From positions 5,333,673 to 5,397,672 of the forward strand of contig OX359197.1 of the NCBI GenBank assembly GCA_947172415.1: 64,000 bases of DNA, read 5' to 3'. The DNA comes from Chondrosia reniformis. Its lineage: Eukaryota; Porifera; Demospongiae; Chondrillida; Chondrillidae. This document shows, in pieces, positions 1-64,000 of this stretch. Made by a program: the position numbers and the translations under genes. How positions within the stretch are numbered: position 1 is the stretch's first letter; every line of letters begins with the position of its first letter. The notes beneath the pieces were generated by a model. That model was not told the DNA's origin. It made no database searches and saw nothing but the letters and a program-made list of their open reading frames with translations.

Positions 1-330
1 ACTTCCAACCATGAAAAAGTTGAATCCGGGGCACACCACGCGGAGGTGGGAGTACATCGTGCCCCCCACTCTGCCCAGTAGTGCTCCACGTTCTCAGCTA
101 GGAGGGGAGGAAGATGCGCGGGAACGGCTCGGCGTACCTAGCCGCCCTGTGACCAGTTACTAGATCAAGGTACAAATGCTACGTGTACAATGACCCGACC
201 CTGGCGGACCTCAAACCTTCTTCATTGAGAATCATGACACACCGGCATAGCACCGGAGAACAGTGCGTCACTTTACCTCAAATCAGACCTGCCTTCGTAT
301 GAGATAGGGACCACTGTAGGAATGAGAAGA
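1..330. other. GC-richer patch of unknown nature
   Basis: This stretch is clearly richer in G and C than the AT-rich DNA that follows. Neither strand gives a long open frame; short open pieces on the minus strand are interrupted and I do not recognise them. A second patch with similar composition lies at about 4790-5110, on the far side of the repeat field. They might be the two ends of one mobile element or the edge of a gene left of the window. Nothing firmer can be said. Confidence 0.3.
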
Positions 331-439
331 ATATCACACTAATTAAGCATGTATATATAGTAAAATATGCATGGCTAACATAAATATACATATACACAGG
401 TAGTATGTATTAGTATAAATAATTTAAGAAATGTTGTAA

Positions 440-2600
440 TTAGGCCAAAGAAAAGCTAGTTCAGACCGGCTAAGACACACTAAGAGAGACCAACCAACTC
501 AAACAACAGATGAAAAACTGTGAAACCACTTATAGAACAGGACAGCCAGCTCAAATGACAATAGGACAAAATCAACCAGACTACACCAGAACAAAGTGAC
601 CAGGAACCGCCAAGCTCATAGCTGTAAATCCATGACCAGGAACAATTAACCAGAACAACAGAACAAAGTGACAAATTCAAGTAGATGAACGCAAGTTTGA
701 ACATCTGAAATAGTCCACGCAAACTGTAGAATGAAGAAAAATATAGAATTCAACTGAATAATGTACTCGTAAAATGTAAACATGGCAAACCTTTAAAACA
801 ATAACCAGGAATTCTTCAGTTGTGAATTTCAGAAGATGAAATTAGGGACTGCCAGCTGAATGTTGCAAATCCACAATTGGGATATCCAGGTCAAATCATG
901 CATGCCATATGAAAAGCTTGCAAAACCTGTGGAATGCATGAATATATAATACAACTGAATAATGTACATATATAACATGTCAAACCTTCAAAAGTTGAAG
1001 ATCTTGTGGTTGGTGCTTTCAGTTCTTAAGTAATATCTTGGTTCTGAAGTTAACATTGCTCCATTTTTCTTGCTGAATGCAGTATAAGTTGAAGTATGAA
1101 GAATGTGTTTTTAAATTCACACGGAAGATGAAAATGAGTGATTCACAGTCATCCATGTTTTCTTCCAATAATCATACTGTATATTCTGAATGTCATAAGA
1201 TATTAAAATGCAAAATGCCAATCTTTCTGAATCTATATAAATGCAAGTTACTGAGTGTCTTAATGCCACAAATGCCAATTTCTTGAGTAAATGGTTGCAA
1301 GCAAAAGGCCAATATTGAATGTCTTGAGTATAAATTATAAAAATAAACAGCCAGCTCAAAGTGGCAAGTCAAATAGAGGATATGCATCGGTTGCGCAATA
1401 AAAAGGTCGAAGGTGAATCAATGTATTAGCAGGTATACGGAAAAGCAACAAAAAGCTGTTTTACAAGCTGCTGGAATCATTCTAAATCCTACCAACCTTA
1501 CAAACTAAATAAAGCTATCTTTAAGAACATTACAAGATCGAAATTTTGGCTAAAATGGGATTCTTCCTGAACGTGTTCCTCCTGCCTTTTGCGTGCAAAA
1601 ACAATCGCCCTTTCCCTTTTCAAGAGTTATAATGGCTTTATCTTCTACTAAATATGTTGAAAATTAAGAAGAAAAGTAGCTTTTGTTGGATAATAATCGA
1701 CCTTGTTAAGTACATATCTTTTATATCCAAATAATTGTCCCATCATTCTAATTCGTTGTCGATAAGTTTTTTGGTCACTCTTCAAATCCAAATCGCTTTA
1801 CTTTCTAGTTACCGAAAGTTTCTTTCTTCTATAACGATGATCCTTTTACAGCCCTTTTTCCTATGTTAACATACAGAACCAGATTAACTATTCACCGTTG
1901 ACCCCTTAACCACAGAGTGGGCGTAACTTTGCATATCGTCTATTAAGCACAGAACAGACAGCCAGCTCAAAATGGCAAGTCAAAAACAAAACAGGGACAG
2001 CCAGCTCAAAGTAGCAAGTCGAAAACAAAACATACAACCAGTACAAAATGGCAAATCAGCTGAAAGTGGCATGCAACTCAAAAGAACAGAACAGAAATGG
2101 CCGAGCAGCAATCAAAAGGACAGCCATGCAGCTGCAGCTCAAAGTGACTAGTTAAATCCAGATGTGGTAAATCAAAAAATTAAACAGAACAGGTAGAGAT
2201 AACCAGCTCAAAACTGCAAGTCAGTTCGGTGGCATGTTATAAAACATAACAGAGACGGCCAGTTCAAAGTAGCAAGTAAAAATAGGACGTTAACAGCCAG
2301 TTCAAAGTGGCAAGTCAAAATAGGACGTTAACAGCCAGTTCACAGTGTCAAGTCAAAATAGGACGTTAACAACCAGTTCAAAGTGGCAAGTCAAAATAGG
2401 ACGTTAACAGCTATATAGTTCAAAGTGGCAAGTCAAAATAGGATGTTAACAGCCAGTTCAAAGTGGCAAGTCAAAATAGGACGTTAACAGCTAGCTAGTT
2501 CAAAGTGGCAAATCGAAACAGACCAGGGACCGCCAGGTCAGTGGCACATCAAAAATGGATAGAGGCAGCCGGTTCAAAGTTGCAAATCCACAAAAACATG
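440..2600. repeat. Decayed minisatellite field (CAGCTCAAAGTGGCAAGTC-type)
   Basis: A core resembling CAGCTCAAAGTGGCAAGTC followed by AAAATAGGA recurs irregularly over about 2 kb (for example near 500-680, 1340-1380, 1960-2060 and 2160-2600). The copies are spaced unevenly and have drifted, so this reads as an old tandem array broken up by unrelated AT-rich DNA. No coding potential is seen. Confidence 0.7.
2266..2515. repeat. Well-preserved 38-bp tandem repeat
   Basis: About six head-to-tail units of roughly 38 bp, each with CAGTTCAAAGTGGCAAGTC and ending in AGGACGTTAA. Units differ by single bases or by 4-bp insertions such as CTATATAG. This is the freshest part of the wider minisatellite field around it. 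Confidence 0.85.
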
Positions 2601-2779
2601 GGACATCCAGCTCAAATATTTCAAAGTAGAAGGAAAATAGCCATGACAAACGTAAAGCTTGCAAAACCTGTGGAATGTAGAAAAAATATATAATGCAACT
2701 GAATAATAATCTACATATAAAATTGCATGTCAAACCTTCAAAAGATGGATCTGGTTGCTTGGTGCATTATTCTGTTCTG

Positions 2780-4440
2780 AGTAATTTCTTTGCTGAAGTT
2801 AAAATAATTTCTTTGAATTTCTTTGCTGAAGTTTGCTGAAGTTGAAAAAATTTTGCTGAAGTTGAAAAATTCTTTGCTGCATGGAGTTAAAATTGCTGAA
2901 GTTAAAAATTCTTTGCTGAGGTTAATAAATTCTGAGTTTGCTGAAGTTCAAAAAATGTCTTTGCTGAAATGAAAAACCTTTGCTTAAGTTAAAAATTTCT
3001 ATGCTGAATTTCTTTGCTGAATTTCTTTGCTAAAGCTCTCTTCTGAAGTTAAAAATGTCTGCTGAAATTAAAAAATCCTTTGCTTAAGTTAAAAAAATTC
3101 CTTTGCTGAAAATTTCTTTGCTAAAGTTCTTTGCTGAAGTTTAAATTTCTGAAGTTAAAACTGTCTTTGCTTGCTGAATTTAAAAAAATCCTATGTTAAA
3201 GTTAAAAAATGTTAAAAATATTCTTTGCTGGAGGTAAAAATTCCTTCTGAAAATTTTTTTCCTGAAGTTAAAAAAATTTTTTCCTGAAGTTCTTTACTGA
3301 AGTTAAAAAATTTCTTTCCTGAATTTTTTTGCTGAAGTTAAAAATCTTTAAAAATGCCAAAAATCTGCCAAAAATTTTAACCGCCAAAAATCTTGAAAAA
3401 AGCCAATCTTCAAAAAAGTCATACAATCTTAATCTTGAAAACTGCCATGAAAAATGCCTTAACTCCACATACTAAAATACATATCACCCATATGCACAAA
3501 AACTTACCTTCAACATAAGAAACATAAAAAAAGTTAAAAATTCTTTGCTAAAGTTAAAAAAGCTTAGAAATGCCAAAAATCTTGAAAAAAGCCAAAAATC
3601 TTGATCTTGGAAAATGCCAAAAATCTTGAAAAAATGCCAATCTTGAAAAAGCCATACAAAACTGCCATGAAAAATGCCTTACTAAAATACATATAATCAT
3701 ATGCACAATAACTTACCTTCAACATAAAAAAAGTTAAAAAATCTTAATGTCAAATTTCTTAAAAATGTCAAAAAGTCTTGATCTTGAAAAATGCCAAAAA
3801 TCTTTCTTGAAAAATGCTCAAATATGACAAAGTGGAAGGAAAATAGCCATGACAAACATAAAACCTGTGGAATGTATATACGTATATAGAAAAATATAAT
3901 GCAACTGAATATATATACATTCAAAATTTCTTTCCTGAATTTCTTTGCTGAAGTTACACAAAAATGTTAAAAATATTCTTTGCTGAAGTTAAAAAATGTT
4001 AAAAATTCTTTGCTGAAGTTCTTTGCTGAAGTCTGTATGTTAAAAAATTCTTTGCTGAAGTTAAAAAATGTTAAAAATTCTTTGCTGAAGTTCTTTGCTG
4101 AAGTCTGTATGTTAAAAATTCCTTTACTGAAGTTAAAAAATGTTAAGAACATGCCTTTGCTGAAGTTAAAATGTTTTTAAAAAAGTCTTACTGAAGTTAA
4201 AATTCCTTTGCTGAAGTTAAAAAGATGTTAAAATTCTTTGTTGAAGTTAAGATGCTTTTAAAAAATTTCTATCCTGGTTGAATTTCTTTGCTGACATAAA
4301 AATGTTAAAAAAATCCTTTGCTAAAGTTAAAAAATTTCATTCCTGAAGTTCTTTGCTGAAGTTAAATTAATGTTAAAAATTCTTTGCTGATCATGAAGTT
4401 AAAAAATGTCTTGGCTGAAATTAAAAATTAAAAATTCTTT
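2780..4440. repeat. AT-rich array of TTTGCTGAAGTTAAAAA units
   Basis: Dozens of degenerate copies of a ~18-22-bp unit (TTTGCTGAAGTTAAAAAT) run through this stretch. Two sub-blocks, near 3990-4070 and 4070-4130, repeat at a higher order of about 72 bp. Short open frames on both strands here are only translations of the repeat and are not genes. Confidence 0.85.
3345..3850. repeat. GCCAAAAATCTTGAAAAAT-type repeat, left block
   Basis: A second simple unit, GCCAAAAATCTTGAAAAAT, is interleaved with the TTTGCTGAAG array here. Each cluster is followed by a similar tail with CATATGCACAA and AACTTACCTTCAACATAA, so a composite unit of a few hundred bp seems to have been duplicated three times (near 3345-3530, 3560-3740 and 4448-4690). 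Confidence 0.7.
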
Positions 4441-4447
4441 GCTGGAC

Positions 4448-4690
4448 TTAAATGCCAAAAATCTTAAAAGCCAAAAATCTTGATTTTGAAAAATGCCAAA
4501 AAATGCCAAAAATCTTTAAAAAATGCCAAAAATCTTTGATCTTGAAAAATGCCAAAAATCTTGAAAAATGCCAAATTTTGTACAATCTTAATTTTGAAAA
4601 CTGCCATGAAAAATGCCTTAGCTCCACATACTAAAATATATATACAATCTTCCATATGTACAAAACACTTACCTTCAACATAAAAGCTAA
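4448..4690. repeat. GCCAAAAATCTTGAAAAAT-type repeat, right block
   Basis: Third copy of the composite described at 3345-3850, with about eight GCCAAAAATCTT units and the same trailing CTTACCTTCAACATAA segment. Confidence 0.7.
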
Positions 4691-4789
4691 CAAATACATG
4701 ACCATGACCAATTTCCACCAAAATCCTCAGAAACCAATGCAAACGTATGCAAATGCCTGAAGTGTATGCAATGCAATTACCTTAAAATG

Positions 4790-5110
4790 GGCTGCCTAAA
4801 ACAGGGACTCCGGTCAGAGCTTCTCTTCGCCGAGTCGGTGGGTACTAGTCCCACACACTGCTTCCAGACCATCAACCTCGATCTTCGGGAGAACAAACGC
4901 ACAAAGGCGAGTTTGTAGGGAGGAACAACTCCGGATCCTAGGCCATAATGGAGAAGACCATCCCCCTCAGAGAAATCTCAAGTCCTTCAGCAGTACATGG
5001 TCCCATGACCGTACTCCAAGCCATGGTTGTCGCACCAAATTCCCGGAGGCTGGCGAACCGTATACTCCGGCGCTGGACAGAGCGGGGCCCGAAGGCCAAA
5101 GAATGAAATT
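4790..5110. other. GC-richer patch of unknown nature
   Basis: About 320 bp with markedly more G and C than its surroundings. A minus-strand frame stays open for about 50 codons at the left part, but it has no recognisable domain and no clear start. It resembles the patch at 1-330 in composition only; no direct homology between the two could be established by eye. Confidence 0.3.
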
Positions 5111-7440
5111 TGCTAGGATCTATTTATAATAAACGTAGTTTTTCGTAAATGATTTTCTGGTGGCAAGTTCGAGAACAATAGGTACGTGTAGTACATCTAT
5201 TCAGCTATTGAACGAAGATTTTTGCTGCACGTCAAAATAAGTGTTCGCGAATAATGGATGTACAAATGGTACATCCATTCAGCTATTTACCATATGAATA
5301 CTTCTGCTTCATGTCAAGTTCGGCAACAATGAGTATATTCAGCTATACAGCTATTCAGCTCACAAAACTGGTAAACAAGTACGACCTTCTCCATAGAAAG
5401 AACATTTTCAGTGGAGTCACAACAATGCAGCCACGCCCTTTTTCATTGACTCGTATTCTCCCGTGCTTGGCATGAAGCTACGTATTATGCTTACAAAAGC
5501 AGTTCATTTATTATAATGTAATACGTATATATAGTTTTATTGAAGGTGAAACATTATTTGAACAAGGTTATAACGTGCTATATACTGAAGGCGAGACAAT
5601 ATTTGAACAAGGTGAACATTTAATTATGCTTTAACGATTAAAGTTCTTGTTCACTTTAATAAAGGTATGCACGCGCGCTCCCAATTTTGTGTATAACTAA
5701 TTGTTTTGCACAAATTCGATTGGTATTCCTTTCTGAGCTCAAGCAAAGCATTCAGTGTATTTGATAACAAATTTTGGCTGAGAAATTAACAGACATGTAT
5801 ATATATACGTATATAAGATAAGACAGCACGGCTCGAAATGACAACACATTAATTAACTCAGAAAGACTTAAAGTTAAAATGTACAGTACTGTAGACATAC
5901 AGCTTCATAAAGTTAAAGTTCAGACACTGTATACTAAACGACATTTAGTGTAATATATAGTCTAAAAGTGCCTGTTGTACACTTTCATATGATCATGATC
6001 AGACTAATGCCCAACTATATAAGTTATAGTGTTCTAATTATTCAATTTTGCCTTGATGTAAAGATGGATCGCAGAGCTGTACTATTATAGAGCAATGTTA
6101 TTTAGGTGTGACAACTAAAAGTTGTATATAGTCTTGTTAGACAGTATGAACTCAAATGGTTTGAAGTCATGATTAGAATCAATAAATTTTGAGGTTGTAT
6201 ATGTCATTGCAAATGAAAATATATACATTTCTGCCATGTTTGTCAGTCAAGGCCAATTTCAATGAAAAATGCAAGTTCCCATTGTCCAAGTCAAGGGAGT
6301 ACATATGCATTCTGTTTATAACCACATTTTGCATGGTGTCTAGTATACTCATCACTGTACTATAGACTCAATAATTAATTAGAGAACATTGTTAGAATCT
6401 TCTAGTTGAGGTGGTCTGTTATGAAGCAATACCATGCAATACGGGTCATGATCAGGGTCAAGCTATTGTAAACAACTACGTAAGTATATAACGTAATTCT
6501 ATGACAGGAAAAGGATACAAATTAATAAAAGTACCAAAAGTATAGTTACATTCTTTAATTAGCATTATATGTTTGTTTCCATATTAAGTTTTTTACCGGT
6601 GCATTGTACTCCGCATGTGTAGATCACATTAAAATCAAGAAATATAATGGTAATATCAATGTATAAAAATAACACATGAAATAAATAATCTGCAAAGACT
6701 GTACAGTGAAGATACTTGAGCCAATTAGCACAATTACTATACAGAGAACATGCATGCCTTTGGATACAAATAAAAGACTGTACAAGTGTAAAACTTGTGT
6801 GCTGGTAAGTGGTGGCCCATTTCATGTTAAGTTACAGTGCAGATATTAAGGGAGTCTTTGGTTTAGATTCCAACCACTGTGCAAGGACTAGCAGACATGC
6901 CTCTTCTCCAACTACGCACGTAGGTCTGATAACTCTTGATAGTCAAAATCATCAAACCCTAGTCTTCTACAGTTTATCCTGTGAAGTCATAGACACCTGT
7001 TGCAGTTCACATTTGGTCTGTGGAGGAGACAGTATAACAATCCATTAGCATGAGACTTTCAACAGCTGAACAAATTAAAGGGAAACGTTTCTTATGGGCA
7101 TTGTAAAATAGTTCTACCTACATACTACAACAAGTAGAGAAATACATACTTTACCAGTTGTTCAAGAATTCATGCAATTCTCTAAGGTAACACCTGGTTA
7201 GAGCAGACAAGGAAGAAGTACACTCAATTTAGGCCATTTTAGTTTCTATTTGACAATCTACAGATATTTTACTAACCTGAAGCTGATGTAATGTCAACAC
7301 TGCATTCAAAACCACTGATTGATCCATAATGATAAATTCATTTAATTCCAAACATTCAGGATAAAACATTAGGTGACTGCACTCTTTGAAGTATTAAAGC
7401 CCACCTTACGTATATTTCCTCATATCACAGTACCTATTGG
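5111..7440. other. Non-coding AT-rich stretch
   Basis: No exon, RNA gene or clear repeat could be supported here on either strand. The short open frames near 5254, 6565 and 6809 have no recognisable domain and show ordinary AT-rich composition. Confidence 0.5.
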
Positions 7441-7604
7441 CTAGTAGCTGAGGAGCTTTGATATCCAACCATTTTCCATCAACCTCCATCAGTATTTCCA
7501 AGAGGAAACTCCATTTAATGGGAAGGTGTGATCAGCAGAGGGATTTAGTTATTCAGGCATTCAAGGAGTGGAGAATAGAGAGGATTGGAGCACCACTAGA
7601 GGTA

Positions 7605-7813
7605 GGCTCTGGATACTATAACCTCCTGGAAGGAGGCAGGAGATAGCTCTGGATACTGTAAACTCTTGGAAGGAGGTAGGTGACAGCTCTGAATACCGTA
7701 ACCTCCTGGAAGGAGGCAGGAGATAGCTCTGGATACTGTAAACTCTTGGAAGGAGGCAGGAGATAGCTCTGGATACTGTAAACTCTTGGAAGGAGGCAGG
7801 AGATAGCTCTGGA
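7605..7813. repeat. 40-bp minisatellite, five units
   Basis: Five head-to-tail 40-bp units built on AGCTCTGGATACTGTAAACT and CTTGGAAGGAGGCAGGAGAT, followed by a partial sixth. Units 1 and 3 share a CCTCCTGG variant and units 2, 4 and 5 share CTCTTGG, so a two-unit higher-order pattern is visible. Confidence 0.9.
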
Positions 7814-10051
7814 GTCTACAAACAAGCGAAGGATTATTATCAAATGGAAAACTGATGGAAAACTGATTAAAGCTTCTTAATGTAGGCTATAAGCTGGGAT
7901 CCAATAAGAAACAGCAAAATTTAAAGAATTGACGACACTTTCTGTCAAAAGTATTTCAACCAACCAATCAAATCTTTTTAGGTGGAAGGAGCTTATTAGC
8001 CAAAAAGGCTACTCTACTCTATAAGGAGCCCACCATTCAATTCATTTTCATACCAATGAATACCATTCCATACAATCAAGATAAATTACAATACTACAAC
8101 AAATTACAGACTTACTATTTCAATGGGCAATGCCCTCTGCATATGTTTAATGACCTGGGGTTGCAGTTAGCTACCTTCACCTTCATAGGTAGTTCTATAA
8201 CATGGATACAGTACATATCAGATACATATTGTTATGTGGTAACTTCTAGTATGTTTTGCTCTAAAATTCACAAAGACCAAATCCACACACATACAAGGCA
8301 AGCAAGACAAGATTGTTTACATGTTCGTTCTATTGTGCATAACTCATTTAAAATTGACCTCAAATGATTCACTTTCTCCCAAAATACGGATTCTCCATTG
8401 TAATATGCTTAGCAAAAATTATACAGTAATATACACATATATTCTGTATAAATGCTGACCTCTATGGAATGATGCAGGGCATGACTCTGGTTGCCTTAAT
8501 TTGGCCTAAGAAGAGGAATTCAAGAAACAAGATTTATAGTCAACACAGTATGTATTCCAAACTCAAAAAATATTCATTAGGCACAAATTTAAAGTATTTT
8601 GGTACTCCTAAATACAGTTATGCAAAGTAAAGGATATTTATTACTCTTCAATGAACCACAAATATGAAGTGTTCCATATTCACACACTTACTCTCTCGAT
8701 CTCGGCTTCCTTTTGAGCTAATGTCAACCTCTCTATTATAAGACCAGTTCCTTATATATGTATCTAAATCAAGATGTACAGACCTACATCAGTTATCCTT
8801 CGGAGCACACACACATTCAGTTGATTAAACAAAGTGAGGACTGTTCTGTGTTATTGAGTAAATTAACGGTTTTCAATTCCCCCACTACAAACAGTAACCA
8901 TAGCAACACACACTGATAAGAGAAGACATGTGACATTGACAAACTTTCCTCTTCAAAATATGTGTAATTACATCTCAGCCCTAAACAATAAAGTGGTTCA
9001 TTATAACAAGCCCTAATGACCAGAGCTGATAATGAAGTAGTCATATGTATTGTTCGTATATTGCATTCTTATTAATCCGAGGCAATTGCAAGATCTGTTC
9101 CTCTTCTGTTATATGAGCCCTTTCTGTTTCTTCTTATTCTTAGCAAGCACTCCTTCCAACGGGTCACCTTATCTTGTAGTCCTCTCACACAGGTCATTTT
9201 CATCTCTGATCCTGTTTTCCACAACTCACTCAAATACTGAATGTATCTTGTAAAGGAACAACAGGTTTTACATCAAGTGCTACTGTAGGTCATTATGAAG
9301 CAACATATATAGAGGAGGTTAGAAAATCAGTTACTTTCAAAGCTTCATTTTTGCTCTGTTCAAAGCTTCATTTTTGCTCTTTCAACCTTCAGTTCAGCTG
9401 AATACTGCAGAAATATAACAATTAGTATACGTATACGTATATTAACAACAAAGTCAATAATGCACAAAATTGAGTAAACTGATCATGACAATATATAGAG
9501 GCTCACTGTTGTATCCAAGCTAACACAAACAAAACAATTATTTGAGCAATCACACAGCAAACAGAATATTCCAGTAAACTCATAGATACATAATGCAACA
9601 TAACTTGTTGATATGGTCTAATGCTGACATAGCAATTGTATTGTAAATGGCAACAAAACAGTTCAGCTATGGAACAATCAAGTTAGATGTCAAGTCAAGT
9701 CAAATCTGTATGTTGCCCTTCACTTGGCATGTGATGACGTGTTTATGCAATTCCATGATGCACCATGAAACTCTCACTCTATTATATAGTGCTATACTAT
9801 ATGCTAATATATATATAGTGTCTCACAACATCTATATATACGTACACCTATATATAATATCTCTCAAAGCTACTAATCAGCTCTATTAGTACGTATATCA
9901 TTTTTCAGAATTTTAAATTTATCCCAAACTGCGTACAGTCAATTAAACAATACATTACAAAATTAATCTCAATTAAAATTTTGATACAAAATTGTAAAAA
10001 GAAGTCAACTTTCAAAGTTCAATGAATCTTGAATGTTTCTGGCAATTCCCT
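7814..10051. other. Non-coding stretch
   Basis: No gene can be supported. The only regularity is a short direct repeat of TCAAAGCTTCATTTTTGCTC near 9338-9380 and some TATATACGTATA-type simple sequence. Confidence 0.5.
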
Positions 10052-10319
10052 TCAGATTAACTCATTATTATTGAGGGCATTCAGAAGTTCCTTTAATTCC
10101 CAGCCATTGTTATTGGTCCATATCTTAAAAAGAATTAAACATTTTCTGTCATCCCCTTCTTCGTCAGAGTTAAGAACTCTCTTAAAATCCGGATGTTCCC
10201 AAGTGCCCAGAGTTTTAGCAAGGGGTTCAATCTTTTGGTGGATCTCAGTTTTGACAGTTAAGTCAGCCAACACAGGAATCACTTGATCTCTCAAATGACT
10301 ACTATACCAATCACCACAC
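10052..10319 (-). CDS. Terminal exon of a death-fold protein
   Basis: The minus strand shows a splice acceptor (GTTGTGTACAG) at 10320, then an open frame of 88 codons with stop at 10052. The peptide has the layout of a helical death-superfamily domain: a leading helix with VLADLTVKTEIH, then LAKTLG, then a C-terminal helix pair with KIWTNNNGWELKELLNAL, which resembles the W..(G)..(T)..L..AL ending of death domains. It may be the last exon of the same gene as the death-domain exon at 10790-11029, but the splice phases between the two could not be settled. The family call rests on pattern only. Confidence 0.5.
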
Positions 10320-10567
10320 CTGTACACAACACATCCATATAAGAAATACAATATTACAGTACTAGTAATTTGTGATTCCAATCTTAAAACTTAAGGTATT
10401 ACAAATTTGTGACTTTTTAAACAAGTACGACTCATAACAACATTGTGAGATCTATTAGTACAAACTCCACATAGAAGCATATACACTCCTCAGAAAACAG
10501 GCTAGTTGACAGAATACTGGTTAGTGTTGGCTGTGGAGATACTAATCCTCCAATAAGGTCAAAGGTT

Positions 10568-10598
10568 AGGGGGTGCTCTGAGTGTTGAAGCACCCCCT
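10568..10598. other. Short perfect hairpin
   Basis: AGGGGGTGCT and its exact complement are separated by 11 bases. It is the only G-run hairpin in the neighbourhood. Its role is unknown, and it lies between the two minus-strand death-fold exons. Confidence 0.4.
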
Positions 10599-10789
10599 CC
10601 AAATTTGAGTTTGTATCAGCAATATTTTAAACTTTTGGCATACTGTACGTAATATCCAAAAGCCTCATAGCCTTCCCCCCATATACGTAACTTGGCACTC
10701 CCCTTAAAACTATCCGCCCATTCAGTACTGAGCAAGCTACAAGCAGTAATGCTCAAGTACTACCAAATCACTGGGACTACATGACACTG

Positions 10790-11029
10790 GTGTTATCTTT
10801 CGCCTTATCTCATTGGCAATATCTCCCTTGTCAAGTATTGGGTTGCAGAAGATAATCCCAAGTGGGGCTCACTTCTACCCCATCCACCATCTTCTTGCCA
10901 CCATCAATCCAAGCCTTGATGACCTTGTTAAGGTTATGTGCCAAGTTACGGGACATGGACACTTCCAGCAGTATGGCTGTATTCTCCTGGCTAAGAAGAA
11001 TGGTCAGTTCCTTCCATTTATCCACCATT
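10790..11029 (-). pseudogene. Death-domain exon with a frame break
   Basis: After an acceptor (TATTGCCTAG) the minus strand encodes a typical death domain: VDKWKELTILL, then LAHNLNKVIKAWIDGG, then the hallmark SPTWDYLLQ. Immediately after this, near 10836, the frame stops. The expected continuation (ILDKGDIANEIRRKI, a normal last helix) follows in another frame and is recovered if one A is removed. So the exon carries a one-base insertion, or the assembly has an error there. Death domains act in oligomeric signalling adaptors. The host gene is otherwise unknown; it could continue into the exon at 10052-10319. Confidence 0.6.
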
Positions 11030-11229
11030 CTAGGCAATATAAGCACCGTCGAGACTAGGGGTATTAATATACACTAACTGTGTATAGTGATACCAAATAC
11101 TAACAAACACTGATCAATTGATGCACATACACCATCCATGGCCAGTTAGTAGGTCTCTTCCGTCGCCATTTTTGATTGCTTAGCTCTAAGGGAAAATCCC
11201 TTAGCTCACTACTACTACTACTACATGCT

Positions 11230-12679
11230 ACTACTACAGTGGAGGGAAATCGAATGGCCGTGGCTGAATCTTGAAAAGCTGGATGTGTTCTCATTTGGTG
11301 TCTGCCTTGCCTATATTCTCTCTCACACATGGCCCAATCCTGATCATCCCACTATAACAGTAAAAGGGAAGATTACAGCCTATAAGTGAATATCGACGTC
11401 GCCAAGCCCAATTTGAAAGGTTTAATTAAAGGGAACAGGAATTGTTCCAATCATTAAGAGTTGCTTAGAAGATGATATGGTTAACCGCCCATCTAGTGCT
11501 GCCATCCTTTCAGAGTTGAAAAGGATTCCCAAACCTAATATTTTAAGTCCCAAGAGAAATTCCCTGAGGAGAAAGATGCCCTCATTAGCCAATTGCATCA
11601 GCAAGTTAAGGATATGCAGAATATAAAGGATCAAGATAAAGAGCTCATGAGAAAATTTTGCTTTGAGAAAGAGGAGCTTCGAAAGAAAGATGAAAAGCTG
11701 AAGCTAGAAAACCAGGATCATGAGAGACAAAGAAACATCAAGCACTTACAGTAAGTCAATGTGTATGTAATGAGCATGTCATATTTAGCTCTCATGCAGG
11801 CTCCACAATTATATTATATACATATGTACAAGTATACCATTCTTGTTGCTATTTTTATACAATGTCTGTAGTCATTGAATGTGATACCTACTAAGGTGTC
11901 TTATAAGGTCAAACAGAATATTCTACATAATGATAGCAAGAAATTCTTCAATGGCATTTCATTGAACAAAAATTGATTCCTTGCAGTTGCAGACAATTTC
12001 AATAGCCAAGTCTTCATTTTTCATCAGAATGGAAAGATTGACAGAGTCTTTAAAGTCAGCACCTCAGATGATGACATAGCAATAGCTGATTTCAATGGCC
12101 AATTGTTGCTGCTGTACTCCAAAAGAGGAGCCCACAGAATGATGATAGAACTGGATGGACAACCAACCAGTGTCACAGTCAGTTTGATGGGGAACTACTA
12201 CATCTACGTATATACCAGAGAAACATGCAATTTTTGTCTATCGGGAAAATGGAGTCTACTTGTTTAATTTTGACCAAACGTGGTTGCAAAACACACCTTC
12301 AAAATCAAAATTTGAAATGAGAAATCCATCAGCCATTTCAGTAAAAGGAGACAGGATTTATATTGTAGAAGAACTGAGAAGACTAGTTCACATATTCACC
12401 CAGGATTTTGAATACATTCAAACATTCCAAACCTCTTCCAAGCCAAGATATTTCTCTGTTGGTTATGACCTCTATGTAGTTGCAGAAAATTTGGGCAGTA
12501 AATTTAATTTTTACAGTACTGAAGGTTATCAGCTTCATACAATGTCTCTGGGAGATATAGTTTGGTGTCAAGGAGTTGTACTGGACAACCAAGGTGTGGT
12601 GTAAGTCAGTGATGGAGAAGGGAAAATTAATTCTGTCACTATAAGACATCTAGATGTGAAATCAAACCCAGTCAAATAA
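11230..12679 (+). pseudogene. Decayed kinase / coiled-coil / NHL-like gene
   Basis: Three parts lie in order. (1) From about 11277 the frame reads KLDVFSFGV, the kinase subdomain IX motif, then a piece like SEYRRRQAQFERF in another frame, then SCLEDDMVNRPSSAAILSEL near 11450-11515, which is the RP-containing end of a kinase domain. (2) 11552-11750 encodes a charged coiled coil. (3) 11987-12679 encodes an NHL-like propeller (motifs VADNFNSQVFIFHQNGKI, DLYVVAENLGSKF, VSDGEGKINSV). A canonical GTAAGT donor at 11751 and acceptor at 11986 bound an intron, so this is not a retrocopy. At least four breaks are visible: frame changes near 11385, 11540 and 12225, and a TAA at 12602 where the pattern expects tyrosine. 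Ser/Thr or TKL kinase is the likelier type; no N-lobe is visible upstream. Confidence 0.7.
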
Positions 12680-12916
12680 CTGCACAGGAGATCTAGAGTA
12701 TATGTCTATATGTATATATATATATTTCTTTAATTATTGATGTAAACAATTTGCATATATATAATGTACATATACAGTGATCAATAACGGATTAACTCAG
12801 TTTTATTGTTTAGGGATATATTCACACTATATTACATTGATGATGGGGATCCGGACCATTCAACAAATCAGTCTTCCAGTTGTTCTTTAGCAAAGTTAAT
12901 AAACACCTACGTATAG

Positions 12917-12947
<31 letters not shown>

Positions 12948-15180
12948 TCGCATAAATAAAACTCACGCATACAATTATCACTTTACGGTATGTATATATA
13001 CGATATACGTATAGCAGTTTTAGTATATAGATACATACATTTAGCATGAACAGTTTTAGTATAGATACATTTTTATCATTCTCGTTATATGCTACATTGA
13101 TGGATCCTAGTAAGTGCTAAACAGCTGTCAAAGACTCATGACTCAACCACCTTTATGAGTGGTAAGGGAGATTCCAGTTCCATTATTTGAACTTTGGTTC
13201 CATCCATTACAGCTTATTGCAGACATGAATGGGTGGGGTAAACCCATACCAAATGATGCAGTAAACATAATGAAGGTGGCAAACAGAGGTTTCAGGGTTT
13301 CTCTCACAGGCAGAAGGAAACCTAGTTATATGTAACACATTCATCTGACCTACACCAGTGGAACATGGAGCTCACTTGATCCAATGTTGTTTGACTGACA
13401 CTGTAGTCAGTGTTGCCTTGTTCCTCTCAATTTGCTGGAAGTAAGTAAGTCCCTCAGATGGAAGATGGAATGTCGCTGTGCACTATACACAATTAATAAG
13501 TATGTAATGTATACAAGTATGTACACACATATGTATATTACGAGTGAACTCAGCCTCTCCAATTTAGTAATTTGTAAATCAAATACACTTTAAGGTAATA
13601 GGGGGGGCTATCGTGTCGAAATCAAAACGACACGAATTTTGGTATAGAGGTTAGGTAATAGATAACCACATGTGTAAGTAGTATCAGGACAACATAATAA
13701 CAACTGATTGGCTTGACTGGGGGAAATAGCCACTAAATGAACAATAAAAATGGGTGCTATGCCTCCAAACCATGCCTTACAAAAGAGAAAAGATGAAGTG
13801 TGAATATAAAAAGTGTCTGAAGCTAAATGTCACATGACCGGAACCAATTATCGATTACTCAAGCGTCTTTTGTCCCATCGCGATGACCCGCTGAGTGGAT
13901 GTCCGAAGTAAAAGGTGGATAACGAACAGTTAGAAGACTTTACTACGACGTAACTCCAATAAAAGGTTGGTTAACCTAACATTTACACACAAGAAAGTAC
14001 ACATCGTCCTACCGTATGGTTATCTCTGAATATTGGACGCGTTGTGTGATAGTTGTCCTATGAAGCCTTGAAAGTCCGACTTCTTCACTTTGTATAAAAG
14101 TGCTAATGAAACTCTAGCGTACATTTTAATTTCGTAGTGATTTTAAAGACTGCCTGTGCTGGTATATCTTTAGGATTTTGGTAAATTTACGAGTCACTTT
14201 AAAGTTTTCTGTTATTGCATTGCCCAGTAGTAGCGCTATTGCGTAGGCTTATCGCTGTAGTGTTTATAGGCTGATATTGTTATTATCCCGATTACCAATG
14301 AAGTACTAGATAAAGAACGCAGTCAGGGATTAACTGTTCATTTTTAAGAGCATATTTTTGTTTAGCTCCGTTGTAAACGAAACATGTGTTTTATAAATGG
14401 CTAGACAGTAGTGCGTTTGTGTTTTGTTTGGGCTATCAATTGAAGTAAACTTGTCAGAGTTTGATGAATCGAAGTGTTGATACTGCACACATTTCTAGTT
14501 AAGGTGCCGCATCCTCCCTGTTGTTTAAATCCTGTTTTGTTTATTTAAGGCTTTCACCTCTGGGGATCCTCCCGTGGACTGGTATATGTAGATCTTGTAC
14601 TTCTTGCGCACAGTGATTTTAGCGTTATTCACAGATAGGAACCATACAAACTTGTTTGGTAAACAGAATCAATTACCTCTCATGGGACACTACAGGGTGT
14701 GGGAAGATGTGTGGTTGAGGTTGCGGTGTTATTGGAGGCTGCAAAGGTCATGTTTACCTAACAAGACAATCTTGAACAAGTGCACTTTCCCTTATAGGCT
14801 GAGATAAGTAAAAACAATCATTTTTGTGTCTTAAATATTCAATGTTTTTTATAGGCCAGAGAGGTAGCAAGTTTCCATAATAAGTACAATGTTCCAGAAC
14901 TGTATAAGAGCATTGGTGTATAACTATGCCTGCACGTTCAAAGGCTAAGATAAGAGGTTTATAATACGAATGAATGGATATGGTAAATGGTTTCCAGTGA
15001 TTTCCCATACTGTAATACGTATATACGCGTATACGTACATGTATATTACAGTATATGTGTGTACTTAACTCAGAATATCTGTATTTAGTACATTATTGAA
15101 ACTCATATGATTCATTCATTGTCCAATGGTGTTGGATATATTAGCATACATACTGTAATAGAGTAGAAATTAACACATTT
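12680..15180. other. Non-coding stretch before the kinase gene
   Basis: No exon is supported. It contains simple TATATA and CATACATA runs (12710-12950) and a 7-bp inverted repeat CGTGTCG/CGACACG near 13612. An unidentified 5' untranslated exon of the PH-WWE-kinase gene could lie here or in the next 2 kb, but I see no decisive signal. Confidence 0.4.
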
Positions 15181-15183
15181 TAG

Positions 15184-15430
15184 ATGCATGAAAAATCTAA
15201 TATACCATTTTCCTACATGCTATATGCCTATTCTGTAAAAGAGCCTATAGGGGAATTAAACCTGAGAGAGCTTTGGATGAAGATACAGGAGTCTTCTCTT
15301 CCTTCTTTTCCCTTCTTTCCTCTTCTTCTCCACTGGGTCAGACAGCCGTTTCTGGGAATTCCACCCTTCATCAGTGATCCTGGGTGTCTTTGTCTTTTCT
15401 CTATCTTAATCTTCTGTGAATCCTTGGCTC
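15184..15430 (+). repeat. Dispersed repeat family 1, copy 1
   Basis: This segment matches 18088-18242 and 24278-24392 on the plus strand and, in reverse orientation, 58757-58985. Shared landmarks are CTGTAAAA.AGCCTATAGGGG, AACTAAACCTG.AGAGAG, a pyrimidine-rich TTCTTT block, and TTTCTGGGAATTCCACCC followed by TTCATCAGTGAT. It is a moderately old interspersed element, perhaps a SINE or a non-autonomous DNA element. It has no convincing internal Pol III promoter in the right order and no clear terminal repeats. Confidence 0.75.
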
Positions 15431-16313
15431 TCTATGCTAAATCTAGCATGTGTGATATGAAAACAATATATTTTCAGTGACTGTGCTGCATATGTATTTA
15501 TAAATGTACGTAAGTCTATAGTGCGTGAATCAATCGATACCTCTGAGTGCTATACGTAACTGCTAACAGACTGTATTTAACTTTGAAGTGGTAACTGTAG
15601 TAATTTCATTTGCTTGATGCAGCCTATTAATCTGCAGTGAGTTAGTACTAGTTTGTGGTTCATCTATTAATTATTCAGGTGGCTGGTTACACAGTGATAG
15701 TCACTCAGTAAGAGTATGTCACTGATTAATTGTGTAGAGCAGATTACTGCAATCTAGTTTGATTAATGTATCAGGTTTGTCTGTTTATATAAGACTGCTG
15801 AGCTCAGCTGACATTTGTGTGGGTGTGTATATACGTGTATATATAATGTATTGTGGGTGTGGCAGGCCAGCCTGTGTTATGGAGGTATGGCAAAGAAGAA
15901 CTTGGGAGGCCTGTGAGAGATATTTTGTGAAGTTTCTGATCTTGAAGATGTTTTGCAACTTTGCTAAGAGATAAGGAACCCACACTTGTTGACATCTTTC
16001 ATTCCTTGACAACCCTGTTGAACTCTTTGCATCTTTCACTTTCATTGTTAACTTTAAAAATATAGTTACGTACGTGCTAAAACAGTTAACTGGAAGCCTT
16101 TCTGGATGAATCTGCACCTATTGTCCTTACACAAAGTGATGAAGTGGTATCATCAATCAGTCAAGCTTGATGTAGTTGTTAGCTCCTTGTGATAGATTCC
16201 AGCCAATCTTTTGGCATTGTCTCCATACCTTAACAGGGCTAGTCAGGGCTAGTCAGGGCAGTACCACAATATTGTGTATTATACATAGACATGGACTTGT
16301 ACTTGCAAAGCGT

Positions 16314-16523
16314 TCCCTTGACTTCTGTCCCCCAGGGTAGATGTCCCTTTACTTCTGTCCCCCAGGGTAGATGTCCCTTGACTTCTGTCCCCCAGGGTAG
16401 ATGTCCCTTGACTTCTGTCTCCCAGGGTAGATGTCCCTTTACTTCTGTCCCCCAGGGTAGATGTCCCCTTACTTCTGTCCCCCAGGGTAGATGTCCCTTT
16501 ACTTCTGTCCCCCAGGGTAGATA
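16314..16523. repeat. 30-bp minisatellite, seven units
   Basis: Seven almost identical 30-bp units containing ACTTCTGTCCCCCAGGGTAG. Because 30 is divisible by three, both strands stay open through the array, which creates spurious repeat proteins (minus-strand decapeptide GTEVKGHLPW). It lies just upstream of the first coding exon of the large kinase gene. Confidence 0.95.
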
Positions 16524-17016
16524 TTGCCTTGGCCTATATAATTTATACGTATATGTAACTATATTTTTAGTTGAATACACATTGAAGGTGTATCATTTGT
16601 ATATACACAAATTGATCAATAGTATTAATAATTGAACCATCAATTCTAACCTACGTATATACGTACGTATGTACATTTAGTAGACCTGAATTGACTAGCA
16701 ACGTTGCATGTACCTCAGTGATAGCTGGTTTATGTTGAAAATGCTAAATTTATCTTGAAAATTTTTTTTGTATTCAATATACATACGTATACACACTTTC
16801 CTTATTTTTAAAGTTAATTATGTGCGCCTTTTAAATGTATTTTTATAAGTTTGAAAATGATGTTTTAGATTACTCTAATGTTAGAGTGTTAACATTGGGT
16901 CTTCTTTATATACATACATAATTATTGATACGTATGTATGCAGTACTGGACACACTGGATTGATTGTTATATGAGTGTTCTGTTTCTTCTCCCGATAGTC
17001 CCTTCCTGGACTCAGC

Positions 17017-18474
17017 ATGCCTTTGAATAAGAGCAGGTCTGGTCTTACAGCCCAGAACGAGGAATCCATTTTGAGACAGGGGGCATTCACTGTGATAAAG
17101 ATAAAGCGCGGAGGAAAGCTCTTTTCCAGAGGGCAGGTTAGTCAACAGCCATACGTAACTACCTATTTTATGGTCACTGTGATTCAAGATTAGATTATGA
17201 ACAAACTTATCAATTCAACGTTGACAGTATGGTTTCTTAAAATTTAATATGTCTGTGTACTATGTGTACGGAGCTGTGACAGTCTGAATGTACACACATT
17301 CATATAAGTACTCCTCTATAATAGCTTGTGCAAACTTATACAATACCGTAATTTGATATATTCTTTATGCAACATAAGCATGTATTGCTGTACATGGGGA
17401 TAACCTCTTAATTACTAGCCATGAGAGTTGTTATGTATATATTTACTAAAAGAGTAGTGCTGAGGTCCAAGAATGCTCTAAGGTATCTTAATCTTGGTTT
17501 ACTTAGAAGCAATTTGTTTTTTGTTTGCTTGTAAACAGACCACAGCAGTGGGACAGCATTGATAAACTTGTTTGTACCTAATAGTAGTCTGTAATTAAGA
17601 AGCATGAGAACCAGGAAGTTGTTAACGTACTAGATGAACCTATCAATGTAGCAATACTTACACCGATGGGAGTACGTAGGTAGTACATAGGTGGTGCACT
17701 AGCTTGTATGGTTGTACTCTGTTTTCCTACTTGTTGACTTTGGTCCAGTTGCTCTAGCTAATTTTCTCCTTTCCTCTTTAGGAAACTGAAGAGATCATCA
17801 AATCATGGGTAGTACTTAGGAAGTGTTCAGGTACCGATGGCGCTGACTTGTGTTTCTATGGCAACCAAAAGTGTACCGAAAAAGCTATGAAACCCATCCA
17901 CTTGACAGAAGGAAAGCGTCACCACGGTGTGGCAGTGTATCGAGTATCTGGAAATCCCAGCTATCCTCACATGTTCTCTCTCAAGTTAAAGGATAAAAGA
18001 GTAAACTTTATTGCCTCTGCCAAGTAAGTTACTGACTTCCTTCAACCCTAATCCACTGCACATATTATACATACATACATAGGTGAATTATCTAATATAC
18101 CATTTTCCTACATGCTATATGCCTATTCTGTAAAAAAACCCTATAGGGGAACTAAACCTGAAGAGAGCTTTGGATGAAGATATAAGAGTCTTTTCTTTCT
18201 TCTTTTCCTTCTTTCATCTTCTTCTCCTTTCTTCTTGTGTATGTCTTACAGCACATTGCCTTATCAATCCAATATAGCTGTCTTTATAGATTATCCTCAT
18301 TATAACTACTATATGTAGTTACTGAGTCGGGTGTCTGATAATTAGATTTTCCAAAACTTGCCATAAATACGTAGTATTACTGTTCATATTTATTATGTAT
18401 TTTACAGGAGTGAGGTATTTAACTGGCTGACTGACATTACAAATTTAATCAAAGTCAACTACAAAATTGAAAAG
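17017..18474 (+). CDS. Exons 1-3: PH domain
   Basis: Exons 17017-17136, 17782-18023 and 18408-18474 encode a PH fold: first strands with FTVIKIKRGGKLFSRG, then KSWVVLRKCSG and LCFYGNQK, a middle part with YPHMFSLKLKDKRVNFIASA, and the closing helix SEVFNWLTDITNLI with the invariant tryptophan of PH domains. The basic KIKRGGK turn is where phosphoinositide-binding PH domains hold their lipid contacts, so membrane binding is plausible. Phases 0, 2 and 0 join exactly to the WWE exon. Confidence 0.8.
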
Positions 18475-21400
18475 GTACGTACGTACGTACATTGTAGTAC
18501 AATAAGCAATTAGAAAACTAATAACATTGTAAAACATAACTTACGTACGTAAGGGAAACCACAATCTATTTCTTCATATGATGTACATACGTACATATTC
18601 ATATATACCTAATGAGGTTTTAAACTGCATATTTATCTTATCAATCATGTACTAGTTCAATGATAGTAAGATGTACGTATGAATAAAACATATGTACGTA
18701 CATATAGTTTGATAAAACCATTTCAGTACAGGTCTGGTGACTGTAACATTACAATGAACCTTAGCCTAATAACTCAGTGTAAATTTGTAGATACATATGT
18801 ACATATAGATGCACGTATGTAGATTAAATGTAAATAGCGGATACTGAGATTGCCATACAATATAATTGAAGAAGGTTGAAAGTTCAGAACATCATGTTCC
18901 TGTAGTTTTAGAATATTCAGTTACTCTTTAGTTACAATTTTGTTGGATTTCCTGAACTCGGCCACTGTCAGACTGGTCTCCTACAACTCCATGCTCTTCA
19001 TGTGTAGGTGAGCTGGGAGTGGTGCGATGAGAATGGGGTGTGGCATGCATTTCCAGAGGATGCCAACATCACCTTGGAGAACCACTTTGAGAAGAAGCAG
19101 TTTCATTTCTCTCTGGGTGACCCTCAACTGACCTACCAGTTCAATCTCTCTTCTCTGACAAGAATGCACCCTCGCACAAAGAAGTCGCAAAAACTGAGAA
19201 GACATGTCATTCTTTGGGAGTTGCCTGAAGGTGTGAATGGCCTATGTGTACAGTACTACTGTACGTACGTGTGATACTGTATATGACAGGCTTATGCAGT
19301 CACGTAGATGCACTGAACTGTACATACGTATGGTGCTTGCTGTATAGTAATATTTCTGTAATGTACATACTGTAATACTGATAAGGAGACCATCTCCAGT
19401 GATTGGTAAATGTCCTTTTCACCATGGCAGATCCTGTACAAGCTTAACAGTATTCTTATCCTTGGTGTTTTGGTCTCCTAATTCTCATGAGTCTAACTTG
19501 TTATACTGTGTATGGTTCCTTAGCTTCTTTTGCTTGATAACCATGGTGATTAGATTACTCTTGTACATGTCCTTGACTATACACAATGTCCTACATTGTT
19601 TATTACTTACGTATGTACCATATAGATTGTCTTTTAATTGCAAACACTAAACAATTGCAAATTGCAAAATTTTAAAAATTCGCAAAAAAAATAAAAAATA
19701 TCATCTATTTATTAACGTTTAGTGATCACGTTTACATTTTATAATATCATTGACGACCCATGAATTATTCGTGTGAAAGGAGTCTGTAGATGCCCGTCGA
19801 ATACAAGAATGAGTCTTGATCGCTTCTTTAAGCCATTGCAGCTGCCAATGCTTACAGCACAAGAATCAGGCCTCTCACTGAGAGAAGCAGAAAAGGCTAG
19901 CAAAGCCATGAAGAAAGTGACATTACTAAATACTAGTAAAGAGGACAATAAGCGAAAAAGGAAGTAAACTACTACTTTTACTGCTGAGCATGTATAGGTA
20001 GATACGTACACAATCTTAATTAAAAGGCAATCTATGGTATATACAGTAAGTTACATACGTATGTTGGCATGAGAGTGTCTATAATATGTGTCCCTTTATT
20101 CTGCAGTTGTCAGAGAAAGATCCAAGGATTTGCCAGTAAGGCTCGGCTATGTGTGACTATTCAGCTGATTACTTATGTCATGCTGGGTATTGTTGACTTT
20201 GTGTCCCAACTCTTTGACCGAGTTATTCAACATACGTACAAGTATAGTGCACCCCTATAATATAGTTTCACTTTCATGGGGTATGATTCCAAGATATTCA
20301 AGGCATTTACTTCCAACTGTAGATTTGGTCTATACTTTATGCTGTATATCATAACGATTCTTTTCTAACATAGCATAGATCCGTTCTTCTGCTTCCTACT
20401 GAACTCGTATGTACATATAATTATTCTTTCTATTCCGACAGGCAATATGGGAGTGGCTTAATTGGGAGGGGGAGTGGTATCCTTACCCACGCTCCATCAA
20501 CATGCAGATTGAGGAGCTGTTTAACTCAGAAGGGTCTAAATGGATGGAGGTGGTCCTTGATATGCCCACCCACACTACCGTACTGCTGGACCTGCATCAC
20601 CATCGCCAAGTCAATCTGAGCACAGGAGCAAGATGGCCGATCAGGAGACTGGAGATGGCAAAGCACTCCCGTAAGAATCGCTTCTTGTATATACTGTAAT
20701 AGACATGTGTATGTATGATATATGAAGTACATATGTTGATTGTGAGGTGATAACCAAACCACAACTATTCAAATCATTGAATTAGAAACAGAAAATGAAG
20801 CTGGTCAGGCCAAAGTACAAAGTACAAACGGGCAGTCCCTGACTGTACTCTGTGTGACCTACAAATTCATATGTCTGTATAGATAGCTAGAGGGAAGTGT
20901 CGTGTACCTAAATGTGACGTTTTTCTTAGTTCAAGTTTAATAGTAGTTGCTACGAAGCACTTAGGAAGACATTTTTGTCATTAACCTTATTATTTTAATA
21001 AAAGTGTTTGTGAAATTTGATTTTAACAGATACCTGTTGTGCGTACCACAGGTACGTAAGTAATTATACAAGAAGTATTATCTGAAATAATTATTCTAAA
21101 TATCAGGTCACTGTAAATATCAGGTCACTGTAAATATCAGATTGAATGAAGTGAAGTGAAGCTCCTCAGATCTTTTCACTTTTCATTACTATTATTATCA
21201 ATAATTGATTGTATGATTGCATAGTATGGTGTAATTAATTATTCTGTGGTTTTGATTAATTGGTTTCTTAACAGTATAAGCCTTTAGCACAAAACAAGTA
21301 ATTTGAATAAAAAAACTCATGGAGCTGCCCCTGTACTTGAATTACTTGGCAGCTTTGTTGGGTTTATGTATGTATGGTCGTAATCCTAACAGTTCTGACC

Positions 21401-24400
21401 CGCAAGTTTCATTAAGATTATAATGAATGGTAGAAAACGGAAACAAACTTAAAAAAGAACTTCCCAAATGCCACTATTTGCTAATATGTACATATAAATA
21501 TGGTATTATGATACTCGTGTATGAACCTGTAATATACGCATACATACGTATATTAGATTACTATGGTATTAATTTTATAACTTGCACTGTATACGTATAT
21601 GAAAAGTGAACAACGGGAAATAAGAAAGAAAACAATAACATACGTACATGTGATTTGATATTTCTAGCTCCATCTCTCTTTTAGCTAGTATCTGGGTGTG
21701 TATGTAAATGTATGCCAATTGTAAGATTTATTTTATGCCGTATTTGCGTGTGGTCTCCATATCTGTTGCATCAATATTCAGTTTATAAATGTGAAATCAG
21801 TATGATCAGATAATCAATTTAGTCCATTAGTGGTAAGGTGAATGATAAGGGACAATTTCCTGCATGCAGTTCATTCTTAGTTAAGCCACACTTCATATTG
21901 GTCTTCACTCATTCTTGTATTTGTCCCTATATGATGTATTAGTCCCTATATGATGTATTAGTCCCTATATGATGTATTAGTCCCTATATGATGTAGTAAT
22001 CCCTATGTGATGTATTATTCATTTTATGAAGTACAGTGTTTTTAGTAATTCTATGGTTGCTGTGTATATTGATTTGGGTAGTGGAAGTTTCTTAGAAAGT
22101 TTAATGCTATTAAGTATTTGAGAATTAATTTAGTTAGGGGGTCTTGCTAAGGATGCAGTGATCATTGGTTGTCCCATACTGATACGTATATATACATATT
22201 TCTTAGGAAATCCGGTCACTTTGTGATTACATAGTAAGTATTCTGAGAATACTTATAACCCTGGTTTGAGGGTGTCTGGGGATTCTTGGAAATTCAAATG
22301 CCAGAAGTGTTTTACTGAGTACCTACGTATGTAAACAATTAACTGGGTCCCTGACATACTGTATCTTGTTTGGCAGTATCTTGAGGATCAGGACTGCCCT
22401 TCTCAAACCATTCTGTAAAGCACATGTACATGTGTGTATGACACACGGTAACATTGCGAGCATCCTCAGAATTAGTGAACATGTCTAGCAATTATAGAAT
22501 TACTTAGTTAAGACCAGAATCCTGAAATCTATGAGATGTCACTCAAAATCATCTTTCTCCGCATATTGAATGATAATAGTGAATGGTGAGCGCCACCAGT
22601 AGAAATCACAGAAAATGGCCTCCAATAGAAACCGACTTTTTCTTAGCAAATGTCTTTATGGCCCTTAGAGAATGTTTGTACCAAGTTTGAATGAAATCTC
22701 TTTTTTTACAAAGGAGATGTGGTTGATTAAAATTATACCATATCCATTTTTACCATATCAAAAATATATGACAACCATTTTTCCATAAATACCTGAGGCC
22801 ATTTTCTGCGATTCCTACTGGCGGCACTCACATATTGTGTTAGTATTCTGAATTAGGCCTGGCATCTGCCAAGAATTCTTGTCTTACTTTGGGTTTGACT
22901 TTTTGCTAAAATTTGTGCATCCAATTTGTATTTTTTATTGCAGAATCAGTTCCTTAATATTATATGATTGTTTAATTAATCAATACTTTTGGTTGGGATT
23001 ATTAATGTATCCATTACTATCCTATAGATCATTATGTAGCTAATGTGAAGGAGTGAAATCTAAATATTGTATATGTATATTGCTAACCGCATGTACTCCT
23101 CCATTCAATCGGGATTTATCACCTTCTGTTCAGCCGATTGATATACTGATGTATTGATTTCTGAAAATATATATAATTGATATCTTAATTGCAATTGATA
23201 TGATATGAATGATCTCCTCCACAAGTAGCTATTGTCACACTCAAGTTGCTATATATAGAATGAGATAGGTATACATTTCACTATCTCAAGCTGCATAGGT
23301 ATTATATTCCCAATGTGGTCAAATGAATTGTTTGCTTTAGCATACTTAATGTGGCATGCAGAGGACCTTTTCATCCCTGTGACTTAGTGAGCTCTGACAG
23401 CACAGACAAGCTACTCTCTCTCTCTCTGCACACTTTGGAGATCTTCTTCAGATAGTTAGCTATGTACAGATAGTTAGCTATGAACAGATAGTTAGCTATG
23501 TACAGATAGTTAGCTATGTACAGATAGTTAGCTATGAACAGATAGTTAGCTATGTACAGATAGTTAGCTATGTACAGATAGTTAGCTATGTACAGATAGT
23601 TAGCTATGTACAGATAGTTAGCTATGTACAGATAGTTAGCTATGTACAGATAGTTAGCTATGTACAGATAGTTAGCTATGTACAGATAGTTAGCTATGTA
23701 CAGATAGTTAGCTATGTACAGATAGTTAGCTATGTACAGATAGTTAGCTATGTACAGATAGTTAGCTGTGTACAGATAGTTAGCTATGTACAGATAGTTA
23801 GCTGTGTACAGATGTAGTCAGCCAGTTAGCTGGCATTTCCAGGTTTCCAGGAATGTCTTTATCTAGTGTTACCAGCCCTGCTATTGTTTGAGTGTGGGTC
23901 ACTGCTGGTAACAAGGCGCTCACCCTACAAGGTCACTGGTGTGGCCTGATGTTGGGGATGGCTGTGGTTGGTGGTAATGTGTAGGTGTCAAACTGTCTCA
24001 ACAGATGAATCCCTACACATGCAACATGTGACATACTGACCTTATATATAGTACTGACCATATAGTGCAGTGGCGCCAAATAGTTGATACTGTAAATACA
24101 ATACATATCTATTGTGATAGAATTCATTACCAAATTCCCTAAGGGGAAATTCATTTGATGCAATTTAGATATTAATTAGAGTTACATTTGAAGATATAAA
24201 TGAGAGAGTTGTAGATTTTTCATTGACTGAAGAGCAGTCTTGGAAAGGGGTAATTCCTTCAATGTATAATACTCCGTATTTCTTACATGCTACATCTACT
24301 TTAGAATAAAGGATTATAGGGAACTGAAGGGAACTAAACCTAGTGAGAACTTTGGAAGGGTTTTCTCCTACTTTCCTCTTCTCCACTGGCTATGTACTGT

Positions 24401-27400
24401 ATGTAGACAGTTATTTAGTATGTGTATGTAGTGCATGGCTATTCCTAAGGAGAAGCTGTATTATGGGACCATTAGCCACTTAACAAGCAGGAAACCACAG
24501 ACTAACCAACTTATTAGGCAGCTGGCAAAGGTCACAGAAGACTCAGCCATATGTGCTATTTAGAGCTATGACATATTCAGTGACACCCAAATGAGGAGAT
24601 TGAATTTCACTCCCCTTTCAATATATTAAGAGGTTGTGTTTCATGTGACTCCCCTAAGTTGTTTTATTTCACTTGCAATTCTATTTTATCATATGGGTAT
24701 GTTAATAAGTGAACACAATGACACATCCTTTCCATTGCAATTGATGAGATGAAATGATGACCTTATTCATACATATGAACCTCTACTTCACATGTGTACA
24801 TTCTATATATATACGTCCTTAAATATACATATATACTTACACATTTGTACTTGCTTTATATATATTGTATATATGCACATGTTGATTGCACTGAAATACA
24901 TAGTTCAAAGGGGCTGTGATCTGATAGAAATAATCACTGTGTATATATGTATACGTATGTATATACATGTACAATATACGTAGGTCAAGGTGTCCAATTC
25001 ATTGGGATTTTATTGCTGATAACCTAAAAATAGGCATTGCTTAGGAATGGGACTATTTGCCTCCAATTGTAATAGCAAATAAACATATTGAACTACATAC
25101 AGTAGGTTGCCCCTTCAAAGCCCCCCAACCACCTTTGTGATATTTTCTAAAAGAAGCCTTTTAAATATGTTTCTATTATTATACATACCTTTGTACCTTG
25201 AAAGAAGATACAGTTTAAACATTTGTTCTTTTCATGTATACTCATTAATCACACTAATCAAGCTCTGTGGCACAGAGGTAAAGACTATTTCTTTATTTGG
25301 TTGAGTTAATTTAAAACATACTGTAAGTAATTTTCATTTTACTGTCAATTAGTGGTCTAAGAATGTTATTGTATTTCTCCAATGTATATACACATGCAAA
25401 GTCTTATAGCATCAATGTTATAGTATCAGTATGTATGGTGGCTGCCTCTAAACCAAAGTACCCATTGAAGCATCAACACTTCTTACTCCTCGGTTATAAT
25501 ATGTGTTTTATCATTTGACTCTTGATATACCCCAACCCCACTCATGTCTCCTGAGGAGTGCAATGAGCTAATGGTGCACTTGATGGGAACCAGAGTCTCC
25601 CCTTAGCCACTTAAAAAGATGGCCGAACCATAGACAGCTGGTTTATCCCTTTCGAGGTGTGGGTAAAAGTCAAATAAGGATGATAATTAAGTTGAGTACT
25701 TCGGATCCTAAATTCCCCCATTTTTCATTATGCTGTATGTTCAGCATAGCTTAATCATACTGAGCAGGGCACTTGCTACATCAGACATGTATTTTACTTC
25801 TTTTAAGCAGTCCCTAATTGACTAATGATGTGTTCCCAAGCAATTAGGTGTTCAGGTAGTTTTCTAAAGGTTCTAACCGCTAAAATACACTCCCACTAAT
25901 ACATACAGCTGTATAATGTACATAATTAGCATACATACTTCCTAATGTTCAGTATGTATTTCTGTATTACTTATTGAGACTAATGATATCACACTGTTGC
26001 TTTATAGAAGATTTAGTTTACTGATTATTATGGCTGTCTAGTGAATGTCACTTGTATGTTACTAAGCAGTGTTTCTGCTACAAGTCTGAAAGTGCACTTG
26101 TTACTAAACACCACATGTACAGAAGATTTGCAAGTATACTATAGGAGTGGACTGTATAGGAGTGTAGATATAATGTATTTATGCAGTGTTTCTATATTAA
26201 TTAGTGGATGCAACATAAAATTTGCATGATAATGTTGCTAATTTACCTAATCTCAGTATAAACAAGTGATGATAAGTGTAATCTATGTCCTACATTTACA
26301 TACCTATACAGTTCCAAAATGAAATCCTATAACAGCTTTAGGGTGTAGTTGCTATCAAACACTTGCTATGGCTTGCGCAATAGGGCTTCCTATTTTCTTA
26401 TTCAAGATTTAATATTGTTCCTTAGCTAATATTTCCATATAAATGGCTATCACATTTCCTGCTTATGTAATATATATCTGGAACCTACAACATAAGGTAT
26501 TTCATATTAATGGTGCTAAGTAGAGAGCTAACTTTGACAGTTTTAAATACTGAATACTGCTATAAATTGAAGAGGAGTTGCCTGGAGGTCTGGCCTCTTG
26601 CTAAAGAAGATTTCAGAGAGAAACCAATTTACTGAGTCACAGACTTTGTACTGTAGTGAGGAGGAGTTTAGCTAAAGCTTTTCAAGTGCCTTTACTTGGT
26701 TGTATAAAAATGTCTATTGTTGTTGAGCCATCAACAGCCTGTGAGTGTCCTGAACCAGCTGAAAGTATCATTTCAGAAAATAGTTCAGGTTTTTACGAGG
26801 AAGATCCTGAAACTGACACAGAAAGCCATTGTTCAGGTGAAGGTCTTGCCAATGTCTGTCCTCTGAGAGCTTAGCACCATTGAAATTGTATGTACTCACC
26901 ATACAAGCCTTCTTTTGAATAAGTGCAATTGCTAGCATATGTATTTTATGTAGTCTAAGTCTTAGGAATTTATTCAACAAGTTATTCAGAATAGTGCTTA
27001 TACGTACATAGCTACCAATACACAAATCACTATGCATACATAGCTCTGAATAGGAGGACTAGTCATTTGAAAGTGTTAATTACTATAGCATTTATTGCTC
27101 AACTGCTCCACTGTACTGTCGAGGTTGGAGTTTCATCTCTGCTAATGTGTTCTCCATTCCATATCACCACTGAGTGGGATGGCATTCCTTCCATACAATC
27201 TGGTGTCAAGCAGACCTGTCTGCATGTGAATGTGGCGATAGCAGGTATCCCCTATCTGGAAGCCATAGTGTTTTGATTCAACCAAGGAGGAAAGTTATTT
27301 GTGGTCCTGACTTAATTATATGTTGGTTGATGGATTGACCAATCAAGCACCACCAAACCACTACATGATAACCTGTTAGCAATGATGCAGAAAATAAGTC

Positions 27401-30400
27401 TATTGTAGTTACAATTATATGTGGCACCACAGCCACACTTCAGAAGCTTCAGAATCTGATTATTGTTTCTACTTTAGAATAAGTAATAACTGTCAATCTT
27501 CACATTTTTCATTTTTATTTTTCTACATTCTCTAGTACCTTCAGCAAGCCTCATGCACCACTATGAAGTGTTGGAGGAAGATGTGAGTTTGAACCTTCTG
27601 TTTAATCCTACCTGATACCACCACATCTGGCTAGTGCTAACACAATTACATGTACCAGTCTCTCTATTCATTTATCTTGCCCTCGTTGAGGAAATATCAC
27701 ATTGACTTCAATTAGTAGAGTAACTTGACACTGTGAGAAAAGCGTAGATCCTGTTATTAATGTATGACCTTGAGGGATGAGTCCTTTTCAGTTGCCATTT
27801 GGTGATGATTTATAATAATATAAGTCACAGAGGTGTAAATAATATGGTCATTTTTGAAATTGTATACATACGTACATATGTCATTTTTAATGACTCTATT
27901 CCTAATTCAATTTTTAATTTTATAAGGTTGTACCATTAGTGATTATGATGTGATATGTGTAGATACAGTTATTGTATATTAAAAACAAATTGTACATTAA
28001 GTTTCAATTAACATATATTAGCCCTTCTTTAACAACATAGAAATAGACCACTATACCTGCGAGCAAACTAAATCTGATTAGTACATTATAATGAATATAT
28101 ACTGTAAATTATGTTTAAATGGCAGCCATAGAGGTGTATATTGACCTAGTACAGTGGAACTTTATGTATGTGTGAAATGTGAATGGTAGTGTGTGTTATT
28201 TTTGGGTTAACCTGACCTAGTACGTAGGTGAACGATTTCAAACATGGCTTTCTAAGTCATATATAGCATCTCAAATGGACATTTTCAGGTTTGTCAAATT
28301 AGAAGTAGCATTTACTGACAGATTTGGATTTTTCAATTACAAGATCTTCATCAGCAATGATCTTCATCAGCAATGATCACTCAGTGTCCAAGTCTACTCT
28401 GGCCCATAAAGTATATAACTTTTGTACGTATGTCTCCACTTTCTAGTTATTAAGTCCTCAAATGTTTTGCTCCTCAACATGTAGCATAGTAACTAACTAC
28501 TGCATAGTAAACATCCTTTATATTGCTGCTGTATCTGTTAGTTTGTAATTTAGCATTCTAGAACTTTCTGTAATGTATATATGCTATTGTACAGATCTTA
28601 ATAATTAATCTTTATCTGAAAATAACTCGGGTGTACGGTTAAGTAGTGTTACGACCATATATCTTGTCACAAACACACTAAATAGAATTCTCTTTTGCCT
28701 TTTAATTATGATGCCACTATTTTATAATCTAGCAGCTGCAAGTGGAACCAAGGAGATTTTTTTTATATAGTATTTGGTCATTCTGTGATCTGTGACATCA
28801 TAGCTAAGCTCATTTTTAGCATGTTTTGTATTCCATTATCCTATATCCTGGCAACTTGCATTCATTGGACTTCAATACCTACGTATGTATATATACATAA
28901 AGCTCCTTACTTCCTTAAATATTTTTAGTACATTACCATAAATGGAGCTGAATTGAATTGATTACAACTGAAAATGAAATCATTTCTTTGAACGAAGTGT
29001 AACTACCTCTATCTGTCCCTCATCCTGTCTGGGTTATGCAACCTGCTGTATTGTATTACAGACTGGTGAATTGTGTGTGTATGCTATTGTAACAGTTCTA
29101 GACATCTTGAATGACTAGGGGTCGTTGAACCATAAATACCCAACCACAGATTTGTATGTTTTTACTATGGTTAGTTGAACTGCATTGCCTTGCCATTAGC
29201 TATACATTATTGTTAGTAGTATTTTGGTTTACTGGATTAAATGAAGTAGTCAGATGTGTCTAATTCAATCTTCATTGCATTAGTAGGTTTTTAATATTGT
29301 ACATACGTTCGTACGCCAGCATATTTCAGTATTCCTATGGTGTTACGTACATTGCAGGAATTAGGGTAACTATTTATAGTAATGTTTTCATTGACTTTCA
29401 CCTTAACCCTATGAATATGTAGTCTGGTTGTAGTGGAATGTTATCAGAACTTCTATTTATGAATATGATGATTACACCTCTGCAATTATCAAAAGGTGTC
29501 AGTTCTATTTATTGATTCCATTCATTCTTCAAATAGGAGATGTAGCCATTGTTAAATTGTGCTATTTCATCATCACTATTTGGTGTAATAATTTGGATTG
29601 TCCAGCTTGCGAGCTGCCAATTTGATACACATTTGTTAATGATATGTTCCCAAGCAATCAAGCAATTAGGTGGTTTTATAGCTGTCATCCAGCTTTCTAA
29701 AGGTTCTAACCGCTAAAAGACACTCCCATTAATGCATACAGCTGTATAGTGTATATAATTAGCACATATATTTCCTAATTCTCAGTATATATTTCTGTAT
29801 TACTAATTGAGACTAATGATATCATAGTGTTGCTTTATAGAAGATTTAGTTTACTGATTAGTATGGCTGTCTAGTGAATGTCACTTGTATAATCTCTCCA
29901 AAGAATTTGTCGTTGAACTAAACTGTTTTAGCTGCCCGCCCCAAGTGTAGTTGTGTTGCTAAGCAACACATGCAACGAAATACATAAGTAGGAAATGGAG
30001 TCTTTGAAGTGTCAAAGGTTTTCTGTATTTGGTAATCCTACAGTGTAATACCTTACATTATGTTATACGTATATTTGTGTTTTTAAGTAGTTATATGTTA
30101 TTGTGCTATGATGATGGATGATTGGGAAGTGATTACTGGTTGCCTTTTTAATAGAACTTTGAGCCCCAGCCAAAATAAGACTTTGGTCACCTTGCTGATT
30201 CAGCATAGTAATTATTATTTTAATATTAATTTCTAAATTTTCATGTTACTAATGAATGTCAGTTAGAAGAATTAATAATGCAATGTGTATATTATTTACT
30301 CTCTACATACTGTTGTTTGTTTGTTTCTTTGTCGCTCACAGTCTGCTACTGTTGAAACTGATGATGAGGATGCCACGCCCACTGTTCAGAGCCAAACTGG

Positions 30401-33400
30401 CTCCCCCCGTTTCCAAGGTAACCGTGCTTTATGGTCTGAGGATTTCAAAAAGCTGCAATTAGACTTGAAGAAGTTACAGTTTCCTCGAGACAAGATTATA
30501 AAGTACTCACGAGAGCTGGGAGAAGGACAGTTTGGGAAGGTTAGTATGCAAGCTGCTTAACATTGCATAACACGCTGACCTGTTACAGAATAATAGAGTC
30601 AAGCTTTGTCCAATTCACTAATGCACATTCCTTCTTCTCACTGTTATATCCTAATAAGGAGATATGCCATCTTAAGTTGCAGTTTGACTGATTTAATGAT
30701 CTCTGATTAAGTTATCACCGCTCACCAGCGTTACTGTCATTGTTAGGTCTATCTATCAAGACCGTTTAATGAGATGTCTGTACCAATAAGTGGTAATGTA
30801 TGAGCTGTCCTAAGTGTTAAAGTTAGGCTGGTGGTCTAGTCGGGCTGCCCCTCCTCTGTGACTAGACAGTATAGGCCTTGTGTAGGCTGGGGCCTATGGT
30901 GATGCAGTGTTATTGTGGCCTTGTTTCAATTATAACTTGGACAGTTAGAAAATTAGTCAATACAAGTCTCTAAACTTGGTAAATGTAATTACAGTAGGTC
31001 TACCTTGGCCTCCGCCTTCACACCCCCATCCATCACTGTCCTTCCATTACTCTCCCTCAATCACACCCCCATCCATCACTGTCCTTCCATCACTCTCCCT
31101 CCATCACTGTCCTTCCATCACTCTCCCTCCATCACTGTCCTTCCATCACTCTCCCTCCATCACACCCCCATCCATCACTGTCCTTCCATCACTCTCCCTC
31201 CATCACTCTCCCTCCATCACTGTCCCTCCATCACTGTCCTTCCATCACTCTCCCTCCATCACACCCCCATCCATCACTGTCCTTCCATCACTCTCCCTCC
31301 ATCACTGTCCCTCCATCACTGTCCTTCCATCACTCTCCCTCCATCACACCCCCATCCATCACTGTTTCCTTCGTCACTATATTCTACCATTACTCTCTCT
31401 TTGTCATTCAACCCTCCATTTGGCTTCTATTATTGCTATGGTATTGCCCCTAAGCGGCGGATATACCTACACTGCACGTATGATGAGGGATCCATAGAAA
31501 ACACTTACGTATGTACTTGTGGTAGGTTTATTGCAATTATTCAGTCTGAATGCAATATAGCTACACAGTAACGGCATACCAGAGGGGCTTTGTGTACGTA
31601 TTGTATCAAAGGCTTCTAGCACCTCTCACCAAAAACTGATAAACAGGAAGGGCTTTCTCAGCCAGCATTCTGAGAATGTCTGTGATATTTTCCGAATGCT
31701 ATCATTGTGATTTCCAGTTTCCACAAGTTGAATAGCAGGAAATGTTTTCTAAAATAGCAACTCTATAGGAATATCACTTATTGTCACTTTTAAGACAAAG
31801 TGCATTTAAAGTGTGAAATATTTCTTTCCCTTAACAGTTATTACTTCAGTCAAACATACTGTAGCCACTCCGCAAAATATTATTTATATACAGCAAACTA
31901 CCCCATACAAGATGAGACCTCGATTCCTTGGGTGGTTTGGAGTAATAATTATATTCCAATGATTTTCCATAATATTGCATATTATCTGTTGGTTATAATC
32001 ACTTCAGGTCCACTTGGGAGAAGCTGTAGATATTCCTGGACTTGAGAACAAGGAGCCACTTCAAATTGCAGTAAAGCAACTTAGATGTGAGTATGAGAAT
32101 TGAGACTGAAATTGGAACTATACAGAGCTTGTTTCGTTGTGTCATTGTAACTGTCAGGAATTGACCCCATCTAGCTCTATTTTGGGGAAATATTGCAGTT
32201 TTTATGTACGTATGTACATTTATTTTACTAATTTTGATATTCCTTCTGTAGTGAGTGACAACCCGGGGCATCACACCCAACAAGTACTTGACTTCCTGAG
32301 AGAAGCTAGAGAGATGGCCAAATTCAGTCATCCAAGGATTGTCAAACTCTTGGCAGTTTGTACAGTGTACGTTTCATAGGCTGGTAATTTGTCTGTGAGA
32401 AGTGTGTTCCTCACTTTGAAGCATTCTAATTGACATCCTTTCTGTTAGTATTGATGTATTCACAGACAGTCTCTAATATTAACAATAGAAGGTGCTTGGC
32501 ACTTTCGTGTATTTACATTAATTATACTACATGTTAAGTATGCCCATATATGGTCATGCTAACTGGTGTAAGATGACTCATACTTATTTACTGCTCTATT
32601 ACAGGGACTACCCCTTAATGCTTCTAGTGGAATTTATGAATGAAGGGGACTTGCTTGGGGTTTTACAAGATTCTAGACCTTCAATGCCTCTCTTCCTCCA
32701 AATGAGATTTGCTAAAGAGGTAGCAGAAGGGATGATATACCTTTCAAGAGAAATGTGAGTGACAGTTAGGGATGTACATACATACAGTGAAACCTGTCTA
32801 ATGTGGTCAGCTTGGGGTCAGCTGAACTTGGCCTTTTTAGAGAGGTGGCTGCATTATAGATGTACAATCCATTATTCGTATATTCAATTTTTGCAACTGT
32901 AATTTAGAGGCAACTGCTCTATTCAGGTGACTGCCAACACAGGTTTTATTGTACACAGTATTGAGTAAATATACATACGTATATGTTCTTGAGACATTCA
33001 GTAGGTATCGCGTGGAATACGTAGCTTTGATTTGGTAACTTAATTTGTCAACTTATGTACTATGTTAAAATGATGTAGTTGCATTTATTATTATGTAATT
33101 GCCTATCAATCTGGTTTCAGTCTTATATAAGTCAGTTTATGGTTTTGGTATGGTCAGACGTTAGTTTACACATGCCTCTTTTCACTCTCAGGGACTGTGT
33201 ACATCGTGACATTGCAGCTCGTAACATTATGATCCACAAGGACAGCGAAGGAGAACAACATGCAAAGATTGCAGACTTTGGTCTATCAAGGTACGTATGT
33301 ACAACATGACAAATATTTCTTTGCTTTGTCTAATTAATCATCATTTACAGTCAGTTTCTAAGTTTAGTTTGGGGTTTTAAAATAGGATTCCTATTATATA

Positions 33401-35094
33401 CATATGTACGTACATGTACATTGATTATTATAATGTATGGTTCATAGTAATAGTGTGGTATAGTATGGTTATAAATATAGATTTTGAAGTGTAGGGATCC
33501 TTAAGTGAACCTTGAGGTCATAAATAGCAATCATTAACTTATATAGATAGGCTTTGTACTTAATGAATAATTCCCATGTGAAAGTCATCTATTTGTAACA
33601 AATAGTGTATTGGATTTGAAGTGTACATTATTTTAATTATTTAATATCACTGTTTATGTAGGCATGTCTATTCTGGTATATACGCACCAGCTACTGTTAA
33701 GAAGGCTCGACCACTGCCTGCTAAGTGGATGGCTCTGGAATCTCTGATGGACTTCATCTTCACTACTAAGTCAGATGTCTGGTGAGTGTAAATTTACCGT
33801 ATGGCCGGAAATTTTGGCAGAGAATTTATTTTGGTGGATTGGCGGTTTTGAGAGCAATCTGCCGATATTTCCATCGTCAGTCTACACTGAACATAGGAGA
33901 ATAACTGTCTTGTCCGTTAAATCCACCAAATACCATAATTCGAACAATCCACCAAACATTCTTCTCACCAAAATTTCCGGCCATATAGTAATTGCCTAAC
34001 TAGATTATTAGCAATAACCACTAATTGACTTATAGAATTTGCTTTATACTCTTATTTGATGCAGTGTTTAATTTTTATATGGGATACAAATGATAGATTT
34101 GAATTACTTTATGTGTTTGTTGTGTGTTTGCAGGAGTTTTGGTGTACTATTGTGGGAAATAATGACTTTGGGGCGTAACCCATACCCTGGTGTTGATAAC
34201 AGGGACTTACTCGAGCAAATTGAAGAGAAGGGGCTAAGGTTGAGCAAGTCAAAGACATGTCCTGATCCAGTGTAAGTTCACAATTGAGTAGTTTTGTATT
34301 TTGTATTTTAATTGCTAGTTTATAGAGTTGCTTACTGTGTACATGTCTAAATGAATTAAGTCTTCACTTTTAGCTTAAGTGATGTAAATAGTGCAGGACA
34401 GTGTAGAAGTGTTTGGTTAAATGAGCTCTCATCTTTGGTATAGTTTTGACGTAGTCTCAAGATGTACAGAACATGATCCAAAGAAGCGTCCTACTTTTGA
34501 AGAACTTTTTGCTCTTTGTGTAAGTAGTCTTATTTGCAGCATTCACATATTTAGTCCTTCATTTTTTTGTTAAAGATTATAAAATTACTAAATAGCTATG
34601 TTTTTATACACTACATTTGAGGTCTAATATCGTATTCCTGATATCTTGTTCATTAGAAACAATTTGAGAAAGATGCCATAGATGGAAAACTGACTCACAA
34701 AGTAATTTCCACTGATAGGCTTTCCTCTGGTGCAACCAGTGACAGTGGAAGCAAGCACGAGTCTGGTTGTTGTCACTGTTCTAATGGGACCACTACAGAA
34801 GTCAGTAGAAGTGAAAGTGGAAATAATGTTGACAGTAAAAGTGGAAACGAGGAAAACAACTCTGGTGACCTTCGAAATAGTCTACCACTGGCACAGCAGT
34901 TGAGTGGAAGTGATACAAGTAACAGTCGACAGGAAGTGACAATAACTGTTCAAGATGGTGAAACAGAAGAATTGTGCACACTTCCTCCTCTGCAACCCAA
35001 CACTGTTTCTTCTAACCAAGAAAGTGTACTAAAACGAACTCTAAATAGCAATGGGACCATTAACACACCGTCATGTTCAGATGAAAAAAATTAG
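17017..35094 (+). CDS. PH - WWE - WWE - tyrosine kinase, 17-exon gene model
   Basis: I joined 17 exons whose donors, acceptors and phases agree: 17017-17136, 17782-18023, 18408-18474, 19008-19230, 20107-20135, 20442-20670, 26657-26836, 27536-27582, 30342-30539, 32008-32086, 32252-32366, 32605-32754, 33192-33290, 33662-33781, 34134-34271, 34444-34519, 34657-35094. They total 2550 nt, or 849 residues. Domains: PH about 18-137, WWE 145-208 and 229-299, acidic linker 304-430, tyrosine kinase 437-704, Ser/Asn-rich tail 705-849. No signal peptide or membrane segment is seen, so the protein is cytosolic. The weakest join is across the 6-kb intron 20671-26656; if it is wrong, there are two adjacent genes (PH-WWE-WWE and kinase). 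PH usually binds phosphoinositides and WWE binds iso-ADP-ribose of poly-ADP-ribose chains, so a PAR-responsive kinase is the inference. ATG 17017 is the first in-frame start after the acceptor at 16998. Confidence 0.75.
18088..18242 (+). repeat. Dispersed repeat family 1, copy 2
   Basis: It lies in the intron between PH exons 2 and 3, and aligns to the first ~155 bp of the copy at 15184 with few differences, ending in the pyrimidine-rich part. Confidence 0.75.
19008..19230 (+). CDS. Exon 4: first WWE domain
   Basis: The peptide starts VSWEWCDENGVWHAFPED and continues with the E.HF helix and LTYQFNLSSL, ending TKKSQKLRR. The two tryptophans, the glutamate in ITLENHF and the final basic RR are the named landmarks of the WWE family. 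The exon enters in phase 0 directly after PH exon 3 and leaves in phase 1. Confidence 0.85.
19773..19967 (+). other. Possible fragment of a transposase-type ORF
   Basis: A 63-codon open frame with MSLDRFFKPL, LSLREAEKASKAMKKV and a basic end (KEDNKRKRK) followed by TAA sits inside the intron between the WWE exons. Short C-terminal tails like this occur on pogo/Tigger-type transposases, but the family cannot be confirmed. It interrupts nothing, since it is intronic and has no splice signals. Flanking DNA at 19640-19740 is very AT-rich. Confidence 0.3.
20107..20670 (+). CDS. Exons 5-6: 29-nt microexon and second WWE domain
   Basis: Exon 5 (20107-20135) is only 29 nt, between CTTTATTCTGCAG and GTAAGG. 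It is needed to bring the frame from phase 1 to phase 0 and adds VVRERSKDLP. Exon 6 (20442-20670) starts AIWEWLNWEGEWYPYP and continues with the IEELF helix, VLLDLHHHRQVN and WPIRRLE, a full WWE domain. It leaves in phase 1 through CCC|GTAAGA. Confidence 0.8.
21922..22016. repeat. 19-bp tandem repeat
   Basis: About five units of GTCCCTATATGATGTATTA, drifting toward the right end. Confidence 0.9.
22586..22831. mobile_element. MITE-like element with 37-bp terminal inverted repeats
   Basis: The left end 22586-22622 (starts GTGAGCGCCACCAGTAGAAA) and the right end 22795-22831 are complements with about five mismatches over 37 bp. The 246-bp element has no ORF. No clean target-site duplication is visible, so the superfamily is unassigned. 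It lies in the large intron of the kinase gene. Confidence 0.75.
23449..23813. repeat. 18-bp minisatellite, about 20 units
   Basis: About 20 nearly perfect copies of CAGATAGTTAGCTATGTA; a few units carry GAACA or GTGTA variants. It is preceded by a CT-dinucleotide run. There is no spacer between units, so it is a plain tandem repeat. Confidence 0.95.
24278..24392 (+). repeat. Dispersed repeat family 1, copy 3
   Basis: A shorter, more diverged copy, recognised by TTTCTTACATGCTACAT, GGGAACTAAACCTAGTGAGA and the final pyrimidine block with CTTCTCCACTGG. Confidence 0.6.
24400..25810. other. Intronic DNA without recognisable features
   Basis: Part of the large intron. I see no exon or repeat beyond TATATACGTATGTATATACA-type simple sequence around 24930-24980. 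Confidence 0.4.
25818..26050 (+). repeat. Dispersed direct repeat, left member
   Basis: It matches 29645-29890 over about 240 bp with roughly 85-90 percent identity by eye (landmarks TTCTAAAGGTTCTAACCGCT, ATACAGCTGTATA, TGTCTAGTGAATGTCACTTG). Both lie in introns of the same gene. The shared ends suggest a transposed or duplicated element without coding capacity. Confidence 0.8.
26657..27582 (+). CDS. Exons 7-8: acidic linker
   Basis: Exon 7 (26657-26836) follows an acceptor ending TTTGTACTGTAG and enters in the phase left by the second WWE exon. It encodes RRSLAKAFQVPLLGCIK and then an acidic, Ser/Glu-rich part with PAESIISENSSGFYEEDPE. Exon 8 (27536-27582) is 47 nt long and adds VPSASLMHHYEVLEED. 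It leaves in phase 0 and joins exon 9 (SATVETDDED). The internal ATG at 26710 could serve as an alternative start for a kinase-only form; that is inference. Confidence 0.65.
27583..29640. other. Intron between linker exon 8 and kinase exon 9, left part
   Basis: Nothing beyond simple sequence, and a 16-bp tandem duplication GATCTTCATCAGCAAT near 28345-28378. Confidence 0.4.
29645..29890 (+). repeat. Dispersed direct repeat, right member
   Basis: Partner of 25818-26050; it carries an extra ~25 bp near its left end and is otherwise collinear. Confidence 0.8.
30342..34519 (+). CDS. Exons 9-16: tyrosine kinase domain
   Basis: All kinase landmarks are present. They are the glycine loop GEGQFGK (exon 9), IAVKQL with the ATP lysine (exon 10), FLREAREMAKFSHP with the helix-C glutamate and then VKLLAVC (exon 11), LLVEFMNEGDLLGVLQ (exon 12), the catalytic loop HRDIAARN and the metal site DFGLSR (exon 13), LPAKWMALESL with TTKSDVW (exon 14), SFGVLLWEIMTLGRNPYPG (exon 15) and CTEHDPKKRPTFEELF (exon 16). 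AARN in the catalytic loop and the PAKWMA motif mark a tyrosine rather than a serine/threonine kinase. The activation loop has two tyrosines (HVYSGIY). Nothing essential is missing, so the kinase should be active. Confidence 0.95.
31016..31365. repeat. Pyrimidine-rich minisatellite in a kinase intron
   Basis: Units of about 12-15 bp (CTCCATCACTCTCCCT and TTCCATCACTGTCC) are organised in longer blocks with CACACCCCCATCCATCACTG. The sequence is C- and T-rich on the plus strand. Two long plus-strand frames are open only because the unit lacks stops. Confidence 0.9.
32785..32951. mobile_element. Small TA-flanked inverted-repeat element
   Basis: The left end CAGTGAAACCTGTCTAAT and the right end ACAGGTTTTATTG are imperfect complements, and TA flanks both sides. 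CAGTG...CACTG-like termini with TA duplication fit a Tc1/mariner-pogo MITE, 167 bp, in the intron between kinase exons 12 and 13. Confidence 0.6.
33797..33988. mobile_element. 192-bp MITE with GGCCGGAAATTTTGG ends
   Basis: The terminal inverted repeats are CGTATGGCCGGAAATTTTGG on the left and its near-complement on the right (CCAAAATTTCCGGCCATATA), with inner CCACCAAA/TTTGGTGG also paired. TA flanks both sides. It starts only 15 bp after the donor of kinase exon 14. Its right end coincides with the left breakpoint of the duplication copied to 40507. Confidence 0.8.
34657..35094 (+). CDS. Exon 17: Ser/Asn-rich C-terminal tail
   Basis: The last exon runs 145 codons past the kinase domain. It is rich in Ser, Asn, Thr and Glu (SGATSDSGSKHESG, SRSESGNNVDSKSGNEEN), with one short Cys-His cluster ESGCCHCSNG, and no known domain. 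It is likely disordered. ATTAAA at 35325-35330 could serve as a polyadenylation signal. Confidence 0.9.
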   Translation, partial: KQFEKDAIDGKLTHKVISTDRLSSGATSDSGSKHESGCCHCSNGTTTEVSRSESGNNVDSKSGNEENNSGDLRNSLPLAQQLSGSDTSNSRQEVTITVQDGETEELCTLPPLQPNTVSSNQESVLKRTLNSNGTINTPSCSDEKN

Positions 35095-35737
35095 CTATTT
35101 TTATTTATGAGTATATATATACAATTAAAACTTTGTTTTTATCCTCTCACGTCAAAGTGGAGTCACTGTAATATATGTAAATGTTTCTTGTACTATGTAT
35201 ATGCTTTAATGTATTTTTATAAATTTGGTAAAAATTGTTAATGAAGATTGAAGTATATATAGTCCTTGTTAAGTAGCATGTACCCTATATGGCTATTACA
35301 ACACAGCTGTTTGACATGTTATGTATTAAACAATATTAGTCACTAGTACACAAATGTTAATATGCATGAAGAGAGGGAAGAACACGAAAGAAGCAAATTT
35401 GAATTAACTCATGCATACAAGATATGCGGCTGTGTTTTAAGCCACAGAACCAAATTTCAAAGGTCGTGCAGTTGTAGTGAATCTGATCAGGAGATAAGCT
35501 AAAGGAAACTTTGCAAAAGAATAAAGCGTCTGACTTGCAGAGGAAATAAGATGTTATCAAGTCGGAACTCAAAGTAGGAGAATGGACTTAATTGACATGT
35601 GTACGTACGTACTGTAGATATATAGACCTGAAGTATTACTCCGGATTACATTGGTCGAGTCTGCAGATTATACTCGGAAATCACTATCACGTGCACACTA
35701 CAGCTTAAGGAAAGGGCATACTGCTGTATCTTTGAAA

Positions 35738-36135
35738 ATGAGTTCTGAATCAACGGCCTTGTTAGCGGAAAACAAATCGGGAGAACAAGAGAAGAATTGT
35801 GCTTATGTTTCTCTGATGGCTTTCTCCATTTTCACTCTAATTGCCTGTTTTTGGCCCCTTGGTGCCCTCGGAATCCAATACACAAGAAAAGTTAGCGATT
35901 TAAATTTTTACATTTTTGAAGATTATACTTTTTCTCTTTCAGTTACAAATAGCACCAACCCTCCTTGTTTTTCCTTTTATTACAATAGTCCCATGGGCCA
36001 TATGCCAACCCTCTGTACAGGTGGAAGGCTCTTGCTGTTAATATAGCTGGAGTATTACTTGGAGTTGTAGTACTGGCTGGAGTTATTGTTCTAATTGTTT
36101 ACGAGGTCAAAGATGTTTCAGCAAACTATGCATAA
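35738..36135 (+). CDS. Dispanin / CD225 (IFITM-like) small membrane protein
   Basis: Two exons, 35738-35890 and 35989-36135, join in phase 0 (GTTAGC donor, TTACAATAG acceptor) to give 99 residues. The first hydrophobic segment CAYVSLMAFSIFTLIACFWP runs into LGALGIQYTRK. A polar loop SHGPYANPLYRWKALAVNIA leads to the second hydrophobic segment GVLLGVVVLAGVIVLIVYEV. A cysteine-proline first helix, a conserved loop with basic residues and a second helix is the CD225 plan; vertebrate IFITM proteins of this family restrict membrane fusion. The frame is open upstream to 35651, but ATG 35738 is the first methionine with a family-like N-terminus. A broken duplicate lies at 41914-42439. Confidence 0.8.
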
Positions 36136-36299
36136 CATATATATGTTTAACTTGGCCATCCAATCAATATACAATTGATAGTCTATTCTATACCGGACTG
36201 CTTATTATATGTTACAATAGTTGTCAATCAAACCACGAATTATCACAATCATATTAAAGGGAATATATATGCAAATTAAGGTAGAAATTACTGTATAGG

Positions 36300-36690
36300 A
36301 ATCGAATCACACAGCCATGTGGCCATCTTTCTGTTTGATAGAGTGACAGCCCTCAATGTACATTAATTCTGGTATACAAAGTTAATGTATGGTGAGAGAT
36401 AAAGCAAATTTTAAGTTCCATCAATATTTCAAACTCATTGTACATACTCTATAGGTGTCTGTGAATGCTGACACAAAGTATTAGCTTCATATCTTTCTGT
36501 TTGATAGAATGACAGCCCTCAATGTACAATAATTCCTGGTATACAAAACTTAATGTATAGTGAGAGATAGGGCAAATTTTAATTTCTTTCAAAATTTCAA
36601 AAACTAATCGGACATACTCTATAGGTGTCTGTGAATGCTTACAAAAAGGTTTAGCTTCATATCTCTCCATTTGATAGAGTTACAGAACTA
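36300..36690. repeat. ~170-bp satellite, first block
   Basis: Two to three monomers of about 170 bp. Landmarks are TGTCTGTGAATGCT, TTAGCTTCATATCT, GAGTGACAGCCCTCAATGTA, GGTATACAAAGTTAATGTAT and GAGAGATAGGGCAAAT. Confidence 0.9.
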
Positions 36691-37742
36691 CAATTAATGT
36701 GCTCTTTTTGTTAAAAGAAAATTGCGTAATACTATATATGGCCGACCGTTAGAAGGTATAATAATAATAATATAATAAAGACAGAAATTCCATACTATAT
36801 CTGAAAATCTAGAATACTTTCCAATTTTTTATACATATGGATATGCACTGTGTAGTATTTGATTGTTATTGAAGTACTATCTATCCACATATTTTATATG
36901 GATCTCGAAGTGAAATTTCGTCAATCGACAGCCAACGAAACTCTAAAGAAAAAAAGTTGGACCATACCGAACGCTACCATCCACGACGCTCATAGGCCGG
37001 GATCGGTGGTAACGCTCTGCCGAGTTGAGCTTTGGGTGTCACTTGCGTGAGAAGAACCAGTTCTTCTCGATATGGCCGACTCATATGAATCCTTAAAGAT
37101 ATCAGATGCCAATCCCACATTACGTGGAACCCCCCCGAAATCCGGATTATTGGTGAGCACGTCTCTATGGCACCAACCGATTAGGAGACAGCTTCAGAGT
37201 CTAAGCGCTACCAACCTCTATGGGAACCGCAACCACCATAGAGATGTGTCCAGGTAGGCCTACTATAGAAGGTTTTTCGCTTCTATTTATATGAAGTTTT
37301 GTCCAAAGAAAACGGTTGTGGTTGGGACCTTTTTTAATATATTTCTCGTTATTTCCAGATCAGTGAATTGCTTCAAGCAAGTTTAAAGACATAGGCAGTA
37401 TTAGTGGTTCACCTGAAAACTGGGAAAAGCGACAAAAACCTGTAAGTGTCTTGATGGGCCGAGGAGAACGACTTTTCTGATCCCAATTATTTTCGAGAAA
37501 TCGTCAATTTATTCCACTTTAATTCCAGACCAGTGAATTGTTCCAAGCAATTTTACACGCATACGCAGTATTTTCAATACATCTCAAAACTGTGACAAAT
37601 GGATAAAAGCCTGTATGTGTCTTGGTGGAGGGAGAAGAGCGACTTTTCATGATACAGAAAACTAGATATAGTGCGAGGTCCGATATTTATCGCCTGTACG
37701 ATATTAATGTCTATGATCGATATTTCAACTAAGCCGGTTTTA
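36690..37742. repeat. ~1.06-kb unit, copy 1, inserted in the satellite
   Basis: It is almost identical to 38672-39732. The left part holds a GC-richer stretch with short open frames (DAHRPGSVVTLCRVELWVSL; MADSYESLKISDANPTLRG). The right part holds two ~145-bp direct repeats beginning CCAGA.CAGTGAATTG. A GTAGGC site after CCAG (37252-37258) and CCAG sites before each repeat look like splice signals. I do not recognise the product. It could be a non-autonomous mobile element or a small gene duplicated with the satellite. Confidence 0.7.
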
Positions 37743-38672
37743 TTAGATGTCTGTGAATGCTGACACAAAGATTTAGCTTCATATCTCTAGCTCCATTTGA
37801 TAGAGTGACAGCCCTCAATGTACATTAAATTCTGGTATACAAAGTTAATGTATGGTGAGAGATAGGGCAAATTTTAAGTTTCATCAAAATTCCAAAAACC
37901 CATTGGACATGCTCTATAGATGTCTGTGAATGCTGACACAAAGAATTAGCTTCATATCTCTCCATTTGATAGAGTGACAGCCCTCAAATTACATACATTA
38001 AATTCTGGTATACAAAGTTAATGTATGGTGAGAGATAGGGCAAATATAGGGCAAATATGAACAAAAATTGAAACTTTTTAAACTCTTTGGAAATGTTTCA
38101 TACATGTCTGTAAATGCTGACATCAAGTATTAGCTTCATATGAAAGTGTTTGTTGGAGTCACGACCCTTAATGTACAGAAATATCTGCCATACAAAGTTA
38201 ATGTATAGTGAGAGATAGGGCAAATATGAACAAAAATTGAAAGTTCTAAAACTCTTTGGAAATGTTTCATACATGTCTGTGAATGCTGACATCAAGTATT
38301 AGCTTCATGTGAAAGTGTTTGTTGGAGTCACGACCCTTAATGTACAGAAATATCTGCCATACAAAGTTAATGTATAGTGAGAGATAGGGCAAATATGAAC
38401 AAAAATTGAAACTTCTTAAACTCTTTGGAAATGTTTCATACGTGTCTGTGAATGCTGACATCAAGTATTGGCTTCACATCTTGATGTTTGTTGGAGTTAC
38501 GACCCTTAATGTACAGAAATATCTGCCATACAAAGTTAATGTATGGTGAGAGATAGGGCAAATTTTAAGTTTCTTTAAAATTTCAAAAACTCATTGGGCA
38601 TGTTCTATAGACGTCTATGAATGCTTACAAAAAGGTTTAGCTTCATATCTCTCCATTTGATATAGTTACAGA
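37742..38672. repeat. ~170-bp satellite, second block
   Basis: About five to six monomers. Those at 38100-38465 form a distinct subtype with GAACAAAAATTGAAA.TT and TTGGAGTCACGACCCTTAATG, so the block has an inner higher-order structure. Confidence 0.9.
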
Positions 38673-39732
38673 ACTACAGTTAATGTGCTCTTTTGTTAAA
38701 GAAAATTGCGTAATACTATATATGGCCGACCGTTAGAAGGTATAATAATAATAATATAATAAAGACAGAAATTCCATACTATATCTGAAAATCTAGAATA
38801 CTTTCCAATTTTTTATACATATGGATATGCACTGTGTAGTATTTGATTGTTATTGAAGTACTATCTATCCACATATTTTATATGGATCTCGTTAAAGTGA
38901 AATTTCGTCAATCGACAGCCAACGAAACTCTAAAGAAAAAAAGTTGGACCATACCGAACGCTACCATCCACGACGCTCATAGGCCGGGATCGGTGGTAAC
39001 GCTCTGCCGAGTTGAGCTTTGGGTGTCACTTGCGTGAGAAGAACCAGTTCTTCTCGATATGGCCGACTCATATGAATCCTTAAAGATATCAGATGCCAAT
39101 CCCACATTACGTGGAACCCCCCCGAAATCCGGATTATTGGTGAGCACGTCTCTATGGCACCAACCGATTAGGAGACAGCTTCAGAGTCTAAGCGCTACCA
39201 ACCTCTATGGGAACCGCAACCACCATAGAGATGTGTCCAGGTAGGCCTACTATAGAAGGTTTTTCGCTTCTATTTATATGAAGTTTTGTCCAAAGAAAAC
39301 GGTTGTGGTTGGGACCTTTTTTAATATATTTCTCGTTATTTCCAGATCAGTGAATTGCTTCAAGCAAGTTTAAAGACATAGGCAGTATTAGTGGTTCACC
39401 TGAAAACTGGGAAAAGCGACAAAAATCCTGTAAGTGTCTTGATGGGCCGAGGAGAACGACTTTTCTGATCCCAATTATTTTCGAGAAATCGTCAATTTAT
39501 TCCACTTTAATTCCAGACCAGTGAATCGTTCCAAGCAATTGTACACGCATACGCAGTATTTTCAATACATCTCAAAACTGTGACAAATGGATAAAAGCCT
39601 GTATGTGTCTTAGTGGAGGGAGAAGAGCGACTTTTCATGATACAGAAAACTAGATATAGTGCGAGGTCCGATATTTATCGCCTGTACGATATTAATGTCT
39701 ATGATCGATATTTCAACTAAGCCGGTTTTATT
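38672..39732. repeat. ~1.06-kb unit, copy 2
   Basis: It differs from copy 1 by only a handful of bases (for example AAAGTGAAATTTCG against GAAGTGAAATTTCG near the left, and AAATCCTGTAAG against AAACCTGTAAG). The duplication of unit plus satellite is therefore recent. Confidence 0.85.
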
Positions 39733-40506
39733 AGATGTCTGTGAATGCTGACACAAAGATTTAGCTTCATTTCTCTCAATTTGATGGAGTGACAGCCCTC
39801 AATGTACATTAAATTCTGGTATACAAAGTTAATGTATGGTGAGAGATAGGGCAAAAACCCCATTGGCCATGTTCTATAGACGTCTGTGAATGCTTACAAA
39901 AAGGTTTAGCTTCATATCTCTCCATTTAATAGAGTAACAGCCGTCAATGAACATTAAATTCTGGTATAACAAGTTAATGTATAGTGAGAGATAGGGCAAA
40001 TTTTAAGTTTCTTCAAAATTTCAAAAACCCCATGGGCCATGTTCTATAGATGTCTGTGAATGCTTACAAAAAGGTTTAGCTTCATATCTCTCCATTTGAT
40101 AGAGTGACAGCCCTCAATGTACATTAAATTCTGGTATACAAAGTTAATGTATGGTGAGAGATAGGGCAAATTTTAAGTTCCATCAAATTTTCAAAAACTC
40201 ATTGGACATGCTCTATAGATGTCTGTGAATGCTTACAAAAAGGTTTAGCTTCATATCTCTCCATTTGATAGAGTGACAGCCCTCAATGTACATTAAATTC
40301 TGGTATACAAAGTTAATGTATGGTGAGAGATGGTCAAATTTTAAGTTCCATCAAAATTTCAAAAACTCATTGTACATACTCTATAGGTGTCTGTAGGTGT
40401 CTGTAGGTGTCTGTGAAGGCTGACACAAAGTATGAGATTCATATCTTTCTGTTTGATAGAGTGACAGCCCTCAATGTACATTAAATTCTGGTATACAAAG
40501 TTAATG
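39732..40506. repeat. ~170-bp satellite, third block
   Basis: About four to five monomers, ending abruptly at GTTAATGTG where duplicated kinase intron sequence (TTCCGGCCATATGGTAATTG) begins. A 10-bp GTCTGTAGGT triplication occurs at 40387-40412. Confidence 0.9.
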
Positions 40507-41541
40507 TGTTATTCCGGCCATATGGTAATTGCCTAACTAGATTATTAGCAATAACCACTAATTGACTTATAGAATTTGCCTTATACTCATATTTGATGCA
40601 GTGTTTAATTTTATACGGGATACAAATGATAGATTTGAATTACTTTATGCGTTTGTTGTGTGTTTGCAGGAGTTTTGGTGTACTATTGTGGGAAATAATG
40701 ACTTTGGGGCGTAACCCATACCCTAGTGTTGATAACAGGGACTTACTCGAGCAGATTGAAGAGAAGGGGCTAAGGTTGAGCAAGTCATGATCAAAGACAT
40801 GTCCTGATCCAGTGTAAGTTCACATTTGGGTCGTTTTGTATTTGTATTTTAATTGCTAGTTTATAGAGTTACGTACTTCCTATGTACATGTCTAATTGAA
40901 TTAAGTCTTCACTTTTAGCTTAAGTGATGTAAATAGTGCAGGACAGTGTAGAAGTGTTTGGTTTAATCACAGTTTTGACGTAGTCTCAAGATGTACAGAA
41001 CATGATCCAAAGAAGCGTCCTACTTTTGAAGAAATTTTTGCTCTTTGTGTAAGTAGTCTTATTTGCAGCATTCACATATTTAGTCCTTCATTTTTTTGTT
41101 AAAGATTATAAAATTACTAAATAGCTATGTTTTTATACACTACATTTGAGGTCTAATATCGTATTCCTGATATCTTGTTCATTAGAAACAATTTGAGAAA
41201 GATGCCATAGATGGAAAACTGACTCACAAAGTAATTTCCACTGATAGGCTTTCCTCTGGTGCAACCAGTGACAGTGGAAGCAAGCACGAGTCTGGTTGTT
41301 GTCACTGTTCTAATGGGACCACTACAGAAGTCAGTAGAAGTGAAAGTGGAAATAATGTTGACAGTAAAAGTGGAAACGAGGAAAACAACTCTGGTGACCT
41401 TCGAAATAGTCTACCACTGGCACAGCAGTTGAGTGGAAGTGATACAAGTAACAGTCGACAGGAAGTGACAATAACTGTTCAAGATGGTGAAACAGAAGAA
41501 TTGTGCACACTTCCTCCTCTACAATCCAACACTGTTTCTTC
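40507..41541 (+). pseudogene. Broken duplicate of kinase exons 15-17
   Basis: Collinear with 33977-35010 of the kinase gene at very high identity. Exon 15' (40670-40813) carries a 6-bp insertion, TGATCA, that puts a TGA in frame after SKS. Exon 16' lies near 40973-41048, with a short deletion before its acceptor. Exon 17' runs to 41541, where about 350 bp of the original, including the stop and 3' end, is missing. No upstream kinase exons accompany it, so it cannot make a kinase. The few differences indicate a recent duplication. Confidence 0.9.
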
Positions 41542-41913
41542 ATATGCATGAAGAGAGGGAAGAACACGAAAGAAGCAAATTTGAATTAAACCCATGCAAG
41601 ATATGCATGCGGCTGGTTTAAGCCACAGAACCAATTTCAAAGGTCGTGCAGTTGTAGTGAATCATGATCAGGAGATAAGCTAAAGGAAACTTTGCAAAAG
41701 AAAAACGCGTCTGACTTGCAGAGGAAATAAGATGTTATCAATCGGAACTCAAAGTAGGAGAATGGACTTAATTGACATGTGTACGTACGTACTGTAGATA
41801 TATAGACCTGAAGTATTACTCGGATTACCATGCTCGAGTCTGATTTTACTCGGAAATCACTATCACGTGCACACTACAGCTTAAGGAAAGGGAATACTGC
41901 TGCATCTTTGAAA

Positions 41914-42439
41914 ATGAGCTCTGAATCAACGGCCTTGTTAGCGGAAAACAAAGATTTCGTGTCGGGAGAAGAAGAGAAGAATTGTGCTTATGTATCTCTA
42001 TGGCTTTCTCCATTTTCACTCTAATTGCCTGTTTGCCCTCAGCATCCATTACACAAGAAAAGTTAGCGATTATTTGTGTATTGTACTCGTATAATGTAGG
42101 TTCATCCTTATCCAGGCACCTTGATTGGTACTACGTACACTTGTAATTGAAAGAGAAACAGTATAATCTTCAAACTGTATCAATTTAAAGATAGAGAGGA
42201 GGAGTGTAGTACCAACCACCATTCCTTGTTCATTGGTATGTATATGTCTTCTGGCTTTATCAAGAAATCTTTTTTTCCTTTTATTACAATAGTCCCGTGG
42301 GCCATATGCCAACCCTGTGTACAGGTGGAAAGCTCTTGCTGTTAATATAGCTGGAGTATTACTTGGAGTTGTAGTACTGGCTGGAGTTATTGTTCTAATT
42401 GTTTACGAGGTCAAAGATGTTTCAGCAAACTATGCATAA
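41914..42439 (+). pseudogene. Broken duplicate of the CD225 / IFITM-like gene
   Basis: Copy of 35738-36135. It gains a few codons (KDFV.GEEEKN) after LLAEN, then loses one base in the TATGTATCTCTATGG region. The first hydrophobic segment therefore runs out of frame to a stop, and a further deletion removes FWPLGAL. The second exon (SRGPYANPVYRWKALAVNIA and the second membrane segment) is intact, and the intron is longer than in the parent. An AATAAA at 42550 follows. It is most likely non-functional; an exon-2-only product is conceivable but unsupported. Confidence 0.85.
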
Positions 42440-42885
42440 TTCACCATCCAATCTATATGCACTGATAGTCTATTCTATACCGGACTGCTTATTATGTATA
42501 TACGTATGTTATAATATTTGTCAATCAAACCACGAATTATCACAATCATAATAAAGAGAATATATATATACAAATAAAGGAAGTAATTAATGTATAGGCA
42601 CTTAAACACACAGCGTTGCATTGTGGTGTTCTGCCAACTTAATCATACAAAAGTTTCTCCCTTTAATTTTCTAACAACATGAATTATTGTATGTAATTAG
42701 TGGCTCTATATTTTATGTTGTTACTTAATACATGACTAATTTGAAGTGATCCAAACCACAATCATTCTTAAATATTATGAAGAGGGAAGTAATCATAATG
42801 TAATTACATGAATTTGTGGCCAGATTAATTATTTATACGTATATATCCTGTTATTTAAAGCGGTATTATGGTGAGAGTATATACT
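42440..42885. other. Non-coding spacer
   Basis: The tail of the duplicated block runs to about 42620, followed by AT-rich DNA without recognisable features. Confidence 0.4.
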
Positions 42886-42889
42886 AACC

Positions 42890-44087
42890 TACTGCTATTC
42901 CAGATGTCATGCATGGTGACATTTACATTAAAATCAACAGAGGCAACTACATTAACATCAAATGTCCCAACGTACACCCCCATTTACAGTGTATCTGGCA
43001 ATGCATGACTCAAGATTAATATATAGAATTTCTGACCATGAGGATTAGATTAAGAGAAGAATGGAAGAACTTGTCAGTTGTAATATCTGTGTATCTTACA
43101 TGTTTGTCTTTTGAATACTCAAATAATAATCACTCTCATCATGTTTGGGTCTCCTATATAGTTCTTCTTGCATCAAATTTAACTTGCACTGTGAAATACG
43201 ATTAAAACAATATTAAAAAAGTTTAAAACTAAATACACCATCTCACCATCATAATCAGTAATCGTCACTTCCGAGTTTGTGTTAGATCCAAGTTGTATAT
43301 ATGCCTTTATCAGTTACTTCAGTATCCAATACCAAGTTAAGGGAAGTAGATCTGCCGTGCTGTTCACTGGAGGGTTCTCCAAGATATTATCATCTATTAT
43401 CTCCACAGAAAATGATGATATTATCTGACCAGCAGAAAGGTACTACATAGACCCATGGTACGTAATCCTCACCAGCTATTACATGAGGGTAGAAAGCAAT
43501 AGGAAAGTGCATACACATACCAATCACAATATATTGTGAAGCTTGTACATACATAGGCTCTATATACTTGATGACACCTGTAATTTATGAATTTGTGGCC
43601 AGACTGGTATATCCTGTTATTCAAAGTGGTCTTATGGTGAGAGTACGTACTAACCTACTGCTGTTCCTGATGTCATGGTAACAGTTACATTATAATCAAA
43701 AGAGGTGGGAACAGAGGCAACCACATTAACATCAAATGTCCCAACACCCTCATTTACAGTGTATCTGGTAGACTGAATTGAAACAGTCATAACTGAGAAA
43801 AGGAAGGAATTGCAAGCTAACATTGATAACTGCAACAAAACCTACACAGGACAGAGAATTCAAAATGTAGCTACAGAAACCCTTTAAGTGAGTATATATT
43901 TCTCACCTTCATTATCCTTGATCTAACATTAGGGGTTACCTACTTCAACATCAGGCTCCTTATCTGATGACACAGTAAGAATGAAAGTCTCATCTAACTC
44001 ATCAATATTATCTTCTGCAATTATAATGTCTAGTATCATTAGCAAGGAATGTCACATCCATAGTCACAGAGACAAATTATGTATAAC
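42890..44087 (-). pseudogene. Decayed Calx-beta exons
   Basis: Several minus-strand pieces match exons of the neighbouring Calx-beta genes. 44087-43925 resembles exon 3 of gene D (the IDELDETFILTVSS region). 43800-43650 is a Calx-beta first half with STRYTVNEGVGTFDVNVVA. 43340-43255 matches exon 5 of gene D and still ends TDYDG before GTGAGA. 42990-42890 repeats the first half again. Frames are interrupted and lengths altered, so this is a dead tandem relative lying just downstream of gene D. Confidence 0.7.
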
Positions 44088-44089
44088 TA

Positions 44090-44440
44090 CAGTCGACTCC
44101 ACTTATAATAACGAACTCGCTCATAACGAATTTTGGGTTATAATGAACGATTGAATTTCCTGTCAATTCAAATCCTTCTGTTTAAAACAAACAAATTTCT
44201 ATTATAACGAATGTGTTAACTTATAAATGAAGCATGTGTTCATGTGAACCAAAACGGCTTTATTTATCAATCTTAATTATAAACCGAAGTTACTGGACGA
44301 AGTGGATAAGGGGAAGAAGGAGAAGGGTATTTGTGACTAATTTTCACTTGCAAAGTCCACCCTGAGTAAACTCAACGTTGACTGCTGCACTGATAGGGGG
44401 TGTACATAACAACTTAGTAATACATAATGAGATTCCACTG
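44090..44440. mobile_element. TA-flanked pogo/mariner-type MITE
   Basis: It begins CAGTCGACTCCACTTATAAT and ends GAGATTCCACTG, with TA on both sides (44088-44089 and 44441-44442). ATAACGAACTCGCTCATAACG next to the left end is typical of pogo-type termini. It is 351 bp long and has no ORF. It sits between gene D's end and the decayed Calx-beta exons. Confidence 0.75.
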
Positions 44441-44651
44441 TAACATTTTTACACATGTAAATAATTGCAAAATTATAGCATTCCAAAATTTGTAATAATA
44501 ATAATTCTTTGTCACACAGTTAAGTTCGGGCCAGTATACGTACATAAGAAAATGAAGAATAATAATCCAACATGTTTTATTAAACTAGTATACTGTTTGT
44601 TTGATAACTGTTATCCAGTCAGTTATCCAAAAGTAGAATAGTCTTTTCTTC

Positions 44652-45619
44652 TTAGCCTGGTGATGGTGTACCAGGTTCTGTACAATTTCCAGTATATTTG
44701 GAAAAATCTGGGTTTTCCAAGTAAATGCTGAATAAATCATCAACCCTGTAGTCAGTATATTTTCCTTCAATAACAGAACCATCTTTCTCAACTTCACCTG
44801 CTGGACCTCCATGAATATTACCAGCATATAAACATGGCTTTCGTCTGTAATCCCATAATCGAGGACCCCGGTGTGCCACAAAACTTCTTGTGGTGTTACT
44901 TTCTGGATGAGTGATTGTCACTGTATAAGCATACGGGCTCATTGGCTTATCACCAAATGGTCCATTGTATTTAGTCACAGTCAGTGGAATATTCCAGAAT
45001 TGACCTACATATGGTGGAGAATTTCAAATAAGTATAATGAAAGCAAGAGGTCTGATCACCTAACACTCACCAAGTAGACCATGAGAGGTTGGTCTCAGCC
45101 CATCAGCATAGAGAACTTTGAAATGTAATCCATCATCCCTTGGTTTACAGAGTCTATTCATGTTAACACATGACATCCACATCATTAGTCTGCGAGTAGT
45201 TCCACAATTGGGTACACTGATGATATAAGTGTAATCACTTCCTCGCCTTCTCACATGAATGCCATCATTACTAATACCATTTAAAGGGACTTTAAGACCA
45301 TCAAAGAGAGCCTTACAGCCATCAACATCAAACTCAATATTATGACATTGCCCACTGACTCCATCAGCCGCAATACCAATTTTGGTCATAAAGTTCAAAT
45401 CAGTAGCATTGGGGAGTACACCTTGTTCGTAGAGTGCATTCACAGATGTACAGCCATCAGATATCAGGTTAAAGATTTCACCACTATTTCCATGAACTTC
45501 ATAGCAGAGAGAAGCATCTCTTAGAACTGGATCATCCTCGTAGTCTTCAGGATTAGGCAGTGGAACCTCAAAGAGAGGATCACCTATTATTGTAGCAGTG
45601 CCTCTATCAATTGCTATAT
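44652..45619 (-). CDS. Gene D exons 6-7: VWD/ITIH-C-like module
   Basis: These two exons encode about 300 residues: GDPLFEVPL, a cysteine-containing LCYEVHG core, KIGIAADGVSGQCHNIEFDV, SVPNCGTTRRLMMWMSCV and HGLLGQFWNIP, ending CTEPGTPSPG before TAA at 44654. The paralogous exon in gene C (50974-50528) stops before the HGLLGQFW part. In ITIH heavy chains and VWD domains this region makes a disulphide-bonded beta fold; ligand and role in the sponge are unknown. Confidence 0.75.
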
Positions 45620-48600
45620 CTACATAAAAAGAGGCTTAAAATCCTTCCTTCCAGCCTTTGTACATTTTATAGAATAAGGTTGAAATAGATGCATGTATTG
45701 TATGTATGTATGTACGTTTGGTTGTTATATAATGTTTTGATATCTATGTATATGTACATACAAGTACATATAATACGTGCCTTCAATAAATACTTTCATC
45801 ATGTCAGGGTCTCTTACAACCTAGTCATTAGGCTATTGGATCTAGCACAGTTACAGTAAGGTTTTCAGAGAGATCTCCCATAGCAACCACCCCCACAGTT
45901 ATAAAGTCTCTTTCAGGTATTTTTACTAATCCTCTTTCAAATTTAACTTGCACTGTGAAAACATCAATATAAGAAGAGTTCAGACTATAAACACCATGCA
46001 TTTCACTATCATTTTCTATAATGATCACTTCAGAGTTTGAGTTAGATCCAAGTTGTATGCCTTTATCAGTTCCTGTAGTACCCAATACCAAGTTTTGGTT
46101 TAATTATGTAGGGGTTTACTATTGTTTAACTACAATTAAGCATATATATGTTTATCCTTCTTTGTAAGGAGAGGCATTTAGTTTTGCTTAGTACATTGCC
46201 ATTTACTATGGACTCTATGTATATTCTGTGATGCTAAAGATTACCAGTATAATTGTCTACAATGGTCACAAGAGCCATATCTGGGTCTTCAGTCATCACA
46301 TCAGGTTGATCTTTAGGGATTGATAGATCAGCTCTCAAGTCCTCACCACACTTGAGCTCCTTCACATCATCAGACCTTGCTGATATTATGCAATCCTCAT
46401 TTTCTGTTTCTCCCGCAAGGAAAGTAAGAGTGCAGGTTCTTGGAATGTAATCATCAGAATCTATATATGTATAGGAGGGAACATAGTGTGTAATACCATT
46501 CATTAAATTTACTTTTATTTGCTTACTAGTTGACACATCTGTAATATTAATAGTTACTGTAACAGGTTTGGCTGGTACTTTATCAAGAACAACTCTCAAT
46601 GATACATTCTCCCCTTTTCTTACACTGTAGTCTGGTGGACTGAAACTAACATTGATAACTATAACAAACCAACACAGGACAGACAATTTAAAATGTATAA
46701 CTACAATAATTTTAGTATCTCTCACCATCAGAATCCTTGATCAAAAGTGTGGTAACATTAGGGTTTCCTACTTCAACATCAGGCTTATCTGATGACACGG
46801 TTAGAATGAAAATCTCATCTAACTCATCAATATTATCTTCTACAATTGTAATGTTTAGTTTCTTCTCTGTTTCATTGGCAAGGAATGTCACATCCATCAC
46901 AAGGAAGACATAATCAATAAGACCTGTAAGAGTCATGATTTAAGCATATATAAGCATATACAAGCATCATTATAAGAATACATTATGCATAATCTAGTGC
47001 ATGTAGTCTTCCAAATTTTGAACTTACGCTGAGCTGAAATGTCTGTGGCACTGACTTGCACTGTATAGTTAAATGGTACTGGTTTTGATGAGATTAACCT
47101 TACTGTAACAGACCCATCTGATTCCATTGCAGTATACATGGGCATTTCCCAGAAAACTGAAACGTTTGCTAAATTATTAAATAAATACGTATAAATACTA
47201 ATTAGCATTGAGAAAAGGAAAGATTTGCAATAGTAACACATAATCACTTTAATTTTATTGTTTTCATTACGCGATTTATATATGGCTTCATGTTACAGAT
47301 GTATATATGAATATATATATAATACGAGTTCATACGCAACTATTGTAACACTTAATTTATACGTCAATACATTATTTTTGCAAATGCACTAGAGAAACAT
47401 CACAAGGGACATTGTTCATGAAATAAATTAAAGGCCCCAGCCTTTATATCCCTGTGTGCAAGTTACCAAATTATCTCTAACCCTGTTGTTTATGTGAATG
47501 CATGCAAGCAACCAACGGTACTCCTAAAGGCAAGTCAAATCTGCAGTGATTATTGGCTGAGACCCCCTGCATGAGACTGGAATTTTTGCTGATAATGGCA
47601 TGCAGATGCATCATCTTTAGTCTATACTAAGGTGTGAAAAGGTAATTGGAAGGCCATGTGTTTAACCTTATATGATCTGTAGAGACTACTACTCTGTATG
47701 GAGCAGTTGAGAATTCCAGTGTGGCTAAGTCTTGTAGCGTTGATAATACCTGATTGTGATTATTTTAGGAGTCATTTGCATCCGTATTATATTATATACC
47801 TCAGTGTGATTATCTTGGGAGTCACTTGCATCCGTGTATAAATTTGTAACTTGCACTGTGTAGTACTTGATTGTATTATATACGTATATACAGTACAGTA
47901 TGGATAGTGTGCACTATGTGGGGGTGTAAGTGTGGAATTTTAACTAGCGGCCATTTTGGAGGTCAAAAAGGACCCATAAGTATAATAATAAAATCTGTAT
48001 TTTTACACGGTGTAAGCAGCTTTGTGCAGCCTTATTTCTCATCTCATGTCATATAATCTCATATTATTATATGAGATTCAGGATATCACTTGCAGCCTTC
48101 TGTCGGAAGTGAGTTATGATGTTACTCTGGAGCTCACACTACAGCCCCTTGATGAACACACTCTCAGACATGCATCTGCAATCACTGACGAAGGTGCCAG
48201 AGCAGACATACAGGCCAAAGGATTCTGGGGAACCTGTCACCAACATACATTTTTGATGTCAAGGTATTTAACCCACACGCACCATCCAACAAGAAGTTTT
48301 CCATCCCTGCCTGTTATGCCCACCATGAACAAATCAAACGGCGCCTGTATGAGCAGAGGATCAACGGAGTTGAACTGGCCTCAGCACTACCAGAGGCATG
48401 GGTAAATCTGCTACAGTGTTCTATGGACTTCTGGCTGACAAGTTGCCACCAAGACCAAACAACCATTTTCCAGCACCATCACATGGATCAGATGCATGCT
48501 GAATTTTTCACTGATCAGATCATCTGTTTCTTGCTGGAGAGGATCACGCCACAACAGCTGTCCCAGATTGCCCCATTCTACTACACTGGCAATCTGGGAA

Positions 48601-48963
48601 GCCAGAATCTAACTGATCATAACATTCAATCTTGTGCTCAACCTTGTGTAACTATGTTTTGGTGATTATTTTTACTATTTTTGTGTAATAGTTTTTATGC
48701 ATCTTTGTGCAGCCTTACTTCGTCTAAGCAAAGGTTCTTTGTTAGTTAACAAAAGGTGTGCACTATAAATTGAACTAACTGTGTCTTTTTTCCTGAATAC
48801 TTGAAATAGTCATCTTTAGTGAGTCAACTTCCTCCCTGATAAATTCAATCTCCAATTCACTCTGTTTCCATAACAACACTAGTCCTACACCTTCTAAAAA
48901 CACCACAAAGAGGGTGCTGGCACAGACAATCTTCAAAATCAACAACTCCTTAGTGTTTGACAT
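44652..48963 (-). CDS. Gene D: membrane-anchored Calx-beta / VWD-ITIH-C-like protein
   Basis: Minus-strand exons with matching phase-1 joints: 48963-48780 (anchor), 47168-47028, 46923-46726, 46658-46245, 46072-46007, 45619-45071, 45004-44652; 1905 nt, 634 residues. The anchor exon has a hydrophobic segment ILKIVCASTLFVVFLEGVGL after a short N-terminus, then an acidic coil, so a type II membrane protein is likely. Exons 2-3 form one Calx-beta (MYTAMESDGSVTVRL; VEDNIDELDEIFILTV) and exon 4 another (YSVRKGENVSLRVVL; LTFLAGETENEDC). Exon 6 begins GDPLFEVPLPNPE and has LCYEVHGNSGEIFNLISDG, like the C-terminal VWD-like domain of ITIH proteins, and SHGLLGQFWNIP follows. Exon 5 uses GATA|GTGAAA as donor; reading through it gives a different C-terminus with a stop at 45828. 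The join from the anchor exon over 1.6 kb is the least certain. Confidence 0.7.
47169..48050. other. Intron 1 of gene D, left part
   Basis: No exon or known repeat is seen. Two diverged copies of GTGATTAT.TT.GGAGTCA.TTGCATCCGT occur near 47752-47840. Confidence 0.4.
48050..48660 (+). mobile_element. Fossil fragment of a retroelement, C-terminal region
   Basis: The plus strand carries remnants of the region that follows the reverse transcriptase in a retroelement family common in cnidarians and sponges (recognisable by LQPLDEHTLRHASA and GARADIQAKGFWG). I cannot decide from the tail alone between a LINE-type and another RT-bearing family. The copy is broken, with several breaks, is truncated at its 5' side and lacks the polymerase domain. 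It lies inside the first intron of gene D, in the opposite orientation. Terminal repeats were not found. It looks moderately old. Confidence 0.65.
48780..48963 (-). CDS. Gene D exon 1: signal-anchor exon
   Basis: A 184-nt exon with the same length, phase and sequence plan as the first exons of gene B (60055-59872) and gene C (54435-54252): MSNTKELLILKIVC, a hydrophobic segment, LWKQSELEIEFIREEVDSL and a terminal SIQEKRH. It is followed by a GTTAGT donor. It is closer to gene B's copy than to gene C's, in line with the duplication of the flanking DNA. Confidence 0.8.
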
Positions 48964-50420
48964 TATTTAAGTTCCTTATATGCGAGGCTAATACAAACTT
49001 GATTGTGTTTTATAATCTCTATGGTTACACAGCCTGTTGGTATAAAAACAGATCATGACAACCCATCAATCAACTGAAGATTAGAGGCTTCTAATTGACT
49101 CAATTGCAAGTCATATGTAAATGCATGGAAGCCATAAATATATCCAGAACAGTTCATGCATGATTGTGTACATTAACTAATTAAAGCCAAACACAATCCA
49201 TGGCCAGCAATATTGATAATTTGGATCTTTCAACACCATTCCTGTATACAGGTATACCTTCTAAAAGTACGTGTACTACAGGTGATGGTACAGATATCTA
49301 GTCTTCAAAATAGCTTGATCATGACACTATTTCTGTGGCTATTATATAAGTTAGAATCCAAATAAAGTGATAATTTGTTTATTCTCCAAGCTAACTGAGT
49401 ATATGAGGCTTCTAATGGACTGGATCTAGACCTCAAGGATAATTGAAAGCCATAAAGATATCCAAAACACTTCATTATATATATGCATGATTGCATATGT
49501 CCCCTATATATAGATATATATAAAATCAAACAAATATCAAGACATTCAATTCATAGGGAGTACATTTAGCATAAACTGAGAATAGGAAGATGAGAGCTAG
49601 GGTAATTTGTTACATCAACCAGCCAGGTGGCCATAGTCATGTCTGGAGGACCTAAGTCCTATTAAAATGGCAACCAGCTGCAGTGATCACCTCCCAGGCA
49701 TCCAAGATGACAAAATTCATAGCATCATACAAAAATTAAGCTGAGTAGTTGATCAGTGTCACATCAATGGCCGGATCCATCTGATTCCTTCAACGTGTAT
49801 ATATATTGTGTCACAACAACATACGCATATAATATATATAAATATAATTCAGATGCAATTTTAGAGAAATATGAGTTGATATTATTATTTTATTGAACCT
49901 GTAGTATCCATGGATACCATGCATACTAATGATGGTATAAAGTTTTCAGTTTTTGATATACCGTAAATGTTGTTATAATAAATGTGTTACACTAATAGTT
50001 TGGTGTATGATCATCATCAGTTATGGTGACTTTGGCTTCATAAGGAACATCTCTCAGGACATGAGCTGTCGTTGGGTTCTTCAGCTCAATAGTAAAGTAC
50101 TCCCTTAGCTCAGGTATATCATCGTTAGTAATACTGATGTGGAATGTTGTTCTTCTCTTATTAGCAGGCATTGCAGTCTGAAACACTAGTCCCTTCCAAT
50201 CTTCACCCTCTGTATATAACAGAGTGGATGCTACATAAGTGTATGCATACTGATTGATTCTATATATGCAAACATTTAAGTGTATGTATATAGCGTATAA
50301 ACCCAATCTAATTAATTATGGTATAGAGGACAGGATCAATTCACTAAAGTATATATATTTTAACAAATTTTACATGAATACACTGAGTAATAATAAATAC
50401 GTACATGCCACCAATGTTTA
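48964..50420. repeat. Duplicated intergenic segment, left copy
   Basis: Collinear with about 60056-61900. It includes the DNA upstream of the anchor exon and the last Calx-beta exon of the neighbouring gene (49992-50209 against 61522-61739). Landmarks are TATGCGAGGCTAA, TATACAGGTATACCTTCTAA, ACATCAACCAGCCAGGTGGC and CACCTCCCAGGCATCCAAGA. The right copy has in addition a ~250-bp local tandem duplication. Confidence 0.9.
49992..50209 (-). pseudogene. Orphan Calx-beta terminal exon
   Basis: A 218-nt exon identical in size and nearly identical in sequence to the last exon of gene E (61739-61522): GEDWKGLVFQTAMPANKRRT, ITNDDIPELREYFTIEL, then a stop after HTPNY. The acceptor TATATACAG is intact. 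No first-half Calx-beta exon lies upstream of it; the next minus-strand exon on the right is the end of gene C, which already has a stop. It is therefore a displaced exon carried along by the segmental duplication, unless gene C can splice into it by skipping its own last exon. Confidence 0.7.
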
Positions 50421-50527
50421 TTAAGATATGATTATCGGTAGCACTAGCTAATTATAAGTGTATGAACCCATTCTAATTATATAGTAGAATATCCATGCAG
50501 TTAGCTATGATCATCAGTAGCACGATA

Positions 50528-53500
50528 TTAGACATGTGAGCCTACACTACACCACACAATTAGGAAGATGACCTTATCCTTGTTGCAGTTCTGTACAGAT
50601 ACTCTAAATTTTGTTGTAGAGATCCATTTTGCAGTGACTCCGTTAGCAATAGCTGGTGCAGTAACAGTTTCCCCATCAAATGTGACAGACCTGCTGTAGA
50701 GCTCAATGTGAATCTGATGACACAAGCCTTCGTCATCCACTGCCAGAATGGCAATTTCTGACATGATATTTCCAACCTCTGGGTTAGTAGCCAAGGTCAG
50801 ACGAGTATTCACGGAGACACAATAGTCCGAGACTAGATTGTACATTTCATAATGGGTACCATGTACCTCATAGCAGAGACCAAATCTCTTTGTACTAACT
50901 TTATCTCTCAGGTTATGAGGTACCTCTACTGGTACAGTAAAGAGGGGATCCCCAATCATGTCACCATCCAACAAGAGATGTAGTCTTCTTAGTTACATGC
51001 AAGAGAATTATTGATAAAAATTGTTAACTGTGTTGTACGTAGTAGCTGATAAATTGGTAAAACGCCTGGTTAGTGTGTAATGAAATTGGTTTTGATTCCA
51101 TATACATATGTACGCATATACAGTTTTGTTATTAACTTAGAATTTGAAGGGTTTTGGTTTTACATCCCAAGTCTGTGTTCCCAGTGTGAGTAAATGATAG
51201 TCTAAAGCTTGACTATTACCTCTTGGTTCAAAGTTCAAAAGGATTATTAATAAAGGTCAAAAGACAAATGGGTGCAACCTGGGTCCTACGTATATATCAA
51301 GAAAAGTCTCATCTCTAGATCTATCTGGGTAAATCGATCCAGAATTTATATATAGATAGGGATATCTGCATAAGAAGTAGGATTATAGGTACATCACACT
51401 TAAGACTAATGAAAAGTATATACAGTACATAATAGACTATCTCAGTTACTGTCTCTGATAACTACAAGTGAGGTACTATCTTGAAGCCCTTGGAGTGCAC
51501 TAGTTAGGATTAATTGAAATTCTTCTTCTTCTTCAATCCCCAATCATGTCACCATCCACTGTATTAACAAGAGATGTAGTCTTCTTAGTTACATGCAAGA
51601 GAATTATTGATAAAAATTGTTAACTGTGTTGTACGTAGTAGCTGATTAATTGGTAAAACGCCTGGTTAGTGTGTAATGAAATTGGTTTCGATTCCATATA
51701 CATACGTATGTACGCATATACAGTTTTGTTATTAACTTAAAATTTGAAGGGTTTTGGTTTTACATCCCAGATCTGTGCTCCCAGTGTGAGTAAATGATAG
51801 TCTAAAGTTTGATTATTATGTACCTCTTGGTTCAAAGTTCAAAAGGATTATTAATAAGGGTCAAAAGACAAATGGGTGCAACTGGATCCTACGTATATAT
51901 CAAGAAAAGTCTCATCTCTAGATCTATCTGGGCAAATAGATCCAGAATTTATATATAAATAGGGATGTCTACATAAGAAGTAGGATTATAGGTACACCAC
52001 ACACTTAGATAAATAGTCTGGAAGTGTGGAATCATTAAGACTAATGAACAGTATGTACTGTATATAATAGACTATCTCAGTTACGTATATACAGGAACTT
52101 ACTGTCTCTGATAACTACAATTGAGGTACTATCTTGAAGCCCTTGGAGTGCACTAGTTAGGATTAATTGAAATTCTTCTTCTTCTTCATCTTCATCATCA
52201 GGAGTTATGTCAAAGTTAATACACTCTCTAGTAGACATAGGCGGAAATACGACATCTTTGGGGTCACCAAAGTCCCCACCTACGTACATAATAATAAATT
52301 TATGTATGTACTGTAGATGGACATAGTGTGATTCCAAATTATTTAAAACTCAAATTAAAGTAACTAAATTCCGAAAGAGGTCACTTTGATATACGTATAT
52401 AAACAGTTGCACTCTATCAGACAATATACAATTTATATGGTATAAATTGTCTAATTTGACTTACTCTCAGCCATTGAATCCCCAACATCCATATCTCCAC
52501 TAGCAACTGTTTCCCCATCTATGTATATATACATTATGTTAAAAGATAATAGTAATGATAGTCCATATATATATACGTAATAATAATACATGTATTTTCC
52601 ATTCCTTTAAAGTTTCACCATGTGAATGGCTCACTGGAGCATAATAGTCCATCATAAAGTACAAAGTATATAATATGAAATTAGAGAGAGAGGATGGTTC
52701 TTATAATAATTGTTTATGAGATTGCTTGCATATACGTGTATGTACCTACGTATATATAGCAATTTATATTACTACTACATATCTAGATCTGTATAATATA
52801 GCCAACTATACATAGTCATTCATACACATATATACCTGATGATGTTCCTTCTACAGTGACAATATCAGTATTGTTAAGTGTCCCCTCTCTCAATATGCAG
52901 ACTTCAACAAATTCATCATCCTCTTCAATAGTATTCGTTAGTTTTTCAAATCTGTATGTAGGTTGGCCTATACAGAATGGAATATATGGAATAATTAGAA
53001 ATAATTAATTGCTGCATATTACATACAATGGTATACAATGCCTGAGTTTATAGCTAAGCTACTAGTAGTTAATATCTTGTGATTACAGAGTTACTTAATG
53101 TAATGAAATTGATATACTGTAATACACTAACTTACGTACTTTCGTCTATTATTGTCATTAAAGATAAACTTATAGTGATATACATACATAATGAAGGCCT
53201 GCTCTTCACTCAGCAACTTTGAATTCAAGAGAAACATATCTAACTTAATATTTGATATATTTATTAGTACATGTATATTAGTTTTATCATTTTTGTGATC
53301 ATATCCTCTCAAATGGACTTTTTCTTCCCCTCCCATTATATACATATTTCATTCCTTTACAAATGGATTTTTTCTTCCCCCTTCCATTATAGATCTATTT
53401 CATCACTTTTCAATGTACAGTAGTCAGCACTTTTGTATAATCCTCCACCCTGTTTATTCATGTATATTTCTGTCTGGCCCTCTGCAAAGATATGTAGGCT

Positions 53501-54435
53501 AATGGGATTTCCCAGACTAATGTTCAGTTTGTACTATATATACAGCCCCACTTCAATGGCCACAAACCATAGACTGTCACTCTTTGTAAGCCGCTTTAGA
53601 CTAAAAATTTCATTGCCCTTACCTTTTGGTCCTTGATTACACATTTCTCCCTTTTCACCTTTGAAGCCTTGAGGTCCTATCATTCCTTTAGGTCCTGGGG
53701 CACCTTCCTCACCTTTGGGGCCTGGTGCACCTTCCTCGCCTTTGGGGCCTGGGGCACCTTCCCCGCCTTTAGGTCCCGGTGCACCTTTTTCACCTGTGTG
53801 TCCTGGGGCACCTGCAATCCCTGGATCCCCCATTTCACCTAATACACTTTAATGTAACAACAAGTTAAAATTCATATTAAGCACATAATGTACCTTTACT
53901 TCCAATCCTGCCATCTCTACCATCTCTTCCTGGTTGTCCCTGAGAGCCGGGTGCTCCAGGAGGGCCTTTTAAGAATGGAATTAAAGGTTCTAGCATACCT
54001 AGGTCAAGCTGCCCAGGTTCACCTGGATCTCCTTTCTGGCCAGTACAAGGACACACAGTAGTGGTAGGGTCTGTGTCACCCTTAGATTTAGCTCTCTTGT
54101 CCCTTATAACTCCTATATAGTGATTCATCAAATACTTGATTGCTACCTTTATAGATAAAACACATTTTTATGTAAGTACTAGACTTTATATTGCTACCCC
54201 TTCTAATTTCTTCTTCAGCTGCTAAGCCTCTTCACTATAAATTCAACTAACTGTGACTTTTTTCCTGAATACTTGAAATAGTCATCTTTAGTGAGTCAAT
54301 ATCTTCTCTGATTAATTCAATCTCCAATTCATTATGTTTCCATAGCAACACTAGTCCTACACCTTCTAAAAGCACTACAAAGAGGGTGATGGCACAGACA
54401 ATCTTCAAAATGCACACCTCCTTAGAGCTTGACAT
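50528..54435 (-). CDS. Gene C: membrane-anchored collagen / Calx-beta / VWD-like protein, probably damaged
   Basis: Exons 54435-54252 (anchor), 54142-53894 and 53838-53623 (collagen), 52967-52836, 52518-52465, 52279-52103 (Calx-beta) join with phase-1 introns. The anchor exon carries ILKIVCAITLFVVLLEGVGL. Collagen begins after the VCPC motif (TGQKGDPGEPGQ), contains MLEPLIPFLKGPPGAPG, and continues with GAPGPKGEEGAPGPKGEEG. Calx-beta pieces include TIEEDDEFVEVCILREG and ITPDDEDEEEEEFQLIL. A last exon at 50974-50528 has GDPLFTVPVEVP and GLCYEVHGTHYEMYNLVSD, but ends early, before the HGLLGQFW part present in gene D. Its splice acceptor seems to have been lost in a local tandem duplication (see 50948-52200). 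The anchor-collagen part looks functional. The C-terminal part may be truncated. Confidence 0.7.
50948..52200. repeat. ~0.6-kb tandem duplication across gene C exons
   Basis: About 50948-51535 and 51536-52200 are direct copies, each running from the start of the VWD-like exon through the intron into the end of the preceding Calx-beta exon. The right copy keeps the acceptor TTAATACAG before TGGATGG (near 51555). In the left copy, next to the complete VWD-like exon, these 8 bases are missing. The duplicated Calx-beta exon end near 51446 has donor GTAACT instead of GTAAGT. Confidence 0.85.
52980..53620. other. Intron of gene C
   Basis: Intron between the second collagen exon and the first Calx-beta exon. 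It contains an imperfect ~50-bp direct repeat (CAAATGGA.TTTTTCTTCCCC, near 53310 and 53361) and otherwise nothing that I recognise. Confidence 0.5.
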
Positions 54436-55483
54436 TGTAATAAGCTCAGTGGCTACATAGCCTTTGAGTACAAATATAGGTATATTGAAGCCACCAGTGA
54501 GTCCACTATGAGTCCACTGAGGCTTCTATAATTGACCTCAAGGGTGATTGGAAACCATAAATATGTTCAAAACAGTGCATGATTGTATCCTCTCACATCA
54601 AAGTAGAATCAATGTACATAACATATGTGTATGCTATAAATGTTTTTTTTATACATTTGGTACATTTGCTAATGAGACTAAAATCTAGTTAATCATTGTA
54701 AGTTATAGCCCCCTAGAAAGTAGTACTCTGATCAATACGTATATAGATATAGTAATAGCCATTTATTATAGAGTGTTTATGTCAAGTTGGATGCTGAATT
54801 AAATTCATTATACAGTATTCGATTCTAACAATGATCATGAGTATGTATATAGATTTGTGTCCGGAGTCATGGCTGATCAATTTGTTTTATATACTTGTAT
54901 AACTGTTTCCCAATCATTTTGCCTTCTCTAGGAGAATCATGATCAAATACAAAATTATAATAAGATCCAGAAATACAAAGTATAGGAAGTATATTTGCTC
55001 AAGGCCTTATATACAATCAGCCAGCCTAGAAGCAATTTAATATTCATACTTCTTTTCTTCCCTATCTTCTGAGTGTCACATGACAGGAAGCAGTAAAATG
55101 GCAGGTATATAGAATTGTCTATATATGAGGCAACAGATTTTTACTCAGATTTCTACCTAAAGAAGACTCCAGAGTTGAGAGTCCAAAAGAAGATCAACCA
55201 AACCCGTGTTCTTTAGATGCTGAAAAGATCAGACAAAGACTCTGTTATAAATTAAATTACCTATTTTAAGAAACATCTGTCATTAAAATTGTGTGGGCTT
55301 ATATGGAGTAGCTACTATTTTCAATATGATTTCATAAAAAAAGTATATTAATTGCATCAATGTATAATATTACATGAACATGCACCAAATTAAGGGTAAA
55401 TATATCTTTTATCATGAAAAGGGAGTATAATGTTTTGCATAAATCTTGTCACACTAAGATTGTTACATACATCTAGATCACCA
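54436..55483. other. Spacer between genes B and C
   Basis: This should hold the promoter of gene C and the 3' end of gene B. About 100 bp near 54585-54685 resembles the 3' untranslated region of the kinase gene (35138-35240, landmark ATCCTCTCAC.TCAAAGT). No other feature is seen. Confidence 0.4.
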
Positions 55484-60055
<4,572 letters not shown>

Positions 60056-61521
60056 TATTTAAGTTCCTTATATGCGAGGCTAAACACAACTGATTGTTTT
60101 ATAATCTCTGTGGTTACACAGCCTATTGGTTTAACTATAATTATAAACCGATCACACAACCCATCAATCAACTGAAGATGAGAGGCTTCTAATTGAGTCA
60201 TACGTATATATAGATGCATGAAAGCCATAAATATATCCAGAACAGTTCATGAATGATTGTGTACATTAACTAATTAAGGCCAAAAGCAATCCATGGTCAG
60301 CAATATTGATAATTTGGATCTTTCAACACCATTCCTATATACAGGTATACCTTCTAAAAGCATGTGTACTACAGGTGATGGTACAGATATCTATATAGTC
60401 TTCAAAGTAGCTTGATCATGACACTATTTCTGTGGCTATTATATACGTAGGCTAGAATCCAAATAAATTGATAGTTTGTTTATTCTCCAAGCTAACTGAG
60501 TATATGAGGCTTCTAATGGACCGGATCTAGACCTCAAGGATAATTGAAAGCCATAAAGATATCCAAAACACTTCATTATATACATGATTGCATATGTCCC
60601 CTAAACATATACATGTACGTATATATAATCAAACAGATATATATCAAGACATTCAATTCATAGGGAGTATATTTAGCATATGTATATAAAACTGCAAATA
60701 AACTGAGAATAGAAAGATGAGAGCTAGGGTAATTTGTTACATCAACCAGCCAGGTGGCCATAGTCATGTCTGGAGGACCAAAGTCCTATTAAAATGGCAA
60801 CCAGCTGCAGTGATCACCTCCCAGGCATCCAAGATGACAAAATTCATAGCATCATATAAAAATTAAGCTAAGTAGTTGATCAGTGTCACATCAATGGCCG
60901 GATCCATGTATATAAAATCAAACAGATATCAAGACATTCAATTCGTAGGGAGTATTTAGCATATGTATATAAAACTGCAAATAAACTGAGAAAAGGAAAA
61001 TGAGAGCTATATAGGGTTTTGTTACATCAACCAGCCAGGTGGCCATAGTCATGTCTTAGCTGGAGGACCTAAGTCCTATTAAAATGGCAACCAGCTGCAG
61101 TGATCACCTCCCAGGCATCCAAGATGACAAAATTGATCAAAAGAACCACCATTTCCATCATAATCTATGCACTGGCTTAGTGCAATTATATAACTCCCAT
61201 TTTTTCAAACATTATTGTAATCTGGCAGTCACAGTATAGCACCATACAAAAATTAAGCTGATTCTGAGTAGTTGATCAGTGTCACACCAATGATCCCTCT
61301 GATTCCTTCAAAGTGTATTATACGTATCTTGTTCCCAAGTGTCACAACAACATGGACATACATATATAATGCAGATGCAATTATATGAGTTGATACTATT
61401 TGATTAAACCTGCAGTATCCATGGATACCATATATACATACTAAACCTTTATCAATAATATGGTATTATAATATTATAAAGTTTTGATATTATAGCTGTT
61501 GGTATTAATAAATGTGTTACA
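60056..61521. repeat. Duplicated intergenic segment, right copy
   Basis: It lies upstream of gene B and is collinear with 48964-49991 (see that entry). Within it, about 60640-60900 and 60905-61140 are direct tandem copies (landmarks AAACTGCAAATAAACTGAGA, CAGCCAGGTGGCCATAGTCA). No gene was found. Confidence 0.85.
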
Positions 61522-63625
61522 CTAATAGTTTGATGTATTATCATCGTCAGTTATGGTGACTTTGGCTTCATAAGGAACATCTCTCAGGACATGAGCTGTT
61601 GTTGGGTCCTTCAGCTCAAAAGTAAAGTACTCCCTTTGCTCAGGTATATCATCGTTAGTAATACTGATGCGGAATGTTGTTCTTCTCTCATTAGCAGGCA
61701 TTGCAGTCTGAAACACTAGTCCCTTCCAATCTTCACCCTCTATATATACATCCAAGAACAGGATACTAAGTGTATGCATATTGATTGATTCTATATATGC
61801 AAACATTAAATTTTATAGCGTATAAACCCAATCTAATTAATTATAGTATAGAGGACATGATCAATTCACTAAAGTATATTTTAACAAATTTTTCATGAAC
61901 TGAATAATAATAAATACGTACATGCACTAATGCTTAAATAGCTATTAAGATGACTATCAGTAGCACTAGCTAGGTATATGAACCCATTCTAATTATATAG
62001 TAGAATATCCATGCAGTTAGCTATAATCATTGGTATATAGCACAATATTAGACATGTGATCCTATACTACACTACACTTAAATATACTAAGATAGAGACA
62101 ATACTGTGGCTAAAAGATGGAAGTGACAGGAATGCAGTGACTCAACCTTCAGCTGTTCCCGTAGTAGCAGTAACAACAAGAGGATAATTCTGTGTTGATG
62201 TTCCATTGGCTACAATACCCACATCCAAGAAACTAGCTATATAGCACTCTCGTTTACTGTATATGAAGTCTTCTCAAGTGTCACTGTTATATCTGCAGAA
62301 GATGAATAGTGTGCTAATCCTGCATGCCCAATTTGCAAGTGAAATTGTGTTCTTACTTTCACTGTCATCAATAATTAAGGTTACAGCTGTATCTGGATCA
62401 CCGGGAAGCACCCCCATAGCCATCATTTGAGGTGACACAATTATCCTTGCATTGAATGATTCTACTTCCTCTATTATGGTATCAGTAAAGGTTTCAAAAG
62501 TAACTGAAGACATCTGGTTTCCTACAGTGAATACAGCTATCTTTGGACCAGATCCACTCTTGTAGTCTATTTGGGCTGTAATATAAGAAATTTTAAAGTG
62601 CTAGATCTTTTGAATTTAATATATAGAAGAACATATAACTTTTAAACAAATATATGTATAGAAAAGCACTTACTAATCGCAGAGTCTGGATAATCCTCTA
62701 CAATCACGCTGAATACATTATCTACAATAACATCTGTTTTCAGCCAAAGCTGGACAGTATGTCCTTCGCTCACTTCATAGACGTCAGGGTCAAAAAACAC
62801 TGAGGCAGCTACAATAAATATTACTTACGTATATACACATGTACGTACAGTTATAAAAACAAAATTAATTACACAAATCAGTCAATTAAGCCTATATGAA
62901 GGATGAAAATATGATAATCACTCAGATTTCTGGTTTGACGTATACGTATGTAAATATATGTACACAAATCCACTTCCAAAATTTAATTTTGCATAATACA
63001 GACTAATTTAAACACTTAAACACTAATAATACATAAAAATAATGTGATTATGAAGAATTAAGATCTTGGTAGAAAATACGTACTTATGTACGCATGTATA
63101 TGTTATGTACGTACATATATATACAAAGCATAACTAACTAGTTGTGTCAACAATTTCCACTATTGTTATTGGTGGAAATCCTTCCTGTACCATGCTAGCA
63201 TATTCTTGTGGTACTGAAAGGGTTGCCATGAACACTTCTCGTCTTTCCAGTATATTATCCATATATGTTGTCACTGACACTGTAACAGTTCCAGGACCAT
63301 TTGGAGAAGCAGTAAAGTTGAGTGTGTAGCCACCTTGATTGTAATCTACATTGAGATAAATTAGTTGTATAGGATCAACATTTTTTCAATGTTAGTTAAG
63401 AAATTAAGAAAAGTTGTTAATTTATTTTTATATAGATAAACACACACGTACATATATACTTATTATATAACTCCAAACCTTTACCTGATGAAGTGGTGGC
63501 TATGTCAAATGTGTCCACAGCAACGGAGAAATTAAAATCATAACCAATGTTTGTGACAAGTTTTATCTCTGCAGTGCCTCCTTCAGCTACTTCGTAATTG
63601 TTAAATTGAAATCCAAAAGTCAAAC
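61522..63625 (-). CDS. Gene E (3' part): Calx-beta repeat protein
   Basis: Minus-strand exons 63625-63485 and 63345-63139 (one Calx-beta: NNYEVAEGGTAEIKL; MDNILERREVFMATL), 62808-62674 and 62575-62357 (second: DVYEVSEGHTVQLWL; DTIIEEVESFNARI), 62292-62147 and 61739-61522 (third: TSYTVNESA; TNDDIPEQREYFTFEL), stop at 61522. All introns are phase 1, and each Calx-beta domain is split into two exons at the same place. Exon 62292-62147 is two bases too long: a TATA run in GCTATATAGCT shifts the frame and gives a TAG, whereas one TA fewer would restore ESAIASFLDVGIVANGT. The 5' end lies beyond the right edge. Such proteins are extracellular, and Calx-beta domains often bind calcium. The anchor exon, if any, is not visible. 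Confidence 0.75.
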
Positions 63626-64000
63626 CTATCATAATAAAAGGAATCACATGTATGCATCGTTTTATTATACTGTACATATACATAAGTATTTTAGTTAATT
63701 GATGATTATTGAGCTACAGCAACAGGAATATCCTATATAAGGGTATATGTAATACATATTCCTGTTGCTGTAGCTCAATAATCATCAATTAACTAATTAT
63801 GATCGCAACAACTACTCCATATCATTTCATATAAGTATATCTTTGCATTGCTGTTAGAATTCAGTATATATATTATACATGTACCCATTTAGTTTTAATT
63901 TGTATTAGTTACTATTCCTATCCATTATATATCCTGACTGTTAAAACTATATAGGAACCAGTGTCTCCTTTTACCACAAAATGGTTGATTTGTGAGTAAC
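63626..64000. other. Right-edge intron or intergenic DNA of gene E
   Basis: No exon was recognised. The stretch is dominated by a perfect inverted repeat (listed separately) and AT-rich DNA. Confidence 0.4.
63691..63796. repeat. Perfect 40-bp inverted repeat (hairpin)
   Basis: 63691-63730 (TTAGTTAATTGATGATTATT then GAGCTACAGCAACAGGAATA) is exactly complementary to 63757-63796, with a 26-base loop. Forty perfect pairs are unusual. It may be a very young fold-back element, a recombination product or a small-RNA precursor. A palindromic assembly artefact is also possible. Confidence 0.9.

Follow-up and report, generated by a model that had tools for sequence, protein, structure and literature searches.

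A 64,000-nucleotide stretch of chromosome 9 of the sponge Chondrosia reniformis contains exons that, we conclude with moderate confidence, are joined in at least some transcripts to encode a single PH-WWE-WWE-kinase protein. This whole stretch, called the window below, corresponds to C9:5,333,673-5,397,672 in a genome of 117,379,552 bases and 15 contigs. The odChoReni1 assembly of this species is described as 117.37 Mb in 14 chromosomes plus a mitochondrion, with an N90 of 6,903,244 and a chromosome 9 of 7.7 Mb (PMC12181767). In the explanation that we favor, a single plus-strand gene extending from approximately 14.0 to 35.1 kb would make a cytosolic kinase composed of a PH-type domain, two WWE domains, an acidic linker, the kinase and a tail. 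The kinase, which resembles those of the insulin-receptor/ROS type, apparently no longer has a membrane anchor and has acquired an adaptor-like front end. The single protein hinges entirely on the approximately 6-kb intron 5.

Gene model and domain order

Sixteen plus-strand exons at positions 17017-35094 can be joined, with agreeing phases and no stop codon, into a model of 840 residues in which the PH-type domain, WWE, WWE, acidic linker, tyrosine kinase and tail follow in that order. An earlier note on this DNA had given 17 exons and 849 residues with consistent phases. The phases hold, but the supportable number is 16 exons and 840 residues, whereas the domain identities and their order are upheld and the kinase is intact. 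Codon scores in 13 of the 16 exons are matched by fewer than 5% of open intron stretches, and the remaining three are matched by 5.1, 8.3 and 8.3%.

Exon 1 (17017-17136), whose codon score is matched by 0.6% of open intron stretches, holds the start codon, the N-terminus and the start of the PH-type domain. The core and end of this domain are placed by the model and by an own-genome PH profile in exons 2 (17782-18023) and 3 (18408-18474), respectively. Exon 4 (19008-19232) encodes WWE1 and exon 5 (20442-20670) encodes WWE2, as indicated by Pfam and by alignment to DTX1 WWE2 in the first case and to DTX1 WWE1 and the TRIP12 WWE in the second. Beyond intron 5 (20671-26656; 5,986 bp), the acidic linker begins in exon 6 (26657-26836). 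It continues through exon 7 (27536-27582), which also accepts phase 1 and could be joined directly to exon 5, and into exon 8 (30342-30539), where the kinase glycine loop is found by Pfam and by alignment to ROS1. The ROS1 alignment also supports exons 9 (32008-32086; catalytic Lys459), 10 (32252-32366; helix C with Glu480), 12 (33192-33290; HRD and DFG motifs) and 13 (33662-33781; activation loop with Tyr587 and Tyr591). Placed by the model are exon 11 (32605-32754; hinge), exons 14 (34134-34271) and 15 (34444-34519), which encode the kinase C-lobe, and exon 16 (34657-35094), which encodes the tyrosine-free tail and the stop codon.

Upstream of the coding exons, a CpG-rich region at 13401-14801, with up to 21 CpG per 500 bp outside ACGT words, is the probable promoter, and the T-A skew changes from negative to positive at 14,001. 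The coincidence of this skew switch with a CpG-rich region suggests that skew and island together may mark transcription units here independently of any annotation.

A complete tyrosine kinase resembling those of receptors

The tyrosine kinase profile PF07714 matches residues 423-692 with an E-value of 3.6e-79 over profile positions 1-255 of 258, and all catalytic residues are intact, which bears out the tyrosine kinase of the earlier note. The catalytic elements comprise the glycine loop at 430, Lys459, Glu480, HRD at 555, DFG at 579 and ALE at 608, and the signatures of tyrosine kinases are present as HRDIAARN (with AAR), DFG and KWMALES (with the activation-loop Trp).

Among the best 60 of 863 PDB matches, the top one is an EGFR entry with two kinase copies, and the best single-kinase chain is ROS1 (7.1e-62), followed by an entry named 'tyrosine-protein kinase receptor', RET, ALK, MER and IGF1R. 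Identity to ROS1 amounts to 117 of 266 aligned residues (44%). The likeness to ROS1/Sevenless and insulin-receptor-like kinases extends to a similar stretch from the glycine loop to the catalytic Lys, and two of the three activation-loop tyrosines stand in the same places as in ROS1 (Y-x3-Y). As judged by kinase-domain similarity, therefore, the domain is of the insulin-receptor/ROS receptor type. However, the sponge model differs from these kinases in that it has no extracellular part, carries a PH-type domain and WWE domains instead, and ends in a tail without tyrosine. Its linker has tyrosines at 341 and 364. No segment of the 840-residue model is hydrophobic enough to be a membrane anchor, and the 19-residue maximum of 1.68 is located inside the kinase. 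Taken together, the receptor-type match and the lack of an anchor thus indicate a soluble kinase of receptor type.

When the kinase was compared with its own genome, the long matches outside the window reached 36-42% identity. The best of them come from 6.67-6.70 Mb of chromosome 9, in open reading frames (ORFs) that by eye have an SH2-like part. Short single-exon matches over the catalytic loop (e.g., C11:6370944) reach 47-55%, and a nearer, intron-split kinase paralogue is therefore possible.

Duplications and repeats around the kinase exons

A partial tandem duplication affects positions 33975-36315, where exons 14-16 and the beginning of the following reading frame lie, and its copy is located at 40512-42614, 6.5 kb downstream, with identities of 95, 90 and 86% (95% over the first kb). 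In the downstream copy, exon 14 is interrupted by an in-frame stop and the tail is shorter, and for these reasons this copy looks like a pseudogene fragment. Such a copy is what one might cite in favor of a decaying or mis-assembled locus, either a pseudogene or a collapsed duplication. We consider that reading highly improbable, since the main copy has an open frame in each of its 16 exons, with the codon scores described above for 13 of them, its catalytic residues are intact, and the broken copy is the downstream one.

Other repeats are also present in the window. Between the two copies, 36325-40507 is made of nested 145-170-bp tandem repeats, with 36332-38542 being approximately 87% identical to 38316-40507 and with CpG-rich pieces in both halves. 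Minisatellites occur at 23449-23813 (18-bp units), 16314-16522 (30-bp units) and 31029-31363 (14-bp units with a 99-bp higher order), which lie within introns 5 and 8 or immediately before the coding exons. A 200-bp repeat, possibly a small transposable element, is found at 25858-26057 in intron 5 and at 29691-29890 in intron 7, the two being 92% identical.

The N-terminal region as a probable divergent PH domain

The earlier note had proposed a search with WWE, PH and tyrosine kinase profiles. Pfam does find the WWE and kinase domains, but it finds no PH domain: residues 1-143 match no Pfam family at E-values up to 10, and when the raw genome was searched with PF00169, the PH-type exons were absent from the 109 matches. 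Eleven PH domains of this genome, however, were combined into a profile that scores 20.9 bits on residues 33-132 (profile positions 4-91 of 93), compared with 5.4 for the best of 200 shuffles. When the best look-alike is left out, the profile of the remaining 10 domains still gives 17.2 bits, compared with 4.7 for the best of 200 shuffles. We therefore accept the N-terminal region, on profile similarity, as a probable divergent PH domain, and the earlier assignment is supported in this form. The best single match among the 11 domains is a 524-residue ORF at C13:744577 (within C13:740500-748500, locus L052) that appears DOK-like by eye.

The phosphoinositide link that had been drawn from this domain fares less well. 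In many PH domains that bind phosphoinositides, a conserved Trp is preceded by basic residues. At that place, as judged by eye, the sponge domain has IIKSW, and phosphoinositide binding is accordingly doubtful.

Two WWE domains with incomplete ligand sites

The presence of two WWE domains is well supported. Pfam finds WWE in two stretches of the 840-residue model (E-value 6.2e-21), and a raw genome search with PF02825 recovers window positions 19011-19202 and 20445-20648 with 45.7 and 41.2 bits, both above the curated cut-off of 21.1. Among solved relatives, the pair is closest to DTX1 (2.2e-14), followed by TRIP12 (7.2e-4).

Whether these domains recognize ADP-ribose is more doubtful. In a study of WWE domains, the ligand is contacted by a stacking Trp, which is replaced by Tyr in RNF146, by a Gln at adenine, and by a Tyr and an Arg at the proximal phosphate (PMC11269756). 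On TRIP12 numbering, these positions are Trp 771, Tyr 809, Gln 818 and Arg 827, with Gln818 being placed by counting. At the Trp, Tyr, Gln and Arg positions, respectively, WWE1 has Trp, Tyr, Arg and Gln, and thus the adenine Gln and the phosphate Arg are missing. WWE2 has Trp, Val, Gln and Trp, which leaves it without the phosphate Tyr and Arg. Of the ligand residues, WWE2 retains Gln, Asn and Thr and WWE1 retains Tyr and Thr, and each of the two domains has the stacking Trp. The full Trp/Tyr/Gln/Arg set, which is present in three of three solved references, occurs in neither.

Such losses are not peculiar to this locus. We aligned 19 WWE matches outside the window, from at least 21 in the genome, and 6 of these 19 are near copies of each other. 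The full set is found in 5 of the 19, no residue stands at the Arg column in 2, and Gln is missing in 10. By this last count, loss of ligand residues is common among the paralogues. By eye, the WWE repertoire of the sponge (loci L001 to L006, L054, L055 and L057 to L063) includes an RNF146-like RING-WWE ORF, WWE-containing PARP-like ORFs, macrodomain-like WWE ORFs with near-identical copies on contigs C3 and C5, a triple-WWE ORF, and a tandem-WWE locus that may be Deltex.

The iso-ADP-ribose binding suggested in the earlier note is weakened by these observations, as each WWE domain keeps only part of the contact set, and canonical reading of poly-ADP-ribose (PAR) by either domain alone is therefore not expected. 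The fused gene could nevertheless be a PAR reader, a variant of the explanation that we favor in which the tandem WWE domains bind PAR as in Deltex and thereby direct tyrosine phosphorylation. The closeness of the pair to DTX1 supports this idea, given that DTX1 binds an 11-mer of PAR with a Kd of 0.34 uM according to the same study (PMC11269756), as do the residues kept in each domain and the RNF146-like and PARP-like ORFs seen by eye in the sponge, where some WWE domains have complete sets. Against it are the absence of the full set from both domains and the identity of the stacking residue, which is Trp here, whereas the iso-ADP-ribose preference of RNF146 is attributed to Tyr (PMC11269756). 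On balance, we regard a PAR-reading kinase as unlikely. A joint site or a weak site for ADP-ribose is conceivable, and the incomplete sites would favor either a protein ligand or a weak, two-domain reading of ADP-ribose.

Intron 5 and the proposed joining of exons 5 and 6

None of the other 14 introns comes close to intron 5 in length. If exon 5 is not joined across this intron, the same exons would belong to two neighboring plus-strand genes, one for a 303-residue PH-WWE-WWE adaptor and one for a 528-residue cytosolic ROS-like kinase that starts at the ATG at 26710. Exon 6 would then be the first coding exon of the kinase gene, whose promoter would be located somewhere in 20.2-26.7 kb. This is a serious alternative, to which we give somewhat less than an even chance.

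The acceptor at 26656/26657, by which exon 5 had been joined to exon 6 in the earlier note, is usable and in phase, and it is of middling quality (8.6% of AGs are as good with a matrix from 12 other introns). However, the 17 codons between this acceptor and the in-frame ATG at 26710 look non-coding. By rough likelihoods that are based on 12 introns and 17 codons, these codons are intron-like (likelihood ratio 0.05; among coding pieces, 0.1 to 0.3% score as low), whereas the 22 codons from the ATG on are coding-like (4.3). Because the preceding codons look non-coding, the kinase could start alone at this ATG, which has an A at -3. The fact that the coding signal begins here and not at the acceptor counts in favor of two genes, as this pattern is expected of a first coding exon.

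The end of exon 5 gives mixed signals. Unspliced, this exon runs into a stop after 26 nt and ends at 20699, yielding the 303-residue product that terminates in ...HSRKNRFLYIL just past WWE2. The donor CCC/GTAAGA is weak, with 41% of GTs in the window scoring as well with the matrix from 12 other introns, and an AATAAA is located at 20997, approximately 300 bp past exon 5. Both features are in keeping with two genes. On the other hand, GTAAG stands directly behind WWE2, where a spliced exon would need it but a last exon would not.

A fused product need not depend on the acceptor at 26656/26657, because the in-frame alternatives at 26737 (-0.5 bits) and 26776 (3.0 bits), as well as exon 7, fit the phase of exon 5. 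Between exon 5 and exon 7 there are 63 phase-compatible acceptor sites that score at least 2 bits. Among them, exon 6 has the best coding signal (10.1 bits), then a shortened form of it (7.6 bits) and exon 7 (3.8 bits), followed by a short candidate at 23387 (2.8 bits). The first place of exon 6 is due in large part to the codons after its ATG. Intron 5 itself contains no strong coding-like exon of matching phase and no strong candidate for a terminal exon. The latter weighs against two genes, though an unspliced end at 20699 requires no such exon.

A separate kinase gene would also need its own start. The window has 11 listed CpG-rich regions (at least 10 CpG per 500 bp outside ACGT words), none of which lies at 20.8-30.3 kb, and this speaks against two genes. 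In the 1.6 kb before exon 6, CpG reaches at most 5 per 500 bp with ACGT words excluded. For comparison, we picked by hand, from 152 Ras-family matches, 10 start regions (9 of which are single starts and were counted) and 11 introns between neighboring matches. At least 13 CpG per 500 bp are present at 6 of the 9 starts and 8, 5 and 2 at the other three, such that 2 of 9 have no more than 5 and 3 of 9 no more than 8. The divergent Ras pair at L068, which was kept out of these counts, has 16. With ACGT words included, the CpG ratio before exon 6 is 0.30, lower than at all nine Ras starts. However, these words account for 168 of the 734 CpG in the window and blur CpG islands, and the test is less clear-cut when redone without them, as 2 of the 9 starts are then as low.

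Some CpG features do favor two genes, namely a minor CpG-rich region over exon 5 at 20.2-20.8 kb (11 CpG per 500 bp) and a locally raised CpG ratio at 21.4-21.8 kb (10 CpG, 3 of them ACGT). Further minor regions, which likewise count against a single unit, occur inside the gene at 30.3-30.8 and 33.5-34.2 kb (10 CpG per 500 bp each), and another CpG-rich region at 35.3-36.0 kb marks the start of another plus-strand reading frame.

The T-A skew, in contrast, is that expected of an intron across most of intron 5. All 14 of the 1-kb bins up to 14 kb have a negative value and all 21 of those at 14-35 kb a positive one, whereas T exceeds A in 13 of the 29 bins beyond 35 kb. Intron 5 as a whole has a skew of +0.061, and none of the 155 pieces of 5.9 kb taken with overlap from the rest of the window reaches this value. 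The coding strand is T-rich in 11 of 11 of the hand-picked Ras introns (pooled skew +0.057), and the nine Ras upstream regions have a mean skew of 0.000 (SD 0.086 per kb). This intron-like skew is evidence against two genes. Nevertheless, it is positive in only five of the six one-kb pieces of intron 5, and its absence from the first (20.7-21.7 kb; -0.012) is a point in their favor. The best T-rich segment of the window runs from 14,001 to 60,000, overshooting 35 kb, and skew therefore marks the start of a unit better than its end.

Finally, the genome mean of 7.2 exons per transcript, as given in the assembly report, is closer to two smaller genes than to one 16-exon gene (PMC12181767). A gene with both long and kinase-only products, the latter starting at the ATG at 26710, would fit most of these observations. 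We count this arrangement within the fused reading, and we infer on these grounds that exon 5 is probably joined to exon 6 in at least some of the transcripts.

Relationship to known proteins

The arrangement PH-WWE-WWE-kinase was, to our knowledge, not known before. Familiar cytosolic tyrosine kinases have SH2, SH3, PH and FERM accessory domains, and the sponge protein would be a variant of this theme whose combination is unusual if it is encoded by one gene. Part of the diversification of tyrosine kinases around the origin of animals came from swaps of accessory domains, according to an analysis of the holozoan tyrosine kinome (PMC8662651), and a search of that text for the term 'WWE' gave no hit. 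More broadly, the open-licence literature on WWE domains and tyrosine kinases, sponges, choanoflagellates and domain architecture, to the extent that its text is accessible, yielded no WWE-bearing tyrosine kinase. The earlier suggestion that a tyrosine kinase with tandem WWE domains is undescribed is thus not contradicted by this literature.

Searches for relatives gave little beyond the locus itself. The first 405 residues have 11 matches in the sponge genome. Eight of these are at this locus, and the other three (two WWE and one PH) are weak. A scan of GTDB contigs with 707 of the 840 residues found no relative. A candidate second WWE-kinase gene on contig C2 was rejected, as its RNF146-like WWE (7.971 Mb) and its kinase (7.961 Mb) look separate by eye.

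Among known systems, the Tec family (PH-SH3-SH2-kinase) resembles the sponge model in having an N-terminal PH-type domain and a C-terminal tyrosine kinase in one cytosolic chain, and its N-terminal PH domain is noted in PMC8662651. We nevertheless rejected a Tec assignment, because SH3 and SH2 are absent from the five Pfam families found and no Tec chain is present among the best 60 of 863 PDB matches. Furthermore, the PH-type domain has its best own-genome match in the DOK-like ORF described above. Deltex proteins (DTX1/2/4) share the tandem WWE arrangement and provide the best solved match, but Pfam finds neither a RING nor a Deltex C-terminal domain in the sponge model, and its ligand set is incomplete. 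ASK3 is a kinase reported to be governed by PAR, although it is said to bind PAR via a basic motif and not via a WWE domain (PMC7921423).

Proposed mechanism and implications

In the single-gene explanation, the PH-WWE-WWE front end might gather the kinase on a clustered binding partner. By analogy with ROS and insulin-receptor kinases, we infer that the crowded kinases would phosphorylate each other in trans on the activation-loop residues Tyr587 and Tyr591 and thereby be switched on. The linker tyrosines at 341 and 364 may then recruit SH2 or PTB proteins. Candidates for the partner include a protein surface or an ADP-ribosylated protein that is read jointly by the two half-complete WWE pockets. 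Perhaps one pocket, with its adenine Gln, and the other, with its phosphate Tyr, act together on one PAR chain, such that, in an early animal, ADP-ribosylation would directly gate tyrosine phosphorylation by a single protein. We consider this specific proposal quite unlikely.

If the exons instead belong to two genes, then an adjacent PH-WWE-WWE adaptor and a soluble ROS-like kinase would each be unusual. If the fusion is true, a receptor-class kinase would have been turned into a cytosolic one. We know of no earlier direct, one-chain link between the ADP-ribosylation system and phosphotyrosine signaling, and a WWE-bearing kinase, if true, would be the first such link as far as we know.
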